Shown piece by piece: positions 1 through 64,000 of a stretch of DNA of 64,000 bases. Numbering within the stretch: position 1 is the stretch's first letter; each line of letters begins with the position of its first letter. This DNA comes from Eubacterium coprostanoligenes (lineage in GTDB: Bacteria; Bacillota; Clostridia; Oscillospirales; Acutalibacteraceae), in contig NZ_FUWW01000003.1 in NCBI RefSeq assembly GCF_900167205.1, positions 62,001 to 126,000 on the forward strand, given 5' to 3'. The notes beneath the pieces are model-generated. The model saw only the letters and a program-made list of their open reading frames with translations. It was not told the origin of the DNA and made no database searches. Made by a program: the position numbers and the translations under genes.

Positions 1-40
1 CGCCGGAAACCCTTGATTTTACTGGGTTTTCCGGCGGAGT
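1..40 (-). terminator. Terminator-like hairpin after tRNA-Arg
   Basis: Two GC-rich arms (positions 1-12 and 24-36) form a long stem around an AT-rich loop, just downstream of the minus-strand tRNA-Arg. The minus-strand T-tract would lie outside the window, so this is inferred. A T run also follows on the plus strand, so it may work in both directions. Confidence 0.55.
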
Positions 41-43
41 TTT

Positions 44-120
44 TGGCGTTCCCGAGGTGATTCGAACACCCGACCTACCGCTTAGGAGGCGGTCGCTCTA
101 TCCAGCTGAGCTACGGAAAC
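44..120 (-). tRNA. tRNA-Arg (anticodon CCU)
   Basis: The reverse complement folds as a full 77-nt cloverleaf. The 7-bp acceptor stem starts GTTTCCG and is closed by CGGGAAC, and CCA is encoded at 44-46. The D-arm is GCTCAGCTGGATAGAGC. The anticodon loop CTCCTAA has anticodon CCU, which reads AGG. The T-loop is TTCGAAT. It has its own consensus promoter at 139-167. Confidence 0.96.
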
Positions 121-138
121 ATCTTTAAAATCTATTCA

Positions 139-167
139 ATTATAGGTACAAACTTACTCAATGTCAA
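139..167 (-). promoter_or_regulatory. Promoter of tRNA-Arg
   Basis: On the minus strand a perfect -35 TTGACA (162-167) is followed after 17 nt by a perfect -10 TATAAT (139-144), about 20 nt before the tRNA. A 7-bp hairpin at 169-187 lies immediately upstream and could insulate the promoter from the truncated tRNA copy. Confidence 0.85.
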
Positions 168-203
168 TCGCCTTTGCCCGAAAGGCGGTCGTTATAACAT
201 ATT

Positions 204-243
204 CTTAGGAGGCAGTCGCTCTATCCTACTGAGCTACGGAGAC
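204..243 (-). pseudogene. Truncated tRNA-Arg copy (5' half only)
   Basis: Forty nucleotides match the 5' half of the neighbouring tRNA-Arg with only a few substitutions. Acceptor 5' strand, D-arm, anticodon 5' strand and loop are present, and the match stops just after the loop sequence CCTAAG. There is no 3' anticodon strand, T-arm or acceptor 3' strand, so no mature tRNA can form. It keeps a perfect consensus promoter upstream (302-330). This may be a duplication remnant or a scar from tRNA-targeted integration; the latter is inference. Confidence 0.8.
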
Positions 244-301
244 ATATTTTGCAAGAAAACGAAATTCAATTCGTTTTGTCATTATCTTTGCGACAATTTT
301 A

Positions 302-330
302 ATTATAATTATATTCTGCCCGATTGTCAA
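302..330 (-). promoter_or_regulatory. Promoter upstream of the tRNA-Arg half
   Basis: On the minus strand TTGACA (325-330) and TATAAT (302-307) are separated by 17 nt. The only thing downstream before the next hairpin is the truncated tRNA copy. Confidence 0.75.
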
Positions 331-340
331 CCGAGCAAAC

Positions 341-372
341 AAAAAACATCCGCAATCCTGCGACTGCGGATG
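341..372 (-). terminator. Terminator of rplU-prp-rpmA operon
   Basis: On the minus strand CATCCGCA (372-365) pairs with TGCGGATG (354-347) around a 10-nt loop and is followed by six T's, a few nucleotides after the rpmA stop. Confidence 0.85.
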
Positions 373-382
373 AATCTGTCAA

Positions 383-667
383 TTACTGCTCAACTGGGTA
401 AACAGAAACCTTTTTTCTGTCCTTGCCCATTCTTTCGAATCTAACTGTACCGTCTACGAGAGCAAAAAGTGTGTCGTCCTTGCCGATACCTACATTAGTA
501 CCAGGGTGGATGTGTGTGCCTCTTTGACGATAAAGGATGTTGCCTGCAAGTACGAACTGACCGTCAGCTCTCTTTGCGCCCAAACGCTTTGATTCGCTGT
601 CTCTGCCGTTCTTTGTAGAACCCATACCTTTTTTATGAGCAAAAAGTTGTACATTAAGCTTAAGCAT
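383..667 (-). CDS. rpmA: Large ribosomal subunit protein bL27
   Basis: This is a 94-residue bL27. The family core ([14 protein letters not shown]) begins at residue 11. It is preceded by the Firmicute-type extension [10 protein letters not shown], which in Staphylococcus is removed by the protease Prp after the LFA motif so that the mature N terminus can reach the peptidyl-transferase centre. The putative protease gene is directly upstream in the same operon (2-nt gap), downstream of rplU. A strong terminator follows. Length and sequence are normal for the family. Confidence 0.98.
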
Positions 668-669
668 AA

Positions 670-987
670 TTACACCTCCGATATAGTTACTTTTATGTTT
701 TGAGGATAATCTTTTTGGAGTTCCGTCATATGAAGAACCAAACCGTTGAGAATATCCTGCGCCTTTTCCGGTGATGACTTGATGCGCAATGACATATATC
801 CGTCGGAAGCAGAAGCACGGGCATCAAGTTTGATAACATCCGTGATTGTGTTTGCCGTGAGATAACATGCACTGCTGATGAATGCACACAAAACATCATT
901 GCCCTCGTCGGCAAATCCGGTGTGACCTTTGCATTCAAATCCTGTAAGCATATCACCGCTTTTGAAAAATTCTATTCTGTTAATCAT
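670..987 (-). CDS. prp: Ribosomal-processing cysteine protease Prp
   Basis: This small cysteine protease cleaves the N-terminal extension of bL27. I place the start at the ATG at 987 rather than the in-frame TTG at 999. From that ATG the family motif [15 protein letters not shown] puts the catalytic pair at His22 and Cys34, as in the characterised staphylococcal enzyme. It has the usual position between rplU and rpmA. No strong ribosome-binding site is visible between the rplU stop and this start, so translation probably depends on coupling to rplU. Confidence 0.93.
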
Positions 988-999
988 TAAATCAAACAA

Positions 1000-1308
1000 T
1001 TAAGCGTTAATCTTTGTGATCTCAACCTTTGTGTAAGGCTGTCTGTGACCCATCTTGCGCTTTTCGTTCTTCTTTGGCTTGTAGGTGAAAACAGTGATTT
1101 TCTTGCCCTTGCCGTTCTTAACAACTGTTGCGTCAACAGTAGCCTTTGCGCAATCCTTGCCTGCCTTAAGACCCTTGTCTGTACCAACTGCAAGAACCTG
1201 ATCGAAAGTGATTTTTGCTTCTGCTTCTGCATCGAGCTTTTCGATGTAAAGAACATCACCTTCAGATACCTTGTACTGCTTTCCGCCTGTTACGATAACT
1301 GCGTACAT
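1000..1308 (-). CDS. rplU: Large ribosomal subunit protein bL21
   Basis: This 102-residue bL21 starts [14 protein letters not shown], the diagnostic N terminus, and contains the basic [17 protein letters not shown] region that contacts 23S rRNA. It is the first gene of the rplU-prp-rpmA operon, with GGAGAG upstream of the ATG and a consensus promoter at 1395-1422. Confidence 0.98.
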
Positions 1309-1388
1309 AGTAATAACTCTCCTTCATAAGTCTCGCTACGATAGGCGAACGCACCGAGGTGTATTTCTTACTGCCCATAATATGCGGC
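1309..1388 (-). promoter_or_regulatory. Candidate L21 leader (autoregulatory 5' UTR of rplU)
   Basis: About 80 nt lie between the predicted transcription start and the rplU ATG. The minus-strand sequence contains complementary segments (ACCTCGGTGCGTTCG and CGTAGCGAG among others) that can form a compact stem. A structured L21 leader upstream of rplU is established in Firmicutes. Assignment here rests on position and foldability, not on a covariance match. Confidence 0.5.
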
Positions 1389-1394
1389 TTAATT

Positions 1395-1422
1395 ATTATA
1401 GCAGAATAAAGTAAAATGTCAA
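1395..1422 (-). promoter_or_regulatory. Promoter of rplU operon
   Basis: On the minus strand a perfect TTGACA (1417-1422) and perfect TATAAT (1395-1400) are separated by 16 nt. Confidence 0.88.
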
Positions 1423-1446
1423 GAGGTAAATTGAATAATTTATTTA

Positions 1447-1494
1447 TAGGCGAACACAGTTCGCCCCTACGGTGTCGAAACCTTCCCAAGGTTC
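1447..1494. repeat. Small palindromic intergenic repeat
   Basis: GGCGAAC and GTTCGCC form a perfect short inverted repeat, followed by CCCTACGGTGTCG and the GAAACCTTCCCAAGGTTC palindrome. It lies between the rplU promoter and the tRNA-Val terminator. No ORF or recognised RNA family was seen. It resembles short palindromic repeats scattered in clostridial genomes; no other full copy was seen in this window. Confidence 0.35.
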
Positions 1495-1514
1495 GAGCAC
1501 CTAAATCACTCAAT

Positions 1515-1553
1515 AAAAAAACATAGACACTCAAAAGAGTGTCTATGTTTTTT
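1515..1553 (-). terminator. Terminator of tRNA-Val
   Basis: ACATAGACACT (1521-1531) pairs perfectly with AGTGTCTATGT (1538-1548) over a 6-nt loop. T-tracts exist on both strands, so it is bidirectional in form. It starts immediately past the tRNA CCA end. Confidence 0.88.
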
Positions 1554-1628
1554 GGTGGAAACAACAGGGCTCGAACCTGTGACCCTCTGCTTGTAAGGCA
1601 GATGCTCTCCCAGCTGAGCTATGCTTCC
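1553..1628 (-). tRNA. tRNA-Val (anticodon UAC)
   Basis: The reverse complement is a 76-nt cloverleaf. The acceptor GGAAGCA pairs with TGTTTCC, and CCA is encoded at 1553-1555. The D-loop contains AGCTGGGA, the anticodon loop is CTTACAA (UAC, reading GUA), and the T-loop is TTCGAGC. Confidence 0.96.
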
Positions 1629-1694
1629 GTGGTCAACGACATTTATTATAGCATAAATTTTTCATTTGTCAATAGAAATTTAATAATTTTTTAT

Positions 1695-1723
1695 TTTACA
1701 AAGCGAAACATATATGATAATAT
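1695..1723 (+). promoter_or_regulatory. Promoter of coaX-metY unit
   Basis: TTTACA (1695-1700) and TAATAT (1718-1723) are separated by 17 nt, about 30 nt before the coaX start. No other promoter is evident before the terminator at 4357. Confidence 0.6.
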
Positions 1724-1756
1724 ATATTAGATACAATTTAAAGTGAGGTAATGACT

Positions 1757-2515
1757 ATGTTACTTGCAGTTGATGTGGGCAATACCAACATCGTGCTTGG
1801 CGTTATTGACGGTGAGGAACTTGTCAGTTCAGGCAGGGTTTCCACCAATATATACGAAACAGAAGACGAATGTGCAATGAAGATATATTCTTTTTTGAAT
1901 TTGCACAACAACATACAAATTGACGGTGCAATCATTTCTTCGGTTGTTCCGGCACTTGTTACCACGCTGAAAAAAGCAATCTACACCGTTTGCAAGGTGA
2001 ATGCAATAGTTGTCGGTCCCGGAATAAAGACAGGACTTTCGATAAAAATTGATGACCCGGCACAGCTTGGTGCAGACCTTGTTGTGGGTGCGGTTGCGGC
2101 AAAAGAAAAATATCCGCAGCCGACAATCATCTTTGACTTGGGCACTGCAACCACAGGCTCGGTGCTCGACAAAGACGGCAACTTCTTGGGCGGAACAATC
2201 ACAACAGGCGTGAAAACATCCATCAACGCATTAACAGCAGGTGCAGCTTTGCTTCCGCAGATTGACATAGCAGCACCGAAAAAAATCATCGGCACAAATT
2301 CAATCGAGAGTATGCAATCGGGATGCGTCATCGGCACAGCGTGTATGATTGACGGACTCATTGACAAATTTGAGCAAGAACTCGGCGAAAAGGCAACGGT
2401 TGTTGTCACAGGCGGTCTTGGCAAATCAATAGCAAAAAATTGCAGTCACGATATGATAATTGATGAAAATCTTTTGATTGACGGACTGCGAATTATATAT
2501 AACAAAAACAAATAA
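1757..2515 (+). CDS. coaX: Type III pantothenate kinase
   Basis: The enzyme phosphorylates pantothenate, the first step of coenzyme A synthesis, in the cytoplasm. The N-terminal phosphate-binding motif DVGNTN, a FDLGTATT motif near residue 125 and a VVVTGGLG motif near the C terminus define the CoaX branch of the ASKHA superfamily. At 252 residues the length is typical. I choose the ATG at 1757 over the one at 1751 because the GAGGT at 1743-1747 then has 9-nt spacing. metY follows after 25 nt in the same transcript. Confidence 0.95.
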   Translation: MLLAVDVGNTNIVLGVIDGEELVSSGRVSTNIYETEDECAMKIYSFLNLHNNIQIDGAIISSVVPALVTTLKKAIYTVCKVNAIVVGPGIKTGLSIKIDDPAQLGADLVVGAVAAKEKYPQPTIIFDLGTATTGSVLDKDGNFLGGTITTGVKTSINALTAGAALLPQIDIAAPKKIIGTNSIESMQSGCVIGTACMIDGLIDKFEQELGEKATVVVTGGLGKSIAKNCSHDMIIDENLLIDGLRIIYNKNK

Positions 2516-2540
2516 TTTCTTTTTAGAGAGGACAATTAAA

Positions 2541-3809
2541 ATGAAGCTTGATACTATTTGTGTGCAAGGCACATACAAACCAAAAAACGGTGAACCACGA
2601 GTTATACCGATTGTTCAATCAACAACATTCAAATACGACAGCAGTGCCGAGATGGGCGACCTTTTCGATTTGAAAAAGAGCGGATATTTTTATTCACGAC
2701 TTCAAAACCCAACCTGCGACAATGTTGCCTCAAAAATAGCGGCTCTTGAGGGCGGTGTGGCAGGAATGCTCACAAGCTCGGGTCAGGCAGCAAACTTCTA
2801 TGCAGTGTTCAACATTGCACAGGCAGGCGACCACATTGTGTCATCATCTGCAATCTACGGCGGAACATTCAATCTTTTCAATGTCACAATGAGAAAGCTC
2901 GGAATTGATTTCACATTCGTTTCACCAACCGCAACAGAGGAAGAACTCCAAGCTGCCATCAAGCCAAACACAAAGGCAATTTTCGGCGAAACAATTTCTA
3001 ACCCAAGCCTTGATATTTTGGACATCGAAACATTTGCAAAGGTTGCTCACAAGAACGGAATTCCGCTCATCGTTGACAACACATTTGCAACACCTATCAA
3101 CTGCCGTGTATTTGATTTCGGCGTTGACATTGTTACACATTCAACAACAAAATATATGGAAGGTCACGCATCAACAATCGGCGGTGCAATCGTTGACAGC
3201 GGTAATTTTGACTGGACTCAAAACGACAAATATCCGGGACTCACAACTCCTGACGACAGCTACCACGGTGTTGTTTATACCGACACATTCGGCAAAGGCG
3301 CATACATCACAAAAGCAACCGTTCAGCTTATGAGAGATTTGGGTTCTGTTCAATCACCAAACGAAGCATTCCTTTTGAATGTCGGTCTTGAATCATTGCA
3401 TTTGAGAATTCAAAGACATTGCGAAAACGCAAAAAAGGTTGCAGAGTATCTTGAAAATCATCCAAAAATCGAATGGGTTAAGTGTTCAATGCTTCCAAGC
3501 GACAGCCAATACGCACTTGCTCAAAAATATATGCCAAACGGCACTTGCGGTGTTGTTTCATTCGGCGTTAAGGGTGGCAGAAATGCGGCAACAACATTTA
3601 TGGACAGCCTTGAATTGGCAGCCGTTGTTACCCATGTTGCAGATGCAAGAACATGTTGCCTGCACCCTGCATCAACAACTCACCGTCAGTTGACAGACGA
3701 GCAACTTGCAGAATGCGGTGTTACACCTGACTTGGTAAGATTTTCCTGCGGTATCGAAGCTGCAGAGGACATCATCGCAGACATCGAGCAAGCACTCAAC
3801 AAAATTTAA
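2541..3809 (+). CDS. metY: O-acetylhomoserine sulfhydrylase (PLP enzyme)
   Basis: This is a Cys/Met-metabolism PLP enzyme of 422 residues that forms homocysteine from O-acetylhomoserine and sulfide. YSRLQNPT near residue 50, TSSGQAAN near residue 80, VDNTFATP near residue 178 and the PLP lysine Lys204 in HSTTKY mark the MetY branch; cystathionine gamma-synthases are usually shorter (about 380). An in-frame ATG 63 nt upstream lies inside coaX. The start at 2541 has AGAGAGGA at good spacing. Exact substrate (O-acetyl versus O-succinyl) is not certain from reading. Confidence 0.9.
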   Translation: MKLDTICVQGTYKPKNGEPRVIPIVQSTTFKYDSSAEMGDLFDLKKSGYFYSRLQNPTCDNVASKIAALEGGVAGMLTSSGQAANFYAVFNIAQAGDHIVSSSAIYGGTFNLFNVTMRKLGIDFTFVSPTATEEELQAAIKPNTKAIFGETISNPSLDILDIETFAKVAHKNGIPLIVDNTFATPINCRVFDFGVDIVTHSTTKYMEGHASTIGGAIVDSGNFDWTQNDKYPGLTTPDDSYHGVVYTDTFGKGAYITKATVQLMRDLGSVQSPNEAFLLNVGLESLHLRIQRHCENAKKVAEYLENHPKIEWVKCSMLPSDSQYALAQKYMPNGTCGVVSFGVKGGRNAATTFMDSLELAAVVTHVADARTCCLHPASTTHRQLTDEQLAECGVTPDLVRFSCGIEAAEDIIADIEQALNKI

Positions 3810-3826
3810 CCAAAGGAGATTTTACA

Positions 3827-4078
3827 ATGCTTGAATACAGATACGACACTCAGCTTCTCATCGAGGGCACAGACCTTGACGAGGACGTAATCAACGATTA
3901 CTTTGTGGAGCACTTCAAGGGCGACTGCCTCATCGCAGTCGGTGACGAGGATTTAATCAAAATCCACTACCACACCAACGAGCCGTGGAAAGTTTTGGAA
4001 TATTGCAGAAGTCTTGGCGAAATCTACGATATTGTTATCGAAGATATGGACAGACAAGAGAGAGGGCTTAAAGGCTGA
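3827..4078 (+). CDS. Stand-alone FakA/DAK-like domain protein (83 aa)
   Basis: The protein resembles one internal segment of FakA-type (DhaL/DAK-like) kinases. It has the pattern EYRYDTQLLIEG, then DLDEDVINDYF, GDCLIAVGDEDLIKIHYHTN, EVLEYC-like spacing and a final IEDMDRQ. The kinase domain itself is absent, so it cannot phosphorylate fatty acids alone; it may be a regulatory or binding module. It has a good AAGGAG at 3814, starts 17 nt after metY, and its TGA overlaps the next ATG. The function is unknown. Confidence 0.7.
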   Translation: MLEYRYDTQLLIEGTDLDEDVINDYFVEHFKGDCLIAVGDEDLIKIHYHTNEPWKVLEYCRSLGEIYDIVIEDMDRQERGLKG

Positions 4079-4344
4079 TGAAAATTAAAAAAGGCTTCAC
4101 CGTGCGAAACATTGCAGGCTCGGACATTGTTGTTCCAGTTGGCAATGCAGAAAAAATATTCAACGGAATGATTACCCTCAACGAAAGCGGAGCGTTTTTT
4201 TGGAACGCATTGCTCAAAGACACCACCGTTGACGAAGTCGTAAAAAAGGTTACTTCCGAATACGATGTTGACGAAGAAAGAGCAAAAGCCGATGTTGAAA
4301 AATTCATTGAACAACTCCGAGAAAACAACCTCATAGAAGAATAA
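4078..4344 (+). CDS. Orphan PqqD-like protein (88 aa)
   Basis: This small winged-helix-like protein has the PqqD pattern: KGFTVRNIAGSDIVVP at the N terminus, a central LNESGAFFWNALL and a C-terminal helix ending in FIEQLRENNLIEE. PqqD domains bind leader peptides and present them to radical-SAM or other RiPP enzymes. No precursor peptide or radical-SAM maturase is adjacent. Its ATG overlaps the TGA of the upstream FakA-like gene, implying translational coupling. It is the last gene before the terminator at 4357. Confidence 0.8.
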   Translation: MKIKKGFTVRNIAGSDIVVPVGNAEKIFNGMITLNESGAFFWNALLKDTTVDEVVKKVTSEYDVDEERAKADVEKFIEQLRENNLIEE

Positions 4345-4356
4345 GCAAAACAAGTA

Positions 4357-4390
4357 AGCCCCACCGATTCTATTCGGTGGGGCTATTTTT
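4357..4390. terminator. Bidirectional terminator between the PqqD-like gene and the endolysin
   Basis: AGCCCCACCG (4357-4366) pairs perfectly with CGGTGGGGCT (4375-4384) across an 8-nt loop, with a T-tract on the plus side. It separates the convergent metY unit and the lysis cassette. Confidence 0.85.
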
Positions 4391-5006
4391 ACGGCTTAAT
4401 TAATTTTCCTTTTTTGAGTAACGCAAGCATTTTTTCATTTTGTTCGGGTGTACCCTTATAATCTTTGATTTTATTCTTAACGGCAATCTTTTTTCGATAA
4501 TCAAAATCGCTTTTTGCACCAATCGCCTCCAAAGCATCAACTATGCTCAGACTGTCACCCTTATAGCTCTTAAAGCATTTTACCGTGCTTTTCTTCTTTT
4601 TAGGTCGAAGAACACCCAAAAACGAAGTGTAGCTATGCTTGACAAGGGTCATCGGTTCGTGCTTTGCTCTTGGAAAATTTTGGTCGTAAGAATAAAAATA
4701 CGAGGTTGTTCCCTCGCCCGTCGCAACAGAAATGTGACCGTTTCCGCTTCTTGATGTGAACACGCAAAGGTCGCCCTTTTTCGGAACAAACTCCGCCGTG
4801 TTGTCAATCCATTTAAAGTTCTTTGTGAGGTACTCACTCGTTTTGCGTTTGTTGTAATATTCAATTGCATTGCCTATGCTTTCAGGCTTCACCCCGAGAA
4901 CATTCTTGATATAATGCTTTGCAAGGTCAACACACTGAACTCCGTAAACGCCGTCATAATCAATGCTTTTACCGAGATTTTGGCTCACCCATTTTTCAAA
5001 TGTCAT
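4389..5006 (-). CDS. CHAP-domain phage endolysin
   Basis: The N-terminal half is a CHAP cysteine peptidase/amidase: QCVDLAKHY near residue 25 carries the nucleophilic Cys, and GNGHISVATG near residue 90 carries the His. The C-terminal 50 residues (SLSIVDALEAIGA to KGKLIKP) match the small cell-wall-binding module common on clostridial phage endolysins. The ATG at 5006 overlaps the holin TGA (TGATG), which favours it over the ATG at 5012. It is the last gene of a three-gene lysis cassette; no phage structural genes adjoin. Confidence 0.9.
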   Translation of the reverse strand: MTFEKWVSQNLGKSIDYDGVYGVQCVDLAKHYIKNVLGVKPESIGNAIEYYNKRKTSEYLTKNFKWIDNTAEFVPKKGDLCVFTSRSGNGHISVATGEGTTSYFYSYDQNFPRAKHEPMTLVKHSYTSFLGVLRPKKKKSTVKCFKSYKGDSLSIVDALEAIGAKSDFDYRKKIAVKNKIKDYKGTPEQNEKMLALLKKGKLIKP

Positions 5007-5212
5007 CAACATTCGCCCTCTTTCTTTTCAAGGTTCATCACAGCGGAAATCCCTGCGGACACCGCCGCAATGAGCAAACCTGTTACTGCAGATTTTACGC
5101 TCACCTTGTCATCGGTAAAATTGATATACATCACATTGACCGTGATATAAGCAAGCGCAGACTGAATAAAAGTTCGCCCTGCTCGTTTTAATGTTGTCTT
5201 TGTACAAGTCAT
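5006..5212 (-). CDS. Holin (r1t-like small membrane protein)
   Basis: This 68-residue protein has two hydrophobic segments (about residues 14-30 and 40-58, the latter AVTGLLIAAVSAGISAVMNL) and a charged C terminus, with an AGRTFIQSALAY motif typical of small Firmicute phage holins. It would permeabilise the membrane so the endolysin reaches peptidoglycan. It has an AAAGGAGG ribosome-binding site and is translationally coupled to the endolysin. Confidence 0.85.
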   Translation of the reverse strand: MTCTKTTLKRAGRTFIQSALAYITVNVMYINFTDDKVSVKSAVTGLLIAAVSAGISAVMNLEKKEGEC

Positions 5213-5258
5213 ATTTGTCCTCCTTTAAAATAAAATTCAAGTTGTCACGGCTCATAAA

Positions 5259-5561
5259 TCACTTGTGTGCCTGTTGGTTTAAATATTTTTGCAATTTGTT
5301 TTTGGCAATCGGTACGGAGTGGTTTGCACCGAGCTGTTCCAAGCCGTCAAGTGCGGCGGAAAGTCCGTAGCAAATAAGCTGATTTTCTTCCTTTAGCCTT
5401 GCAATAGCCTTATCCTGTGCGGTGTTTCGCTCCGACTGCATTCGAGAGTTATTTTTCAGCGAATAAATATATCCTGCAAGCGATTTGCACACACCGAAAA
5501 CAGTTAAGCAAGCCGTTACCACCGCACCGACGGTTATGATAATTTGCGCCAAGCTGTTCAC
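5259..5561 (-). CDS. Holin-associated phage membrane protein (100 aa)
   Basis: There is one N-terminal membrane segment (AQIIITVGAVVTACLTVFGV), then a charged, probably coiled-coil region (RNTAQDKAIARLKEE) and a conserved tail (CYGLSAALDGLEQLGANHSV to LNQQAHK). Proteins with this layout commonly precede holin genes in clostridial phages, where they are often misnamed as transporters. It starts at GTG with AAAGGAG 8 nt upstream and has its own promoter at 5613-5641. Its exact role in lysis is unknown. Confidence 0.75.
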   Translation of the reverse strand: MNSLAQIIITVGAVVTACLTVFGVCKSLAGYIYSLKNNSRMQSERNTAQDKAIARLKEENQLICYGLSAALDGLEQLGANHSVPIAKNKLQKYLNQQAHK

Positions 5562-5612
5562 GCTTTCGCTCCTTTCAAATAAAGGTGCACAGCACCCTCG
5601 GGGACAGCTTCT

Positions 5613-5641
5613 ATATTACATTACATAATATGCCCCTGCAA
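5613..5641 (-). promoter_or_regulatory. Promoter of the lysis cassette
   Basis: On the minus strand TTGCAG (5636-5641) and TAATAT (5613-5618) are separated by 17 nt. The transcript would carry a leader of about 45 nt containing the short palindrome GGTGCTGTGCACC. Confidence 0.5.
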
Positions 5642-5703
5642 CCAAGCGTGTTATTTTGCGGACATCTGATATTCGCTATATGCAACAACAAAAGCATAAA
5701 AAC

Positions 5704-5743
5704 GCAAAAAAATAAGACAGAGCCAAAATCGGTTCTGTCTTTT
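5704..5743 (-). terminator. Terminator of the heat-shock operon
   Basis: AAGACAGA (5714-5721) pairs with TCTGTCTT (5734-5741). On the minus strand the stem is followed by ATTTTTTTGCG. It lies 12 nt past the dnaJ stop. Confidence 0.8.
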
Positions 5744-5754
5744 GATTTGAAATT

Positions 5755-6912
5755 TTATTTTTTCTTGAATTTGTCAAAGAAGCCTTCCTTGCCCTTATTG
5801 GCAACATAGGACTTGTCAAATTCTTTAAGTAACTTCTTTTGTTCCTCGGTGAGTGACTTTGGAATATCAACAACGATATGAACATAAAGGTCGCCCCTTG
5901 AAACGCTGTTAAGTCGCTGAATACCTTTGCCCTTGAGTCTAAACACTTCGTTTGGTTGTGTTCCCGACGGAACGGAATATTCAACATCACCGTCAAGAGT
6001 TGGAATACGCACCTTAACGCCGAGGCAAGCCTCAACAATGCTGATGTGCTTTTCGTAATGAATATCGTAGCCGTCACGGATAAAGTCCTTGTGATCCTCA
6101 ACAATAACACCAACTCGAAGGTCGCCCGCAGGTCCGCCGTTTATACCGGCATCGCCCAAGCCTCTTGCAGTAACAACCTGATTGTTATCAATGCCGGCAG
6201 GAATGTTGATGTCGACCTTTGTTTTTCTGCGAACCTTACCTCTGCCTGCACACTTGGTGCAAGGCTTGTCGATAATTTTACCTGTGCCGTTACAGGTTGG
6301 ACAAGGTCTTGTTGAGCTGACTTGGAAAAATCCGGAGCCTTGCTGAACGGTAATATGACCGCTGCCGCCACACTGTGTACAGGTTTTTGGACTTGTGCCC
6401 TCTGCACAACCTGTGCCGTGACACTTTGAGCAATCCTCTACCTTTGACACCTCAACGGTTTTCTTGCAACCCTTTGCAGCCTCCTCAAAAGAAATGGTAA
6501 CGGTTGTTTGAATATCTCTGCCTCGTTGCGGAGCATTTGGATTTCTGCCTCCGCCAAATCCGCCGAAGCCTCCGCTGCCTCCGAAGAAACTACTGAAAAT
6601 ATCGCCGAGGTCTATATCGCCGTCAAAGCCGAAGCCACCTGCTCCGCCGCCGTATCCGCCTTGGCTTGCCGCATAATTAGGGTCAACGCCGGCAAAGCCG
6701 AATTGGTCGTACTTTGCTCTTTTATCTGCATCGGACAAAACAGAGTAAGCCTCGTTACATTCCTTGAATTTTTCAGCTGCTGATGGGTCGTCCTTGTTCA
6801 AATCGGGATGATATTTTTTTGCAGCCTGACGAAACGCTTTTTTGATTTCGTCATTTGTTGCGCCCTTTTGTACACCGAGCACCTCATAGTAATCTCTTTT
6901 TTGTTCAGGCAT
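5755..6912 (-). CDS. dnaJ: Chaperone protein DnaJ
   Basis: This type I Hsp40 is the co-chaperone that stimulates DnaK ATPase. It has an N-terminal J domain with the HPD motif (KKYHPDLNK near residue 35), a Gly/Phe-rich linker (about 80-125), four zinc-binding CxxCxGxG repeats ([32 protein letters not shown], about 160-230) and the C-terminal peptide-binding domains. The 385-residue length is normal. It is the last gene of hrcA-grpE-dnaK-dnaJ, 71 nt after dnaK. Confidence 0.97.
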
Positions 6913-6983
6913 AAATTGATTGCCCTCCTATTATATCACAGAATGGGTGACCGAAGCCACCCCGTCCTGCTTATTGATTTTTA

Positions 6984-8831
6984 TTAGTTGTCGTCAACCT
7001 CTGTATAATCAGCGTCTGTGTAGCCTGCGTTGCCACCCTGCTGTTGTGCATTAGGGTCTGCCTGCTGTTGAGCACCTGCCTGTGCATTTTGTGCTGCCTG
7101 TGCTGCTTCATATACCTTTTGAGAAACCTCATAGAACTTGTTTGTGAGATCCTCTTGCTTTGCCTTGATAGCGTCTGTGTCGTCGCCCTTTAATGCTTCC
7201 TTGAGGTCGTTGAGCTTTGCTTCAAGAGCGCTCTTGTCATCTGCAGAGAACTTGTCTGCATCTTCTGAAAGCATCTTTTCTGTTTGATATACCATTTGGT
7301 CTGCGTTGTTGCGGATATCAACGGCTTCTCTCTTCTTCTTATCTTCTTCTGCAAATTGCTCTGCTTCTCTTACAGCCTTCTCAATATCATCCTTTGACAT
7401 ATTTGAAGAAGCTGTGATAGAGATATTTTGCTCCTTGCCTGTGCCGAGATCCTTTGCACTTACATGAACAATACCGTTTTCATCAATATCAAATGTAACT
7501 TCAATCTGCGGAACACCACGACGAGCCGGCATAATACCGTCAAGGTGGAACATACCAAGAGTTTTGTTATCCTTTGCAAATTCTCTCTCACCCTGAAGAA
7601 CATGAACTTCTACTGAAGTTTGGTTATCTGCGGCTGTTGAGAAAATCTGTGATTTCTTTGTAGGAATTGTTGTGTTACGCTCGATGATAACTGTGTTTAC
7701 ACCGCCCATTGTTTCGATACCGAGTGAAAGTGGTGTAACATCAAGAAGTACCAAGCCGTCAACATCGTTGTTGAGAACACCGCCCTGAATTGCGGCACCC
7801 ATAGCAACACATTCATCAGGATTGATGCCCTTGAACGGTTCTTTACCTGAGAAGCTCTTGATTGCTTCCTGAACTGCAGGAATACGAGTTGAACCACCAA
7901 CAAGGAGAATCTTGTCAAGGTCGTTCATTGAAAGACCTGAATCCTTCATTGCCTGGCGAACAGGACCCATTGTTGCTTCAACAAGGTCTGCTGTCATTTC
8001 GTTGAACTTTGCTCTTGTAAGAGTTGCTTCGAGGTGCTTTGGACCTGTTGCGTCTGCTGTGATGAACGGAAGTGAGATTTGAGCCTGAGTCATACCTGAA
8101 AGGTCAATCTTTGCCTTTTCTGCTGCTTCCTTTACACGCTGCATAGCCATCTTATCTGCTGAAAGGTCAATGCCGTTTTGTGCCTTGAAATCAGCAATAA
8201 GCCAATCCATAATTCTCTTATCGAAGTCATCACCGCCAAGGTGGTTATTACCTGCTGTTGCAAGAACTTCCTGAACACCGTCGCCCATTTCGATGATAGA
8301 TACATCGAATGTACCGCCACCGAGGTCGTATACCATAACTTTTTGGTCGTCTTCCTTATCAATACCAAAAGCCAAAGCGGCAGCTGTAGGCTCGTTGATA
8401 ATTCTCTTTACATCAAGGCCTGCAATCTTGCCGGCGTCCTTTGTTGCCTGACGCTGTGAGTCTGTGAAGTAAGCAGGAACTGTGATAACAGCCTCTGTTA
8501 CCTTTTGACCGAGATAAGCCTCTGCATCACCCTTAAGTTTTTGAAGAATGATTGAAGAAATCTCTTGTGGAGTGTAGTCCTTGCCGTCAATGTCTACCTT
8601 GTAGTCACTGCCCATATGTCTTTTGATTGAAGAAATTGTTTTGTCCGGATTTGTGATAGCCTGACGCTTTGCAACAGCGCCTACCATTCTTTCGCCGTCC
8701 TTTGTGAATGCCACAACAGAAGGAGTTGTTCTTGCACCCTCTGCGTTAGAAATAACAACCGGTTCGCCGCCTTCGATTACTGCAACGCAGCTGTTTGTTG
8801 TACCTAAATCAATACCAATAATCTTTCCCAT
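6984..8831 (-). CDS. dnaK: Chaperone protein DnaK (Hsp70)
   Basis: This is a 615-residue Hsp70. [12 protein letters not shown] at the N terminus binds the phosphates, [10 protein letters not shown] near residue 170 and [10 protein letters not shown] near 315 complete the ATPase domain, followed by the peptide-binding domain and a helical lid. The glutamine/alanine-rich tail ends in acidic YTEVDDN. It lacks the insert found in Gram-negative DnaK, as expected for Firmicutes. It is transcribed from the CIRCE-controlled hrcA promoter. Confidence 0.98.
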
Positions 8832-8876
8832 AATAAAATATCTCCTTTTCTGAATAATTACTAATTTGGTTTGTTA

Positions 8877-9410
8877 TCAGTTGGCTGTCTTTACCATAGC
8901 AGGTCTGATAACTCGGTCGCCGATTTTGTATCCTTTTTGGAAAACATCGGTGATTACATTTTCTTCAAGCCCGTCATCTTCAATGTGCATCACTGCATTA
9001 TGGAAGTTAGGGTCAAAGCTCTCACCGCTTTCGCCATAGGCTTCAACGCCGATTTTTGAAAGAGCCGACATCAAACCTTCAAGCGTCATCTCAACACCCT
9101 TTTTGAGCGCCTCAAAATCTTCCCCGTCTTGGTTAAGTGCTCTTTCGAGGTTATCAATAACAGGCAAAATCTCGGCAACTACATTGCCCTTTGCATTGGA
9201 ATAAGTTTGTTCCTTTTCCTTTGCCGATCTCGCTCTGAAATTTGCATATTCAGCAGCCGTATAAGCAAGCTGTTTTTTCACATCTGCAAGCTGATCTTCA
9301 ACGGTTGGCTCTTTTGTTTCCTCAACCTCGGTATCAACTGCCTTTTCTTCTGTTTCGGCAGAAGTGTTTTGTTCTTTATTTTCTTTTGCTTTGGTTTCTT
9401 TCTTACTCAT
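8877..9410 (-). CDS. grpE: Nucleotide exchange factor GrpE
   Basis: GrpE releases ADP from DnaK. The first 50 residues are a highly charged, probably disordered and coiled segment rich in Glu and Lys. The core contains AYTAAEYANFRARSAKE and, near the C terminus, VFQKGYKIGDRVIRPAMV, the family signature. Its ATG overlaps the hrcA 3' end by 8 nt, with GGAGG inside hrcA. Confidence 0.96.
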   Translation of the reverse strand: MSKKETKAKENKEQNTSAETEEKAVDTEVEETKEPTVEDQLADVKKQLAYTAAEYANFRARSAKEKEQTYSNAKGNVVAEILPVIDNLERALNQDGEDFEALKKGVEMTLEGLMSALSKIGVEAYGESGESFDPNFHNAVMHIEDDGLEENVITDVFQKGYKIGDRVIRPAMVKTAN

Positions 9411-10440
9411 ATATTACTCCACCCTCCTTTAACAAATCAGAACAGGTTTTTACTATATAATCTATTCTCGGAAGAATAGAGCTATAATCAATTCTCAATG
9501 AGCCTATAATGCCGAGAGTTGCAAGCTGGTCATCATAATATTCAAACTTTGCAACCGCTGTGGCTGTGTTTTTAAGCTCGTATATCGGATTTTCTTCTCC
9601 GAGGAAAAGAGCGTTTTGAATTTTGCTCTTTGCAATCTGCGTGAGCATATCTTCAAGTTTTGTCTTTTCTGCAAGGAATGTAAGAAGTCCGAACACCGAT
9701 TCGCCGAATTCCTCTTGCTTGAGCAAATTGTTTTGACCGTAGATTTGAAGTGTGCCCTCGCTCGCTTCTTTGCAAAGTGAGCAAAACGACGACAACACCG
9801 GAAGCATATCAAACAATCTGTCACGAAGCACAGGCGCTGTTGACTGAATGAGCGACATATTGATTTCGTTTACCGGAACACCGATAAAAAATTCCCTTGC
9901 CAGCACATAAAACAGCCGTCTGAAATTGTCATCTATCCTGCACGGCATTTGAATGACCGAGGACTTAATTTTGCCTCCGACCGTGAGCATAACGAGCATT
10001 GCCTTTTTTTCACCTGCGGGAATCAAATCAGCACCCTGCACACAATCATATTCATCCTTGACCGTTGAGAAAAACGAAGTGCATCCCGTTGCCTCTGACA
10101 AAAGTTTTGCCGCATCGGCAAGCAATCTTTCGGGGTCGGACGCGTTGACACTCAACACCTGATTTATCTTTTGCTTTTCAAACGGTGTGAGTGGCTTTGG
10201 CACAAGTAAATTGTCTACATAATATCTATAAGAAGCGTTTGTCGGAATTCTGCCGCCCGATGTGTGTCGCTGTTGCAAAAATCCAAGCTCACCGAGAGCC
10301 GCCATCTCATTTCTTATTGTAGCGGAGGAAACTGCATAAGGAAGCAACCGGCAAAGTGTTTTTGAACCCATCGGCTCGCCTGTTTGAATATAATGATTAA
10401 TAATCAAATTCAATATATCCGATCTTCTGTTGCCAATCAT
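9403..10440 (-). CDS. hrcA: Heat-inducible transcription repressor HrcA
   Basis: HrcA binds CIRCE and represses class I heat-shock genes. The N-terminal winged helix is clear (ILNLIINHYIQTGEPMGSKTL, then SSATIRNEMAALGELGFL and QRHTSGGRIPT), followed by the GAF-like dimerisation domain. The 345-residue length is standard. It is the first gene of the operon, directly below a perfect CIRCE, so it should be autoregulated. Confidence 0.97.
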   Translation of the reverse strand: MIGNRRSDILNLIINHYIQTGEPMGSKTLCRLLPYAVSSATIRNEMAALGELGFLQQRHTSGGRIPTNASYRYYVDNLLVPKPLTPFEKQKINQVLSVNASDPERLLADAAKLLSEATGCTSFFSTVKDEYDCVQGADLIPAGEKKAMLVMLTVGGKIKSSVIQMPCRIDDNFRRLFYVLAREFFIGVPVNEINMSLIQSTAPVLRDRLFDMLPVLSSFCSLCKEASEGTLQIYGQNNLLKQEEFGESVFGLLTFLAEKTKLEDMLTQIAKSKIQNALFLGEENPIYELKNTATAVAKFEYYDDQLATLGIIGSLRIDYSSILPRIDYIVKTCSDLLKEGGVIYE

Positions 10441-10459
10441 ATCCTCGCCTCCTTTTTGT

Positions 10460-10486
10460 TTAGCACTCTTTGTGCCCGAGTGCTAA
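10460..10486. promoter_or_regulatory. CIRCE operator of hrcA operon
   Basis: TTAGCACTC (10460-10468), a 9-nt spacer and GAGTGCTAA (10478-10486) match the CIRCE consensus perfectly. The element lies between the hrcA promoter and its ribosome-binding site. Confidence 0.97.
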
Positions 10487-10497
10487 CTACATTTATT

Positions 10498-10526
10498 ATA
10501 TTATATCCCAAAAGTTCATTTGTCAA
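10498..10526 (-). promoter_or_regulatory. Promoter of hrcA operon
   Basis: On the minus strand TTGACA (10521-10526) and TAATAT (10498-10503) are separated by 17 nt. An overlapping TATAAT gives a 15-nt alternative. CIRCE follows immediately downstream. Confidence 0.85.
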
Positions 10527-10563
10527 CACTTTTTTTGAAAAAATTTCTAAAATTCACATTTTG

Positions 10564-10590
10564 TTAGCATTTTATAGTGCGAAGTGCTAA
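10564..10590. promoter_or_regulatory. Degenerate second CIRCE-like element
   Basis: TTAGCATTT (10564-10572), 9 nt, and AAGTGCTAA (10582-10590) match CIRCE at 15 of 18 arm positions with the correct 9-nt spacing. The element lies 12 nt upstream of the -35 of the alpha-glucosidase gene and 38 nt behind the hrcA -35. Function is inferred from similarity and position. Confidence 0.6.
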
Positions 10591-10602
10591 TTTGCATTTT
10601 TC

Positions 10603-10631
10603 TTGAAATCCCATTTTGAGTGTGCTACTAT
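10603..10631 (+). promoter_or_regulatory. Promoter of the alpha-glucosidase gene
   Basis: TTGAAA (10603-10608) and TACTAT (10626-10631) are separated by 17 nt, followed by a leader of about 35 nt and a strong GGGGAGG ribosome-binding site. Confidence 0.6.
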
Positions 10632-10672
10632 AAAGATGTATAAAATTTATATATTAAAGGGGAGGTGTGGGC

Positions 10673-12574
10673 ATGAATAAAATCACGCCAAACACAACAT
10701 TAAAAGAAGCCATGGTTAACCCTATGGCAAAAGATGTTATAGAAAAACTTTTTCTCGTTTTGCGTTTGCCGACAGATTTAATCAATTCGGGGATTATGGG
10801 CAAGCTGAAATTTAAAACGCTCACAACCGCAACAGCCGGACTTCTTGACAAAAAGACCGTGCAAATGGTTTGCGATATGCTCAATCTCGAAAAAGACGAG
10901 GTTATCACCGACCAAGGTGAAATGACCGAAAAATGGTGGAAAGAAGCAATCGTTTATCAAATCTACCCTCGTTCATTTTATGACAGCAACGGTGACGGAA
11001 TCGGCGACTTAAACGGTATTCGTCAAAAGCTCGACTATCTTCAGGATTTGGGCGTAAACACAATTTGGTGCAGTCCGTTTTACGACAGTCCAAACGATGA
11101 CAACGGCTACGACATCCGTGACTATCAAAAAATCATGGCAGAGTTCGGCACAATGGAGGACTTTGACAAATTACTTGAGGAAATTCACGCAAGAGATATG
11201 AAACTCGTTATTGACCTTGTTGTGAACCACACTTCCGATGAGCACAAATGGTTCAAGGAAGCACTCAAGAGCAAGGACAATCCATACCACGATTACTACA
11301 TATGGCGTGACGCAACCGATGCAGGCATCACTCCGCCGAACAACTGGGTTTCTCTCTTCAAAGGTTCTGCGTGGAACTACTACGAAAATCTCAACCAATG
11401 GGCACTTCACCTTTTCACCAAAAAGCAAATGGACTTGAACTGGGAAAACGAGAAAGTTCGCCAAAGCGTGTACGAAATGATGTTGTGGTGGCTTGACAAA
11501 GGCGTTGACGGTTTCAGAATGGATGTAATCAACTTCATCAGCAAGACCGAAGGACTGCCGGAAGCAAACGCATTTATGGGCATGCTCACAGGATACAAAG
11601 GCGCAGAATACTATTTCTACGGTCCACGCTTGCACGAATTCTTGCACGAGATGAGAGAAAAAACATTCGGCAACTACGATGTTTACACCGTTGGTGAATG
11701 TGGCGGTGCGGGAATCGAGATGGACAAAATGCTCACCGCAGATTTCAGAGGCGAGCTTGATACCGTATTTAACTTTGACTTCTTAATCAACCAAGGTCAC
11801 ACTGCATACGACCCTTACGAGCAGGATATGTACAAAGTTATGGAAAACTTTGAAACATTCCAAACAGAGTACACAAATCACTGCTGGCCAACTGTTTTCT
11901 TTGAAAATCACGACAATCCAAGAGTCGTTTCAAGAACCGACAGGTCGGGTGCGTACCGTGATGAAATCGCCAAGGTTTGTGCACTTATCGAAATGACTTT
12001 GCGTGGAACACCGTACATTTATCAAGGTCAGGAACTCGCAATGGCGAATGTGGAATTTGACTCAATCGAAGAAATGAACGATGTGCAGTCAATCAATTTC
12101 TACAAAGACGCAATCAGAAAAGGCAAGAACAGAGAAAAATATTTCAAACTTGCTTCAATCGGTTCAAGGGATAATGCAAGAACTCCGTTCCAATGGAGCG
12201 ACAGCAAAAACGCAGGTTTTACAACAGGCAAGCCGTGGCTCAAAATCAACAACGACTACAGAGTTTACAACGCAGAGGACGAAGCAAGCCGTGATGACAG
12301 CGTGCTCAGTTTCTTCAAAAAAGCAATCAAGCTCCGCAAAGACACAAAGGCACTTGTTTACGGTGATTTCATCCCTGCAACAACAAACAAAGCACCTGTT
12401 TACTGCTATTTCAGAGAATACGAGGGCGAAAAATATTACATCGAACTCAATCTCGGCAAAACTCCGCAGCCAAGACCGACAGGCATTTACAATTACGACT
12501 TAATTCTTTCCACAAACGAAAACAAAACCGACATTTTGAAGCCGTTTGAGGGCAACATTTACAAGGTAAAATAA
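10673..12574 (+). CDS. GH13 alpha-glucosidase with extra N-terminal helical domain
   Basis: This cytoplasmic GH13 enzyme is probably an oligo-1,6-glucosidase/alpha-glucosidase acting on malto- or isomalto-oligosaccharides. After an unusual 80-residue N-terminal segment (KITPNTTLKEAMVNPMAKD onward, helical, no signal peptide) the barrel begins at WWKEAIVYQIYPRSF. The nucleophile is Asp284 (GFRMDVINF), the acid/base Glu342 (VGECGG) and the third carboxylate Asp414 (ENHDN). The start at ATG 10673 has 7-nt spacing from GGGGAGG; the GTG at 10667 is too close. It is monocistronic, divergent from hrcA. Trehalose-6-phosphate hydrolase is a less likely alternative. Confidence 0.88.
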   Translation: MNKITPNTTLKEAMVNPMAKDVIEKLFLVLRLPTDLINSGIMGKLKFKTLTTATAGLLDKKTVQMVCDMLNLEKDEVITDQGEMTEKWWKEAIVYQIYPRSFYDSNGDGIGDLNGIRQKLDYLQDLGVNTIWCSPFYDSPNDDNGYDIRDYQKIMAEFGTMEDFDKLLEEIHARDMKLVIDLVVNHTSDEHKWFKEALKSKDNPYHDYYIWRDATDAGITPPNNWVSLFKGSAWNYYENLNQWALHLFTKKQMDLNWENEKVRQSVYEMMLWWLDKGVDGFRMDVINFISKTEGLPEANAFMGMLTGYKGAEYYFYGPRLHEFLHEMREKTFGNYDVYTVGECGGAGIEMDKMLTADFRGELDTVFNFDFLINQGHTAYDPYEQDMYKVMENFETFQTEYTNHCWPTVFFENHDNPRVVSRTDRSGAYRDEIAKVCALIEMTLRGTPYIYQGQELAMANVEFDSIEEMNDVQSINFYKDAIRKGKNREKYFKLASIGSRDNARTPFQWSDSKNAGFTTGKPWLKINNDYRVYNAEDEASRDDSVLSFFKKAIKLRKDTKALVYGDFIPATTNKAPVYCYFREYEGEKYYIELNLGKTPQPRPTGIYNYDLILSTNENKTDILKPFEGNIYKVK

Positions 12575-12577
12575 ACG

Positions 12578-12616
12578 AAAACCGCCATGGTGCAAACGCA
12601 TTATGGCGGTTTTATT
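12578..12616. terminator. Bidirectional terminator between alpha-glucosidase and pflA
   Basis: AACCGCCAT (12580-12588) pairs with ATGGCGGTT (12603-12611), with T-rich sequence on the plus side and A-rich sequence on the other. It separates convergent genes. Confidence 0.8.
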
Positions 12617-13333
12617 TTAGTTGGAGTTTTTGATTTTTTCGTTCAAATAATTTTGCAATTCATTAAGTCTGCCCTTATCAAGCGCTTTATAATCTTTCAA
12701 CGGATTTTCGATTCCGCTTTCCTCATACTTGAAAAAGCCCATTGTGTGGAACGCAAGCAATTCGTATTTTTCAAACTTGAACTGCTTTGTGTATTCCGCA
12801 TACGCATCCATATCCGCCTCGGTATCGTTTATACCCGGCACAACAACGGTGCGAAGCCACAATCTCTTGCCTTTTTCGGAAGCGTATCTGCCTATTGCCT
12901 CGGGAAGCGCAAAATTGCCCTTTGTCCATTTTTTGTATGTTTCAGGCTCATAAAACTTAATGTCAAGGATAATCATATCAGCATTGTCAATCGCAGTTTT
13001 GACCTCATCCGTGAGTTCAACAGAACCCGATGTGTCGAGGCAATAGCCGATTTCCTCCGTTTTGAGAAGCGGATAAATCTCGTTGATGAACCTTGCGTTC
13101 AAAAGCGGTTCGCCACCAGAAAAAGTTACGCCTCCGCCGTTCTTGAAATACGGTTTGTATCGTCTGACCTTTGCAAAAACTTCAGGCGCTTCCATATCAA
13201 TTTCACCCTTGTGCCAAGTGTCGGGATTATGACAATAAGCACATCTCAACGGGCAACCCGTAAAAAATATGTCAAATCTCAATCCCTCGCCGTCAACAGC
13301 GGCAAGTGACTCAAATGAATGAATGTTAGCCAT
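12617..13333 (-). CDS. pflA: Pyruvate formate-lyase activating enzyme
   Basis: This radical-SAM enzyme installs the glycyl radical on PflB. The cluster cysteines are Cys27, Cys31 and Cys34 (GCPLRCAYCHN), followed by the GGEP motif (VTFSGGEPLL) near residue 70. At 238 residues it is a typical PflA without the extra ferredoxin insert of other glycyl-radical activases. The ATG at 13333 has GAGGAGG at good spacing and lies within the 3' end of the upstream editing-protein gene (8-nt overlap), so the two are coupled. pflB is nearby but separately terminated. Confidence 0.95.
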   Translation of the reverse strand: MANIHSFESLAAVDGEGLRFDIFFTGCPLRCAYCHNPDTWHKGEIDMEAPEVFAKVRRYKPYFKNGGGVTFSGGEPLLNARFINEIYPLLKTEEIGYCLDTSGSVELTDEVKTAIDNADMIILDIKFYEPETYKKWTKGNFALPEAIGRYASEKGKRLWLRTVVVPGINDTEADMDAYAEYTKQFKFEKYELLAFHTMGFFKYEESGIENPLKDYKALDKGRLNELQNYLNEKIKNSN

Positions 13334-13886
13334 TATTTTCCTCCTCATAATCAGGCATATCTACAATTATCGGCTCGTGATGTACTGCCGGCAAAAACTT
13401 TTCAAGCACATCTTTGGTTTGCATTTTGAGTGATGAAGTGCACACGCAAGGATGACAACCGAGAGTTTCGCTTTCAACAACAGGGCGGTCGATGACAAGT
13501 TGAACACGGTTATTCTTATCGTTCATCAATCCCATAATTGAAACAGCACCCGGTTTTATATCCAAAAACTCTTCCATAAAATCAGGAGTGGCAAACGAAA
13601 GTCTTGAGCAACCGAGTTGTTTTGTGATGTCCTTTGTTTTAAACACCTTGTCGCCCGGCATCATAAGCATATAAAAATCGGTCTTTTGACGATTGCATAA
13701 AAACAGATTTTTGCAAATGATTGTGCCCAAAATCTTATCAATTTCGTTGCACTTTTCCATAGTATTTGCTTCTTCGTGGTCGGTGCGATAATACTCTATT
13801 CCGAGTTCATCCAAGAGGTCGTAAACCCTGATTTCTTTTTCTTCTCTGCCCGTCACATCGGCAGGTCTGCCCTTTTGTAATTCCAT
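13326..13886 (-). CDS. Prolyl-tRNA editing protein (ProXp/YbaK family)
   Basis: This YbaK/ProX-type deacylase of 186 residues would hydrolyse mischarged tRNA (typically Ala-tRNA-Pro) in trans. It has the family pattern YDLLDELGIEYYRTDHEEA at the N terminus, KNLFLCNRQKTDFYMLMMPGDK in the middle, GAVSIMGLMND and the closing HPCVCTSSLKM. The start at ATG 13886 has GGAG upstream; the longer frame to 13979 has no site. Co-transcription with pflA (8-nt overlap) is unexplained. Confidence 0.88.
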   Translation of the reverse strand: MELQKGRPADVTGREEKEIRVYDLLDELGIEYYRTDHEEANTMEKCNEIDKILGTIICKNLFLCNRQKTDFYMLMMPGDKVFKTKDITKQLGCSRLSFATPDFMEEFLDIKPGAVSIMGLMNDKNNRVQLVIDRPVVESETLGCHPCVCTSSLKMQTKDVLEKFLPAVHHEPIIVDMPDYEEENNG

Positions 13887-13939
13887 AACATTCTCCGCAA
13901 TTTTTATATTGGATATATAATAGCACAATTTAGATTTAA

Positions 13940-13974
13940 AATAAAGTCCCTGTAACGAAACAGGGACTTTTTTC
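13940..13974 (-). terminator. Terminator of pflB
   Basis: AAGTCCCTG (13944-13952) pairs perfectly with CAGGGACTT (13961-13969). On the minus strand it is followed by TATTTTAAAT, and it lies 40 nt past the pflB stop. Confidence 0.75.
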
Positions 13975-14013
13975 GGCACGTTTTAAGCCATTTATCAAGA
14001 TTTTGTCAAGATT

Positions 14014-16245
14014 TTACATTGACTGGTGGAATGTACGAGCAATAACCTCTTCTTGCTTATCTCTTGTGAGCTTGTTGAAGTTTACTGCGTAACCCGATAC
14101 ACGAATTGTAAGTGATGGGTAAAGAGTTGGGTCTTCCATAGCAGCAATAAGCTTTTCACGGTTCAAAACATTTACATTGAGGTGATGAGCATCCTGCTCG
14201 AAGTAACCGTCAAGCATTGTTGTGAGGTGCTCAATTCTGTCATCTTCATCAGTACCGAGTGCATCAGGAGTGATTGAGAATGTGTTTGAAATACCGTCCT
14301 GGCAGCAAGCATAGTTGAGCTTTGCAACAGAGTTAAGAGAAGCCAAAGCACCTTCGCAATCTCTGCCGTGCATTGGGTTTGCACCCGGAGCAAACGGTTC
14401 GCCTGCTTTTCTGCCGTCAGGAGTTGAGCCTGTCTTTCTGCCGTACATAACATTTGATGTGATTGTAAGGATTGACAATGTGTGTCTTGCGCCACGATAG
14501 CAAGGAGTCTTGCAAAGTTCGTGATAGAAATATTCGATAAGGTCCTTACCGATAAGGTCAGCTCTGTCATCATCGTTACCATATTTAGGGAACTTGCCCT
14601 CTACCTTAAAGTCGGTGATAATGCCACGGTCGTCCTTTACAGGAGTAACCTTTGCATACTTAATAGCTGAAAGTGAGTCGATAGCAACAGAGAAACCTGA
14701 AACACCGAAAGCCATAAGTCTTTCAACATCTGTGTCGTGAAGAGACATCATAAGTCTTTCATAAGCATACTTGTCGTGCATATAGTGGATGATGTTCATT
14801 GTGTTTACATACAAACGAGCCATCCAAGAAAGATACTTCTTGTAAGCGGCATAAACTTCATCATAAGAAAGTTCTTTTTCTTCAAATACTTCGCCTACAG
14901 GTGCGATTTGGTGACCTTCAATTTCGTCCTTACCGCCGTTGAGAGCCATAAGAAGAACCTTTGCAAGGTTACATCTTGCACCGAAGAACTGCATTTGCTT
15001 ACCTGTCTTCATAGCAGATACGCAGCAAGCGATTGAATAGTCATCGCCATACATTCTTCTCATAACATCGTCGTTTTCGTACTGAATTGAGTCTGTATCA
15101 ATAGAAACCTGAGCACAGAACTTCTTGAAGCCTTCAGGAAGTCTGTCTGACCACAATACTGTGATGTTTGGTTCTGCTGATGAGCCAAGGTTGTAAAGAG
15201 TTTGAAGTACACGGAAGGAAGTCTTTGAAACCATATGCTTGCCTTCGCCTGTAACGCCTGCCAAAGCCATTGTTACCCAAACAGGGTCGCCTGCAAAGAG
15301 GTCGTTGTATTCAGGTGTACGAAGGTGACGAACTAATCTGAGTTTTACAACAAGGTCGTCAATAAGTTCCTGAGCGTGAACTTCATCAAGAACGCCCTCT
15401 TCAATATCTCTCTGAATATAAATATCAATAAATTCAGCGATTCTGCCGATTGAGTTAGCCGCACCGTTTTGTTCCTTGATTGCACCAAGGTAACCGAAGT
15501 AGAGCCACTGGATAGCTTCCTTTGCTGTTGTAGCAGGCTTTGAAATATCATAGCCGTAACGAAGAGCCAAGCCTTTAAGCTGATTCATAAAGTCGAGTTG
15601 CTTTGAAAGGTCCTCAAGATTGTGGATTGTATCCTCATCAAGAACTTCTTTTTCGCCCATCTTTTTCTTGTCGAGTTTCTTCTGCTCGATAAGGTAATCC
15701 ATACCGTAAAGAGCAATACGGCGATAGTCACCGATGATTCTGCCACGAGCGTAAGCATCAGGAAGACCTGTAAGGATACCTGCATGACGAGCGGCCTTCA
15801 TTGTGTCTGTATATGCACGGAATACGCCTGTGTTGTGAGTTGTTCTGTATGTGAACTCATCCTTGATTTTTTCTGAAAGCTCATAGCCGTAAGCGTTACA
15901 AGCCTGAACTGTGTTTCTGAGACCTGCAAAAGGTGAAACGCCTCTTTTAAGAGGAGCATCTGTCTGCAAACCTACAATAATATCTGTATCTTTGTCAACT
16001 ACATAACCTGCGTCGTGAGAAAGAATTGAAAGTACTCTTTCTGTATCAACATCAAGTACGCCGCCCTTTTTGTTTTCTTCGATAAGGAGCTCGTTAACTC
16101 TCTTCATTGTCTTTTCTGTTCTCTCTGTAGGGCCCTGCAAAAATGAGCTGTCGCCATCATAAGGGGTGTAGTTCATTTTGATGAAGTTTGATACATCGAT
16201 TTGGTCACACCATACGCCGGTGTTGAAATTTCTCCATGCTTCCAT
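14014..16245 (-). CDS. pflB: Formate acetyltransferase (pyruvate formate-lyase)
   Basis: The enzyme cleaves pyruvate with CoA to acetyl-CoA and formate under anaerobiosis. It has 743 residues with the catalytic cysteine pair Cys407-Cys408 (SIACCVSAM) and the glycyl radical at Gly718 (RVSGYAVNF) near the C terminus. GGAGG precedes the ATG. It lies 33 nt downstream of the UPF0251 gene with no terminator between, so both probably share the promoter at 16703-16730. Confidence 0.98.
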
Positions 16246-16278
16246 GTTTTGTTTTCCTCCGTAAATTACTTGTTTGTA

Positions 16279-16659
16279 TCATCGAGTCACATTGTCCTTG
16301 CACTGCGGATTTGTGCCGTGCTCGCAATTTGTGCAAGCCTTTTGACCGCACCTATGACAGCACAATGTGTAGCTTTTGCACAGTTCCACATCTCCGCCAT
16401 GGATAACAAGTGACTTTCCGTTAATAATAGCATCGGCAGTTTTCAGCCTTGCCGATTCATAAATTGCAGCAATAGTTGAGCGAGCAACATCCATCTGCTT
16501 TGCACATTCCTCCTGCGAGTAGCCAAGCGTGTCCATCAATCGCATAACCTCGTATTCATCGAGCGATAAATCAACTACATCAGCATAATCACCGAAGGGT
16601 CTGAATCCCATTGTTTTAGGGTAGGCACAAATGCGTCTTGGCTTCTTTGGTCTAGCCAT
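16279..16659 (-). CDS. UPF0251 (DUF134) DNA-binding protein
   Basis: This is a 126-residue DUF134 protein. It begins ARPKKPRRICAYPKTMGFRP, has a sigma70-region-4-like helix-turn-helix (LDTLGYSQEECAKQM, then VARSTIAAIYESARLK) and ends in a cysteine-rich tail (CCHRCGQKACTNCEHG) that probably binds metal. The start at ATG 16659 has GGAGGTG. Because it immediately precedes pflB it may regulate that operon and itself; this is inference. Homologues often occur beside NifX-like proteins, and one such protein is encoded at 39.6 kb. Confidence 0.88.
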   Translation of the reverse strand: MARPKKPRRICAYPKTMGFRPFGDYADVVDLSLDEYEVMRLMDTLGYSQEECAKQMDVARSTIAAIYESARLKTADAIINGKSLVIHGGDVELCKSYTLCCHRCGQKACTNCEHGTNPQCKDNVTR

Positions 16660-16702
16660 AAAAACACCTCCGTAACGACAATGCCTTTTTTGCTTCAATG
16701 GC

Positions 16703-16730
16703 ATTATACCACTTTATCGACATATGTCAA
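16703..16730 (-). promoter_or_regulatory. Promoter with palindrome, UPF0251-pflB operon
   Basis: On the minus strand TTGACA (16725-16730) and TATAAT (16703-16708) are 16 nt apart, with an extended -10 TG. The perfect palindrome GACATATGTC (16719-16728) overlaps the -35 and spacer and is a candidate operator. A second inverted pair ATGCC/GGCAT sits just downstream of the start point. Confidence 0.8.
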
Positions 16731-16812
16731 TAACTTTTTTCAACTTTTTTAAATTCTTACATTTGTCATAAAAAATCTTTAAATTTCGAGCAAATTTTAA
16801 TTAGTTTTTAAA

Positions 16813-17048
16813 CACGCCTGAGGCTGTTGAGAAAGTTTCTGAATTTCGTTTTCTTGCGAGTGGAAGCTGTACGATTGTACCGCCCCCGAGCAAAAAACGG
16901 AAAACGCCAAAAAAGCTGTAAGTATCAAACTTACAGCTTTTTTAAAACCCCACCGTCAACACTTCGTGTTGCCACCTCCCCTTGCGTCAATGGGAGGCAT
17001 AATTCGGTTGATAATAATTGGCGTGCTTCAGGAGCTTTATCGACAGTC
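16813..17048. repeat. Hairpin-rich intergenic repeat, copy A
   Basis: About 235 bp related to copies at 46378-46606 and 42339-42640. Imperfect terminal inverted repeats GCTGTTGAGAAAG..TCTGAA (16823-16843) and its complement (17027-17047) enclose three hairpins: a terminator-like stem with AAGCTGTAAGT/ACTTACAGCTT (16912-16940), CAACAC/GTGTTG (16957-16971) and CCTCCC/GGGAGG (16975-16996). There is no ORF. The form is that of a MITE-like non-autonomous element. A further stem TTACCGCAG/CTGCGGTAA follows at 17049-17073. The rest of the 16.66-17.08 kb gap holds only the UPF0251 promoter. Confidence 0.8.
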
Positions 17049-17082
17049 TTACCGCAGCATTACACTGCGGTAAATAATGTTA

Positions 17083-17328
17083 TTAATCTACATTGTTATA
17101 AACTTCTCTGCCGAAAATTTCAATAATCGTGCCTGTGGTAAACTCTTCTTCCGATTCAACAGGGTTCATCGAATGCACCTTTGTTATGCGATATGTAAGC
17201 GCAGTAAACTCTTTGCTGCCGCCGTCTTTTAAAGCATAAACTCTCGGCACAAACAGAACAATCATCACCATTAAACACAAGGCTATAATCAGCCTCTTTT
17301 TAATTGAAATTTTGTAATTCTTTTCCAT
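17083..17328 (-). CDS. Small membrane-anchored protein of unknown function
   Basis: This is an 81-residue protein with a basic N terminus, one hydrophobic segment (LIIALCLMVMIVLFVP, about residues 14-29) and an exported C-terminal part containing ALTYRITKVHSM and GTIIEIFGREVYNNV. Similar short proteins with a YRVxK...F pattern are frequent in Clostridia without known function. Its ATG overlaps the stop of the upstream kinase-like gene by one base (TGATG). Confidence 0.6.
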   Translation of the reverse strand: MEKNYKISIKKRLIIALCLMVMIVLFVPRVYALKDGGSKEFTALTYRITKVHSMNPVESEEEFTTGTIIEIFGREVYNNVD

Positions 17329-17930
17329 CAGAGTTCCTTTACATAATTACAGATTATGTCACAAATCTTTTCTTTATCCATTTTTGAGGTTGAGAAGCAC
17401 ATTGTGTAGTTTGCCGCTCTGCCCCATTTTCCGTCACCGAGGAAATTATAGTATGATGAGCGCTCTCTGTCCTTTTGTTCAATATAACGGCGAACATTGC
17501 GAGGCTTATCCTCTTCATCACTCTGCATAAAGCGTTCGATTCTGTCCTCCATATCTGCACCGATGAAGACAGAAATAACCTCAACATCCTCTTTGCCTTC
17601 AAGGATTTTGTCTGCTCTTCTGCCAACGATAACGCACGGACCTTCATCTGTTGCAGATTCAATGACTTTGCGTTGAGCCTCAAGCACTCTGCCCGAATTT
17701 ACGGCACTGTCGATTGAATACGGGTCCATTACAACGGAAAAGAGGAACGAACGGGTCGGCTGTTCATCGAACATTTCAAAAATTCCGTCCTCAATACCCA
17801 AATCCCTTGACCTGTCACGCAGTTCAATCTCGTCATAATAGGCTATGCCGAGTCTTTTGGCTAGCATTTTGCCGATTTCTCTACCGCCGGAGCAAAACTC
17901 CCTGCCGATACAAATTGCATATTTTTTCAT
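17328..17930 (-). CDS. Cytidylate kinase-like protein
   Basis: This is a 200-residue P-loop protein of the cytidylate-kinase-like family (AAA_26 type). The N-terminal phosphate loop is atypical (GREFCSGGREIGKMLAKRLG, residues 8-27), followed by YYDEIELRDRS and CVIVGRRADKIL. These proteins are common in Clostridia beside the genuine cmk; their substrate is unknown. GGAGGA precedes the ATG. It is transcribed after the LOG-family gene. Confidence 0.82.
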   Translation of the reverse strand: MKKYAICIGREFCSGGREIGKMLAKRLGIAYYDEIELRDRSRDLGIEDGIFEMFDEQPTRSFLFSVVMDPYSIDSAVNSGRVLEAQRKVIESATDEGPCVIVGRRADKILEGKEDVEVISVFIGADMEDRIERFMQSDEEDKPRNVRRYIEQKDRERSSYYNFLGDGKWGRAANYTMCFSTSKMDKEKICDIICNYVKEL

Positions 17931-17953
17931 AGAACATTCCTCCTTGCTCTGTA

Positions 17954-18535
17954 TTATTTTAAATCCTTAACTGTCAAATTGCCCATATCGTCATTTTCGA
18001 TATAATCAATCATTTCGTCAAACTGCGTTTCGTCAAACACCTTGAAAAGCTGTGAGCAATTGGCTTTGATAAAATCAGTTTTGATAGAATAATTAATTGC
18101 ATCAATCATATGGTCATAATATCCGTCAATGTTATAAATTGCAATCGGTTTTCTGTGTCTGCCGAGTTGCTTCAAGGTGAGCACTTCAAAGAATTCCTCA
18201 AAAGTGCCTGCACCGCCGGGAGTGATGATGAAAGCGTCTGCCAAATCTTCCATAATTCCCTTGCGTTCACGCATAGTTTCGGTGAGAGTCATTTCATCGC
18301 AATCCCAATTTACGAATTCATCAAGATTTTCCTTGAAAAACCTCGGCACAACGCCGTGGATAATTCCACCGCCTCTTTTGAAGCCTCTTGAAGCTGCGCC
18401 CATTTCTCCCGTGCTGCCTGCACCGAACACAAGGCTGTGACCGTGACGAGCCAAATATTCGCCCATATCCTCAACAGGTGTTATGTATTTTTCGTCAATG
18501 GTTTTGCTTGCTGCACCAAAAACACAAATTTTCAT
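17954..18535 (-). CDS. LOG-family protein (cytokinin riboside 5'-monophosphate phosphoribohydrolase-like)
   Basis: Rossmann-fold LOG-family enzyme of about 193 residues. MKICVFGAASKTI opens the fold, the active-site motifs are GERKGIM-like MRERKGIMEDLADAF and PGGAGTFEE near residue 105. LOG enzymes hydrolyse nucleoside 5'-monophosphates to base and ribose 5-phosphate; older annotation calls them lysine decarboxylases. The ATG at 18535 is preferred because AAAGGG sits at suitable spacing, whereas the ATG at 18544 abuts it. Confidence 0.88.
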   Translation of the reverse strand: MKICVFGAASKTIDEKYITPVEDMGEYLARHGHSLVFGAGSTGEMGAASRGFKRGGGIIHGVVPRFFKENLDEFVNWDCDEMTLTETMRERKGIMEDLADAFIITPGGAGTFEEFFEVLTLKQLGRHRKPIAIYNIDGYYDHMIDAINYSIKTDFIKANCSQLFKVFDETQFDEMIDYIENDDMGNLTVKDLK

Positions 18536-18656
18536 ATATATCATCCCTTTGTTTACTATACTGATTATATGATAAGAATATCACGAAATTTCAAAAGGGT
18601 AAAGTATTTTACATAAAAATTAATAAAAAATTATATAATTTTAGTAATAATTTGTA

Positions 18657-18685
18657 TTGCAATAGTAATTGATAACCTATATAAT
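18657..18685 (+). promoter_or_regulatory. Promoter of the galT operon
   Basis: TTGCAA (18657-18662) and a perfect TATAAT (18680-18685) are separated by 17 nt, 32 nt before the galT start. No clear operator is visible. Confidence 0.65.
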
Positions 18686-18716
18686 AATAGCGAAAAATTA
18701 TGAAAGAGGTCGTATT

Positions 18717-20204
18717 ATGAATATTAACACAGCAGTTAAATCATTGGTTAGATATGCAATTGACAACGAAATGATTGAAAAATGGGACGAAATTTGGGCA
18801 ATCAACACAGTTTGCCAAGCACTCAATATAGATTCATTTGAGGACTGCGAGGCTGAAAACGCAGAGCTTGAAGACATTTTGGCTTCAATTCTTGACTATG
18901 CGGTTGAAAATGGACTTTGCGAGGACAGCGTTGTTTATCGTGACTTGTTCGACACAAAAATTATGGGACTTCTAACTCCGAGACCAAGCGAAGTGATTTC
19001 CAAATTCCAATTTTTGTACATCAGAGACAAGAAATCCGCAACAGATTACTACTACAAACTTTGCCAGGACAGCGACTACATACGCAGATACAGAATCAAA
19101 AACGACCTCAAGTGGATTACAAAAACAGAATACGGCGACATTGATATTACCATCAATCTTTCAAAACCCGAAAAAGACCCAAAGGCTATTGCGGCTGCAC
19201 TCAAAATGAAGGCTACTTCATATCCGAAGTGCTTGCTTTGCAAGGAAAACGAAGGATATATGGGCAGAATCAACCACCCTGCAAGACAGAACCACCGCAT
19301 CATCCCTATGACCCTTGGCGGAGAAAACTTCTTTATGCAATACTCACCGTATGTTTACTACAACGAGCACTGCATCGTTTTCAACGCAGAGCACACACCG
19401 ATGAAAATCGACAAGTCTGCATTTGCAAAGCTTCTTGATTTTGTTGAAAAGTTCCCTCACTATTTTGTAGGTTCAAATGCCGACCTCCCAATCGTTGGCG
19501 GTTCAATCCTCACACACGAGCACTTCCAGGGCGGTAACTACGAATTTGCAATGGCAAAAGCTCCGATTGAAACAAAGGTTACATTCAGCGGATTTGAGGA
19601 TGTTCAGGCAGGTATTGTTAAGTGGCCGATGAGTGTTATCAGAATCAAGGGCACAGACAAGGCAAGACTTGTTGAGCTTGCAGACAAGGTGCTCACAACT
19701 TGGAGAGGCTACACAGACAAGGATTCATTCATCTATGCCGAAACAGAGGGCACACCACACAACACAATCACGCCTATTGCAAGAATGAGAAACGGTCAGT
19801 TCGAACTCGACCTTGTTCTCCGCAACAACATCACAACAGAAGATTGTCCTCTCGGATACTATCATCCGCACCCTGAATACCACCACATCAAGAAAGAGAA
19901 CATCGGTCTTATCGAAGTTATGGGTCTTGCTGTTTTGCCGTCAAGACTTAAGAACGAAATGGCTGTTCTCGGCAAGGCAATGGTGAACGGCGAGGACATT
20001 TCCGCAAACGAAACCATCGCTTCTCACAAAGAGTGGGCAGAGATGATTATGCAAAAATACGACATCAACGAAGATAATATTGACGACATTCTCAAAAAGG
20101 AAATCGGCATTGTATTTACCTCAATTCTCGGTCAATGCGGTGTTTATTCCCGTGACGAAGAAGGCAAGGCAGGCTTCTTGAGATTTATTGAAAGCGTAAG
20201 ATAA
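18717..20204 (+). CDS. galT: Galactose-1-phosphate uridylyltransferase, class II
   Basis: The enzyme exchanges galactose-1-phosphate and UDP-glucose in the Leloir pathway. It has 495 residues, the length of the Firmicute class II (GalT2) form rather than the 350-residue class I form. Recognisable parts are CLLCKENEGYMGRINHPARQN near residue 180, GGSILTHEHFQGGNY near 270 and HNTITPIARMRNG near 350. AAGAGGT precedes the ATG at 18717; an in-frame ATG 48 nt upstream has no site and overlaps the promoter. It leads an operon with a PHP phosphatase and alpha-galactosidase. Confidence 0.94.
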   Translation: MNINTAVKSLVRYAIDNEMIEKWDEIWAINTVCQALNIDSFEDCEAENAELEDILASILDYAVENGLCEDSVVYRDLFDTKIMGLLTPRPSEVISKFQFLYIRDKKSATDYYYKLCQDSDYIRRYRIKNDLKWITKTEYGDIDITINLSKPEKDPKAIAAALKMKATSYPKCLLCKENEGYMGRINHPARQNHRIIPMTLGGENFFMQYSPYVYYNEHCIVFNAEHTPMKIDKSAFAKLLDFVEKFPHYFVGSNADLPIVGGSILTHEHFQGGNYEFAMAKAPIETKVTFSGFEDVQAGIVKWPMSVIRIKGTDKARLVELADKVLTTWRGYTDKDSFIYAETEGTPHNTITPIARMRNGQFELDLVLRNNITTEDCPLGYYHPHPEYHHIKKENIGLIEVMGLAVLPSRLKNEMAVLGKAMVNGEDISANETIASHKEWAEMIMQKYDINEDNIDDILKKEIGIVFTSILGQCGVYSRDEEGKAGFLRFIESVR

Positions 20205-21002
20205 ATGTATAATTTTCACAATCACACCTACCGTTGCGGTCACGCAACGGGCAAGGACGAAGAATATGTGCTTGAGGCAATTAAAAACGGCTACGAGGTT
20301 ATGGGTTTTTCCGACCACGCACCGTATTTGTTCCCAAAAGGTCACCACAGCGGATACAGAATTCAGCTTGACAAGGCGCAGGATTATGCGAACTCAATAA
20401 AGGCGCTGAAAGAGAAATACAAGAGCGTCATAGACATCAAACTCGGCTATGAGCTTGAATACTTTCCTGCTCTTTGGGACGAAGAAATCGAATACCTAAA
20501 GGGCTTTGAGTACGATTATTTAATTCTCGGTCAGCATTATACTGACAATGAGTATGAGCCTTTTGCACATTATTCAGGTCACGAAACCGATTCGGTTGCC
20601 GTTTTGGACAAATACATTTCGCAAGTCACACTCGGTGCAAAAACAGGTTGTTTCACCTACATTGCACATCCCGACCTCATCAATTTTACAGGCGACAAAG
20701 AGGTTTATCTCAAAAAAATGAGGAACTTCATCACCACATTGAAAGAGCTTGACATTCCGCTTGAATTTAACTTTTTGGGTTACACATCGCATCGCAATTA
20801 TCCAAATCCCAATGTGTGGAAAATCATTGCAGAAGTCGGCAACAGGGTTGTAATCGGACTTGACGCACACAAACCAAATGTTTATTCCGACAAAGAGGAC
20901 TTGCAAAAAGCAACGGAATTTCTTGCAGATTTAAATATAACGCCAATCAACCTCAACGAACTAAAATTAGTTAATTACAAGGGCGAATATGAGCAATTTT
21001 AA
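20205..21002 (+). CDS. PHP-domain phosphatase (histidinol-phosphatase-like)
   Basis: This is a 265-residue PHP-superfamily phosphoesterase. Metal-binding motifs are HNHTYRCGH at the N terminus, FSDHAP near residue 37, ELEYF near 85, TYIAHPDL near 150 and GLDAHKP near 226. Sequence places it with HisK-type histidinol phosphatases, but no his gene is near. Its ATG abuts the galT TAA with no separate ribosome-binding site and its end overlaps the alpha-galactosidase gene by 14 nt. A sugar-phosphate substrate is therefore possible (inference). Confidence 0.85.
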   Translation: MYNFHNHTYRCGHATGKDEEYVLEAIKNGYEVMGFSDHAPYLFPKGHHSGYRIQLDKAQDYANSIKALKEKYKSVIDIKLGYELEYFPALWDEEIEYLKGFEYDYLILGQHYTDNEYEPFAHYSGHETDSVAVLDKYISQVTLGAKTGCFTYIAHPDLINFTGDKEVYLKKMRNFITTLKELDIPLEFNFLGYTSHRNYPNPNVWKIIAEVGNRVVIGLDAHKPNVYSDKEDLQKATEFLADLNITPINLNELKLVNYKGEYEQF

Positions 21003-22296
21003 ACAATGGGCAAAGACTGCTCCGTGTGGCTGGAACAGCTGGGACTGCTTTGGTGCAGGGGTCAACGAAGAACAATTAAGAGCAAATGCCGACTATATGG
21101 CAAAAAACCTCAAGCAATATGGCTGGGAATATGTTGTTTGCGACATTCAATGGTATGAGCCGACCGCAGACAGCAACGACTATCACAATTTTGCAGAGCT
21201 TGTCACCGATGAATACGGCAGACTTATGCCTGCCGAAAACAGATTTTCAAGCGCCAAGGACGGCAAGGGTTTCAAGCCGATTGCCGATTATGTTCACTCA
21301 CTCGGACTAAAATTCGGAATCCACATTATGCGTGGAATTCCAAGACAGGCAGTTCACCAAAACCTACCTATATTAGGAAGCAAATACACGGCAAGAGATG
21401 TTGCGCATCACTTTTCCGTATGTTCGTGGAACACTGATATGTACGGTATGAAAAACTGCGAAGGCGCACAGGATTACTACAATTCCATCATCAATATGTA
21501 TGCCGAGTGGGGCGTTGATTTCATCAAATGCGACGACATTGCAGTTACGGAATTCAGAAAGTGGGATAATCCATATTCTGCCGATTACGAAATTGAAATG
21601 CTCCGCAAAGCCATTGACAACTGTGGCAGAGAAATCGTGCTTTCGCTTTCTCCGGGACCGGCGCTCCGCAACAAAGCAGACCACCTTTGCAAAAATGCAA
21701 ACATGTGGCGAATGACAGGCGACTTTTGGGATTTGTGGGAACATCTTTATGTTATGTTTGACAAATGCGAAGAATGGCAGGGAGTACGCAAAACAGGCAA
21801 CTATCCCGACTGTGATATGCTCCCGATTGGCAGAATTTCAAAGCTGTGTTCATACCACGGCAAGCAAAACAGAATGTCAAACTTCACAAAACCTGAACAC
21901 TACACCTTGATGTCACTTTGGGGAATTTTCGGCAGTCCGTTATTCATAGGCGGAAATATGCCCGAAAATGACGGCTTCACTCTTTCGCTCCTCACCAACA
22001 GCGACTATATGCAAATGCACAGAGAGGCAACAAATTCGCAGTGCGTTGAGAGAAAAGAGAAAAACAACAAGGGTTATATAATTTGGTCGGCACAAGGCAA
22101 AAATTGCAAATATCTTGCCGTTTTCAACACCGACACAAAGCCTAAAAAAATAAATGCCGACCTCACACAAATTCTTATGCCAAACACAGAATACACCGTG
22201 TACGACATTTGGCAAAAGCAAACAATCGGCACAGCAAAAAATTCACTTACATTAGAGGTTGAACCTCACGGCGCAAGGCTGATAAAGCTACAATAG
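20989..22296 (+). CDS. GH27 alpha-galactosidase-like glycoside hydrolase
   Basis: This 435-residue enzyme has no signal peptide, so it acts in the cytoplasm. It shows the GH27 hallmarks CGWNSWDCFG at the N terminus, YVVCDIQWYEP near residue 50 and the nucleophile Asp182 in FIKCDD, with a C-terminal beta domain. Together with galT this suggests import and cleavage of alpha-galactosides and feeding of galactose into the Leloir pathway. Other GH27 activities (N-acetylgalactosaminidase, isomalto-dextranase) cannot be excluded. Confidence 0.9.
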   Translation: MSNFKQWAKTAPCGWNSWDCFGAGVNEEQLRANADYMAKNLKQYGWEYVVCDIQWYEPTADSNDYHNFAELVTDEYGRLMPAENRFSSAKDGKGFKPIADYVHSLGLKFGIHIMRGIPRQAVHQNLPILGSKYTARDVAHHFSVCSWNTDMYGMKNCEGAQDYYNSIINMYAEWGVDFIKCDDIAVTEFRKWDNPYSADYEIEMLRKAIDNCGREIVLSLSPGPALRNKADHLCKNANMWRMTGDFWDLWEHLYVMFDKCEEWQGVRKTGNYPDCDMLPIGRISKLCSYHGKQNRMSNFTKPEHYTLMSLWGIFGSPLFIGGNMPENDGFTLSLLTNSDYMQMHREATNSQCVERKEKNNKGYIIWSAQGKNCKYLAVFNTDTKPKKINADLTQILMPNTEYTVYDIWQKQTIGTAKNSLTLEVEPHGARLIKLQ

Positions 22297-22297
22297 C

Positions 22298-22342
22298 AAA
22301 ACACCACGACAGTAGAAATTCCTACCGCCGTGGTGTTTTTAT
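22298..22342. terminator. Bidirectional terminator after the galT operon
   Basis: AACACCACG (22300-22308) pairs with CGTGGTGTT (22328-22336), with an inner GTAG/CTAC pair and a plus-side T-tract. It separates the operon from the convergent M28 peptidase gene. Confidence 0.85.
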
Positions 22343-22352
22343 TTTTAATTGC

Positions 22353-23705
22353 TTATTTTGCTTTCTTTTGTGGGCCGTTGTATCCGTTTGTTTCTTGGAA
22401 CTTTGCAATTTTGTCAATTACCGACAATACAACATCAAAGCCCTGACCTACCGTATCTTCGGAGAAGCGTTCAGGCATATCTCTCCAAGTGTGATAATAA
22501 TATGTAAGCATCGGGTTTTGAGCGGCAAATGTAACCGACTTAATGCCTGCTCTTGTCATAGGAGTTGAGTCGCAACCGCCTACAGGGTTGTGAATGCAAC
22601 CGTTTGTCTTTGACTGAATACCCATTTCGTTGAAAGTATCCTTGAACATCTTTTCCATATCGGTATCAAATCTAACGCCCTGCCAATCGTCTTTGATAAC
22701 AACCTCAAAATAGTCCTTATCGGCAACGGAGTCGATATTGATATTCCAAGCGTTCTTTGTCATATCGTCAAAACGGTGTTCCTGCGCAAAGTACATTGAA
22801 CCACGAAGTCCTGCTTCTTCCGAGCCGATGTTTGCATCAATAATACGGCAGTTCTTTGGCATCTTTTCAGGATGTTCCTTGAAATACTTGATAACAGCAT
22901 AGCTGATGCCGATACCTGTTGCATTGTCCATAGCGCCACGAGATGCGTTTCTTGGATTAGGGTCGCCCCACATAACAACAAAAAGTGAACCGATAGCTGT
23001 CACAATAGGAACAAAGTTCATTGCAAACATAAGATTTTGATAAACCTGTGAAGCAAAGAACTTTTCTGTCCAAGCTGTGCCGGCAAAATCGCAAATATTT
23101 GCAACTGACATAAAGATTGAGAAAAGTGCAATAAAGAAAAAGCAAATTGCACCGAAGCCAACCTTGCCGTATGTGGCAATAAGTCCCATAACCGGTTTTG
23201 TGTCCTTATACTTATATGCGTGCTCGCTGTGACGCCAACACCAAGATGTATCTGTGTGTCCGGAAAGAATGATTGTGTAGTCATACTTGCCGTCCTCCGG
23301 TTCTAAAATACCAAGAGTGTTACGGCTGATTTCCTGTGGGAAGAACATATCAAACCAAGTTTTGTAGAAAAAACAACTCATAACAAGCCAAACGATTGTA
23401 ATAATGCTCAAAGCGGCAAGTGCATGCCACAATCCGTCAAAATGACAGGCATTTGCAATGATTGCACCGATGCTTATAATAACGCCCGACCAGCCTGCAT
23501 ATGACAAACCGCCGATTGATGAACGAGGCGAAACCGCAAACTCTTCGGTTTTAGGTTCAATTCCGATTTCACGGAGCTTTTCGCCCATATATTCGTGAAG
23601 TTTGATTTCACCATCTGTACCCGGCAAACGAGAGCCGATTTTATGAGCTGCATGTTCAACTATGCTCATCGCTTCTCGGGCATACTTTTTGTTTTCTTCT
23701 TTCAT
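22353..23705 (-). CDS. M28-family metallopeptidase with membrane-spanning insert
   Basis: This is a 450-residue zinc peptidase of the aminopeptidase/PSMA type. Metal and catalytic residues are visible in LSGHTDTSW (about 150), RGAMDNATG (about 263), IGSEEAGLRG (about 297), NIDSVAD (about 330) and YYYHTWRD (about 408). Two hydrophobic hairpins interrupt the fold: about 70-115 (before the first His) and about 178-248 (between the first His and the bridging Asp). The enzyme is therefore probably membrane embedded. A GGAGGT precedes the start. Its substrate is unknown. Confidence 0.85.
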   Translation of the reverse strand: MKEENKKYAREAMSIVEHAAHKIGSRLPGTDGEIKLHEYMGEKLREIGIEPKTEEFAVSPRSSIGGLSYAGWSGVIISIGAIIANACHFDGLWHALAALSIITIVWLVMSCFFYKTWFDMFFPQEISRNTLGILEPEDGKYDYTIILSGHTDTSWCWRHSEHAYKYKDTKPVMGLIATYGKVGFGAICFFFIALFSIFMSVANICDFAGTAWTEKFFASQVYQNLMFAMNFVPIVTAIGSLFVVMWGDPNPRNASRGAMDNATGIGISYAVIKYFKEHPEKMPKNCRIIDANIGSEEAGLRGSMYFAQEHRFDDMTKNAWNINIDSVADKDYFEVVIKDDWQGVRFDTDMEKMFKDTFNEMGIQSKTNGCIHNPVGGCDSTPMTRAGIKSVTFAAQNPMLTYYYHTWRDMPERFSEDTVGQGFDVVLSVIDKIAKFQETNGYNGPQKKAK

Positions 23706-23830
23706 ACAAATTTACCTCCGTAGCATTTAAAAATACTATATATATTCTAACATTAATACAAAGTTTATGCAATATAAATATAAGGATGAAAAAATTTTAT
23801 ACTTCTTCATCCTTATCCATTCTATATATT

Positions 23831-24304
23831 TTATCTAAAACCTATAACAAGATAGCTTTTGTTGAGTTGGTTCAAATTCGTCATTTCAAACTTTCCTGTT
23901 GCACTTGCATTTTTTATTTCAATCTCATCTCCGTCAAGCGTCAAACCGTAGGTACTGCCGTTGATTGTTGCAAATCCAAAATAATTATAGTGCAAATTAT
24001 TACTATAATCCGACAAGCCAACCGGATAATTTGTTGAAAAAACAATGCACACAGTAGGTTCAAATCCCATATTCAGTGTTATTCTTCTTGTGTCGCTGCC
24101 GTTTCCAAGATATGACGCAAAGCCAATCGGATTGCTCCACTCTTTTTTCTGCTGTGCAGTGACATGCTTTGAAATGTTCCAAATGTGCTCGCTGATAGTT
24201 TTGTCCAAAATCTCGTTATCTCTGTTAAAATCCTCCATTTTTGGCACATCCGAGCCTATCCATTGATTAAGTTCAAGGTCTCCTGTTTTGTTTGTACTGC
24301 CCAT
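23831..24304 (-). CDS. Phage tail fibre-like protein
   Basis: This 157-residue protein opens with the pattern STNKTGDLELNQWIGSDVPKMEDFNRDN, typical of the N terminus of clostridial phage tail fibres, where it attaches to the baseplate. The C-terminal part is beta-rich and ends YLVIGFR. It is short for a fibre and is the last gene of the PBSX-like cluster (XkdV position). It would carry receptor-binding function. Confidence 0.75.
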   Translation of the reverse strand: MGSTNKTGDLELNQWIGSDVPKMEDFNRDNEILDKTISEHIWNISKHVTAQQKKEWSNPIGFASYLGNGSDTRRITLNMGFEPTVCIVFSTNYPVGLSDYSNNLHYNYFGFATINGSTYGLTLDGDEIEIKNASATGKFEMTNLNQLNKSYLVIGFR

Positions 24305-24308
24305 AAAT

Positions 24309-24722
24309 TCACCTGCTTTCTGTCATTGTCCACCTGAGATCTCGATTTTCAATCCTGTCCCAAGTGAGTCCCTCATTGTCGATAAAACTCCACGGTTTGC
24401 CTGTGCCGTTTAAATAAAAATCAAACGCAAGTCCAAACCAACCGTTAAAAATTTTGCCGACCGTATCAATATCGTATTTTGAAATTATAATTTTTCTGCC
24501 GTCAAACCTATATTCAATCCCGTCAAAAGCCTGTGCAATGCTTTCGCTGTCGGGCACATTAAAAACATTCACCGCCGTTGCACCCTTAATTTTGTGCAAA
24601 TATTCCGACAGCCTTTCAATTTGCTCTGAAACCGCCACGATTTCGGCAAGCACCAAATTATCAGAAGCGTCAATCTTTGCAACCGAATACAGGTGTTTCA
24701 ATCGGTCAAGCACTGTTTTCAT
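24309..24722 (-). CDS. Phage tail protein, XkdU/YmfQ-like (DUF2313)
   Basis: A 137-residue protein in the XkdU position after the baseplate J homologue. The pattern LDRLKHLYSV, then LSEYLHKIKGATAVNVF and a closing WTMTESR fits small Firmicute baseplate proteins. I choose the ATG at 24722 because GAGGA has 7-nt spacing there; the ATG at 24728 is in frame. The gene overlaps the upstream one by 17 nt. Confidence 0.65.
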   Translation of the reverse strand: MKTVLDRLKHLYSVAKIDASDNLVLAEIVAVSEQIERLSEYLHKIKGATAVNVFNVPDSESIAQAFDGIEYRFDGRKIIISKYDIDTVGKIFNGWFGLAFDFYLNGTGKPWSFIDNEGLTWDRIENRDLRWTMTESR

Positions 24723-25506
24723 CGGCATTCCTCACTTCAAATTCAAAATTAAACAGAGTGAAAAGCGACAATACATCCCGAACTCTTTGTTCCAAATCGG
24801 TTGAAACGGTTTTATCCCTCGTTTTCAAAACGCAAACAAGCTTGGCATTTTCCCTTATGATGTCGCACCCGATTACCTCGTCAAAGGTCATAATTCTGCC
24901 CTTCAAAAATTCCACATTTACACCGTTTGCCGGATACATAAGAGCGTCCTTAATCCTCAAACGAAGTGCCTCATCGTTTTCGTCATCGCATCCGCCAATA
25001 AAACTCACACGATTTTCAACCATCGCAATACCGCTTGGCGGATTCACCATAACAGATACCTCGCCATACGAGGCATTGTATTCTTCACCGCAAAACAACG
25101 CTTCCGCCCTGACGGAAACTGCTGTTTCGCCCGTACGAATAATCCCCTGTTCAAGAGTTTTGTACTGAATATACTTATACCCCTTCTTTGAGCAAACAAC
25201 ACCTTCGGGAATGACAGTGTCTTTTTCTCTGACCCCATCAATCAAAAATGTAATTTCGCCAACCGCCTTGCTCGCCTTTTTTCGCACAACAGAACATTCT
25301 GTTGCAATTCGGTCAAGATATTCTCCGGTTGCCGTCATCCACGCCGATTGCCTGAGCAAATATTCGCCCGCAACATACAAATTGAACAATTCGGTTGCAA
25401 TTGCCTTTAATCTTATTCCCGATTCACCATTCATATCGAGCACTTCGCCCGACTGCTCAAAATATGTTGTTTTCATATTTTCAAGTATTTCGTTATAACT
25501 AATCAA
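24706..25506 (-). CDS. Baseplate J-like protein (XkdT-like)
   Basis: A 266-residue homologue of gpJ/XkdT, the baseplate wedge protein of contractile tails. SGIRLKAIATELFNLY and LRQSAWMTATGEYLDRIA near the N terminus and the NDEALRLRIKDAL segment near residue 180 are family landmarks. It is shorter than XkdT (about 350). It overlaps XkdS by 8 nt. Confidence 0.85.
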   Translation of the reverse strand: MISYNEILENMKTTYFEQSGEVLDMNGESGIRLKAIATELFNLYVAGEYLLRQSAWMTATGEYLDRIATECSVVRKKASKAVGEITFLIDGVREKDTVIPEGVVCSKKGYKYIQYKTLEQGIIRTGETAVSVRAEALFCGEEYNASYGEVSVMVNPPSGIAMVENRVSFIGGCDDENDEALRLRIKDALMYPANGVNVEFLKGRIMTFDEVIGCDIIRENAKLVCVLKTRDKTVSTDLEQRVRDVLSLFTLFNFEFEVRNADENSA

Positions 25507-25765
25507 AATTCACTGTCACCGTCCTTATTTTTCCGTTCACCGTCACAACAAAGCTCACATCAAATTTGTTTTTTGCAACAGATTTGACAAACACACCGTC
25601 AAGCCCTGCAACGCTTTGCCTTGCATATGCCAAAATTTCCGCACAGGATTGCTCCATATTTATTTTTGAGCCAAAATTTTTGTCCGCATAAAACTCGCCT
25701 CGCTTGACCGCAAAGCATCTTACGGCATTTTTCAATATGTCGTCAATAACATCATTGTCATTCAT
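25499..25765 (-). CDS. XkdS-like baseplate protein (DUF2634-like), short
   Basis: An 88-residue protein similar to gp25/XkdS-type baseplate proteins: DDILKNAVRCFAVKRGEFYADKNFGS and AEILAYARQSVAGLDGVFV. It is shorter than typical family members (about 130). GGGGAG precedes the ATG. It overlaps both neighbours by 8 nt. Confidence 0.75.
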   Translation of the reverse strand: MNDNDVIDDILKNAVRCFAVKRGEFYADKNFGSKINMEQSCAEILAYARQSVAGLDGVFVKSVAKNKFDVSFVVTVNGKIRTVTVNFD

Positions 25766-26105
25766 TTTGTATCACTCCCCTGCTGTCAATCACCAAGCCG
25801 TTGAGAACAATGTCGCCGTTGTTTTTAAGGATAATATAAGCACCGCCGAGTGAAGAAATTTTCACCTCACCGCTTTCAATGTCCTCATCTTTGCTCAATG
25901 CCCCAAGCACTACCGCACCGTCATTTGATTCAAGCATAATGACATCCTCATCAACCGGCGGAACGCTTTTGTATCCATACGGAGCATAACTGTCAATGTT
26001 TCGCCTTGTGACTGTCGCACCCGCTTCAAGCTGATTGTCCGACAATGTAACCTTGCCTTTTTCGGCAACCTCCTTTTCCGAAGTCGCCACAATTCTTTTA
26101 CTCAT
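25758..26105 (-). CDS. Baseplate V/XkdR-like protein
   Basis: A 115-residue protein with an OB-fold-like core (SVPPVDEDVIMLESNDGAVVLGAL) and a repeated beta segment (GGAYIILKNNGDIVLNGLVI) like the spike region of gpV proteins. The position between the XkdQ- and XkdS-like genes supports a hub/spike role. The start at ATG 26105 overlaps the XkdQ-like stop by 8 nt. Confidence 0.65.
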   Translation of the reverse strand: MSKRIVATSEKEVAEKGKVTLSDNQLEAGATVTRRNIDSYAPYGYKSVPPVDEDVIMLESNDGAVVLGALSKDEDIESGEVKISSLGGAYIILKNNGDIVLNGLVIDSRGVIQNE

Positions 26106-27051
26106 CCACATAGCTCATTTCCTCCAAATCCGGCACATAATTCACTTTTATCACCGTGCGTTCACCCGATGAATCAAAAATATGAGCAACACTGCTCGCA
26201 ACAGCTCTGTCAAAAATATCAAAGCCCTCAACATCCGCTTTTATTTCATCACACAAATCAATTTCGGCATATCCCTGCATTGCAAGTTCCCATCCGCAAT
26301 ACTCTGCATTTGCAGATGAAAACACGGATTTCAACGCAGTTTCTCTTTGCCAATCGGGCACGGTAGAAATATTGCGAATTTTTCGGGCGGTTATTTTCTT
26401 ATCACTCATAAGCCTGCTGACTCTGTGATAAATGTAATCGGTGGAATTACTGATTTTATAATCAATCTGCGACAAAGCATCGCCCCTGTTGATAATTCGT
26501 TTTGCAGAAATGAGCCGTTTTCTATCAAGATTCACAGTGTTTTTTGTATGCAAAAGAACAAGCTCGTTGTCAGGAGTTACCCTGATTTTTTCACCAGTAG
26601 CGGAGTACACAAAGCCATTCATTGCACCATAGAGAGATGTTCCCTTGCTCACCTGATAGCTAATATCACTATATATGCTTCCAAGATTATACTTGAATTC
26701 ATCACCTGCATTTATCTCAAACAAAGCCATTGCGCTTGGAGAAGTATAAGTAAACGGCTTCGCCTCGCTGTCTGTCAAAAGGCAGGCACTTGAACGGCAA
26801 TACAAAAAGCACACAATATGGCTTTTGTGCAAGGTTTCTCGCTGGGTGTCAACAAAACCGTTGAACACACATTTTCCGTCAAAAAATGCCTTTGCTCTGT
26901 ACGCTTCGGGAATTGTTGTGTTATTAATAAAGGTAATCCTCAAGCTGTCGCACGGTGCATCGGCATCTCTGCACAATTCATATGATTTAAGCTGTCCGAG
27001 TTCAATCTCGCAATCGTTCAAATCATACAAGGCAAATGTCAAATCAGCCAT
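26098..27051 (-). CDS. Phage late-control/hub protein, XkdQ-like
   Basis: A 317-residue homologue of the gpD/XkdQ hub family. The N-terminal beta sandwich contains SLRITFINNTTIPEAYRAKAF and GKCVFNGFVDTQRE; the C-terminal half includes RKIRNISTVPDW and AMQGYAEIDLCDEI. Length is close to XkdQ (about 325). It overlaps the LysM protein gene by 13 nt. Confidence 0.78.
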   Translation of the reverse strand: MADLTFALYDLNDCEIELGQLKSYELCRDADAPCDSLRITFINNTTIPEAYRAKAFFDGKCVFNGFVDTQRETLHKSHIVCFLYCRSSACLLTDSEAKPFTYTSPSAMALFEINAGDEFKYNLGSIYSDISYQVSKGTSLYGAMNGFVYSATGEKIRVTPDNELVLLHTKNTVNLDRKRLISAKRIINRGDALSQIDYKISNSTDYIYHRVSRLMSDKKITARKIRNISTVPDWQRETALKSVFSSANAEYCGWELAMQGYAEIDLCDEIKADVEGFDIFDRAVASSVAHIFDSSGERTVIKVNYVPDLEEMSYVDE

Positions 27052-27554
27052 ATTTTTTCACCCTCTCTGACAGCAAAAATATCGCCAATGTCGTTGCATT
27101 TTACAATAGACTCAATCTGAACTCCCGTTCTGCTTGCAATGTCAAAAAGATTTTCGTTTTCAAGCGCATATGTATATCCCATGCTATGTTCTTCGCTTTT
27201 TGTATTGCACTCTTGCGTGAATTCAAAAGAATACTCCACCCTGTCTTTTCCGCTCGAATACGATATATCAAGCGATGTAAAGAGCATTTTTATAGGCACA
27301 CTGTTTGGCAAAAATAAATAATCACTGCCCTTTTTATTGAAAACACGCACAAGTTCAAAAGCCTTGACTGCCGAATCTCCGCCGGTCAAATACCCTTTGC
27401 CCGAAACGACAACGCAACTTCTGCCGTTTTCCTTGCAAATCTGTTCGTCATAAACCGTATTGTATTTTGTTGTGCCCTTGTTCATAGAAATCTTAATATC
27501 CTTTGGATTAATATCGAAATCAAATCCCTTATAGCTCATTTTCATAAACTGCAA
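27039..27554 (-). CDS. LysM-domain phage tail protein, XkdP-like
   Basis: A protein of about 171 residues with an N-terminal beta-rich domain (YKGFDFDINPKDIKI, a pattern typical of XkdP) and a C-terminal LysM-like module (ENENLFDIASRTG to VREGEKIWLI). XkdP normally lies after the tape-measure gene; here that gene is missing. The start is uncertain: TTG at 27554 has AGAGGTG at 6-nt spacing, GTG at 27563 lies inside that site and ATG at 27545 is also in frame. Confidence 0.72.
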   Translation of the reverse strand: MQFMKMSYKGFDFDINPKDIKISMNKGTTKYNTVYDEQICKENGRSCVVVSGKGYLTGGDSAVKAFELVRVFNKKGSDYLFLPNSVPIKMLFTSLDISYSSGKDRVEYSFEFTQECNTKSEEHSMGYTYALENENLFDIASRTGVQIESIVKCNDIGDIFAVREGEKIWLI

Positions 27555-27555
27555 A

Positions 27556-27660
27556 TCAATCACCTCTCACATTGTTGTCATATCGTCTTGAATCAAGCAT
27601 AATGTAATCGCTCAACTCTTCAGCTTCATTGCGACCAATCACATCATTTTCATTTTTCAT
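27556..27660 (-). CDS. 34-residue ORF at the missing tail-tube position
   Basis: The reading frame starts ATG at 27660, overlaps the stop of the upstream gene as ATGA, has GGAG 9 nt upstream and encodes 34 mostly charged residues (NDVIGRNEAEELSDYI, then MLDSRRYD). It ends just before the LysM gene. In PBSX-like clusters the sheath, tube, chaperone and tape-measure genes occupy this interval. It may be a remnant of one of these or a genuine small protein; I do not recognise a family. Confidence 0.55.
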   Translation of the reverse strand: MKNENDVIGRNEAEELSDYIMLDSRRYDNNVRGD

Positions 27661-28061
27661 ACATTACTCTCCTTTGTATAGGCAAGCGAAAATGTGAATG
27701 TCGCCTTCATTTTGTAACACTCTGCCGAAGAAGCCTTAACAATTGACGAAAGTTTAATTCCGCAAATCTTCTCGCTCATAATTGCCCTGACAATTTTTTC
27801 CATATCATCAAAAGCAATCGGAGAACCAAATTCATACGGTACAAAAAGGTCAATGTCAATCGCATATTTCCCAAAAAAGTTTTCATTATCAACACTTATA
27901 CTTTCCAAATCAAGTTCACCCGGAGAAATTGCAGCAATCTTTTTGCTGATTTTTGTTTGCTTTCTTGCATAAGGACAAGCCTTTATAAAACTGATTCCCT
28001 CAAGTTCTTTTTTCGATTTTAACAAATTAAGCAAAGCGTCTGTTTCATCATCCAAATACAT
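27657..28061 (-). CDS. Phage tail terminator/XkdJ-like protein
   Basis: A 134-residue protein with the pattern LLNLLKSKKELEGISFIKACPYARKQT and IDIDLFVPYEFGS, followed by FSLAYTKE at the end, consistent with head-tail completion or tail terminator proteins. Assignment is by position after the connector genes. It overlaps the next upstream gene by 14 nt and couples to the 34-aa ORF. Confidence 0.55.
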   Translation of the reverse strand: MYLDDETDALLNLLKSKKELEGISFIKACPYARKQTKISKKIAAISPGELDLESISVDNENFFGKYAIDIDLFVPYEFGSPIAFDDMEKIVRAIMSEKICGIKLSSIVKASSAECYKMKATFTFSLAYTKESNV

Positions 28062-28410
28062 CCTTATCCCCCTTTACAGCCTCACGAAGCACCGCCGTAT
28101 AGTAAAGAATTTCATCACCGATAACAACGGCACTCGATTTGATAAAATAATAATCCGTGCCCATAAGAGTCAAGATGTCATCTCTGCCAAAGCCTGTTAC
28201 ATCAAGCGTAAAAATGCCGATAATATAGTTCTTTTGATTAAATCCTATGTCTGTCGGATAAGCCTCAAATCTGACCTTATCTCTTCTCCACAGCTGTTCA
28301 GCCATCACCCTTGAGGTGATGACCGAACCGTTTTTAGTTGTAATTGTACAGCTGTGCGAATACTTTTCTATCATCGGCATAACCGCCTTTGAAAGATTGT
28401 TTAACTGCAT
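28048..28410 (-). CDS. Phage head-tail connector-like protein (XkdI position)
   Basis: A 120-residue protein, beta-rich, with KYSHSCTITTKNGSVIT near the N terminus and GFGRDDILTLMGTDYYFI in the middle. The position between the capsid-proximal connector and the tail terminator candidate suggests a head closure or connector role; the sequence alone is not diagnostic. Confidence 0.5.
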   Translation of the reverse strand: MQLNNLSKAVMPMIEKYSHSCTITTKNGSVITSRVMAEQLWRRDKVRFEAYPTDIGFNQKNYIIGIFTLDVTGFGRDDILTLMGTDYYFIKSSAVVIGDEILYYTAVLREAVKGDKDVFG

Positions 28411-28412
28411 TA

Positions 28413-28763
28413 TTACACCTCTCTGAAATAAAAACTCTTATCCGCAACCAAATGCGAAATTGATGCACACGCATCATCAAGCAGAGCCTTTGCATTTTTC
28501 ACGGCATTTCCGTTAGTTGATGAAGTGATTGAAACATCTCCCGCTTTAAAAGACGAAATTTCGCTGTCGCCCGAAGCAAGTGCAATCTGATAATTGGTCT
28601 TTGTCGCAACAAAGTATTCAAGGAGTGCCTCGTCGCTTTCGTCATATTCGTTTTCTGCAAACGGGCGCTTATTTATTTCAACAAGAGAAGAATATTTCTT
28701 CACTTCATCCTCTGTGAAATTGCCGATTGCACGCAAAATTTCAAGCACTTTTTCTGTGTTCAT
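28413..28763 (-). CDS. Phage head-tail connector-like protein (XkdH position)
   Basis: A 116-residue mostly helical protein (NTEKVLEILRAIGNFTEDEVKKY, then SDEALLEYFVATKTNYQIALASG) directly after the major capsid gene (2-nt gap). This is the position and fold type of HK97 gp6-like connector proteins. Confidence 0.55.
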   Translation of the reverse strand: MNTEKVLEILRAIGNFTEDEVKKYSSLVEINKRPFAENEYDESDEALLEYFVATKTNYQIALASGDSEISSFKAGDVSITSSTNGNAVKNAKALLDDACASISHLVADKSFYFREV

Positions 28764-28765
28764 AA

Positions 28766-29764
28766 TTAAACCTTCGGGTCAATTACAACGCACGCTTCAT
28801 CAATAATTCTGTTAAAGCCTGCCGTAGCCGTAACTGTTGCTCTTTCGATTTGACGGTCGATAAGTTTGTCAAAGTCTGTAACAACTTCACCAAACTGAAC
28901 CTTTTCCAACGCAAAGCGTTTGTCAAGTGCAAAAATTCTTTTTTCAAGGAGTTCAGACTTGCTAAACAAAAACTTTGCGCCAAACGGAGTAACAAGATTG
29001 CCTGTGCCGTGGAAGTCGTGTCCTGCCGTTGCGTCTTTGAATTCCGGAATGTTAATAATGTCAACAAAAGCCATAGGTCCGGCAATAATCGCATCAAAAT
29101 TATATGGAGAAAGCAATGCATACAAATTTGCAAAGTCATTGTAACCAATCTTATCCACAGCCTCTGAAATAACATTTCGTGTATCGTCTGTGTCAATTGT
29201 TCGAATTACCTGCTCAAGCTGACAAGTATTGATATAATTACCGATTTGCTTGAGCATGATGGCAAACAAATCAAGTCGCTGTGACTTAATAGACTCATAT
29301 GATGCAACAATAGTTCTACCCGATTTCTTGAGCTTGGTAAGAGAATGCTTTACCTTAATTTCCGTTTCAGGAATAAATGAGCCCTCGTTGATATAATCAA
29401 TCGAACCATTTCTGTCAATTGATTTACAATAAACAGAGCGATAATCAAGCGAATCAATAATTGTGGTTGTTGCAATCATATCATCAATGATATTGTTTGT
29501 GTTGATGGCCGCCTCTACCGAACGCTTGATGTATTCCGGAAACAAGACAGCCGAATCAGATGTCTGGAAGAATTTTGAAACCGGGTCAGAATTTCCTCCC
29601 TTTACCTTAATGTCAAATCTCTTGAGCTGACGCTCATATGCGTCAAGACCCTCAAGTTCTGTACCCTTATAATTTTCACTTGGGTCAATTTCTTCAAGTG
29701 ACTTTGTAAAGCCCTTTTCAGAAGTATAAAGACCCTTATCAAGTCTTAATGTATCAAATGTCAC
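28766..29764 (-). CDS. Phage major capsid protein (XkdG-like)
   Basis: A 332-residue protein of the HK97-fold capsid family as used by PBSX-like phages. Features are VLFPEYIKRSVEAAIN near residue 75, SGRTIVASYESIKSQRLDLF near 147 and FDKLIDRQIERATVT near the C terminus. No in-frame defects. The good GGAGGA before the ATG predicts strong translation, as expected for a capsid gene. Confidence 0.82.
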   Translation of the reverse strand: MTFDTLRLDKGLYTSEKGFTKSLEEIDPSENYKGTELEGLDAYERQLKRFDIKVKGGNSDPVSKFFQTSDSAVLFPEYIKRSVEAAINTNNIIDDMIATTTIIDSLDYRSVYCKSIDRNGSIDYINEGSFIPETEIKVKHSLTKLKKSGRTIVASYESIKSQRLDLFAIMLKQIGNYINTCQLEQVIRTIDTDDTRNVISEAVDKIGYNDFANLYALLSPYNFDAIIAGPMAFVDIINIPEFKDATAGHDFHGTGNLVTPFGAKFLFSKSELLEKRIFALDKRFALEKVQFGEVVTDFDKLIDRQIERATVTATAGFNRIIDEACVVIDPKV

Positions 29765-29781
29765 AATTTGTCCTCCTTATA

Positions 29782-30135
29782 TTAAAGTATAATTCCCGCA
29801 CGGGCGTCCGGTCTGCTAACCCAAAGAACAGTTACATACGGAGCTTCGGCATTTGCAGAATATTGAACATAGCCACGCTTGTTCATAATAAGTTTTGAGT
29901 ACATTTGCAAAACTTCACCGGCGAATTTAATCTCGGCGTATCCGCTCACCTGAACTGTAAAAAACGAATCATTAACACCGACAACAATGCCCAAAAACGG
30001 CTTGCCGACGCCTGCCAAAATAACATAGCCGTTTTCATCAGCCCTTACAAAATCGCCGATTTTAATATCACAATGGCCCATATCTTCAGCCTGCATTGTG
30101 ATACATTTTGTTTTAAATCCCTTATAAGAAACCAT
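29782..30135 (-). CDS. Capsid decoration-like small protein
   Basis: A 117-residue beta-rich protein between protease and capsid genes (KIGDFVRADENGYVILAG, VVGVNDSFFTVQVSGYAEI, RGYVQYSANAEAPYVTVLWV). This position and composition match capsid stabilising or decoration proteins (DUF2190-like). GGAGG precedes the ATG. Confidence 0.6.
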   Translation of the reverse strand: MVSYKGFKTKCITMQAEDMGHCDIKIGDFVRADENGYVILAGVGKPFLGIVVGVNDSFFTVQVSGYAEIKFAGEVLQMYSKLIMNKRGYVQYSANAEAPYVTVLWVSRPDARAGIIL

Positions 30136-30146
30136 AATTTTTCCTC

Positions 30147-31103
30147 CTAAATTCTAAATTGCGAAAAGTCATTCGCTTTGCTCTCAACTGCCTGTGCAAG
30201 TTGAGGCTTGATTTTTGTTTTTGCTTCGCTTTTCTTCATTCCGTCACGAAAACCAATAAGTTCCTTTGCCGTCATAACAGCAGTAACGGATGAAAAAAGC
30301 TTTGAATCCATATCAGGAAATGCTGACTTAAACAAATCAACAACCTCCTTTGAAAGACTCTTTTTGTATTCCTCGCCGAGAGTCGCCTCATCCTTTAGAC
30401 CCTCGATGTAGGTATTCAATCTGCTTGCTTCCGACTTTGTGAGAGTAACACCGTCACCCGAAGCAATGCTTTTGATAATATCCTGCATATTTTTCTCCTT
30501 TGCATTTTCAAAAGATTTGGTAACCCCTGCTTCTCGCTGTGCCGGAACTGCAACAAACGAGAACTCATAGGCATCTCTTGCACCACTCAAAATGTTGAAG
30601 CAGAGTTGACCGCCGTAGCTTTTGCCGGGAATATGTTCGCATCTGCCGTGGCGATTGTCCGTGTCACAAATTGAACAAACAGCCTTTTCAACACTGCAAG
30701 AAACAGAAACTTCTTTCTTTATTCCCGCATCAATCTCGGCAATAAGTTCTCTGTTTTCATCATTTTTGAGCATATACGCTCTCGCCTTAAGGGTATAGAA
30801 ATCGTCGCCGTCGGCAGTTTTCTTGCCGTCAACTCTTTCAACCCAAGCGTCAAAAACTCTTGCCTTTTGATTTTCGGCTTTCATAGAATGGTCAAAAATG
30901 CCTGTTTTGCCGACAAAATATTCTGCAAGCTGATTGAGAGTGGCAACAGAAAACTTTTCAAAATCTCGGTCAATATCGTTGTTGCAAAGGTCAACATTAA
31001 AAATATAAACCTCGTCAGCCGACATTTCTCGTCTTGAGAATTGACCGATTTTTTTCATATCCTCATCATTCGGAGCACTCTTTTGAATCAAAGCATCTGT
31101 CAT
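30147..31103 (-). CDS. XkdF-like prohead protease/scaffold protein
   Basis: A 318-residue protein. The N-terminal two-thirds resemble prohead proteases (DIDRDFEKFSVATLNQLAEYF, GIFDHSMKAENQKARVFDAWVE, EFSFVAVPAQREAG); a cysteine/histidine cluster (CSICDTDNRHGRCEH) could bind metal. The C-terminal 110 residues are charged and helical like a scaffold. Such protease-scaffold fusions precede the capsid gene. It overlaps the portal gene by 4 nt. Confidence 0.7.
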   Translation of the reverse strand: MTDALIQKSAPNDEDMKKIGQFSRREMSADEVYIFNVDLCNNDIDRDFEKFSVATLNQLAEYFVGKTGIFDHSMKAENQKARVFDAWVERVDGKKTADGDDFYTLKARAYMLKNDENRELIAEIDAGIKKEVSVSCSVEKAVCSICDTDNRHGRCEHIPGKSYGGQLCFNILSGARDAYEFSFVAVPAQREAGVTKSFENAKEKNMQDIIKSIASGDGVTLTKSEASRLNTYIEGLKDEATLGEEYKKSLSKEVVDLFKSAFPDMDSKLFSSVTAVMTAKELIGFRDGMKKSEAKTKIKPQLAQAVESKANDFSQFRI

Positions 31104-32251
31104 TGATTTACCTCCTCTGCTAATTTGTCTGCTTGAGCATTATAAAGTCGAGCCTGCGCTATTTGAATTTCGTCCTGCAAGGTTATATCCGTCCAACGAA
31201 CATCAACGCTTTTGTAAACGCCAAGCGTTGCCAAATAAGTCTCACCGATTTTTTTGATAATCGGAGTGATAATTCTGCGATACGCTTTAAGTTCCGTTGT
31301 CAAAATATCCGCCTGCTGTTGGCTCATTCTTTCTGTTGTGGACCACGAAAGTCCAAACATATACGGCATAAGTCCCGTCTTTGCAATAATCTGCTCAAGC
31401 ATTTGACGAACAGGAATTTCGCTGTCGAGAATTTGATTGTCTGCGCCGATTACGCTGACCTTAACATCACCGACCGCCACAAAATCCTTGACGGTTTCGG
31501 TACTGCTCATTGCGTCTTTCCACGCTCTCGCCATTTGATTGGCACGCTCCTTTGCAAATGCCTTGTCCAAACTGTCACCCTGCGGTTTGTATGTAACGGC
31601 ATAACGCAAATTTCCAAGTCGTTGCCAATTTGTGCCTATTGTGTTGTAAATTTTCAGCAAAATATCCGATACAAACGGCAGTCCTCGGAGCAAACTTGTG
31701 CCCAAGATTTCTCCCGGTTCGGGATTGAGCACCGAGAACAGAATCCGCTCTTGATGTGCAAACGGCGTTTGACTGTTCATATGACCCGAGCAGAAAATTA
31801 AATCCATATCGTTGTCTGCCCTTTTTACACTCACACATCCAAGCTCACCGTTGTACAGAGCATAAAAGCCGTGCTCATCAGCTACCATTTCACCGATTGC
31901 AGTGCCATAAGTCAAAAGCTGATTCATAAAATTATCAACAAACGACTGTATTCCGCACTGGTTGCCACTGACATTGACAGAAGAAAAAAATCTGTTCATA
32001 TCATCATTTAATCTGTCGTCACCGCAGTCCAATTCAAAGCCACCCATAAGACGCACGATTTTGTTAATTGCACTGTCAATAATCGGCACGCCCTCTCTGA
32101 TGGAGCGATAAACCCTGTTATTTGCTTCAACAAGCGGAGTGTAGTTGCCAAGATACCTAAACGGATGGCAATTCTTGCCCGCCGTTTGAACCGAAGCAGT
32201 TGCAACGGCATCGGATGAACCATTATTTTTGTTTTTGCCGAATATACTCAA
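31100..32251 (-). CDS. Phage portal protein (XkdE-like)
   Basis: A 383-residue portal: SIREGVPIIDSAINKIVRLMGG near residue 50, a GTAIGEMVADEHGFYALYNG segment near 115 and the helical wing/stem region with FGLSWSTTERMSQQQADILT near 300. It is shorter than XkdE (about 480) but without a frameshift. Translation starts at TTG with AAAGGA 9 nt upstream. It follows the large terminase gene by 4 nt. Confidence 0.82.
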   Translation of the reverse strand: MSIFGKNKNNGSSDAVATASVQTAGKNCHPFRYLGNYTPLVEANNRVYRSIREGVPIIDSAINKIVRLMGGFELDCGDDRLNDDMNRFFSSVNVSGNQCGIQSFVDNFMNQLLTYGTAIGEMVADEHGFYALYNGELGCVSVKRADNDMDLIFCSGHMNSQTPFAHQERILFSVLNPEPGEILGTSLLRGLPFVSDILLKIYNTIGTNWQRLGNLRYAVTYKPQGDSLDKAFAKERANQMARAWKDAMSSTETVKDFVAVGDVKVSVIGADNQILDSEIPVRQMLEQIIAKTGLMPYMFGLSWSTTERMSQQQADILTTELKAYRRIITPIIKKIGETYLATLGVYKSVDVRWTDITLQDEIQIAQARLYNAQADKLAEEVNQ

Positions 32252-32255
32252 GGCT

Positions 32256-33509
32256 TCACATCCTTTCTACTGCAATAGAAAACGCACAGTCATCGCTCCT
32301 CATATCAAGAACGGTGTTAACAAAATACCGTATGTCGTCCATTGCGTGATCATTTTCCTTTTTAGGTGCGTCACGTTTTATGTCGTTATCCCAACGATAT
32401 ATCGAAAATTCCCTTATCGTGTCGGTGCAAACGGGAGATATAAATATCTCATTCTGCTTCAAAGCCATACAAACTCTGTTTATGCCGTTGAGCACATCGT
32501 TTTCAGCCTTGATGACAGTAAATTCACCGTGACGGCGCACCGTTTCAATAAACGAGGCTGCTGACGGGTCAACTATCAGAGCCGTTATAGATTTGTCCCC
32601 GACAAGCTCTTTCAGATGACCGTAATATTCCTCATCCGTCAGCTGAACACCTTTCTCTCTTGATGAATGATAATATTCATTCACCCTGTACCAGCCGTCA
32701 TCACCTTTGCCCCAAAGCCCAAGCGAAAACGGATTGACAGTGCCGTAGTCACAGCTGAGATAATATTCGCTGAACGAGTCTGCCGTTTTAATATGCTTTT
32801 CAGGAGAAAACATCGGATAAACCAAACCGTCTGCGGCAACCCATTTTCCCTCAACAAAGCGTTCGTAGAACGCACCTGTGTAAAGTTTTTGGTATCGACT
32901 TTTGATTTTTGGCGAAAGTGACGGATTGTCGTCCATAGTAAAATGAAGATAAAGCATATTCTTTTCATCAGCCTTTTTAATCCACTCATTGTAAAACCAA
33001 TGAAAAGGATGCTCGGGATTGCAGTTGAACCAAAATCGTGAACCCTCAAGCGAGCACCTTGCAAGCGCCTGCTCAACAAAAGAACGAGGCATCAATGCAA
33101 CTTCGTCAAAAAGGACACCGCCCAAGGTCATACCCTGAATCAGAGAAGCAGAACTTTCATCCCTGCCACCAAAGATATAAAATCTGTTTTTGACGCTTCC
33201 TCTTTGAATTTCGAGCATATTCTTGCTGATTTTCTCCGTAACATTGAAGCCAAGCGATTTAAGCATCGGTATCATCGGAGTAACAACATTTCGCCTGAGC
33301 GAACTTATCGTTTTGCCACACAATGCAAATGAAGTGTCGTTGAAAGCATAAAATGCCCAAAACACAAACGACAGCGACATGCAAAGCGTTTTGCCCGACC
33401 TCACCGCACCGTCACAAATAATTCCGTTTTTGGCGCTGTATTTACTGCCTGCGCACCACCAATTAAGCGTTTGAAGCTGTTTTTGCGAAAACGGAAAAAA
33501 CTTAACCAT
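32256..33509 (-). CDS. Phage terminase large subunit (XtmB-like)
   Basis: The packaging ATPase/nuclease of PBSX type, about 417 residues. Walker A (GAVRSGKTL) lies near residue 35, Walker B (GGVLFDEVAL) near 130, and nuclease-domain acidic residues in YLSCDYGTVNPFSLGLWG near 255 and LIVDPSAASF near 315. The motor and nuclease motifs look intact. The start at ATG 33509 has GAGGAAG and overlaps the upstream gene; 16 in-frame codons further upstream lie inside that gene. Confidence 0.9.
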   Translation of the reverse strand: MVKFFPFSQKQLQTLNWWCAGSKYSAKNGIICDGAVRSGKTLCMSLSFVFWAFYAFNDTSFALCGKTISSLRRNVVTPMIPMLKSLGFNVTEKISKNMLEIQRGSVKNRFYIFGGRDESSASLIQGMTLGGVLFDEVALMPRSFVEQALARCSLEGSRFWFNCNPEHPFHWFYNEWIKKADEKNMLYLHFTMDDNPSLSPKIKSRYQKLYTGAFYERFVEGKWVAADGLVYPMFSPEKHIKTADSFSEYYLSCDYGTVNPFSLGLWGKGDDGWYRVNEYYHSSREKGVQLTDEEYYGHLKELVGDKSITALIVDPSAASFIETVRRHGEFTVIKAENDVLNGINRVCMALKQNEIFISPVCTDTIREFSIYRWDNDIKRDAPKKENDHAMDDIRYFVNTVLDMRSDDCAFSIAVERM

Positions 33510-33825
33510 TGCCAACTTCCTCGGCGTTATTTTGCGCACTCTTTTCAAGTGCTTCATAAAAGCTCAAGCCGTTTTCCTGCCTTTCGCCGTTGTTTTCAAT
33601 CAGCTTTTCAAACGCCTTTATGCGGTCAAAAAACTTGATTTCCATTCCTCCGCCCTTCGGCCGTTTTATCTCGCTCACATTGATGAGTTTCAGCTTCGGG
33701 AGTTTCTGCATAATTTCGTCTTCGCTCATAAAAAGAAGTTTCACCGCATCACAGCACGAGCCAAATGCAAGCTCGGTCAACCCCTTTTCAATTTGTTCTT
33801 CAAGCGTCATCTTTTTCTTCGCCAT
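33502..33825 (-). CDS. Probable small terminase subunit
   Basis: A 107-residue helical, charged protein (TLEEQIEKGLTELAFGSCCDAV, MSEDEIMQKLPKLKLINVSEI, RIKAFEKLIENNG) immediately upstream of the large terminase gene. Position and composition suggest the DNA-recognition subunit (XtmA role), although a classical helix-turn-helix is not obvious. It is the first gene of the cluster, with GAGGTG before the ATG. Confidence 0.55.
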   Translation of the reverse strand: MAKKKMTLEEQIEKGLTELAFGSCCDAVKLLFMSEDEIMQKLPKLKLINVSEIKRPKGGGMEIKFFDRIKAFEKLIENNGERQENGLSFYEALEKSAQNNAEEVGNG

Positions 33826-34083
33826 TTTTTCACCTCAAGTCGATATTTCGAAAGTGTTTGTTGACCTGTCGTCACAAAACCCTTTCACCTATAGGCTGAA
33901 AACGGCGTTTTTATTCACTGTTTCTGTATAATTCGCCCCAAAAATCGCAAAATAAATTTGTTTTTCATCATTTATTCAATCAAACTGTATATCCCTGCAA
34001 AACGGTAGGCATTGATTTCAAAGATTTATGAAAAATTCAATAAAATTTTGTACAAGCCTGTTGTAATGTAAAAAATCAAATGA
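33826..34083. other. Intergenic region upstream of the PBSX-like cluster
   Basis: About 260 nt between the leftward phage cluster and the rightward small membrane protein. The minus-strand promoter of the cluster must lie here, but I see only weak candidates (a TATAC-type -10 near 33925). No integrase, attachment site, repressor or tRNA is visible. Confidence 0.4.
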
Positions 34084-34089
34084 TATAAT
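34061..34089 (+). promoter_or_regulatory. Promoter of the small membrane protein gene
   Basis: TTGTAA (34061-34066) and a perfect TATAAT (34084-34089) are separated by 17 nt. The AAGGAGGTG ribosome-binding site begins only 8 nt after the -10, so the leader is very short. Confidence 0.65.
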
Positions 34090-34111
34090 CATAAAAAAGG
34101 AGGTGACGCCC

Positions 34112-34423
34112 GTGAAAGAAAAAATGCAAAACCTTATCGAAAAATTCAAAAAGTTTTGCGAATGGATATGGAGCGAATGCAAAGATTGGCATACGCTTGT
34201 GCTGTTTATAATAATTGTTGTGATTATGTATACACCTGTGTGGGGCGGTTACCTCATTCACCTGATATTCAAAAAATCGTGGGGCAGTGTTATGGCAACG
34301 GCATACCTTGCTTTCTGGGCAGGTCCGTTCACTCCTTATTTTCCGCTGTGCATTGCAATCACCCTCGGCATAAAAAAGCTGTTTGAAAAAATCAAATCAA
34401 AAAGAAAAAAGACAAGTGACTGA
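34112..34423 (+). CDS. Small two-helix membrane protein of unknown function
   Basis: About 103 residues starting at GTG 34112, 8 nt after a strong AAGGAGG; the GTG at 34103 lies inside that site. A charged amphipathic N terminus (QNLIEKFKKFCEWIWSE) is followed by hydrophobic segments (LVLFIIIVVIMYTPVW and YLAFWAGPFTPYFPLCIAIT) and a lysine-rich tail. Orientation is opposite to the flanking phage and dnaI genes. It might be a leftover phage or host gene; no family recognised. Confidence 0.65.
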   Translation: MKEKMQNLIEKFKKFCEWIWSECKDWHTLVLFIIIVVIMYTPVWGGYLIHLIFKKSWGSVMATAYLAFWAGPFTPYFPLCIAITLGIKKLFEKIKSKRKKTSD

Positions 34424-34437
34424 TCACTTGCCAAATA

Positions 34438-34472
34438 AGAAAGCCTACTTCGAACAAAGTAGGCTTTTTGCT
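34438..34472. terminator. Bidirectional terminator between membrane protein and dnaI-like gene
   Basis: AAGCCTACTT (34441-34450) pairs with AAAGTAGGCTT (34456-34466) followed by T's on the plus side. A separate palindrome AAGTGACTGATCACTT (34413-34428) precedes it. Confidence 0.8.
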
Positions 34473-34477
34473 TTATA

Positions 34478-35446
34478 TTATAGATTTCTGATGTCGTTGC
34501 CGATAAAATAGAACGGTATGTATTCTCCTGTGAGTCGGCTTGTGATACGCTTGTCGTATTTTTCCTCAAGCCTGTCAAAGGCATAGTTTGTTGAAATAAT
34601 AGTCGGCTTGCCGGTGAGCAAACGGGTGTTAACAATATTGTATATTGTTGCAATGCTGTACTGATTGTCAATCTCCGTGCCCAAATCATCAAGCACCAAA
34701 AGGTCGCAACCAAGCACCTGATTTTTTGTGTAATTAATATTATCCGTTCTGCCGAATTGTTCGCTTTGCAAATCGTCACAAATATTCTGGCTTGTGCCGT
34801 AGCACACGCTAAAGCCCTTGTTAATCACAACATTTGCAATGGCAAGGCTCAAATGAGTTTTGCCAAGTCCCGCACCGCCAAAGAAAAACAAACTCTTGCT
34901 GTTGAGCGAAAAATTCTGTGCGTACTTTCTGCAAGTGTCGAGAATTTTTTCTGCTCTTTGACGAGGAACAATCGCATTTTCCATAGGTTGCTCGCTGTAA
35001 TAGCCAAGTTCGAACTTGTCAAATGTGCACTTGTCAAGCGGTGCAAAACGAGAAACCTCTTTTCGCATCAAATCTTTCAAAACCTGCTTTTGACACGAGC
35101 ACATCCTGCCGTCAATGACTCCCTTATCCTCACAAGCATTGCAAACAAAATGTGGTTTCATTGCATCCTCGGGATAGCCGTTCGCCTTGAGAAGCCTTGA
35201 GCGTTCCTCCACAAGAGCCTCACTTCTTGCTCGAAGTTCCGCAAGTTTTTCATCGGTATTTTGCTTATAGAAGAAAAGCTGGCTGATTTCCAAGCCGATT
35301 TGCTGAAGTCCTGCCTGAATTTTTTTAATTTCGGGAATTTCCTCCTTGATCTGCATAGAACGCATATCCGCATCCATAACAGCGCTGTCGTGCCTTTTTT
35401 CAAGTATTCTCTTTGCCTTGTTGTACATCTCGTTTGAATAAGCCAT
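34478..35446 (-). CDS. DnaC/DnaI-like helicase-loader ATPase
   Basis: A 322-residue AAA+ ATPase. An N-terminal helical region precedes a cysteine cluster (CNACEDKGVIDGRMCSC, about residues 100-116) that probably binds zinc. Walker A (FFGGAGLGKTH) is near residue 185, Walker B (LLVLDDLG) near 250. The arrangement matches DnaI, which loads the replicative helicase. It overlaps no gene but follows the DnaD-like gene by 9 nt, the usual primosome pair in Clostridia, so I consider it host rather than phage. Confidence 0.88.
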   Translation of the reverse strand: MAYSNEMYNKAKRILEKRHDSAVMDADMRSMQIKEEIPEIKKIQAGLQQIGLEISQLFFYKQNTDEKLAELRARSEALVEERSRLLKANGYPEDAMKPHFVCNACEDKGVIDGRMCSCQKQVLKDLMRKEVSRFAPLDKCTFDKFELGYYSEQPMENAIVPRQRAEKILDTCRKYAQNFSLNSKSLFFFGGAGLGKTHLSLAIANVVINKGFSVCYGTSQNICDDLQSEQFGRTDNINYTKNQVLGCDLLVLDDLGTEIDNQYSIATIYNIVNTRLLTGKPTIISTNYAFDRLEEKYDKRITSRLTGEYIPFYFIGNDIRNL

Positions 35447-35455
35447 AATTATCCT

Positions 35456-36463
35456 TTATATATCATAATTGTCATTGAGCATTGCACGGCGATTGATTTC
35501 ATCAATGTCATAGGTTTCATCAATAGCGGATTTGTTCTTCTGCTCTTTCTTTGAATGGAATTCCTTTTCTTCCTCGGCAACAGCCTCCGGAGTAAATATG
35601 CCCTTTTTCTTCCAATTTTTGAGCACCGAATCAACATATTTCAATGTTGGCTTGTCGGTGTTCTCTTTCATAATATCGCAGGCAATGGTAATCATCTGCA
35701 TATCAAAATCTTCGCTCCAACGATTAATCATTTCTCGTTGCTTTATGGTCGGATTTCTGTGCTTGATTCCGCTAACCGCCACAATCTCGCTCCACAATCT
35801 GTCTGAAGCCTCAAGCATACGCAATCTTTCATCCGCAGCCTCAAGGGTAACAATTCCCTCTTCGCTCCAATTCTTTGCCATAGTGCCGATATACGAAGTT
35901 CCGATTGCTCTGCCCTTTGCTTTTTCGGTCTTGTAATATTCCAAAATAACAAGCACCACATCACACGGAAGCCCGTAATATGTCACCATATTTATGACAA
36001 GTTCCTGCTCAATATGGCTGATTGTTCTGCCAAAAACCTCTTGTGCATGATGAATGAGTTCTGTCAACTCTCGATTATCTCTGCACATAGTAACGATGTC
36101 GCTCGGATTGAGTTTTGGCACAGGAATTGCCTCTTTAACCTTAACAGTTTTGGCTTCTTCTTTTTTTGGAGGTTCAACAACTGCCATGCTTTCCGCAGGC
36201 GGTTGAGCGTTGACAACTCCGTCACACGACAAAACGCCCTCTTCTACCCAAAACTCCAAAAAATCCGTTGCGTCAGCCTCGGTGCATCCAAGTGCTTTTG
36301 CAACATATTTGCTGTCGCACGGTGCATTGTTTGACAAAATGAGCAACAATGCCTTCAGCTGATATTCACTTGCAAGTTTTATGTAATCTGTTGCAACTTT
36401 TTTAGGCACGGCAACCATTCCGTCTTGCCAAACATTGCCGACAGGTACAATTTGATACAGCAT
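35456..36463 (-). CDS. DnaD-domain replication initiation protein
   Basis: A 335-residue protein with an N-terminal winged helix (VPKKVATDYIKLASEYQLKAL, SKYVAKALGCTEADATDFLEFW) and two DnaD-type C-terminal domains (about residues 130-205 and 215-290), each ending with a YI/YV..NW signature (SYIGTMAKNWSEEGI and KYVDSVLKNWKKKGI). DnaD remodels origin DNA with DnaI. The start at ATG 36463 uses AGAGGTGG; the in-frame GTG at 36472 sits inside that site. Confidence 0.88.
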   Translation of the reverse strand: MLYQIVPVGNVWQDGMVAVPKKVATDYIKLASEYQLKALLLILSNNAPCDSKYVAKALGCTEADATDFLEFWVEEGVLSCDGVVNAQPPAESMAVVEPPKKEEAKTVKVKEAIPVPKLNPSDIVTMCRDNRELTELIHHAQEVFGRTISHIEQELVINMVTYYGLPCDVVLVILEYYKTEKAKGRAIGTSYIGTMAKNWSEEGIVTLEAADERLRMLEASDRLWSEIVAVSGIKHRNPTIKQREMINRWSEDFDMQMITIACDIMKENTDKPTLKYVDSVLKNWKKKGIFTPEAVAEEEKEFHSKKEQKNKSAIDETYDIDEINRRAMLNDNYDI

Positions 36464-36582
36464 TTTGCCCACCTCTTTTCAAATAAACATAAAAATATTT
36501 TACCAAAATTCAGCCGATTATTCAACCACAATATAAGGGGCACTCATCAAAGCGCCCCCACTATATAAATGATATATAATAA

Positions 36583-37461
36583 TTAATATGTTATGCAATC
36601 GGTTGTAATCAAATTTACACCGAGGTCGAGCAATTTTTTCATAACTTCAGGGTCGTCAATTGTCCAAGCACCCATAAGCATACCGTCCTCAACGCACTTT
36701 TTGATTAAATATGAATCAAGGTCATAATTCTTTTCTTTGTTGCCGTTGAAATCAATTCCGCAATTTCTGATTGATTTTGCGAGTTCAATATCTTCCTCTG
36801 TAATTTCCTGAACAAGATACATCATATCGTTGTCGCAAAGTTCACGAAGTTTCTGCAAATTGCTGATTTTAAAGGAAATGAATGTCACCTTAACTTCAGG
36901 ATACATATTGCAAAGTCTGATGATTTCAGGATAATATTCCTGATTGTTTTCTTCTTTAAGCTCAATAACAGCCTGCATATTGTACTTTTGGCAAATCTGC
37001 AAGAACTTCTTAAGTGTACAAATCTTAAGGTCAGGATATTGGTCAATGTTAACGCCATTGTCGGTGGTGGCATCCTTAAGTTCCTCGTATGTTGCCTTTT
37101 CAACAAACATACTTTTATCCATCATACGATATGTTGACCTGTCGTGCTGAACAACCCAAACGCCGTCTTTTGCACGATAAATGTCACATTCTGCTGCTGC
37201 ATAACCTGCCTTGCCTGCCTCTCTAAAAGCCGGAGCTGTATTTTCGGGAGCAGCGGCTCTAAAGCCTCTGTGTGCTATTAAAAAAGTGTTTTCATCTGCA
37301 AAATCACTTGCCGAAGAAATAGTGTAATCTTTAACCTTGCAGTATTCGTGCAATGCAACCGCACCGCCTGTTACAACAAGAACAAGCAAAAATGCCAAAA
37401 TACTCAAAATTATAATCAGCGCTTTTTTGCCCTTGCTCATTTTCTTTTTTGCTTCATTCAT
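36583..37461 (-). CDS. Membrane-anchored glycerophosphodiester phosphodiesterase
   Basis: A 292-residue GDPD family enzyme that hydrolyses glycerophosphodiesters. A lysine-rich N terminus and one membrane helix (ALIIILSILAFLLVLVVTGG, about 14-33) anchor it, with the catalytic domain probably outside. The catalytic motif is IAHRGFRAAAPENT, followed by AAECDIYRAKDGVWVVQHD; ACIELKEEN-like VIELKEEN and AWTIDD complete the TIM barrel. The start at ATG 37461 has GAGGAGG and overlaps the nitroreductase gene by 8 nt. Confidence 0.92.
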   Translation of the reverse strand: MNEAKKKMSKGKKALIIILSILAFLLVLVVTGGAVALHEYCKVKDYTISSASDFADENTFLIAHRGFRAAAPENTAPAFREAGKAGYAAAECDIYRAKDGVWVVQHDRSTYRMMDKSMFVEKATYEELKDATTDNGVNIDQYPDLKICTLKKFLQICQKYNMQAVIELKEENNQEYYPEIIRLCNMYPEVKVTFISFKISNLQKLRELCDNDMMYLVQEITEEDIELAKSIRNCGIDFNGNKEKNYDLDSYLIKKCVEDGMLMGAWTIDDPEVMKKLLDLGVNLITTDCITY

Positions 37462-38236
37462 TGGATTTTTCCTCCTCGTCCATTTTTGGCTCAAATTTTA
37501 ATCTTTGACCGTCAACAGGTTCAAAAACATTTTCAAAGCTCCATTTTCCATTTACCCCTTTTGCCATTGCACCAATGACAAAATGAAGCTTTGCAATACC
37601 AAAATCAACACTTTTGTCAGAATACGGTTCGTCAACATATCCGCTGAATTCGCCGTTTTCATATCTGAATTTTACAGGTCGTCTGTTAACCGCAGACGGT
37701 CCTTTTTCAACAAGCGAAAGTCCATAGGCATATGCCTCCGGCAACTTTTCATCGCAAACTTCAATCATATCTTGATATGATTTGCATTTTTTATGCGTTG
37801 CCTTGTACATAGTCTTTTCAACAAGAGAATACCTATCCTTTGGATAACCGATTGTTATAACGGCATACACCCTCTTTTCAGACGGAAGTTTGATTGCCTC
37901 ATACACCTTGTTCTCGTTGTATGTGCCACTGACCCAACAAGTACCCAAGCCGTGATAAACACACTGAAGCACTATGCTTTCGCCAAAATATCCACAGTTC
38001 TCACGAACCTTTTGGCTGTCATCTCCGGCAACAACAATCATACTGAATTTGCCGCTGAAAATACTAAAAAACGGAGTTGCATCGTCTATAAACAAAAGGT
38101 CAAGGCCCGCTTCTTCATTTACGGCGTCAACCATTTGTTTGATTACATCCTTTATTTCCTGCGACAAATGCTTTTGCTTGTACGCTCTGCGTGAATGTCG
38201 ATTTTCTATTGCTTTGATATACTGTTCATTAGTCAT
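37454..38236 (-). CDS. Nitroreductase-family flavoprotein
   Basis: A 260-residue FMN-dependent oxidoreductase of the nitroreductase fold. RHSRRAYKQKHLSQEI at the N terminus contacts the flavin phosphate, and GESIVLQCVYHGLGTCWVSGTYNE near residue 88 is the central signature. The longer C-terminal half (GPSAVNRRPVKFRYEN) resembles the TM1586-like subgroup. The electron acceptor is unknown. It is co-transcribed with the GDPD gene. Confidence 0.85.
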   Translation of the reverse strand: MTNEQYIKAIENRHSRRAYKQKHLSQEIKDVIKQMVDAVNEEAGLDLLFIDDATPFFSIFSGKFSMIVVAGDDSQKVRENCGYFGESIVLQCVYHGLGTCWVSGTYNENKVYEAIKLPSEKRVYAVITIGYPKDRYSLVEKTMYKATHKKCKSYQDMIEVCDEKLPEAYAYGLSLVEKGPSAVNRRPVKFRYENGEFSGYVDEPYSDKSVDFGIAKLHFVIGAMAKGVNGKWSFENVFEPVDGQRLKFEPKMDEEEKSNE

Positions 38237-38327
38237 AGCATCACCGTGTTCATTATAACATCAAAAACAAAAAATGTATAGTGAATTTTAAACATATGAA
38301 TATAAAATTAATTTAAAGATTATGCTA

Positions 38328-38356
38328 TTGACATTATGTTTTTCAAATATTATAAT
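38328..38356 (+). promoter_or_regulatory. Perfect consensus promoter of the 89-aa protein gene
   Basis: TTGACA (38328-38333) and TATAAT (38351-38356) are both perfect, with 17-nt spacing, 30 nt before a strong AAGGAGG-led gene. Confidence 0.92.
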
Positions 38357-38385
38357 GTTTATATGAAATCAAGGAGGGTTTACCT

Positions 38386-38655
38386 ATGAAATTTAAGAAA
38401 TTTGTTAAAGTTATCAGTGTGATTGCCGCTATCGTGGCGCTTGCAGCTGCTGCATATGTTGCTATCCAAAAGCTCACAGCAAAGAAAAATCCCGAGTATT
38501 TTGATGACAACGATTTCTTCGAGTGCGACAACGATATTGAAATCGTAGATGCAACAGAGGAAGCAAAGGCTGAAGAAGAAGCTCCAAAGGCTGAACCAAA
38601 GAAAAAGAACGCTCCAAAAAAGAAGACTGAAAAGAAAAAGGCTGACGCTGAATAA
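38386..38655 (+). CDS. Membrane-anchored Lys/Glu-rich small protein
   Basis: An 89-residue protein with one membrane helix (VIAAIVALAAAAYVAIQ, about 12-28), an acidic stretch (YFDDNDFFECDNDIEIVD) and an Ala/Lys/Glu-rich low-complexity tail (KAEEEAPKAEPKKKN). It has a perfect consensus promoter, an AAGGAGG site and its own terminator, so it should be abundant. No family recognised; it may be a surface or envelope-associated spacer protein. Confidence 0.8.
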   Translation: MKFKKFVKVISVIAAIVALAAAAYVAIQKLTAKKNPEYFDDNDFFECDNDIEIVDATEEAKAEEEAPKAEPKKKNAPKKKTEKKKADAE

Positions 38656-38671
38656 GCAATATTATAATAAT

Positions 38672-38710
38672 CAGAGAGCAACGACATAGAATTGTTGCTC
38701 TTATTTTTTA
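38672..38710 (+). terminator. Terminator of the 89-aa protein gene
   Basis: GAGCAAC (38676-38682) pairs with GTTGCTC (38694-38700), followed by TTATTTTTT. Confidence 0.82.
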
Positions 38711-38727
38711 CTAAAAGGTGGCAGGCT

Positions 38728-39570
38728 ATGTACAATGTAGGTTTAGTTCTTGAAGGCGGAGGCAATCGTGCAATCTACACAAGCGGTGTGCTTGATGCTT
38801 TCATTGAAAAGAACATTGAATTTCCGTATGTAATCGGAGTATCGGCAGGCAGTTGCAATGCAACATCGTTCATTGCAAAAAACTACCGCCGTCAGCATGA
38901 TATAGAAATTGAATATGCAAACGACAAGCGGTATATGGGCATAAGCAATATGCTCAAAGGTCACGGCTTCTTGAACATCGACTGGATTTTCGGCGAGCTT
39001 GCATATGAGCTAAAGCCACTTAACCAAGAGGAATTTGACAAAAGCAACACTGTTCTTTGTGCTGTTGCAACAAATGCTCAAACAGGCAAGCCGGAGTATT
39101 TTTATCCTAAAAGTATGCGAAACGGCTGTGACGAGCTGAAAGCAAGTTGTTCGCTTCCGGGTGTTACAAAGGGAGTTGAAATCGGCGGAACAACATTTTT
39201 TGACGGCGGTCTTGTTGACTCTATTCCGCTTGAAAGAGCGTTTGATGACGGTTGCAAAAAAGCTGTCGTTATCCTCACACAACACAAAAGCTATGTCAAA
39301 GAGCCTATGAATCCAAAGGTGCAAAAGATATTCAAAAAATATCCAAAAATCGGCGAAGCGGCTGTGAACCGCCATATTATGTACAACACTCAACTTGAAT
39401 TCGTCAAGCAATGTGAAGAAAACGGCACGGCATTTGTTATTCAACCGAACACACCGCTTCAAGCCACATCACTTGAACGAGATCTTTCAAAACTCGAGGC
39501 AATTTATCAACTCGGCTACAAGCAAGGACTTGAAAGAGCCGATGAAATCAAAAGATTTTTAGCAGAATAG
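38728..39570 (+). CDS. Patatin-like phospholipase (RssA-like)
   Basis: A 280-residue lipid acyl hydrolase. The oxyanion loop LEGGGNRAIYTSGVLDAF, the nucleophile elbow GVSAGSCNA (Ser near residue 41) and the catalytic Asp in FFDGGLVDS (about 162) are all present. The start at ATG 38728 follows AAGGTGG; the longer frame from 38692 overlaps the previous terminator. It is followed after 10 nt by the NifX-like gene. Confidence 0.9.
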   Translation: MYNVGLVLEGGGNRAIYTSGVLDAFIEKNIEFPYVIGVSAGSCNATSFIAKNYRRQHDIEIEYANDKRYMGISNMLKGHGFLNIDWIFGELAYELKPLNQEEFDKSNTVLCAVATNAQTGKPEYFYPKSMRNGCDELKASCSLPGVTKGVEIGGTTFFDGGLVDSIPLERAFDDGCKKAVVILTQHKSYVKEPMNPKVQKIFKKYPKIGEAAVNRHIMYNTQLEFVKQCEENGTAFVIQPNTPLQATSLERDLSKLEAIYQLGYKQGLERADEIKRFLAE

Positions 39571-39580
39571 AGGTATAATT

Positions 39581-39934
39581 ATGATTATAGCAGTAACTTA
39601 CGACAACGGAATGATTAATCAGCATTTCGGCAAAACACAGTATATGAAGATTTACGAAACAGACGAAAGCGGTGAAATCCAAAAGGTTCACCTTGAAAGT
39701 ATGGGCAAGCACAGCCACCACGGAATCGCAGGCTACATCAAGGAAATCGGTGTAGACACCCTCATTTGCGGAGGCTTGGGACAAGGTGCTGTTGACTCGC
39801 TCGAAGCCGCAGGAATCACAATTTACGGTGGCAACACAGGCAACTGCGACTCTGCCGTTATCAAATTTTTACACGGAGAAATGAAGCAGAACAGCCAAGC
39901 TAACTGCAATCACCACCATCACCACGACTCATAA
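39581..39934 (+). CDS. NifX/NafY-like iron-molybdenum cofactor-binding family protein
   Basis: A 117-residue protein of the dinitrogenase iron-molybdenum cofactor family (IAVTYDNGMINQHFGKT at the N terminus, LICGGLGQGAVDSLEAAGI near residue 64) with a histidine-rich tail (NHHHHHDS) suited to metal binding. No nitrogenase genes are present. In anaerobes such proteins bind metal or clusters and often occur with UPF0251 proteins. GAGGT precedes the ATG. Confidence 0.88.
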   Translation: MIIAVTYDNGMINQHFGKTQYMKIYETDESGEIQKVHLESMGKHSHHGIAGYIKEIGVDTLICGGLGQGAVDSLEAAGITIYGGNTGNCDSAVIKFLHGEMKQNSQANCNHHHHHDS

Positions 39935-39944
39935 GTGACGACTG

Positions 39945-40175
39945 ATGAAATACTTAAAGCAAATCAAAATCAAAAATATTCTTATGCTCACCGTTGCCGG
40001 AATAATCAACGCAATAGGCGTCACGATGTTTTTGGCACCCGTAAAATTATACGACAGCGGAATATCGGGCACATCAATGCTCCTCGGTCAGCTGACGCCG
40101 TAATGGATGTCGCTGTTCCTTGCCGTTCTGAACATTCCGATATTTTTGTTCGGCACAAAACAAGAAAAAAACTGA
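39945..40175 (+). pseudogene. Truncated YitT-family (DUF161) membrane protein remnant
   Basis: From the ATG at 39945 the frame encodes a YitT-like N terminus (KNILMLTVAGIINAIGVTMFLAPVKLYDSG, then GTSMLLGQLTP) and hits TAA at 40101. The same frame continues with WMSLFLAVLNIPIFLFGTKQ, again YitT-like, and ends at 40175. A full YitT is about 280 residues, so this is the N-terminal quarter with a nonsense codon and a 3' truncation. Confidence 0.82.
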
Positions 40176-40221
40176 CAAAAAATGCGTATGCCTGTTCGCT
40201 CCAAGCATACGCATTTTTTAT
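40176..40221. terminator. Bidirectional terminator between YitT remnant and queT
   Basis: AAAATGCGTATGC (40178-40190) pairs perfectly with GCATACGCATTTT (40205-40217), with T- and A-tracts on either side. Confidence 0.88.
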
Positions 40222-40222
40222 T

Positions 40223-40765
40223 TTATTGCGGTTTTTTAATAATTGTTTTGTGAAGATTGTTTTTGATAATCACAAAATAGAGTGCTGTGCCGAGAACCGC
40301 CATAACTCCAAGCTCACCGAGGGCAACACATCCGCCCTGTGTAAGAAAGCCTACGAATTCAAACTTGCCTTCAATAAAGAAATACTCAATTTCCCACCCG
40401 ATGACAACGCCGTTCCAAATTGCAGGCATAAGCATTGCAAGAAGCGGATATTTGCCGACCTTGACCTCTCTCAAAAAATACATGCAAGTAACCGAACCGA
40501 GGGTTGCAAGCGAGCCGAAAATCATATCGAGTGGCAAGCCCTGTCCGATGCTTGCAAGGTTCGAAACAACACAGCCGAGCGTAAGCCCCGGAATTGCCGC
40601 AGGAGTGAACAATGCCAAAACATTAAGCGCCTCCGACACTCTGAACTGCACAGCCATTGTTGTTGAGCCGGGCAAAATGATTGTTTGCGCATAAGTCAGC
40701 GCAGCGTACATAGCCGCAATTATTGCAGTTTGTGCAATAAAAGCATTTTTCTTTTTGATACTCAT
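40223..40765 (-). CDS. queT: QueT-family queuosine-precursor transporter (ECF S component)
   Basis: A 180-residue integral membrane protein with about five or six helices. TAIIAAMYAALTYAQTIILPG, the FRVSEALNVLALFTPAAIPGLTLGC signature and NLASIGQGLPLDMIFGSLATL identify QueT (DUF988), the substrate-binding component for uptake of preQ1 or related queuosine precursors. The energising ECF module is not in the window. A 140-nt leader that can fold precedes it. Confidence 0.92.
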   Translation of the reverse strand: MSIKKKNAFIAQTAIIAAMYAALTYAQTIILPGSTTMAVQFRVSEALNVLALFTPAAIPGLTLGCVVSNLASIGQGLPLDMIFGSLATLGSVTCMYFLREVKVGKYPLLAMLMPAIWNGVVIGWEIEYFFIEGKFEFVGFLTQGGCVALGELGVMAVLGTALYFVIIKNNLHKTIIKKPQ

Positions 40766-40900
40766 TAAATTATCTCCTTAGTTTTGTTTTTATAAGCAGC
40801 ACAGCGAAAATGCCACTAATATTGCGGGTTTGTGCCAAGTACCGCAATGTTAACCCCCATATTTAACCACCATCGGCTAAATCGCTTATATAGATTAACG
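40766..40900 (-). promoter_or_regulatory. Candidate preQ1 riboswitch in queT leader
   Basis: A leader of about 135 nt separates the promoter from queT. On the minus strand it contains GTTAA/TTAAC around a G-rich loop, TTGCGG pairing with CCGCAA, and a terminal A-rich AAAACAAAACTAAGGAG that carries the ribosome-binding site, resembling preQ1 aptamer tails. PreQ1 riboswitches, including the larger class III form described upstream of queT in Faecalibacterium-like bacteria, are established regulators of this gene. The class is not resolved here. Confidence 0.6.
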
Positions 40901-40906
40901 GTTGCT

Positions 40907-40934
40907 ATTATAACACACTAAATGAGATTTTCAA
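40907..40934 (-). promoter_or_regulatory. Promoter of queT
   Basis: On the minus strand TTGAAA (40929-40934) and a perfect extended TGTTATAAT (-10 at 40907-40912) are separated by 16 nt. Confidence 0.78.
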
Positions 40935-41018
40935 GAGTATAATTATAAAAATTTTATTCTATTCAATAAAAAGCTATTCTAATTTCAACAAAACTGCATT
41001 CAAAACGATTTTTAACCG

Positions 41019-41066
41019 AGTTAAGGGGATATTTTTTATCATTTTTGCATTTTTTATCCCCTTAAC
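41019..41066. promoter_or_regulatory. Inverted repeat upstream of the DUF4143 ATPase gene
   Basis: GTTAAGGGGATA (41019-41030) and TATCCCCTTAAC (41055-41066) are perfect 12-bp arms separated by 24 nt. The right arm abuts the -35 of the ATPase promoter. A dimeric repressor site or a cruciform is possible. Confidence 0.65.
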
Positions 41067-41095
41067 TTGATTTTTTGCGTTTTATTGCATATAAT
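41067..41095 (+). promoter_or_regulatory. Promoter of the DUF4143 ATPase gene
   Basis: TTGATT (41067-41072) and a perfect TATAAT (41090-41095) are separated by 17 nt. GAGGTG follows 7 nt after the -10, so the leader is very short. Confidence 0.72.
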
Positions 41096-41113
41096 TATGT
41101 TGAGGTGATTAAT

Positions 41114-42343
41114 ATGACACTTTTCAAGCGTGAAAACTATTTAAACAAAATCAGAGCTTTTTATGATGACGCGGAAATCATAAAAGTTATAACCGGTGTA
41201 AGACGATGCGGAAAATCCTCTCTTATGAAAACCATTATAGAAGAGCTGACTGCTAAAGGCGTCAAAGACGAAAATATTATCTTTTTAGATTTAGACAGCC
41301 GTGAATATAGAAAAGTTAAAACCGATGATCAGCTTGATGAATTATTGGAATCAAAATCTAAAGCTGACGGTTTGAAATATATATTTGTTGACGAAATACA
41401 AAATGTTAAGAATTTTGAAGAAGTAATAAACGCATATCGTGGTGACGGAGAATTTTCAATTTTCATTACAGGCTCTAATTCATATTTGCTCAGCGGTGAG
41501 CTTGCCACCAAATTAACAGGCAGATATATTGAATTCGAGATGTTTCCGCTTAGCTTTGAAGAATATATTGACATAAAAAAGTTTTATGGCAAACCGATTA
41601 ATACCAACTTAACAATAGAACTAAGCAACTATTTGCTCGAAGGCGGTTTTCCTTTGGCAATTCAATATGACAATCTTGCGGATAAAAGAACTTATGTCAA
41701 ATCTGTTATAAGTGAGATTTTCGACAAAGACATAAAAACTCGAATTAAAATTAACAATCGAGAAGCATTTATCAAAGTACGAGATTTTATAATCAACAAC
41801 TACGGTGCAACTATGAGTATCACAAGCTTACAAAACGCTCTTGAGAAAGACGGCACAAAAATAAAGCGTACCACTCTTGACAGGTATATTAAGGCACTTA
41901 TTGATGCAAAAATCCTATACGAATGCAAACGATTTGATATGAAATCAAAAAAATCACTTACGGGTGAGAAAAAATACTATTTGGCAGACACCTCCTTTTA
42001 TTTTGCAACCAATACCGACAACAGAATTAACTACGGTCCTGCTCTTGAAAACATTGTTTACATCTATGCAAGAAGCAGAAATTACGAAGTAAGTATAGGA
42101 AAAATCGGAAAGTTGGAATGTGATTTTATTTTAAGAGACAACAACCTAAATTACGCTTATGTGCAAGTATCTTACACTATTAATGAAAGTAAAGACACCG
42201 AAGACAGAGAATACAAGCCTCTTGAAAAAATCAAAGACAATTATCCAAAATATGTGATTACAACAGATTATTTGTTACAACATCGAAACGGTATAAATCA
42301 TGTTAATTTAATGGATTTTATAACCAACAAACAATCATTCTGA
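41114..42343 (+). CDS. AAA+ ATPase with DUF4143 C-terminal domain
   Basis: A 409-residue ATPase of the archaeal-type AAA_14/DUF4143 family. Walker A (TGVRRCGKSSLM, about 29-40), Walker B (KYIFVDEIQNV, about 85-95), sensor ITGSNSYLLSG and TGRYIEFEMFPLSFEEY are clear; the C-terminal domain has GPALENIVYIYARSRNYEV and CDFILRD, a nuclease-like ED..D pattern. The function of the family is unknown. The start at ATG 41114 follows GAGGTGAT. The TGA stop lies at the edge of repeat copy C. Confidence 0.88.
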   Translation: MTLFKRENYLNKIRAFYDDAEIIKVITGVRRCGKSSLMKTIIEELTAKGVKDENIIFLDLDSREYRKVKTDDQLDELLESKSKADGLKYIFVDEIQNVKNFEEVINAYRGDGEFSIFITGSNSYLLSGELATKLTGRYIEFEMFPLSFEEYIDIKKFYGKPINTNLTIELSNYLLEGGFPLAIQYDNLADKRTYVKSVISEIFDKDIKTRIKINNREAFIKVRDFIINNYGATMSITSLQNALEKDGTKIKRTTLDRYIKALIDAKILYECKRFDMKSKKSLTGEKKYYLADTSFYFATNTDNRINYGPALENIVYIYARSRNYEVSIGKIGKLECDFILRDNNLNYAYVQVSYTINESKDTEDREYKPLEKIKDNYPKYVITTDYLLQHRNGINHVNLMDFITNKQSF

Positions 42344-42640
42344 ATTTCGTTTTCTTGCGAACTTTGCTGTACATCGTCAAAACATATTTCGTATAGAACA
42401 AAACAAAGTTTTGTAAGTATACTGCATATGTTTTTCCTCTTTCCAAAAAAACACAGATTTTTTGGAAGCCTTATATTTGCTTGTGAGCAAAAACGAAAAA
42501 CACCAAAAGTACCGCAAACTCGATGTTTGCGGTACTTTTCTTTAAATAATATTATTAAATTAATAGTATTCCGAGATAGGCAAGCCTATCCTACTTAATG
42601 TGTATTAATATAATTTTGGCGTGGTTCAGGGGCTTTATCT
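42339..42640. repeat. Hairpin-rich intergenic repeat, copy C (expanded)
   Basis: About 300 bp. The left end (CTGAATTTCGTTTTCTTGCGA) and right end (TTGGCGTGGTTCAGGGGCTTTAT) match copies A and B, but the middle is expanded by about 70 bp. The central terminator-like stem is present with different arms (AAGTACCGCAAAC/GTTTGCGGTACTT, 42507-42537). The left terminal repeat is shortened. The element fills the gap exactly: stop codons of both convergent genes lie at its ends. No ORF is seen inside. Confidence 0.72.
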
Positions 42641-43239
42641 CATAATGCTTTTTTGATTGCGTCAAGAAGTTCGCTGTATTCCTCGTAAGCAGGAATGTCG
42701 GGATAATCGTTCTTGATTGCGTCAGTTGACTTGAACAAAAATCCAGCCTTGCTTGCCTGAATCATACCGAGGTCGTTGAAGCTGTCGCCACTTGCGATAG
42801 TGTCGTATCCGATTGACTGAAGCGCCTTGACCGTTGTGAGTTTTGACTGTGGGCAACGCATCCTGAAGCCTGTGATTTCGCCGTTTTCGGCAACCTCAAG
42901 AGTGTTGCAGAAAATTGTCGGCCAATCAAGTTTTTTCATAAGAGGTGTTGCGAACTGCTCAAATGTGTCTGACAAAATGATAACCTGTGTAATACTTCTG
43001 AGTTCGTCCAAAAACTCCTTTGCGCCCGGCATAAGGTCGATTTTTGCGATAACATCCTGAATTTCTTTAAGTCCCAAGCCGTGCTCCTTTAGAATTTTGA
43101 TTCTGTAATTCATCAGCTTGTCATAATCAGGCTCATCACGGGTTGTGAGTTTAAGCTCCGGAATACCTGTTTCCTCTGCAAACGCAATCCAAATTTCAGG
43201 AACAAGCACGCCCTCCATATCCAAACAAACAATGTTCAT
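42640..43239 (-). CDS. thrH: Phosphoserine phosphatase/homoserine phosphotransferase ThrH
   Basis: A 199-residue HAD-superfamily enzyme that aligns closely by eye with Pseudomonas ThrH: CLDMEGVLVPEIWIAFAEETGI (nucleophile Asp7), then LTTRDEPDYDKLMNYR, QVIILSDTFEQFATPLM and the metal site GDSFNDLGMI. ThrH transfers phosphate from phosphoserine to homoserine or hydrolyses it. GGAGGATATGTT precedes the ATG. Its TGA falls at the edge of repeat copy C. Confidence 0.92.
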   Translation of the reverse strand: MNIVCLDMEGVLVPEIWIAFAEETGIPELKLTTRDEPDYDKLMNYRIKILKEHGLGLKEIQDVIAKIDLMPGAKEFLDELRSITQVIILSDTFEQFATPLMKKLDWPTIFCNTLEVAENGEITGFRMRCPQSKLTTVKALQSIGYDTIASGDSFNDLGMIQASKAGFLFKSTDAIKNDYPDIPAYEEYSELLDAIKKAL

Positions 43240-43261
43240 AACATATCCTCCATATATAATT

Positions 43262-45901
43262 TTAAAAATTAACTGTTTGTGACACTCCGGCTTTTAGGTC
43301 GAGTGTTTTTTCTGTATCTCCGTATCTAACCTTAATTTTTTGGTCAATATCGGAAGTGATTTTTGCTTCAACAATATTCGAGTCGGCATCCCAAGAAAGG
43401 CTGTCAACGGTTGCCCTTGTTCTTGCTCTGATGCCCTTGATTGTGCCCTTTTCAAACCCTGTCGGAAGTGCCGGGAGGAACTCAATCTCACCCTCGTTTG
43501 AATAAACAAGCGCCTCGTTGATAATTCCAAGATAGCCGATAGCAAAGTCTGTACAATAACAGCTTCCACGGTCGTAATCGTGATTTGTCATAAGCGAAGC
43601 ATATCTTATCTTATGATTTTGAAGTTTCAAGAGTGCATCGGTAAGTGCCTCGCTGTCCTTGAGCCTTGCCGCAATGAGCGAACGGTGAACAAGCGCATGC
43701 GAAGCCTCGTTTTCACTCTCTCTGTTTGCGATAGCCTGCTCACAAGCCTTTGTGAGTTCCTCGTTATGCTGTGTTTCAAACAGAGGCCATGCACAATAAA
43801 GATGGCTCAAATGTCTGTGTTCGTTGTTTTCTTCAAAACTTGTGGTTGCCCATTCTTTGAGAGCACCTGTTTCATCATAAAGATACGGTGGCAACTTGTC
43901 CATAAGGTCTTGCCATTTTTCGAAGTTCTCCTCGGGTGCAACATCAGCCATAACAGCCTTTAGCATTTCAAGATTACTTCTGCAAGCCGAAATGTCAATA
44001 GCACAGTTTGCGTCTGACGGGCTGTCGTAATTTGACGGATTGTTTTCAGGAGAATATGACGGAACTATGCAATATGTTTCGCCGTCATTCAGCTTTGTTT
44101 TGCCTTTTTCGTAATGAATTTTGCCGTCCTTGTCGGTGTAATATTCAGGAGTCAAAAGCTGTGCCCAATAATTTGCCGACTTTGTAAGCGCAGGCAACAA
44201 TATATCCTCCTCAAGCATCATATAGCCTTGCTCTTTGTATCTTGCAATATCGTCCTTATCAATCGAAAGCACGGACTTCAACTTGTTCAAATCGAACTCA
44301 TCAGAAAGCGGAATTTGAATATTTCCGTAAGTTTGCAAGGTTTCGTACAAAGGCTCAAGCATCCAAGAAGTGCCTGCATTCCAATACCTGAACGGATACG
44401 GATAGCAAGTTTCTGTGATAACCGCCTTGTCGCCATCGGTGTTTACCGGTGCTTGAATAGCGTCTGTAAAGCCGTGAGTTGCTTTTGCGTTTTCCTCCCA
44501 ATCAGGAAGCTGACGGAGGATGAAATATGTATATCCAATCGGAGATGACGAAAGGTTGCCTGTGTTCATAGAAGAAGTCTGCAAATTTACATTTGCGTCC
44601 ATCGTGTACTTGCTTCCCCAACCTGTGTTGAACTCGCCTGTCCACATTCCGTAAAGTCTGCTGGTGGAATATCCCGAACAGCAGAGATATGCGTATCTGC
44701 CTGCATAATATGAACGCTGTGCAAGTGCGGTAGAAAGTTCTTTCTCACCCTTTTGCTCTTTCAAAAGTTCGTCATTTGATTTGTCGCTGTCCTCAAGTTC
44801 AAGAGTAACAGCATCAAACTGTGGCTGATAAATTTCAAGATGATTTTTCAAAGCCTTGTTGTAATCAAAATCTTTCTTGGTGCTGTATTTTTCCTCGATA
44901 GCCTTTGCCTGCGCCGTCAATTCGTCAACAAGTTCATAGCTGTCCTTGTCCTCAAATTCGTCAAGGCTTCCCATATCATAGGTTCTGTCGCTGATTGTGA
45001 TGAGATAAATATTCTGTGCATCGCTGATTTTGATACCGCTGTTTTGACCACGGAAAATATCTTCCTTGTTCTTCTTTTCAAGCTCGATTTTTTCCTTTGT
45101 GCCGTCGGTCACAACATATGTAGTTGTGGCATATCCGCCGTTTTTCAGCTCGCTGTTTTCGTAATTTGGATAATGTGCAACAAGCGAAATTGTGTTTGCA
45201 TTGATGTCAACAACCTTTTTGTATTGCATATCCACTTCGTTGCCGTCACCAAAATTCGCCATGGTCGAAAGGTCATCAAGCGTCAATGTAACATTAAGCT
45301 GTGAAGCCTCCGATGATTGCGACAACTTTGTTATAACCGCACCGTCAGCCATTGAGGTGAACGATGTCCTGTCCCAAGTGCCGTTTTCATCCGTAAATCT
45401 CACACCAACCTGCGAAGATTCAAAATCTGTGTAACGGATGTAATCTCTTGCACCTTTTCCGTCCATATAAATTCGAAGTTGACCGCCCGGATGAAAACTG
45501 TACACATCCAGGTATTCGGCATCATCGGTTATATCCTCGCCGTTAACAATGTTCTGTCTGACCGTTTCAAGTTCGCTTGCCGTGTCAGGACAGGTGCGTG
45601 GATTTTTGTTAGGCATAATAAAGTGCATATTCTGAAAAATAAATGTGTCGCTATACGGCGAACCGCTTTCAACAAATCCCTGCAAGCCGTTGCCCGAAAG
45701 CATACCCTCACGCCAAGCGTTCGGTTTATTTTTAGATTTATCTTTCAGTTCTTTATAGTCAAGACTGTAAGAAATTTTTTTGTCATCCGTAAATATTTCC
45801 TGAACAGCACTGTTTTGTGCCTGCGTTGCACCGCAACCCGCAAGGCTCACGGCAATAGCACCACTGAGCACAAGCGCCGTTATTTTCTTTAATTTCCTCA
45901 C
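43262..45901 (-). CDS. GH95 family lipoprotein (alpha-L-fucosidase-like)
   Basis: An 879-residue enzyme with a lipoprotein signal (KKITALVLSGAIAVSLAGC, lipobox LAGC at about 20-23), so it is anchored outside. The N-terminal beta domain has the GH95 start WREGMLSGNGLQGFVESG; the helical barrel contains GMWTGEFNTGWGSKYTMDANVNLQ and, towards the end, EEGEIEFLPALP-like EGEIEFLPALPTGFEKG. GH95 enzymes release alpha-1,2-fucose or galactose from host glycans and plant polymers. The start is GTG with GGGGA. Single gene with its own promoter. Confidence 0.9.
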   Translation of the reverse strand: MRKLKKITALVLSGAIAVSLAGCGATQAQNSAVQEIFTDDKKISYSLDYKELKDKSKNKPNAWREGMLSGNGLQGFVESGSPYSDTFIFQNMHFIMPNKNPRTCPDTASELETVRQNIVNGEDITDDAEYLDVYSFHPGGQLRIYMDGKGARDYIRYTDFESSQVGVRFTDENGTWDRTSFTSMADGAVITKLSQSSEASQLNVTLTLDDLSTMANFGDGNEVDMQYKKVVDINANTISLVAHYPNYENSELKNGGYATTTYVVTDGTKEKIELEKKNKEDIFRGQNSGIKISDAQNIYLITISDRTYDMGSLDEFEDKDSYELVDELTAQAKAIEEKYSTKKDFDYNKALKNHLEIYQPQFDAVTLELEDSDKSNDELLKEQKGEKELSTALAQRSYYAGRYAYLCCSGYSTSRLYGMWTGEFNTGWGSKYTMDANVNLQTSSMNTGNLSSSPIGYTYFILRQLPDWEENAKATHGFTDAIQAPVNTDGDKAVITETCYPYPFRYWNAGTSWMLEPLYETLQTYGNIQIPLSDEFDLNKLKSVLSIDKDDIARYKEQGYMMLEEDILLPALTKSANYWAQLLTPEYYTDKDGKIHYEKGKTKLNDGETYCIVPSYSPENNPSNYDSPSDANCAIDISACRSNLEMLKAVMADVAPEENFEKWQDLMDKLPPYLYDETGALKEWATTSFEENNEHRHLSHLYCAWPLFETQHNEELTKACEQAIANRESENEASHALVHRSLIAARLKDSEALTDALLKLQNHKIRYASLMTNHDYDRGSCYCTDFAIGYLGIINEALVYSNEGEIEFLPALPTGFEKGTIKGIRARTRATVDSLSWDADSNIVEAKITSDIDQKIKVRYGDTEKTLDLKAGVSQTVNF

Positions 45902-45934
45902 AGCAATCCCCTTTTTTCATATAATTTATATTTT

Positions 45935-45963
45935 ATTATACCAAAGTAAAAAATGATTTTCAA
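45935..45963 (-). promoter_or_regulatory. Promoter of the GH95 gene
   Basis: On the minus strand TTGAAA (45958-45963) and an extended TGGTATAAT (-10 at 45935-45940) are separated by 17 nt. Confidence 0.78.
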
Positions 45964-46025
45964 CCTTTACAACCGATAAATGTAATGTTACAATTATAAT
46001 ATAAAGTATAAAAGGAGTAATCGTT

Positions 46026-46367
46026 ATGACACACGAACTTAAATATCAAATTATCGACAAAATCAGAGAGATGATTTCTGCACCGTACTGCTGTCAGGAA
46101 CTCAAAACAAAGGCTGACGAATACCTTGTTGCCGTCGGCACAACAAGAGAGGACAAAAAGTTCAGAGAACTTGTTGACGAAATCAAGGCAGACATCCTCC
46201 CCGTTGACGCAATGGTTGAATTTATGGCTTCACAAAAATTCGACGAAGAAACCGCAAAAGAATTCCTTGCACACGCAAAAGAACTTCAGGCAAAAGGCGA
46301 AAAATTCTGCGATTGCCCTGCCTGCTCCGCCGCACAAGAAGTCCTCAAACTCATCATTTCAAAGTAA
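46026..46367 (+). CDS. Conserved small cytoplasmic protein with cysteine motif
   Basis: A 113-residue helical protein (DKIREMISAPYCCQELKTKADEYLVAVG) with a CC pair near residue 23 and a C-terminal FCDCPACSAAQEV metal-binding-like motif. Homologues in Clostridia are sometimes labelled as Hsp90-like without basis. Its function is unknown. AAAGGAG precedes the ATG. Repeat copy B begins 10 nt after its stop. Confidence 0.75.
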   Translation: MTHELKYQIIDKIREMISAPYCCQELKTKADEYLVAVGTTREDKKFRELVDEIKADILPVDAMVEFMASQKFDEETAKEFLAHAKELQAKGEKFCDCPACSAAQEVLKLIISK

Positions 46368-46377
46368 ACACGCTGTA

Positions 46378-46606
46378 GACTGTTGAGAAAGGTTCTGAAT
46401 TTTGTTTTCTTGCGAACATTGCTGTACGATGGTACCGCTTGTTCACAAAAAACAAAAAACGCCAAAAATGCTGCAAGTTTGATACTTACAGCATTTTTTT
46501 AAACCCCACCGGCAACACTTCGTGTTGCCACCTCCCCTTTTAAAAAATGGGAGGCATAATTCGGTTGATTATATTTTGGCGTGTTTCAGGAGCTTTATCG
46601 ACAGTC
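46378..46606. repeat. Hairpin-rich intergenic repeat, copy B
   Basis: 229 bp with the clearest ends: the first 22 bp (46378-46399, beginning GACTGTTGAGAAAG) and last 22 bp (46585-46606) are inverted repeats matching at 17 positions. Inside are a terminator-like stem (AATGCTGCAAGT/ACTTACAGCATT, 46467-46495), CAACAC/GTGTTG and CCTCCC/GGGAGG, nearly identical to copy A. It lies between convergent genes, with no ORF and no clear target-site duplication. Confidence 0.85.
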
Positions 46607-46607
46607 T

Positions 46608-46642
46608 GAAATACGATGCCCTCACGGACATCGTATTTTTTA
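46608..46642 (+). terminator. Terminator after repeat B
   Basis: AATACGATG (46610-46618) pairs perfectly with CATCGTATT (46629-46637), followed by T's on the plus strand. It ends the rightward transcript and lies just past the hpf stop. Confidence 0.7.
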
Positions 46643-46650
46643 AGTTTGAA

Positions 46651-47199
46651 TCAGTCACAAACGAGAACGCCGTAACCGTTTTTACGCTTGTAAACTATCT
46701 TTGTTTCGCCGTCAATGCCGATATACACAAAGAATGTGTGTCCGAGCATTTCCATCTGAACGATTGCTTCATCGTCCGTCATTGTGTTTGGTGTGATGTG
46801 CTTAACTCTGTTTACATCGACCGAATCGTAATAAACTTGGTCGAAATCGTCCATAGTAACATCTTCATCCAAATCATCAAATGCAGTTGCGATTTCATCA
46901 ATTCCGCCTTTGCGTTTTTTGTCAACAAAGAAAGTCTTGAGCTTACGAAGCTTACGCTTCAAATCATCAACCGCCATATCAACAACCGGCTCAATGCGGT
47001 CTGCTCTCGCTTCACCTCTGATGAAAGAGCCGACATTTTTCACCGTAATATCACATTCGTATTCTCCACGCTCCTTGCTGAGCGTAACATCAAATGTTGC
47101 ATTATCCGGCAGCATTCTTTCAATTCTCTTGAGTTCCTTTTCAATGCCGTCTTTTGCGCCCTGCTTCAAATCGAAGCCTCTTGCTGTAATGTTAATCAT
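46651..47199 (-). CDS. hpf: Ribosome hibernation promoting factor, long form
   Basis: A 182-residue long HPF that dimerises 70S ribosomes into inactive 100S particles. The N-terminal S30AE domain (INITARGFDLKQGAKDGIEKELKRIERML, about 1-95) is joined by an acidic linker to the C-terminal dimerisation domain (VNRVKHITPNTMTDDEAIVQMEMLGHTFFVY). GGAGG precedes the ATG. A TATAAT at about 47256 on the minus strand suggests its own promoter. Confidence 0.95.
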   Translation of the reverse strand: MINITARGFDLKQGAKDGIEKELKRIERMLPDNATFDVTLSKERGEYECDITVKNVGSFIRGEARADRIEPVVDMAVDDLKRKLRKLKTFFVDKKRKGGIDEIATAFDDLDEDVTMDDFDQVYYDSVDVNRVKHITPNTMTDDEAIVQMEMLGHTFFVYIGIDGETKIVYKRKNGYGVLVCD

Positions 47200-47370
47200 A
47201 CTTATGCCTCCATTCGAACAATAGTGAGAGAAATATCTTTCCCCCCTATAATCATTATACCCTGTATTATGAGCTAATAAAAGTATTGTAAAATTCCTTT
47301 TTTATGATATAATAGAATTGATGTGTGTATGACAAATTCATGCATTATTTTTTTACAAAAAGGTAAAATT

Positions 47371-48561
47371 ATGAAACAGAATTTCAAATCAACCGTCAAC
47401 GCTTGTTTTTTGGCATACATAGTTCAGGCAATAGTCAACAATTTTGCGCCGTTGCTGTTTGTTACTTTTCAAAAAGAATTTGACATTCCGCTGTCGCAAA
47501 TTACATTGCTGATTTCTTTCAATTTCACAATTCAGCTTTTGGTTGACTTGCTGTCGGCAAAGGCAATCGACAAAGTCGGCTACCGCACATCAATGGTTCT
47601 GGCACATTTTCTGTCGGCACTTGGTCTGGCAAGCCTTGCCGTGCTGCCGTTTGTATTACCAAGTCCGTTTGTCGGACTGCTGATTTCGGTTATGATTTAC
47701 GCAGTCGGAGGCGGAATTTTGGAGGTTTTGGTCAGCCCGATAGTTGAAGCGTGCCCAACCGATAACAAGGAAAAAGCAATGAGCCTTTTGCACTCGTTCT
47801 ACTGCTGGGGACATATGGCAGTCGTGCTGTTAAGCACCGTGTTTTTCAATATTTTCGGCATCGAAAATTGGCGAATTGTCGCCGTGATTTGGGCAATATT
47901 ACCAATAATCAACGGCATTGTTTTTGCAAAAGTACCAATAGCAAACTTGATTGATTCGGGCGAAAAAGGTATGAGCATAAAAGAACTGTTCACATCAAAG
48001 GTGTTTATAATTCTGTTCATAATGATGGTTTGTTCAGGTGCAAGCGAGCAGGCAATTTCGCAATGGGTGTCAACTTTTGCGAAAGAGGGCTTGGGAATTT
48101 CCAAAACGGTCGGCGACCTTGCAGGACCGCTTTCGTTCGCACTGTTGATGGGCACATCACGAGCACTTTACGGCAAATTCGGCGACAAAATTTCCCAAAA
48201 GAAATTAATCCCTATTTCTTGCATTGTGTGTATCGGAGCGTATTTAGTTGTGTCACTTTCACCGATACCGGCGCTGTCGCTGATAGGTTGCTCAATCTGT
48301 GGCTTCTGCGTGGGAATTATGTGGCCGGGAACATTCTCGATTTCGTCGGCAATGCTCGCCAAAGGCGGAACGGCAATGTTTGCACTGCTCGCACTCGGCG
48401 GCGACCTCGGCTGCAGTGCAGGTCCAAGCCTTGTCGGCTTCGTGTCGTCAATGGCAAAGGATAACCTAAAAGTCGGCATCCTCGTAGCCACAATCTTCCC
48501 GATTATCCTACTGCTGAGCACAAACCTCCTCGGCAAATTCTCAACAAAAACCAAAGCCTGA
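47371..48561 (+). CDS. Major facilitator superfamily transporter
   Basis: A 396-residue MFS protein with about 12 hydrophobic helices, an LLSAKAIDKVGYRTSMVLAH loop between helices 2 and 3 (the MFS signature position) and a gap after helix 6. It resembles sugar/FucP-type or AmpG-like MFS members. The substrate is unknown. The start at ATG 47371 follows AAAAGGT; an in-frame ATG 48 nt upstream lacks a site. A TTGTAA/TATAAT promoter (16 nt) precedes it near 47290-47317. Confidence 0.85.
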   Translation: MKQNFKSTVNACFLAYIVQAIVNNFAPLLFVTFQKEFDIPLSQITLLISFNFTIQLLVDLLSAKAIDKVGYRTSMVLAHFLSALGLASLAVLPFVLPSPFVGLLISVMIYAVGGGILEVLVSPIVEACPTDNKEKAMSLLHSFYCWGHMAVVLLSTVFFNIFGIENWRIVAVIWAILPIINGIVFAKVPIANLIDSGEKGMSIKELFTSKVFIILFIMMVCSGASEQAISQWVSTFAKEGLGISKTVGDLAGPLSFALLMGTSRALYGKFGDKISQKKLIPISCIVCIGAYLVVSLSPIPALSLIGCSICGFCVGIMWPGTFSISSAMLAKGGTAMFALLALGGDLGCSAGPSLVGFVSSMAKDNLKVGILVATIFPIILLLSTNLLGKFSTKTKA

Positions 48562-48627
48562 CTAAATTTTTATTGATTTCAAAAAATTATAGTTTATTAA
48601 TTTTTCTTGGTATGTTATAATATGGGA

Positions 48628-48712
48628 ACAAAAGGCACAGTAAATTAGGGCGTTTCAAGAAAAATTTGAGATAAAAAAGCACAACAGAATTGATTTTCTG
48701 CTGTGCTTTTTC
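48628..48712 (+). ncRNA. Candidate short noncoding transcript
   Basis: An extended -10 TGTTATAAT (48613-48621) with a weak -35 at correct distance would start transcription near 48628. A strong terminator ends it at about 48712, giving about 85 nt without an ORF. This is inferred from promoter plus terminator only; it could instead be a 3' tail of the MFS transcript. Confidence 0.35.
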
Positions 48713-48713
48713 T
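48671..48713. terminator. Bidirectional terminator between MFS gene and wzx
   Basis: AAAAAGCACAACAGAA (48674-48689) pairs with TTCTGCTGTGCTTTTT (48696-48711) with one mismatch. It has A/T tracts on both sides and separates the convergent transcripts of the transporter and the polysaccharide locus. Confidence 0.88.
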
Positions 48714-48754
48714 CTTTTTTACAACAAAATTAACTGCTCATATGCAATGAACTA

Positions 48755-50284
48755 TTATCTTTTTAACAATCTGTGCACAACCAAATTCTTAAAATATTTA
48801 AATTCATCGTTTCTACAAAACACAATCAAAAATACAATATTGGGTAATATTGCAGTAATTATAACCATTATGATAAATTTAATTATTGTAACTCCTCCCG
48901 CAAACACAGCAGAAGAAATTAATTGCATAACTACAACAACACATGCTAATAAACTAAATCTAAATAGAAGTTTAAAATAATATGGCTTTACCGGTTTGTT
49001 AAATCCATCTCTGTGAATAACTAACGGCATATACCAGCCATTGATACATAATCTGGATATCGGAGTGGCAAATAAGACACCTGCTATCCCCAAAGGATAA
49101 CTTAAACCGATAGAAAGTACAATATTTAGTCCTGCTACAACTAAAGGGAGATACTTGCCTTGTTTAAACAACCCAAGCGCAGAACGAAATGTAGACATAG
49201 TGTTTATATAGCCTTCAATAAAAAACCTAGAAAATAATGCAACAATTGCGATATTGCTTAATAAATAGTTTCCTCCTAACCAAATCTTTACAAACGGATT
49301 AGACAATGTAATTAAAGCAATAGCAGAAAACGCATAGAGCCAATAATTCATAAAATCAACTCGTTTAAACATTATGTATCCCGTTTCATCATCGCTTTCC
49401 ACAAACAGATTTCCTAAACTTGCAGAAATTGCCAAAGTAACTTGCGATAAAACTGCTACAATCGCTTCCTCTATCATTATAAAATTTGATAACAATCCAA
49501 CCCAATTCAATCCTACAAACGCAGAAATAATAATTGAATCAGATGTATTCAAAATTTTAAAAGATATTTTTTGAAGCATCAGTGCTTTTACATCATCGAA
49601 AATTTTCTTTTTTTCTTGTCTTGGTAATTCTTCTTTTAAATTATTAAAAATCGGATAATCCTTTTTTACTCTAACCGCAATTGCAATATTTTGAAAAATA
49701 GTGCATAACATTTGAACAATCAAATAAATCGTAAAATTCTTAAATGCTAATAATAAAACAATCTGAATAACAGTTTTTATTAAATTAAAGATAGTACTAT
49801 AATTTGAAATCACAGAAGCTCTTTGGTCAGCTTGAAGCAAAGAGGACATATAAGCAAAAAACCAATATGACAATACAGAGTTAAACAAAAAAAGCAAATA
49901 ATAAAAAGTCAAACCTTCAATATCAGGCTTGTTTTTTATTATCACATCTAAAAAAGGTACAATTAATAATCCTATAAAAAGAATAACTGTGCCAATTATT
50001 CGATAAACTCTTTTATACAATCTCATTATTTGAGATAATTTAGTATAATCCTTTTCAGCCAACGGTTTATACATACTATAAACCATTGCAGTGCTAAATC
50101 CCAATTCAGCTAAAGACAGCATATTAAGTATACTTGAATATAAACCATTAACACTCAAATAATCATTACTTAAACACTTTATAAATACAGTCCGAACAAC
50201 AAACGCTGTTAGCATAGATAAAATCCTAAACAGCATTCCACTAACCATATTTTTAGCCGAATTTCTTAATCTGCCATCACTCAT
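48755..50284 (-). CDS. Polysaccharide flippase, Wzx-like
   Basis: A 509-residue MOP-superfamily exporter with about 14 membrane helices (for example MLFRILSMLTAFVVRTVFIK at the N terminus, then NGLYSSILNMLSLAELGFSTAMVYSMYKPL). Such proteins move undecaprenyl-linked repeat units across the membrane. It is the last gene of the polysaccharide locus, close to the terminator at 48671. AT-rich codon use matches its neighbours. Confidence 0.88.
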   Translation of the reverse strand: MSDGRLRNSAKNMVSGMLFRILSMLTAFVVRTVFIKCLSNDYLSVNGLYSSILNMLSLAELGFSTAMVYSMYKPLAEKDYTKLSQIMRLYKRVYRIIGTVILFIGLLIVPFLDVIIKNKPDIEGLTFYYLLFLFNSVLSYWFFAYMSSLLQADQRASVISNYSTIFNLIKTVIQIVLLLAFKNFTIYLIVQMLCTIFQNIAIAVRVKKDYPIFNNLKEELPRQEKKKIFDDVKALMLQKISFKILNTSDSIIISAFVGLNWVGLLSNFIMIEEAIVAVLSQVTLAISASLGNLFVESDDETGYIMFKRVDFMNYWLYAFSAIALITLSNPFVKIWLGGNYLLSNIAIVALFSRFFIEGYINTMSTFRSALGLFKQGKYLPLVVAGLNIVLSIGLSYPLGIAGVLFATPISRLCINGWYMPLVIHRDGFNKPVKPYYFKLLFRFSLLACVVVVMQLISSAVFAGGVTIIKFIIMVIITAILPNIVFLIVFCRNDEFKYFKNLVVHRLLKR

Positions 50285-50298
50285 TTAATTTCCTCAAA

Positions 50299-51543
50299 CT
50301 ATATTTTAAATATTTTTCTTTTTATTATTTCCTTCCAATCTTTTTTATAATGGTTTAATATAGCGTTTCTTCTGGCTTTTTCAAGATCAATATTTAACAA
50401 ATAATCACAAACATCTTTATGAGCAAGATTTTCATAATTATCCTTCATATCCTTTATAATATCATTCCAAAAAACTATATGATTACTATCTAATTCCATT
50501 GCATTTTTTATAATAAATGTTTTTAATAAATCTAAAAAATCACCTTCAAAGTAAAAACCATATTCAGACAAATCATCTGCACCTTCAGCTATCAGAGCAA
50601 GCATTGATCTAAAACATTTTTCACATTCACAACAGTTTTTTGTGTTAAATGAACATACACGCAAAAACATATCCATATCACTTTGATTATGATACTCAAC
50701 TAATTTCTTAACCTTTGCCTGACGGGATAATTCATAACCATCATGAATAGTACTTATTCCTGCACACTTTATACAATTGTCAATTCTTGGATCTGAAACG
50801 CAAATTATATACTGACCAAAAGTGTATGAACTTGCAATATAGACCGTTTCTACAGAAAACTTATAAGCAGCCACCATAGCGCATCCAATAAACGCCATTG
50901 AATGTTGAAACCCAAACCACCAAGTAGTATCCTTGTCATTGCAAAACTCTTTATCAACATTCGATGAAATAATAAATCTTGCAAAATTTGATTTTACAAA
51001 ATACGATTCCAATGACAAAGATGACGCTATTTTTTCAATAGCACTTACATCTGCATCATAGACCTTATTTTCTTCATCAGATTGATTTAGATACCATCCA
51101 TTTGTATTAAATAAAATTGGTTTCTTATCAATAATTCTTATGGTTGTAGTAGTTGCATCCACACCTCCAGTAAACAACTGCAATGCCTGATTATTAAATA
51201 CAAAAGAATTCTTTATTCTTTTTGCAGCTATTAACGTGCCACCAAAATCTATGTTTGAATGTAATTCTCTAAAAGCGGTTTTTAACGGTTGAATACAATC
51301 ATAAAAATCTTCATCTATTTCATCAATCCAAATCACACAATCAACAAGCCAAGAAAACGGTAAAAGATTTAAAAGCAAAGGAACAACTAAAACAGATTTA
51401 GGAATATCGGTTACTTCAAATGTATATTCTGTAAAGAAATGATGTTCGGGTAAAAAAAACATCTCTAAACCTTTCGAGAGATTAAAGTATATGTCCACAC
51501 ATTTCCCATTGACCTTTATTTCTGTAATTTGAATACTTTCCAT
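50299..51543 (-). CDS. QueC-like PP-loop protein in polysaccharide locus
   Basis: A 414-residue protein. The central motif LQLFTGGVDATTTTI (about 138-152) is a degenerate PP-loop (SGGxDS in ATP pyrophosphatases such as QueC). The later cysteine set CIKCAG (about 278) and CSFNTKNCCECEKCFRSMLAL (about 308-328) resembles the QueC zinc site. It may be an amide- or thiol-forming ATP pyrophosphatase modifying a sugar; the function is not known. The Ser-to-Thr and Ser-to-Ala changes in the loop could alter activity. Its stop-start overlap with the pyruvyltransferase gene indicates coupling. Confidence 0.6.
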   Translation of the reverse strand: MESIQITEIKVNGKCVDIYFNLSKGLEMFFLPEHHFFTEYTFEVTDIPKSVLVVPLLLNLLPFSWLVDCVIWIDEIDEDFYDCIQPLKTAFRELHSNIDFGGTLIAAKRIKNSFVFNNQALQLFTGGVDATTTTIRIIDKKPILFNTNGWYLNQSDEENKVYDADVSAIEKIASSLSLESYFVKSNFARFIISSNVDKEFCNDKDTTWWFGFQHSMAFIGCAMVAAYKFSVETVYIASSYTFGQYIICVSDPRIDNCIKCAGISTIHDGYELSRQAKVKKLVEYHNQSDMDMFLRVCSFNTKNCCECEKCFRSMLALIAEGADDLSEYGFYFEGDFLDLLKTFIIKNAMELDSNHIVFWNDIIKDMKDNYENLAHKDVCDYLLNIDLEKARRNAILNHYKKDWKEIIKRKIFKI

Positions 51544-52523
51544 TATCTAAACTCCTCAAATTGTGCTTTCCAACGATTTATTTCATCAAAAGGCATAATA
51601 ACCTTTGTTTCAAATTCACTATTTATCATTTTATCAAGTTTATCCACTTCGTCAATCATCAAGCAATTCAAATTATTACACGCATTAATTTCTTTTGCTC
51701 TTTCGTCAATAGCAATTATTATTGCCCTTTTCTTATGACGCATTGCATAAACGCCACCATGAAGCCTTGTGCCAATATAATCTAAATCAACAGTGTCAAG
51801 AATATGTTCATACGCTTCTTTTGTTGGTGAAATAAGTTCAATTTTTTCAGTATTAATAAACTTATTAAAATAATCCAAATCATTATCTCCCTGAATCCAA
51901 CAATACACTTTTGAATAATTCTTTTGAACAATATCAATCATTTTTTGCTCATTTGGATTTAGCTCTGTTCTTGCAGTTAAAGTAATTACTGCCGTATCCG
52001 CTTTCTTTGTTGGAATTGTTTTGCAAAATTCCGGGGTAAGCATCCACATAGTAACACACCCGGTATTAATAGCCTTTAATCCGAGAACTTTCTCAACATA
52101 TTCCTTGCTACGCTCATCACGAACACTATGATAATATTCATGATTCAATACACTTCTATACAACTTTGTAGTGTATGAATTGGTATAGTCACCGGCGCCC
52201 GCACCAACACCAACAGTAATCACACCATTCAGCGGTTTTGAATTCCATTTGTTAATATTCCATTGAGGATAATGTGTTTTCAAATCTTTAACCAAAAGAT
52301 TTGATCCGCCTGCAAACTTGTAATCACAATTGCTATACATTTGGACAACTGATGAATTTCTCCAAACTGAAAAAGCATTAAAAGCCGGTAAATGTGTTGG
52401 CATATTATATACAAATGAATCTTTTAATATCGGCATTAATTCTTTTCTAACGCACTCCATTATAATCGAGTCACCCATATTTGATGTCCCTATCGATGTA
52501 TCCAATAATTGAATTCTTTTCAT
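51543..52523 (-). CDS. Polysaccharide pyruvyl transferase family protein
   Basis: A 326-residue WcaK/CsaB-type enzyme predicted to add pyruvate ketal to a sugar. LLDTSIGTSNMGDSIIMECVRKEL opens the N-terminal domain; YYHSVRDERSKEYVEKVLG and the C-terminal DYIGTRLHGGVYAMRHKKRAI carry the conserved R-HGG motif. The start at ATG 52523 has TAGGAG. It overlaps the PP-loop gene by one base. Confidence 0.85.
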   Translation of the reverse strand: MKRIQLLDTSIGTSNMGDSIIMECVRKELMPILKDSFVYNMPTHLPAFNAFSVWRNSSVVQMYSNCDYKFAGGSNLLVKDLKTHYPQWNINKWNSKPLNGVITVGVGAGAGDYTNSYTTKLYRSVLNHEYYHSVRDERSKEYVEKVLGLKAINTGCVTMWMLTPEFCKTIPTKKADTAVITLTARTELNPNEQKMIDIVQKNYSKVYCWIQGDNDLDYFNKFINTEKIELISPTKEAYEHILDTVDLDYIGTRLHGGVYAMRHKKRAIIIAIDERAKEINACNNLNCLMIDEVDKLDKMINSEFETKVIMPFDEINRWKAQFEEFR

Positions 52524-52574
52524 TTTTTCTCCTAAACAGAAACAAAATAAAACAAATTTAACCAATGAAAATTT

Positions 52575-53291
52575 TCATTTTATAATCTTCTTTAATTTTT
52601 CAATAGTTTCTGTTCCTATTATTCTACGAATAGCTCTGTTAATCTTAAGCAATTTTGATGATTTATCACTCCAACTCGCATCATACCAATGAATTGAATA
52701 TGTATTGGGTGTTTTGGTCAATTTACCTGTTAAACTGTCATACGGATTAAAATACTCTGCAGGATAAATATGAATATCACATACCGTTTGTTCACTTCCG
52801 TCCAAAAATATACCTTTTGTTTTAAACAAATCTGTTGCAACTTTCGGACATCCTATTTGATTATATGTTCCGTCATCATTTATAAAATTCCAATTTCTAT
52901 AAACATCAATATGCTCTTTAAAAAACGGCATCCCTGCTTCTGCACCAAAGCCTAACCCCGACGCAACATTTTCATCATTTTCAAATCCCATATATGCCTT
53001 ATTTTTAAGCAAATTGTCAAGCGGTTTAATAACCTCAACATCGGTATCCATATATATTCCGCCATACTCATAAACAATCATAAGACGAGCGACATCAGAA
53101 ACGAACGCATACTTTTTTGCTTCATAAGCCTGCTCAACAAAAGGCATGCAATGAATATCAAAATTTGTTTCGTTCCACTCGATTATTTCATAATCCGGAC
53201 AATACTTTTTCCAGCTGTTTATGCACTTTTGAACACTTTTTGGCTTTTCGTTTCCACCAAACCAAAAATAATGGATTTTTTTTGGAATCAT
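52575..53291 (-). CDS. GT32-type glycosyltransferase
   Basis: A 238-residue transferase starting MIPKKIHYFWFGG, with SVQKCINSWKKYCPDYEI and the catalytic DXD region GGIYMDTDVEVIKPL near residue 85. This is the OCH1/GT32-like family that transfers hexoses to capsular or exopolysaccharide repeat units. GGAG precedes the ATG at 53291; the longer TTG frame begins inside that site. Confidence 0.88.
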   Translation of the reverse strand: MIPKKIHYFWFGGNEKPKSVQKCINSWKKYCPDYEIIEWNETNFDIHCMPFVEQAYEAKKYAFVSDVARLMIVYEYGGIYMDTDVEVIKPLDNLLKNKAYMGFENDENVASGLGFGAEAGMPFFKEHIDVYRNWNFINDDGTYNQIGCPKVATDLFKTKGIFLDGSEQTVCDIHIYPAEYFNPYDSLTGKLTKTPNTYSIHWYDASWSDKSSKLLKINRAIRRIIGTETIEKLKKIIK

Positions 53292-53292
53292 A

Positions 53293-54489
53293 TCAATCTC
53301 CAATAAGTTTGTATAACTTTTCTATTTCTTTTGAATTTGTATAATCTGTTTTCTTTGTGTTTTCAATTAATTGATTCTGTAAATCTTTATCATCTATAAC
53401 TTTTACAATTCCGTCAGCACAGCCCTGATTGTCCATTGGTACTATTACTCCGTCAAAACCGTCTTGTAACTGTGATTTTGATGAAGCATAATTTGTGATA
53501 ATAACCGGCTTATTAAGAATTTGTGCTTCTCTGACAGCAACACATTTTCCTTCATATCTTGAAGGCTGAACATAAATATCGCAAGCTTTTATATACGGAT
53601 AAGGATTTTCTTTTTTGCCAAGAATAATAACAGTATCCTCCATATTATATTGTGCGATTTTTGATTTAATTAAATTCTCATCAGCACCGTAGCCAATTAT
53701 ATACCATTTGAAATCTACGCCTTTTGATTTGATAATGCTTGCAATTTCAGGAACATCATCAAAATTCTTCGCTTCACAAAATCTGCCGATAGAAAGTAAT
53801 TTAATCGAATCACCGGTCATTTCATTTTTCACATTAAATAAGTCTGCTTGTTCTTCAATAAAATCTTTTGATAGAATATTTTCAATCTTTACAATTTTAT
53901 TTTCAAGAGATGGAAAAGTAGACAAAAAAGCCCTTGTAACATCATCGGAAATAGAAACAATATTATCAAATTTTGACCACATTGCCAATTCAGATTTAAC
54001 ATCTAATTCGATTGTTGAATAATCTGTATGTATCCAGGCAATTTTTTTATCAGCATTTACTTTTTCAGAAACAATGTAGTGAGGCGTTAAAAAACTAATT
54101 GCTATATCATAATGTTCATTATTAACCTTAGGCAAATACTTAACTGTATGCTTATGGCTGTATTCAATAGCAACCGCGCTTCTATTTAAAGTGTGTTTTA
54201 TATCATATAACTTTGCCTTTAATTTTCCACAAAGACGACCCAAAACAACTTTGATTTGACCCTCTTTAAGTGCCAAAACCATAGGCTTCATTATAGCACT
54301 ATACTGCGAAATTTCAGGCAACAAATTAACTTGCTTGGGTATCAACGGCATCAATTCACCACTGTGTTTGAGTAAAAACAAATCGACTTCATACTTTGAA
54401 TAATCTATACTATTAAGTAATCCAAGTAATGCTCTTTCTGCACCGCCGATTTCCATTGCGTGTGAAAAAATAAAAATTTTCTTTTTCAT
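53293..54489 (-). CDS. GT4-family glycosyltransferase
   Basis: A 398-residue GT-B fold enzyme. FSHAMEIGGAERALLGLLNS is the N-terminal acceptor-side motif; LLSIGRFCEAKNFDDVPEIA and YVQPSRYEGKCVAVREAQILNKPVI (about 310-335) with the E-X7-E motif are typical of GT4. Donor and linkage are unknown. It ends 1 nt before the GT32 start. Confidence 0.9.
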   Translation of the reverse strand: MKKKIFIFSHAMEIGGAERALLGLLNSIDYSKYEVDLFLLKHSGELMPLIPKQVNLLPEISQYSAIMKPMVLALKEGQIKVVLGRLCGKLKAKLYDIKHTLNRSAVAIEYSHKHTVKYLPKVNNEHYDIAISFLTPHYIVSEKVNADKKIAWIHTDYSTIELDVKSELAMWSKFDNIVSISDDVTRAFLSTFPSLENKIVKIENILSKDFIEEQADLFNVKNEMTGDSIKLLSIGRFCEAKNFDDVPEIASIIKSKGVDFKWYIIGYGADENLIKSKIAQYNMEDTVIILGKKENPYPYIKACDIYVQPSRYEGKCVAVREAQILNKPVIITNYASSKSQLQDGFDGVIVPMDNQGCADGIVKVIDDKDLQNQLIENTKKTDYTNSKEIEKLYKLIGD

Positions 54490-54492
54490 AAA

Positions 54493-55398
54493 CTATTTAG
54501 CTTTCATTTTAAATGACGAATTTTGCTTTACTTTATATTTAATTAACATTGACAAGGCAACCCCAAAAGGAATTGCCAAAATCGTCTGAAGTTTTTTAGG
54601 CGATTTTTTAATAAATTCGTGTTCCTTTGCTATAATTGAACTCGAAACATAATGAACGCAAGTCTTAAACAAATCCAAGCCTGATTGACGCTCCATATCT
54701 GCAACTCTAAGAAAAGCAAAACCTTTCGGATTATTAAAATATTGCTTCCACATTGAAAATGATGAACCGTCCTCTTGATAGTCAACAACACAAACCGGCT
54801 CATTCATTATCAATAATTCTTTTGTTTCATCAATGATATGATACTTATATACAAGACCGACATACTTTTCTCCCTCAAACTCGGGATATGCCGGAGTTGC
54901 TTTTATTACATCTGTTCTATATATTAATTTCTTATCTCCAGAGCCGCCGTTTTTATAATATCCCATTAATGTAGTGGATTTCTTATTTGGAAGTTCCGTT
55001 CCTATGACATTACTGCTACCTTTATAAATATCAAGAGCAATAATTCCGGCATATTCATCAGAACCGTTTTTCTGCCAAAAACTAATAATTTTTTCAACCG
55101 CATCATCCGGCATATAATCATCTGAATCAATGCAAACATTTAACTCAGTATCAATATTTTCATAAGCAACATTATGGGCAGTATGCATACCGCCGTTTTT
55201 TTTATAAATATATTTAATTTCAAAGCCATTTTCTTGCTGTTGCCATGTTTTAATCAAACCCGCTGTATTGTCTGTTGAACCATCATCAACAACAAGCCAA
55301 ATAAAGTCCTTACAAGTTTGTCTGCAAAGGCTTTCAAAACATTGATTAATTATATATCCCCTATTATATGCAGGAGTAAATATTGTTAATGTTTTCAT
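54493..55398 (-). CDS. GT2-family glycosyltransferase
   Basis: A 301-residue GT-A enzyme. TIFTPAYNRGYIINQCFESL and the nucleotide site LVVDDGSTDNT are followed by the metal-binding NVCIDSDDYMPDDAVEK near residue 90. The substrate is unknown. It overlaps the next upstream gene by 4 nt. Confidence 0.92.
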   Translation of the reverse strand: MKTLTIFTPAYNRGYIINQCFESLCRQTCKDFIWLVVDDGSTDNTAGLIKTWQQQENGFEIKYIYKKNGGMHTAHNVAYENIDTELNVCIDSDDYMPDDAVEKIISFWQKNGSDEYAGIIALDIYKGSSNVIGTELPNKKSTTLMGYYKNGGSGDKKLIYRTDVIKATPAYPEFEGEKYVGLVYKYHIIDETKELLIMNEPVCVVDYQEDGSSFSMWKQYFNNPKGFAFLRVADMERQSGLDLFKTCVHYVSSSIIAKEHEFIKKSPKKLQTILAIPFGVALSMLIKYKVKQNSSFKMKAK

Positions 55399-56492
55399 TT
55401 CTGCTCCGATAATTGTAAATAAAATTTAGTTAAATAATCTACTGTTGTTTTAATATCATAACCTGATTCAATAATTTTTTGCTTAGTATTTTCCCGTTTA
55501 TATGATAACATTGTTTTGATTTTTTCAGCCCATTCTTTTGGAGAATTTCCAAGGCTCATAAATTCAACATTCCCGGTAATATCAACCTCTTTAGGAATTG
55601 TGTCCGACAGCAAACATTTCAAACCTGATGCCTGAGCTTCAATTGTAGCAATCCCCAACCCTTCATAAACTGACGGGAAAACAAACACATCAAACAATTG
55701 AACAACATCATTTATATCATCTCGTAATCCAAGGAAAAAAACATCATTTTCAATATTAAGTTCTTTTGATTTACTAACTAAACAATCGTATTCTGAACCC
55801 TGTCCGGCCGAAACAAATTTTGATTTTATGCCCAAATCATTTAATTCTTTTAAAATGTCCAAAATAAAAGTTACATTTTTATTCTTATCAAGTCTGCCAA
55901 TATGTCCCAAAACAAACTCATCGTTTTTAATGTTCAAATGATTCCTCAATAAATTTCTTTGATTTTCATTAAAAATATACTTTTCAGATTCTATTCCGTT
56001 ATTTAATACTTTGTAACAAACTTTTTTGCCAAATAACCATTCACCGGCCTCTTTTGAACAAGCAAATTTGTAATCACAACAATTATTAAATCCAATCTTC
56101 AAAAATGATTTTACAATAGCTCTAAAACCAAATCCTTCGCTGCTGCTGTGAGAATGAGCAATAGTGATTAACCCATATTTTTTAGCGATTCTTAAGTGGA
56201 TATTAGCCGAGCTATCCAAGTGACTATGAATAACTTTATATTCATTGTGTTCTTTAAAAAAACTGTTCCACCATTTTGAATATTCAAAGTGATTTATAAC
56301 TCTATAATCCGGACAACGATATATTTTTCCGCCTAATGATTCTATTTCATCATCAAAAGCACATTTTTTATTTGTATGTTCGACAAAATCAAAATTAATT
56401 TTATTTCTATCAATGTTCCTATAAAGATTCATTATAAAATTTTCAATTCCGCCACGATTCATTTCGTGAACAATCATTAAAACTTTAATCAT
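55395..56492 (-). CDS. GT4-family glycosyltransferase (EpsF-like)
   Basis: A 365-residue GT-B enzyme: MIVHEMNRGGIENFIMNLYRN, HSHLDSSANIHLRIAKKYG, LGHIGRLDKNKNVTFILDIL and VFPSVYEGLGIATIEAQASGL. Closest in pattern to EpsF-type transferases of Firmicute exopolysaccharide loci. Donor unknown. Confidence 0.9.
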   Translation of the reverse strand: MIKVLMIVHEMNRGGIENFIMNLYRNIDRNKINFDFVEHTNKKCAFDDEIESLGGKIYRCPDYRVINHFEYSKWWNSFFKEHNEYKVIHSHLDSSANIHLRIAKKYGLITIAHSHSSSEGFGFRAIVKSFLKIGFNNCCDYKFACSKEAGEWLFGKKVCYKVLNNGIESEKYIFNENQRNLLRNHLNIKNDEFVLGHIGRLDKNKNVTFILDILKELNDLGIKSKFVSAGQGSEYDCLVSKSKELNIENDVFFLGLRDDINDVVQLFDVFVFPSVYEGLGIATIEAQASGLKCLLSDTIPKEVDITGNVEFMSLGNSPKEWAEKIKTMLSYKRENTKQKIIESGYDIKTTVDYLTKFYLQLSEQK

Positions 56493-56502
56493 TTATACTC
56501 AC

Positions 56503-57621
56503 TCATACAAAAAATCTAAACTCATTTAACAATATATGTTTAAGTTCATTATCTATAGGCTGATTAATAGCATTACCATAATAAAGAAACATTGTGTAAC
56601 ATGCAATAGCGACTACTTTCATCGGCACACGCCAATTAGGTTTAACCATATTGAACAATCTTGGCAAAGCGATTACAGGAAAAATGTAAAAATAATTCGC
56701 AAGACGGGCGAAATAGTTTGCAGTACCAAACAAAGCGATAAACATTATTTCGCCATTAAGAAACGACAAATTCAAACAAATATTATCTTGCCTGTCATAT
56801 TCATAATACGGATCATTTATTTGTTTTCGAAGTATAAACGACATAACTAACGGAACTAATGTAACTAAAAGTCTAAAAGGATTAACTCCTTCTCCGCTGA
56901 ACTCTTCAACAGTGTAATCTTTGCCCAAGGATTCGGTTGTTTCCAAAAGTGTACCTAACATTGGACGAAGCAAAATTCCGGCAAAGAAAAATAGAACTAT
57001 CCACATAACCGTTCTTTTGTCCTGCCAAGGAAGAAAAAACATAAGCGGAACAATTAAATACATGATTGAATACGCATGGAAAGTTTCAGCTATTAATATC
57101 CAAAAAACAAACCAAAACCACTTTTTATTTATTGCCTTGTCAACCGCAAGCAAACAAAATGCAACGGCAATACACTGTTTTATTGCAGCAAGCGGAAATG
57201 TGAAAACAAGACACATAAATAAGAATATCGACATCAAAAAATCTGTTGAATACTTATGTATAAACCAAATATAAATGCTATATGTAACAATAGCGAAAAC
57301 CATTAAGAAGCCATTATTAGTAAAGCCTAATGATTTCAACAAAATATTAACAATAGCAAATCCAAAATTTCCGCCAAATGTCCATTCAATATCTGAAAAA
57401 TCAAAATCTGCATTTGTAGCTTCATACATATTCAGATATGTACCGGTATCATTATACTGTATTCTCAGTCCGGCAAATAGAGCCATAGCAATGACAGCTA
57501 TAATCCATATAAACTTTTCTTTATAAATATAACCTGTTAATCTTTCATTTTTTCTTGAAAATCTGTCAGAAAAGAAAGCTATTGCCAAGCAAATAACAAT
57601 TATAGGAATTAGTTTCCACAT
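56503..57621 (-). CDS. EpsG/Wzy-like polysaccharide polymerase
   Basis: A 372-residue membrane protein with about 10-12 helices and no soluble catalytic domain, including IWIIAVIAMALFAGLRIQYNDTGTYLNMY, the EpsG-family N-terminal signature. It would polymerise repeat units outside the membrane in a Wzx/Wzy pathway, matching the Wzx at 48.8 kb. AT-rich. Confidence 0.85.
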   Translation of the reverse strand: MWKLIPIIVICLAIAFFSDRFSRKNERLTGYIYKEKFIWIIAVIAMALFAGLRIQYNDTGTYLNMYEATNADFDFSDIEWTFGGNFGFAIVNILLKSLGFTNNGFLMVFAIVTYSIYIWFIHKYSTDFLMSIFLFMCLVFTFPLAAIKQCIAVAFCLLAVDKAINKKWFWFVFWILIAETFHAYSIMYLIVPLMFFLPWQDKRTVMWIVLFFFAGILLRPMLGTLLETTESLGKDYTVEEFSGEGVNPFRLLVTLVPLVMSFILRKQINDPYYEYDRQDNICLNLSFLNGEIMFIALFGTANYFARLANYFYIFPVIALPRLFNMVKPNWRVPMKVVAIACYTMFLYYGNAINQPIDNELKHILLNEFRFFV

Positions 57622-57633
57622 ATATTTCTCCGC

Positions 57634-58722
57634 TCATAATAATTTTTCAATAGTTTTTTTAACCACTTTTTTCTTATCAAACACCTCGGCAATATGATTA
57701 TGCGAGGCTTGTCCCATTTTGACCTTTTCGTCATATGGCAGTTCAATGAAACACTTTATTTTTTCGTACAAATCTTTAGCATTTTTCTTTTCAACAAGAT
57801 AGCCGGTTTTGCCATCAATAACGGCTTCCAAACAACCATGAATATTGCTTGTTATAATCGGTCTGCCCATTGATGCGCACTCAAGATTTGTATTTGCCAT
57901 ACCCTCATGCCATGACGGAAGAACAAAACAATTGCAATCTCTAATAAATGGTCTTACATCATTTTGATAGCCATGGAATTTCAACCAACCTTCATTGATA
58001 TAATTATCAATAATTTCTTTATAGTCTTCTTCATAGCTACCAAGCACATCAAGATTAAATTTATATCCGTTTTCGTAAAGTTTATGGCACGCATCAAAAA
58101 GTTCATTTACACCCTTTTCTGCCATAATTCTACCCATAAATAAAAATTTTGTAACTTCTGATTGGCTTGGATATTCAACAAAACTAAACTCTTCAAGATT
58201 GACCCCAGCACCATTTAACAAGAAAGTTTTTTCTCTGGAAACGATTCCTAAATCTACTATTGTATTTAAATTTTCAATATTTTCAAAGAAAACAACTTTG
58301 GATTTACTAAATGACATTTTATAAAGTGCAACAACAAGTTTCTTTAATAATCCATCGTTTTGGAATGCGGTTCCCAATCCTGTAATATTATTTGCATATT
58401 CAATATGAAGTAATTTAGAAGCAATTGAAGCATAAATATTTGGCTTAATTGTGTAAGTGACAACTAAATCTGGTTTTTCTTTTTTTATCAATCTTAGGTA
58501 CTTAAAAAATAATAGAATATCTTTTATCGGATTAAGTCCTCTTCTGTCAATAGGCGTTTCAATCAATTTAACGCCAAGTTCTTCTAATTTTTCTACATCT
58601 ACATCAAACGGTGTAAAGCAAACAACTTCAACATTCTTTTTCAAAAAATCACATAGTAATTCTTTTCTAAACCCATATAAACCACCGGAATTATTTGCCG
58701 CCACAACAATTTTCTTAACCAT
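57634..58722 (-). CDS. GT4-family glycosyltransferase (PglA/CapM-like)
   Basis: A 362-residue GT-B enzyme. VAANNSGGLYGFRKELL at the N terminus, VVTYTIKPNIYASIASKLLHI, FLFMGRIMAEKGVNELFDAC and FVLPSWHEGMANTNLECASMGRPII (about 270-295) resemble PglA-type transferases that add the second sugar after a PglC-type initiation. The start at ATG 58722 follows GGTGAG. It is separated from the SDR gene by 158 nt of AT-rich sequence. Confidence 0.88.
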   Translation of the reverse strand: MVKKIVVAANNSGGLYGFRKELLCDFLKKNVEVVCFTPFDVDVEKLEELGVKLIETPIDRRGLNPIKDILLFFKYLRLIKKEKPDLVVTYTIKPNIYASIASKLLHIEYANNITGLGTAFQNDGLLKKLVVALYKMSFSKSKVVFFENIENLNTIVDLGIVSREKTFLLNGAGVNLEEFSFVEYPSQSEVTKFLFMGRIMAEKGVNELFDACHKLYENGYKFNLDVLGSYEEDYKEIIDNYINEGWLKFHGYQNDVRPFIRDCNCFVLPSWHEGMANTNLECASMGRPIITSNIHGCLEAVIDGKTGYLVEKKNAKDLYEKIKCFIELPYDEKVKMGQASHNHIAEVFDKKKVVKKTIEKLL

Positions 58723-58880
58723 TATCAACTCACCAATTAACTTTTTAATAGCATCTTTTATGTAAAAAATGCTTTAAACTACATCACCTACATTGCTATT
58801 TAAAATTAAACAACTACAATTGTAACAATAGTGATTTTAACAAAACAAATCTTTTTATTATGTATTCCGTAATTATCAAA
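58723..58880. other. AT-rich gap inside the polysaccharide locus
   Basis: 158 nt with strong AT bias and no ORF. On the minus strand AGCATTTTTTACATAAAAGATGCT-like complementary arms (58749-58772) form a weak hairpin with A/T tracts. An internal promoter or attenuator is possible, but I see no consensus promoter. Confidence 0.35.
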
Positions 58881-59648
58881 TCAAATATATTCTCCTGCTG
58901 TAATTCTGAATGTCGAGCCAGTCATCATCGACGAAGAATCTGACATCAAATAAACTAACCCTTCTAAATAATCAGTTCTTTCCAGCATTCTTCCCATAGG
59001 AAGGATATCGGATGCTCTTTGTCGCAATTCAGCTTCGGACTCACCTTGTGATATTCTTAAACTAACTTCACCTTCAGTAGGTGTCCAGCCTAAAGTCAAA
59101 TAATTACATCTTATTTGCTCAACAGCATAATTATGGGCAATATGCTCCATAAGAGTCAACAACACGCCTTTTGAACACGCATAAGCCGCTCTATCTTTTT
59201 GCCCACCCCATGCGTGAGCAGAGCCTGTAAGAACAATTGATCCTCCACCACTTTCACGCATATATTTAATTGCTTGCTGACAACAGAAAAAACAAGATTT
59301 GAAGTTAACATCCATAACCCAATCAAATGTGTCTTCGTCACAAGTATCAAGCGGAGAAACAGGCGTTACACCTGCATAGTTGAAAAAGCCATCAATTCTT
59401 CCAAACTTTTCGTATGCTTTATCAAAAAGATTCTTACAATCATCAATATTTAACAAATCAGTATGAACAAACAGACCATCACTACCGTAGGTACGCATAA
59501 TTCTTATTGATTTTAAAGCAGATTCTTCATCTCTACCACCAATAACAACTTTTGCCCCCTGACGAGCAAATTCTTCGGATGCGGCACGTCCCACACCTTT
59601 TGTTCCACCGGATACAACTATTACTTTTCCTAATAATTTTTTATCCAT
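58881..59648 (-). CDS. Short-chain dehydrogenase/reductase
   Basis: A 255-residue Rossmann oxidoreductase. VVSGGTKGVGRAASEEFARQ is the NAD(P) site, NYAG-type DGFFNYAGVTPVS follows, and the catalytic Ser...Tyr-x-x-x-Lys is GSAHAWGGQKDRAAYACSK (Tyr about 157). The C terminus SSSMMTGSTFRITAGEY resembles 3-oxoacyl-ACP reductases and 3-hydroxyacid-type SDRs. It ends the MBL/ATP-grasp/SDR trio; its substrate is unknown. Confidence 0.88.
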   Translation of the reverse strand: MDKKLLGKVIVVSGGTKGVGRAASEEFARQGAKVVIGGRDEESALKSIRIMRTYGSDGLFVHTDLLNIDDCKNLFDKAYEKFGRIDGFFNYAGVTPVSPLDTCDEDTFDWVMDVNFKSCFFCCQQAIKYMRESGGGSIVLTGSAHAWGGQKDRAAYACSKGVLLTLMEHIAHNYAVEQIRCNYLTLGWTPTEGEVSLRISQGESEAELRQRASDILPMGRMLERTDYLEGLVYLMSDSSSMMTGSTFRITAGEYI

Positions 59649-59649
59649 A

Positions 59650-60936
59650 TTATAATTCCAATGCCTTATCGATATCGAATCCCTTCAATATCATATTGTT
59701 ACCATTTTCATCAAATACTTTAACTTTTTCGGCATACTCTTTTAATGTATCTGCAAGCTCTTGTTTACTATCACAAACAAGGTACAGTCTTGTTAACACT
59801 TGCTTTTCGTTACCAATCCACTCTTCAGGAACAGTATCACCCTCATAAAGCCTTTGAACATTTGCAACAACTCTTGGATCGTTATCCACTTCTTCAAAGC
59901 CTTCAATTTCGGCAATTTTACCTTGCTTTAACAAGAACCATTGTGTTGCAGCCCACTTACCTCTTAAATATGTATCATCTGCTTCTTCAAGATCAAGATC
60001 ACCAGCTGAACCAGTAAGTGCATATCTAATAAGCATTTCTCTTTGATCAAAACCTTGAATTGCTTTAATAAGAAGATGTGGTGCTTCACCTTGAAGTCTA
60101 AAACCGGTATCATAAACATAGAATTCACCATTCTCATAAAAACCTGATAGCATAAGAATACCATCTGTGATACCAATTTCCTTAAACATACGGACAGCAT
60201 TATCGTGCATACGGTCGAAATACTCACTAATATATTTTGACGGATATGTGCCACCCAAACAAACTCTACTTAACCCTGGTTGTTCGTCTGTTGTGTATCT
60301 ATCATAAATACACGATGCACTGCAAACTCCATCCTTAAATGTATAATACATTCCAAGATCCGGACATTCCATATATTTTTCAACAATAAATCTTTTCTTG
60401 TTGGAAGCTTCTAAAGCCTTTTCGACAGCCGGGCGTAATTCTTCCTCGTTATAAACAACGGTCATACCAACTCCGCCACCATTATCAACCGGCTTAATCA
60501 TTACTGGATACTTAATTTTATCAATATCACTTTGCTTCATTTCAGCATCTAAATAATATTCAGGAATACCATGTATTCCATAACTCTCACAAGTTGCCTT
60601 AAATACATCCTTGAATGCAAATACATCAACTATTCTTTGCGAAGCATAGCAAGGCAAGCCAAGTGCATCACAAACCTTACAGTATGACGGAACAAGAATA
60701 TCAGCTACACCAACAAGTACACCGTCGACCTGCTCATCACGAGCTAATGAAATAAGACCCGGTACATCCATTCCGTCAATATCAGAGCTCTTCCAAGCAT
60801 ATTTTTTTGCATCATCAGTATGTCTACCACTTGCAACAATAGTTTTTATGCCCATATTATTTGCAACTCTAACAAGAGCTGAAGTCTCAGGGTTACCGCC
60901 AAGAATCAACAATTTTTTTCCTTCAAATTCTCTCAT
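59650..60936 (-). CDS. ATP-grasp ligase
   Basis: A 428-residue ATP-grasp enzyme of the carbamoyl-phosphate-synthase-like/preATP-grasp type. KLLILGGNPETSALVRVANNMG opens the preATP-grasp domain, MIKPVDNGGGVGMTVVYNEEEL near residue 146 is the flexible nucleotide-binding loop, and FYVYDTGFRLQGEAP near 275 carries metal ligands. It would join a carboxylate to an amine or thiol. It lies 1 nt upstream of the SDR gene, so both are probably coupled. Substrates are unknown. Confidence 0.87.
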   Translation of the reverse strand: MREFEGKKLLILGGNPETSALVRVANNMGIKTIVASGRHTDDAKKYAWKSSDIDGMDVPGLISLARDEQVDGVLVGVADILVPSYCKVCDALGLPCYASQRIVDVFAFKDVFKATCESYGIHGIPEYYLDAEMKQSDIDKIKYPVMIKPVDNGGGVGMTVVYNEEELRPAVEKALEASNKKRFIVEKYMECPDLGMYYTFKDGVCSASCIYDRYTTDEQPGLSRVCLGGTYPSKYISEYFDRMHDNAVRMFKEIGITDGILMLSGFYENGEFYVYDTGFRLQGEAPHLLIKAIQGFDQREMLIRYALTGSAGDLDLEEADDTYLRGKWAATQWFLLKQGKIAEIEGFEEVDNDPRVVANVQRLYEGDTVPEEWIGNEKQVLTRLYLVCDSKQELADTLKEYAEKVKVFDENGNNMILKGFDIDKALEL

Positions 60937-60953
60937 AAATATATCTCCAAATT

Positions 60954-61724
60954 TTATAATTCTATTTTTTCACCCATTGCCATAATAACAAAATCCTTAT
61001 CTGGGCACTGTTCTGTAATTATATTGAAAAACTTCCCAGGATTTCCACCATGGGATGCAAACATTCCATAATGGCAAGGAACAGTAATTCTTGGATTTAA
61101 TGCTTTGCATAAATCAACACAATCTTGTTCATTAAGATTTCCATATGCACCATTAATCGGTGCAATCATAACATCAATTGAACCAACTGATAAATATTCT
61201 TGCGTTCTGTCAAGTCTTAAGCAAGAATCACCAACTTCAAGAATTCTTTTTCCATCGACAGTTACAATAACACCAACTGCATCAGGGGCTCCTGAACCGT
61301 GATCACAATTAATGAAATCAATTGAAAAATCTCCGCATTCTTTATGATCACCTGGCTTTACATAATCAATATTTGAATTTGTAATACTTTCACTTTTTAC
61401 AAGTTCTTCACAATCAACAGATGCATAAAGCTGAGTTTTGTTATTGGACATTAATTCTGGAATGGAATCTACATCATAATGATCCCAATGAGGATGAGTC
61501 GTAATAACACAATCAAAAGCAATATCAAATGGAGAAAGAATTTTTGGAAGAAGTCGTTTAAAACCAACATGACCTTCTAATCTTTCTACACATTCAGACA
61601 AATAGATATCGATTGCTAGCAACTGTCCAGATTTACTCTTGATAATATATCCAGCTTGACCAACAGAAAATAAATGTGTTTTCCCTAGTGGAGCTGTTAA
61701 AACACTAATTACAAAATCATTCAT
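60954..61724 (-). CDS. Metallo-beta-lactamase-fold hydrolase (UlaG-like)
   Basis: A 256-residue MBL-fold protein with the zinc motif TTHPHWDHYDVD near residue 77, further ligands in INCDHGSG and VGDSCLR, and VPCHYGMF near residue 218. The pattern resembles UlaG-type lactonases and RomA-like enzymes. Its ATG shares one base with the stop of the PglC-like gene (TAATG), so the trio is physically tied to initiation of the repeat unit. Role unknown. Confidence 0.85.
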   Translation of the reverse strand: MNDFVISVLTAPLGKTHLFSVGQAGYIIKSKSGQLLAIDIYLSECVERLEGHVGFKRLLPKILSPFDIAFDCVITTHPHWDHYDVDSIPELMSNNKTQLYASVDCEELVKSESITNSNIDYVKPGDHKECGDFSIDFINCDHGSGAPDAVGVIVTVDGKRILEVGDSCLRLDRTQEYLSVGSIDVMIAPINGAYGNLNEQDCVDLCKALNPRITVPCHYGMFASHGGNPGKFFNIITEQCPDKDFVIMAMGEKIEL

Positions 61725-62350
61725 TATACATTAACCTCCTGGTTGTCTGCTTCAAGTCCCATGAATTCCTCCATAGTAGCACTTGTGTCAGAACTTATGC
61801 CCTCTCTTTTCAAAACGTTTTTAACTGTCATTATCAGAATTTTAATATCCATTATCAAGCTATAATTATCGACATATTCAACATCCATATTGAATTTGTC
61901 TTCCCAGCTAACAGTATTTCTGCCATTCACCTGTGCCCATCCGGACAGCCCCGGTCTTACTTCATGCCGTCTATGTTGATGTTCATTATATCTGGGTAAG
62001 TATTTAACCAACAAAGGTCTTGGACCGATTACTGACATATCACCTTTTATTATGTTAAACAATTCGGGTAATTCGTCAAGACTTGAAGTTCTCAAAAACT
62101 CGCCGTATTTAGTGAGCCTATCCGCATCCGGCAGTAGATTTCCATCCTTATCCTTTGCGTTAGTCATTGTACGAAACTTGATAAGCCTAAATATCTTTTC
62201 ATCCTTGCCCGGTCTTTGCTGAGTGAAGAAAGGATTTCCCTTCATAACAAATGTACCAACTATTGTCAAAATCAACATAAGCGGTAATAATATCATCAAT
62301 GCAAGAAATGATGAAACTATATCAAAAAATCTTTTTATGTACCTATACAT
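61724..62350 (-). CDS. PglC-like initiating sugar-phosphate transferase
   Basis: A 208-residue monotopic phosphoglycosyl transferase that puts the first sugar-1-phosphate on undecaprenyl phosphate. The N-terminal re-entrant helix (DIVSSFLALMILLPLMLIL) is followed by FTQQRPGKDEKIFRLIKFRTM, SLDELPELFNIIKGDMSVIGPRPLL with the catalytic Asp-Glu, and RPGLSGWAQVNGRNTVSW. The short form and sequence resemble Campylobacter PglC, which uses UDP-diNAc-bacillosamine. Confidence 0.9.
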   Translation of the reverse strand: MYRYIKRFFDIVSSFLALMILLPLMLILTIVGTFVMKGNPFFTQQRPGKDEKIFRLIKFRTMTNAKDKDGNLLPDADRLTKYGEFLRTSSLDELPELFNIIKGDMSVIGPRPLLVKYLPRYNEHQHRRHEVRPGLSGWAQVNGRNTVSWEDKFNMDVEYVDNYSLIMDIKILIMTVKNVLKREGISSDTSATMEEFMGLEADNQEVNV

Positions 62351-62353
62351 AGC

Positions 62354-63595
62354 TTACCTCGACCAATCAAAGCAATGTTTAATTACCTCAATAATTCTAT
62401 CCTGCTGTTCGGGAGTCATTTTGTTATCGCTCGGCAAGCAAAGACCTCGGTTGAAAATATCCATTCCCACATCGTTCGCTTCGCCTGCAATATACGCATT
62501 TGTTCTCGCTCTGCCGTTGCCGTCTTTTGTAACAAAACCGTTCATTCTGTAAATCGGTTGCATATGCATCGGCTTCCAGATAGGTCTTCCCTCTGCGTTA
62601 ATCTTTGCAAGTTCATCAAGAATTTCGTGAGGACAAGTTTTGCCGCTCTCGCTGACATAGCAATAATCTCGCTCGCTGCGAACCTGCTTGCACATTGCGT
62701 CCTCGTCAATAATCATACAAGACAGCCAAAAATTCGGCTCGCTGTTTTTCTCGTCATAAGGATTCATCTTAACAGGCAAGTCCTTGAACGCTTCCTTATA
62801 TCGCATATATATTGCCTTTTTCTGTGCAATATGCTCTTCAAGATACGGAATTTGACCACGAACAACGCCTGCTATTACATTCGACATTCTGTAATTATAT
62901 CCAAGTTCCTCGTGCTGATACCACGGTGCATTTTCTCTCGACTGTGTTGACCACTTGCGAACCTTGTCGGCAGCCTCTTTGCTGTCGGTCAACAACATTC
63001 CTCCGCTTGAACCTGTGATAATTTTGTTTCCGTTGAAACTTATGCAGTTGTAAACACCGAATGTGCCTGTCTGCTGTCCTTTGTATGTAGCGCCAAGCGA
63101 CTCTGCGGCGTCTTCAACAATTACTGCACCGTGCTTATTACAAACAGCCTTAATTTCGTCGATTTTTCCGGGCGTTCCGTAAAGGTGAGCCACAACAACA
63201 ACCTTTACATCAGGATAAATCTCAAACGCCTTTTCAAGTGCAACAGGGTCCATATTCCAAGTGTCGTATTCTGTATCAATGAACACAGGAACACCACCCT
63301 CATAAACAACAGGGTTTACCGTTGCATCAAATGTCATATCAGAACAAAAAACCGTGTCTCCCTGTTTCACACCTGCCAACTTAACTGCAAGGTGCAAAGC
63401 CGCTGTTCCTGCGGACAAAGCAACCGCATACTTGCAACCGACCTTTTCACAAATCAGGCGTTCGGTTTCGTTGATATTTTCGCCGATGGTTGACATCCAG
63501 TTTGTTTCGTAAGCCTGCGTTATGTATTTGATTTCATCCCCGTGCATTGTCGGGGATGACAACCATATTTTTTCTTCAAAAGGTTTAATTGGCAT
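62354..63595 (-). CDS. DegT/DnrJ/EryC1 aminotransferase (PglE-like)
   Basis: A 413-residue PLP aminotransferase forming a 4-amino sugar from the 4-keto product of the adjacent dehydratase. YETNWMSTIGENINETER, ALSAGTAALHLAVKLAGV, DAAESLGATYKG and the PLP-lysine motif SFNGNKIITGSSGG (Lys about 195) are present. It is slightly longer than PglE (about 385). It follows the dehydratase gene by 17 nt. Confidence 0.92.
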   Translation of the reverse strand: MPIKPFEEKIWLSSPTMHGDEIKYITQAYETNWMSTIGENINETERLICEKVGCKYAVALSAGTAALHLAVKLAGVKQGDTVFCSDMTFDATVNPVVYEGGVPVFIDTEYDTWNMDPVALEKAFEIYPDVKVVVVAHLYGTPGKIDEIKAVCNKHGAVIVEDAAESLGATYKGQQTGTFGVYNCISFNGNKIITGSSGGMLLTDSKEAADKVRKWSTQSRENAPWYQHEELGYNYRMSNVIAGVVRGQIPYLEEHIAQKKAIYMRYKEAFKDLPVKMNPYDEKNSEPNFWLSCMIIDEDAMCKQVRSERDYCYVSESGKTCPHEILDELAKINAEGRPIWKPMHMQPIYRMNGFVTKDGNGRARTNAYIAGEANDVGMDIFNRGLCLPSDNKMTPEQQDRIIEVIKHCFDWSR

Positions 63596-63612
63596 TTCTG
63601 TATCCTCTTAAA

Positions 63613-64000
63613 TTAAACAGTTTTTACAATATTCATTTCCATTGAGTTTAGAGCGTTCTTGTTTACCTCTTCAGGAGCCTTAAAAGTCGGAACAACTGAA
63701 TGAAGTGCCTCACGAACCAAATCGTTATCGCCTTGTTCACAAGCGTTTCTTAATACCTCAAGTTTTTGTTCCATTTCTTCAAAAGAGATTGGTTCTTCTC
63801 TTTCAATAAAGATTAACTCATTATCCGTTGTATCAAGATTATTACCGCCAACCAAAAGTTCTTCATAAAGCTTCTCGCCGGGTCGAAGTCCTGTTTCGAT
63901 AATCTCAATGTTTTGAACACCCGAAAGTTCAATCATATTTTTTGCAAGATCAAATATTTTCACGGGTTGCCCCATATCAAGAACGAACAGTTCCCCATTG
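63613..64000 (-). CDS. C-terminal part of CapD/PglF-like UDP-sugar 4,6-dehydratase
   Basis: The frame is open to the window end (NGELFVLDMGQPVKIFDLAKNM), so the start lies outside. The C-terminal region (GLRPGEKLYEELL, then NELIFIEREEPISFEEM) is that of membrane-type nucleoside-diphosphate-sugar dehydratases (CapD/PglF). The product, a UDP-4-keto-6-deoxy sugar, feeds the aminotransferase and PglC-like transferase downstream. Confidence 0.88.
   Translation of the reverse strand, partial: NGELFVLDMGQPVKIFDLAKNMIELSGVQNIEIIETGLRPGEKLYEELLVGGNNLDTTDNELIFIEREEPISFEEMEQKLEVLRNACEQGDNDLVREALHSVVPTFKAPEEVNKNALNSMEMNIVKTV

Follow-up and report, generated by a model that had tools for sequence, protein, structure and literature searches.

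The gene cluster

The window, meaning the whole stretch of DNA that was analysed, is 64,000 nucleotides of the genome of Eubacterium coprostanoligenes. As the initial annotation stated, it holds a phage-like gene cluster at 23831-33825. The cluster lies entirely on the minus strand, measures 9,995 nt and is 98.7% coding. The three longest stretches without a stop codon extend over 435, 388 and 336 codons, whereas 200 mononucleotide shuffles gave no more than 157. IMG/VR lists a sequence of exactly this length (L156, 9,995 nt, portal 100% identical) as a viral genome.

There are 17 genes rather than the 14 first reported: 16 open reading frames (ORFs) of at least 88 aa, and one of 34 aa at 27556-27660 that fills an apparent 93-nt gap between g9 and g10. 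The tight overlaps of 4-14 nt described earlier hold for six of the 15 junctions among the longer frames. Two more junctions overlap by 23 and 56 nt, which makes eight overlaps. At the other seven the frames are separated, by 93 nt in the one case already named and otherwise by 2-17 nt.

The head and packaging genes come first. The TerS-like small terminase g1 (33502..33825, 107 aa), discussed below, is followed by the large terminase TerL, g2 (32256..33557, 433 aa; phrog_2, E 6e-52; Terminase_6N, E 1e-15), and the portal, g3 (31100..32251, 383 aa; phrog_30703 portal, E 4e-125). From its position, g4 (30147..31103, 318 aa) is a probable prohead protease or scaffold; it matches phrog_16951, a family of unknown function (E 7e-96). 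A possible head decoration protein, g5 (29782..30135, 117 aa; phrog_4588 virion structural protein, E 2e-7), precedes the major capsid protein g6 (28766..29764, 332 aa; phrog_3922 major head protein, E 1e-69). The neck genes are g7 (28413..28763, 116 aa), which is head-tail adaptor-like by position and a weak match to phrog_541 head-tail adaptor (E 0.02), and two candidates named by position only, a head closure or stopper protein g8 (28048..28410, 120 aa) and a tail terminator g9 (27657..28061, 134 aa).

What had been taken for a single LysM hub is in fact two genes, g10 (27039..27563, 174 aa; Pfam LysM, E 0.011, below the cut-off) and g11 (26098..27051, 317 aa). The AlphaFold2 model of g10 has a pLDDT of 88.5, and Foldseek matches it to baseplate chains of contractile systems (9gtp_M with E 3.5e-9, 9g8s_S, 7aeb_M and 6j0n_b) at a TM of about 0.5. 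The model of g11 (pLDDT 94.9) matches Mu gp44 (1wru, TM 0.75), 3d37 and 3cdd. As predicted folds, then, g10 is a tube-like LysM barrel of the baseplate and g11 a baseplate hub of the Mu gp44/T4 gp27 type.

The remaining genes look like the rest of a baseplate. The spike or baseplate protein g12 (25758..26111, 117 aa) is Mu Gp45-like (Phage_Mu_Gp45, E 0.009, below the cut-off) and also matches phrog_25991, of unknown function (E 4e-12). A gp25/gpW-like wedge candidate, g13 (25499..25765, 88 aa), is named from its position before J and has no match in the profile library. The baseplate wedge J itself is g14 (24706..25506, 266 aa; phrog_6 baseplate wedge, E 1e-35; Baseplate_J, E 1e-23); of the 36 loci in the genus with g14 in view, 35 have an ORF of 345-386 codons. 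g15 (24309..24728, 139 aa) holds the position of gpI/XkdU, and four other species have a counterpart of about 185-192 aa in the same place. Last is a short tail-fibre-like protein, g16 (23831..24304, 157 aa; phrog_33092, of unknown function, E 9e-7).

The order of terminase, portal, protease, capsid, connectors, LysM, hub and wedge is also that of PBSX. The PBSX-like arrangement noted earlier stands.

Terminase and DNA packaging

In g1 the match to Pfam Terminase_2 (E 0.0064, below the cut-off) begins at profile position 58 of 141, and an HTH profile finds no domain upstream. All four scanned TerS copies of the same genus begin at position 57-59; all six from other genera begin at position 1. 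The N-terminal DNA-binding (HTH) domain is missing from 38 of 38 testable genus copies, a deduplicated count, some genomes having entered a related scan twice with different locus numbers. One further copy was untestable, and L303, L305 and L307 are left out of the HTH counts. Passages of PMC6854486 and PMC11841831 report that the TerS proteins of known gene transfer agents (GTAs) likewise have no N-terminal HTH domain, so the cluster carries this mark of GTAs, a TerS without an N-terminal sequence-specific DNA-binding domain.

It was considered whether the loss of the HTH domain accompanies loss of the tail. It does not, because 13 of 14 sheath-bearing f14 loci also lack the domain; moreover, all eight hub-only loci and eight of nine head-only loci keep it. 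TerS, TerL and portal are kept under strong selection, and the change in TerS is the one described for GTAs. Both observations suggest that selection acts on DNA packaging.

The missing tail

Sheath and tail tube, together the hallmark of a PBSX-type contractile tail, are absent as far as profile searches see, as had been claimed. The sheath profile PF04984 has no match in the bacterium's own genome (3 of 14 control genomes are positive), and a sheath profile built from relatives matches none of 70 genus genomes, in a search that included no positive genome. Run as an HMM, the same alignment detects sheaths in many other relatives. The tube profile phrog_27038 is negative in all six genus genomes and positive in all four controls. 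The suggestion that the missing parts sit elsewhere in the genome is not supported, since the sheath and tube profiles match nothing there. Of 38 loci in the genus, 36 combine genes for hub, wedge and fibre with the absence of both sheath and tube, and two are cut by contig ends. The neck genes g7-g9 were also considered as the tube and rejected: they co-occur with sheath and tube in L153 and L154, where g8 and g9 both coexist with them and so cannot be the tube.

Across the order, the portal is present in 70 of 394 sampled genomes. Six of these were already included or were the genome itself, 60 were added and four were left out (G114, G125, G272 and G324). The relatives form a series: sheath plus tube, tube only, baseplate only, hub only, and no baseplate in view. 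Merdimmobilis hominis is among those of the sheath-plus-tube form. Typing covered 103 loci, six of them untyped owing to contig ends. A cluster tree of 100 of these 103 loci plus the window (L303, L305 and L307 have no TerL match) sorts mostly by host family and genus.

The 34-aa ORF, g9a (27556..27660), is a conserved microprotein in the position of a tape measure, with the motif LSDYIMLDSRRYD in its translation. Its start overlaps the g9 stop as ATGA, and it overlaps the start of g10 by 8 nt. It was found in 38 of 38 genus copies examined, with a dN/dS of 0.09 pooled over 13 pairs, some species being in more than one pair. In relatives with a sheath, longer proteins end in this motif. Of 86 loci outside the genus, 37 have a motif upstream of g10 that an HMM relates to it, and in 49 it goes undetected; six control positions give at most two (69-86 loci). 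ORFs could be delimited at 30 of 31 loci matching a regular expression of the motif. There, the protein in this position shrinks along the tail series towards the C-terminal motif, from 93-289 through 46-74 to 34-50 aa, where starts were set mechanically and some lengths may be too long. The shortest one with a sheath, at L150, is 93 aa and a weak match. PHROG gave no match for g9a or six longer relatives (0/7), so the label “tape measure” comes solely from gene position.

Retention, inheritance and surroundings

The portal survey comprised 98 genomes, with cluster regions taken from 40 of them and from G058. Among the 59 other genomes of the genus, 51 have the portal, with one match apiece except for one split copy. 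The remaining eight do not, and four of those are at least 95% complete. In G058 the portal frame is split and in L108 frames are broken; both are described as found. The 36 complete genus loci contain 15 of the 16 longer genes every time, g15 (36/36 by profile match) included; g5 gives a profile match in 24.

The cluster was compared with rpoB in 31 of 39 genus genomes (30 of the 38 fetched plus the window's own), those having rpoB and all 13 genes used; g1, g5 and g15 were left out. Each of the 16 rpoB splits supported at 0.9 or more is found again in the cluster tree, with no supported conflicts, which is the vertical inheritance with the host lineage expected of GTAs. Over all splits, 20 of 28 are shared by the two trees, and a Mantel test gives 0/2000. 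Single genes correlate unevenly with rpoB distances (capsid 0.36, g13 0.32).

Purifying selection on structural genes, another GTA mark, is also seen: dN/dS is 0.09-0.22 in ten close pairs (dS 0.59-1.35) from related species rather than the window's own, with one pair of identical loci excluded and some species in several pairs. A ratio near 1, which the initial annotation associated with decay, was not seen in these relatives, and its view that this is not simple decay is borne out by genus-wide retention, rpoB congruence and these ratios. It had likewise associated decay with relatives that have tail genes and an integrase in the same interval. No sheath or tube is present at the 38 loci of the genus, 36 of which extend beyond the baseplate genes. 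Relatives in other genera do carry sheath and tube there, some as single-copy elements.

No tyrosine integrase matches on the 149.8-kb contig of the window; all five matches in the genome fall elsewhere, on different contigs. With respect to tyrosine integrases on this contig, the structural cluster thus stands without one, as in GTAs and not as in capsid-forming satellites, where an integrase comes with the element. An IstB/DnaA-type ATPase and a DnaB_2 protein adjoin terS just upstream in the window; inside the cluster there are no phage replication genes. DnaB_2/IstB-type pairs occur in phage replication modules, but such a pair lies beside the cluster in only one of 38 genus loci. Queries for an M15-type endolysin (0/15 genus genomes) and a PF05105 holin (0/10) found nothing. 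SOS/LexA control was rejected: upstream of terS no perfect LexA-type box occurs in 38 loci, and boxes with one mismatch occur only in L048 and L054.

Interpretation

At a probability of roughly 0.7, the operon encodes a GTA-like particle that has been domesticated and is inherited vertically. Its source would be a contractile phage of the PBSX/Mu type, stripped of the tail shaft but with head, neck and baseplate kept. The domesticated, GTA-like character suggested earlier is supported by genus-wide retention, congruence with rpoB, purifying selection and a TerS without HTH. The shaft that went is best read as sheath, tube, tube chaperone and long tape measure. Going by its genes, the DNA it packages is most likely that of the bacterium itself, as in GTAs, with delivery inferred in the same way.

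Such a particle might work as follows. TerL and the HTH-less TerS would load unselected host DNA into a small capsid. The LysM barrel ring (g10), hub (g11) and spike (g12) would form a cap directly on portal, adaptor, stopper and terminator (g3, g7-g9), and barrel and hub would thus stand in for the tube. g9a may be the leftover C-terminus of a ruler protein that plugs or seeds the hub, and g13-g16 would dock and bind a recipient without contraction. Release of particles would require lysis genes, which the endolysin and holin searches did not find. Also weighing against the GTA-like reading are the eight genus genomes without a portal, the uneven agreement of single genes with rpoB, the lack of perfect LexA-type boxes, the HTH loss in sheath-bearing f14 loci, the 49 outside loci in which the microprotein motif went undetected, and the DnaB_2/IstB-type pair next to terS. 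According to the abstract of PMC5099701, tape measures also aid DNA entry into the cytoplasm, and a particle without one may therefore fail to deliver its DNA.

A bolder reading spans the order, and we would give it even odds. It holds that this is a single-copy, vertical GTA-like operon whose contractile tail was amputated repeatedly and by degrees, while the ruler dwindled alongside it to a microprotein of 34 aa that retains just the C-terminal motif. The genus of the window would then represent a new plan, a Mu/T4-type baseplate directly on the neck of a DNA-packaging head, with host DNA delivered by neither tube nor contraction.

A prophage in decay, its tail genes recently deleted and the rest still there, would also have a prophage-like gene order and no tail shaft, and the portal frame split in G058 fits it. 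It is rejected as highly improbable given the portal in 51 of 59 genomes, the agreement with rpoB and the dN/dS of 0.09-0.22; the single copy per genome and the contig without tyrosine integrase also speak against it. Capsid-forming satellites (cf-PICIs) make their own heads, depend on the tails of helper phages and carry an integrase. Head and packaging genes without a tail shaft, retained neck genes and the DnaB_2/IstB-type pair upstream all recall such an element, which would borrow its tail tubes from a helper. Yet a tail borrower should have no need of the baseplate and fibre genes kept here, the pair recurs in only 1 of 38 loci, no sheath was found in 70 genus genomes, the tree follows rpoB and the contig has no tyrosine integrase, which makes a mobile satellite very unlikely.

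Unlikely, though less so, is that the domesticated particle serves some purpose besides gene transfer. It could be an antibacterial or protein-delivering particle of head and baseplate, or a counterpart of PBSX, which passages of PMC12946183 propose to be a stationary-phase lysis product that packages DNA without delivering it. The sequence evidence for it is identical to that for a GTA, and the cluster has neither tape measure nor tube for a channel. Against this stand the strongly selected TerS, TerL and portal, and a TerS changed as the excerpts cited above report for GTAs. Finally, the other tail parts and the lysis genes of a true short-tailed phage or GTA could reside in a second, divergent operon like FpGTA II. 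Passages of PMC12946183 describe FpGTA as two operons, and the unsuccessful endolysin (0/15) and holin (0/10) searches fit such a split, but the sheath and tube profiles come up empty in the genome and g16 is matched just once in each of 10 genomes, and we give this very little credence.

If the GTA-like reading is right, such elements extend to a large family of gut Clostridia (the 70 of 394 genomes with a portal), with a bearing on how genes are transferred horizontally among them, and the relatives show a contractile tail as nature has deleted it, stage by stage. This raises two questions: what is the least machinery by which packaged DNA can get out of its head and into a cell, and what does a tape measure retain when no tail is measured? 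It is also a caution that IMG/VR contains such host elements as viral genomes.

Comparison with known systems

PBSX of Bacillus subtilis packages host DNA. It has a sheath, a tube and a long tape measure, along with regulation and lysis genes of its own. The tail of RcGTA is of the siphovirus type, unlike the cluster, for which a Mu/T4-type hub and baseplate are predicted from folds. What RcGTA and other alphaproteobacterial GTAs share with it, going by passages of PMC6854486 and PMC11841831, is a TerS without N-terminal HTH, and the latter also describes these GTAs as vertically inherited. Microcystis phage MACPNOA1 has a distantly homologous portal (27% identity), but its record is that of a phage, in which a 4.3-kb gene is annotated as tape measure.

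Among the open-licence PMC papers that literature searches listed (preprints being outside the scope), the only closely related system is FpGTA of Faecalibacterium prausnitzii (Borodovich et al. 2026, PMC12946183). The following is drawn from passages of that paper. Its authors call FpGTA podovirus-like and the first GTA-like elements in the human gut microbiome. The particles are ~40 nm, without an identifiable tail and with ~9-kb DNA (fragments of 8.4-8.9 kb); the present cluster, known from its genes, is 10.0 kb. FpGTA is in all twelve Faecalibacterium genomes examined there and lacks replication genes. It is split in two operons, of which FpGTA I is placed at 2536737-2546346 of CP030777 and FpGTA II (5.5 kb) contains baseplate, fibre, RBP and lysis genes.

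A 16S probe pattern for Faecalibacterium matched 0 of 394 and 0 of 250 genomes in the sample. Compared by description, the two systems share an operon of ~10 kb in gut Clostridia that encodes a TerS lacking an obvious DNA-binding domain together with TerL, portal, scaffold and capsid. They differ in that FpGTA, as described in those passages, has its baseplate in a separate operon together with lysis genes, while here no separate FpGTA II operon was found (g16 occurs once in each of 10 genus genomes), lysis genes were not found, and the baseplate is encoded in the same operon as the head.

Organisation and genomic context

An ORF scan of the window finds 16 open reading frames of 88-433 aa at 33825-23831 on the minus strand, in the PBSX-like order that had been claimed for them initially. 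The order is TerS, TerL, portal, protease/scaffold, small head protein (g5), capsid and three neck proteins (g7-g9), followed by a LysM protein (g10), a hub (g11), a spike-like protein, two wedge proteins (g13 and J), a gpI-position protein (g15) and a 157-aa fibre-like protein (g16). The names of g7-g9, g13 and g15 are mainly positional. Library matches on this strand include TerL (phrog_2, 6e-52), portal (phrog_30703, 4e-125), capsid (phrog_3922, 1e-69) and J (phrog_6, 1e-35). The coding share of the cluster is 98.7%, and its open frames are much longer than in shuffles.

In the window, the flanks hold galactose-1-phosphate uridylyltransferase, PHP, alpha-galactosidase and M28 peptidase, and also a 106-aa ORF without a match, an IstB/DnaA-type ATPase, a DnaB_2 protein, GDPD and nitroreductase. 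The ATPase and DnaB_2 genes (34478-36472) lie between the cluster and ordinary genes. They resemble a replication-initiation pair that hosts as well as phages can carry. Of the 38 other genus loci, L031 alone has the pair next to the cluster, and the pair is therefore left out of it. A profile search found no tyrosine integrase on the window's contig, and no regulator of the cluster was found.

Among its viral genomes, IMG/VR lists an element (L156) that has the same length as the cluster and an identical portal. Four unverified 'Bacteriophage sp.' scaffolds from faecal samples (L071, L072, L073 and L074; GenBank MT835508, MT835769, MT835952 and MT836604) carry the cluster beside bacterial-looking genes, for example what are presumably ribosomal protein genes in L071. 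Contaminating bacterial sequence may account for these scaffolds, or else host DNA that was packaged.

Missing tail genes and the graded tail series

The absence of sheath and tube holds up. PF04984 has no match in the window's own genome, and a sheath profile built from relatives is positive in none of 70 genus genomes, in a run that included no positive genome. The same alignment, run as an HMM, detects sheath genes in many other relatives. The tube profile phrog_27038 matches in 0 of 6 genus genomes, and once in each of four control genomes. The initial annotation had suggested that the missing parts might be elsewhere in the genome; this is not borne out, as neither the sheath (PF04984) nor the tube profile has matches.

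A portal-profile scan of named genomes yielded at least 514 relatives, of which 80 were kept; most titles among these 80 are Clostridia, with Merdimmobilis hominis and MAGs of Oscillospiraceae and Ruminococcaceae among them. Of 394 genomes sampled evenly across the order, 70 have the portal. The window's family accounts for 35 of these (out of 43 sampled), family f14 for 20, family f26 for 11 and other families for 4. There is one match in 69 of these 70, and the remaining genome adds a weak second one.

We typed 103 loci besides the window: 21 have sheath and tube, 14 tube only, 45 a baseplate without tube and 8 the hub only, while 9 have no baseplate in view and 6 are untypable. With the window counted in, its genus has 37 baseplate-without-tube and 2 untyped loci, and forms a single clade (support 1.0). 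Host family and genus largely define the groups in the cluster tree. Loci with sheath and tube come from families f1, f2, f14 and f26.

Synteny, suggested earlier as a way of recognising a recently deleted prophage, separates the genus from other genera. Of the 38 portal-bearing genus loci fetched for gene content, 36 carry hub and J and lack both sheath and tube; the other 2 are truncated by contig ends. Three relatives of other genera (L153, L154 and L150) have both in the same interval, between g9 and the LysM gene, together with a gene of ~95 aa and one in chaperone position (sheath of L153: phrog_279, 2e-36). On a midpoint-rooted tree, parsimony needs 12 changes and leaves sheath+tube or heads-only at the root. 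We read the series as repeated loss from a contractile-tailed ancestor, noting that this root also allows heads-only.

In head-only loci the baseplate may be elsewhere. Seven loci with no baseplate in view (L284, L286, L103, L111, L112, L119 and L138) have head and neck genes, then one protein of ~280-310 aa that fits the g9 or g16 profile and may be a fusion of terminator and fibre. In seven f26 clusters (L326, L328, L329, L331, L334, L336 and L070) the hub gene is last, and no wedge, spike or fibre profile matches after it in stretches of ~17-20 kb.

A seventeenth gene and the putative ruler protein

An unannotated 34-aa ORF at 27556-27660 on the minus strand (g9a) occupies the sole long intergenic gap of the cluster, which separates g9 from g10 by 93 nt. 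Its ATG and the g9 stop overlap in the sequence ATGA, and its 3' end overlaps the g10 start. This type of peptide is present in all 38 genus copies examined (the window and 37 loci; L057 ends too early and was left out), with a C-terminal motif such as LSDYIMLDSRRYD or ISEYLRLDSKRYD. Pooled dN/dS is 0.09 (13 pairs).

Outside the genus, a microprotein profile searched in the 300 nt upstream of g10 matches in 37 of 86 distinct loci: 21/36 sheath-bearing, 12/33 tube-only and 4/17 others. Upstream of six other genes, the same profile gives 0/78, 1/70, 2/69, 0/86, 0/84 and 0/85. In sheath+tube loci the motif is the C-terminus of proteins of 93-289 aa (19 delimitable ORFs; the 93-aa minimum is a weak match and the next shortest has 123 aa). 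Tube-only loci have motif-bearing ORFs of 46-74 aa (n=9), and those of baseplate-without-tube loci measure 34-50 aa (n=2).

These ORFs stand directly before the LysM gene, at the tape-measure position of PBSX. None of seven such proteins, the microprotein and six longer relatives, matched a PHROG family, so the tape-measure identity is positional. On that identity, the putative ruler protein shrinks in step across the tail-reduced forms. A tape measure is described as setting tail length and aiding DNA entry into the cytoplasm (PMC5099701).

Structure and assembly

The AlphaFold2 model of g11 (pLDDT 94.9) matches Mu gp44 (1wru) in Foldseek with TM 0.75, and g11 is predicted to be a gp44-like central hub. 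The g10 model (pLDDT 88.5) has a tube-like barrel plus LysM. Its Foldseek hits are baseplate chains from contractile injection systems, with weaker hits to chains from the neck and virion of a GTA particle (6toa, 6tba). The putative simplest assembly would run from terminator to LysM ring, hub and spike, with no tube.

Packaging and lysis

In the window and 4/4 scanned genus copies, TerS aligns with the C-terminal part of Terminase_2, from profile position 57-59 of 141 onwards; in other genera the match starts at position 1 in 6/6 scanned copies. With ~1.2 kb upstream of TerL scanned, the HTH domain is missing in all 38 testable own-genus copies. TerS proteins of known GTAs are likewise reported to be without it (PMC6854486, PMC11841831). 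It is also missing in f14 (13/14 sheath-bearing and 3/3 tube-only loci), and in 8/9 baseplate-without-tube loci from other genera of the window's family. In three tube-only loci of f1, genus g42 (L303, L305 and L307), neither the TerL nor the TerS profile matches in a stretch starting ~4 kb before the portal; loss, relocation or strong divergence of their packaging genes may explain this.

Lysis genes for the cluster were not found with one M15-type endolysin query (15 genus genomes) and the PF05105 holin (10). In L316, an f14 locus, a putative endolysin gene (15414-16061) directly follows the sheath+tube cluster; a homologue occurs in 0/15 genus genomes. Its product is presumably an M15-type peptidase, which could be an endolysin.

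Retention and inheritance in the genus

The portal is present in 51 of 59 other genus genomes, with one match each. Two copies are cut at contig ends (G040, G053) and one is split into two frames (G058). In this last genome (locus L348) there is one stop and the cluster is otherwise largely recognisable, so that the split is either decay or a sequencing error.

Each of the 36 untruncated loci has all of the 16 longer genes apart from g5, which is in 24. The downstream flank (M28 peptidase and a ~413-aa protein, presumably DUF1015-like) is common to several species, and the upstream flank is variable. A cluster tree built from 13 genes in 31 genomes recovers all 16 rpoB splits with support of at least 0.9 and shows no supported conflict; weak splits included, 20 of 28 are common to both. 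Cluster and rpoB distances correlate at 0.71, which none of 2000 permutations reached, and single genes range from 0.77 (g4) down to 0.36 (capsid) and 0.32 (g13). The initial annotation had associated dN/dS near 1 with a decaying prophage; ten close pairs of related species give 0.09-0.22, i.e. not near 1, at dS 0.59-1.35.

In an rpoB tree of 50 genomes, six portal-less genomes nest inside the genus, two of them 67-68% complete. This looks like occasional loss. Three of the six (G006, G038, G051), 95-97% complete, form one rpoB clade, and the absence of the portal from them is likely a single loss event.

J (24706-25506) has 266-269 codons in the window and its nearest relative L031, versus 345-386 in 35 other species. 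Similarly, g15 has 139 aa in the window versus about 185-192 aa in four other species. Reduction therefore continues within the genus.

Comparison with FpGTA

Among published systems, FpGTA of Faecalibacterium comes closest to the cluster. PMC12946183 describes a ~10.5-kb operon with a TerS without obvious DNA-binding domain, particles of ~40 nm with no identifiable tail and ~9-kb DNA, and a second operon that carries the genes for baseplate, fibre and lysis. Our reading is that the cluster would work in the same way, with putative particles, packaging and transfer. Neither the baseplate-in-operon form nor the tail series is described for FpGTA in the available text of PMC12946183. The baseplate genes of the cluster are inside the main operon, whereas those of FpGTA are in a separate one.
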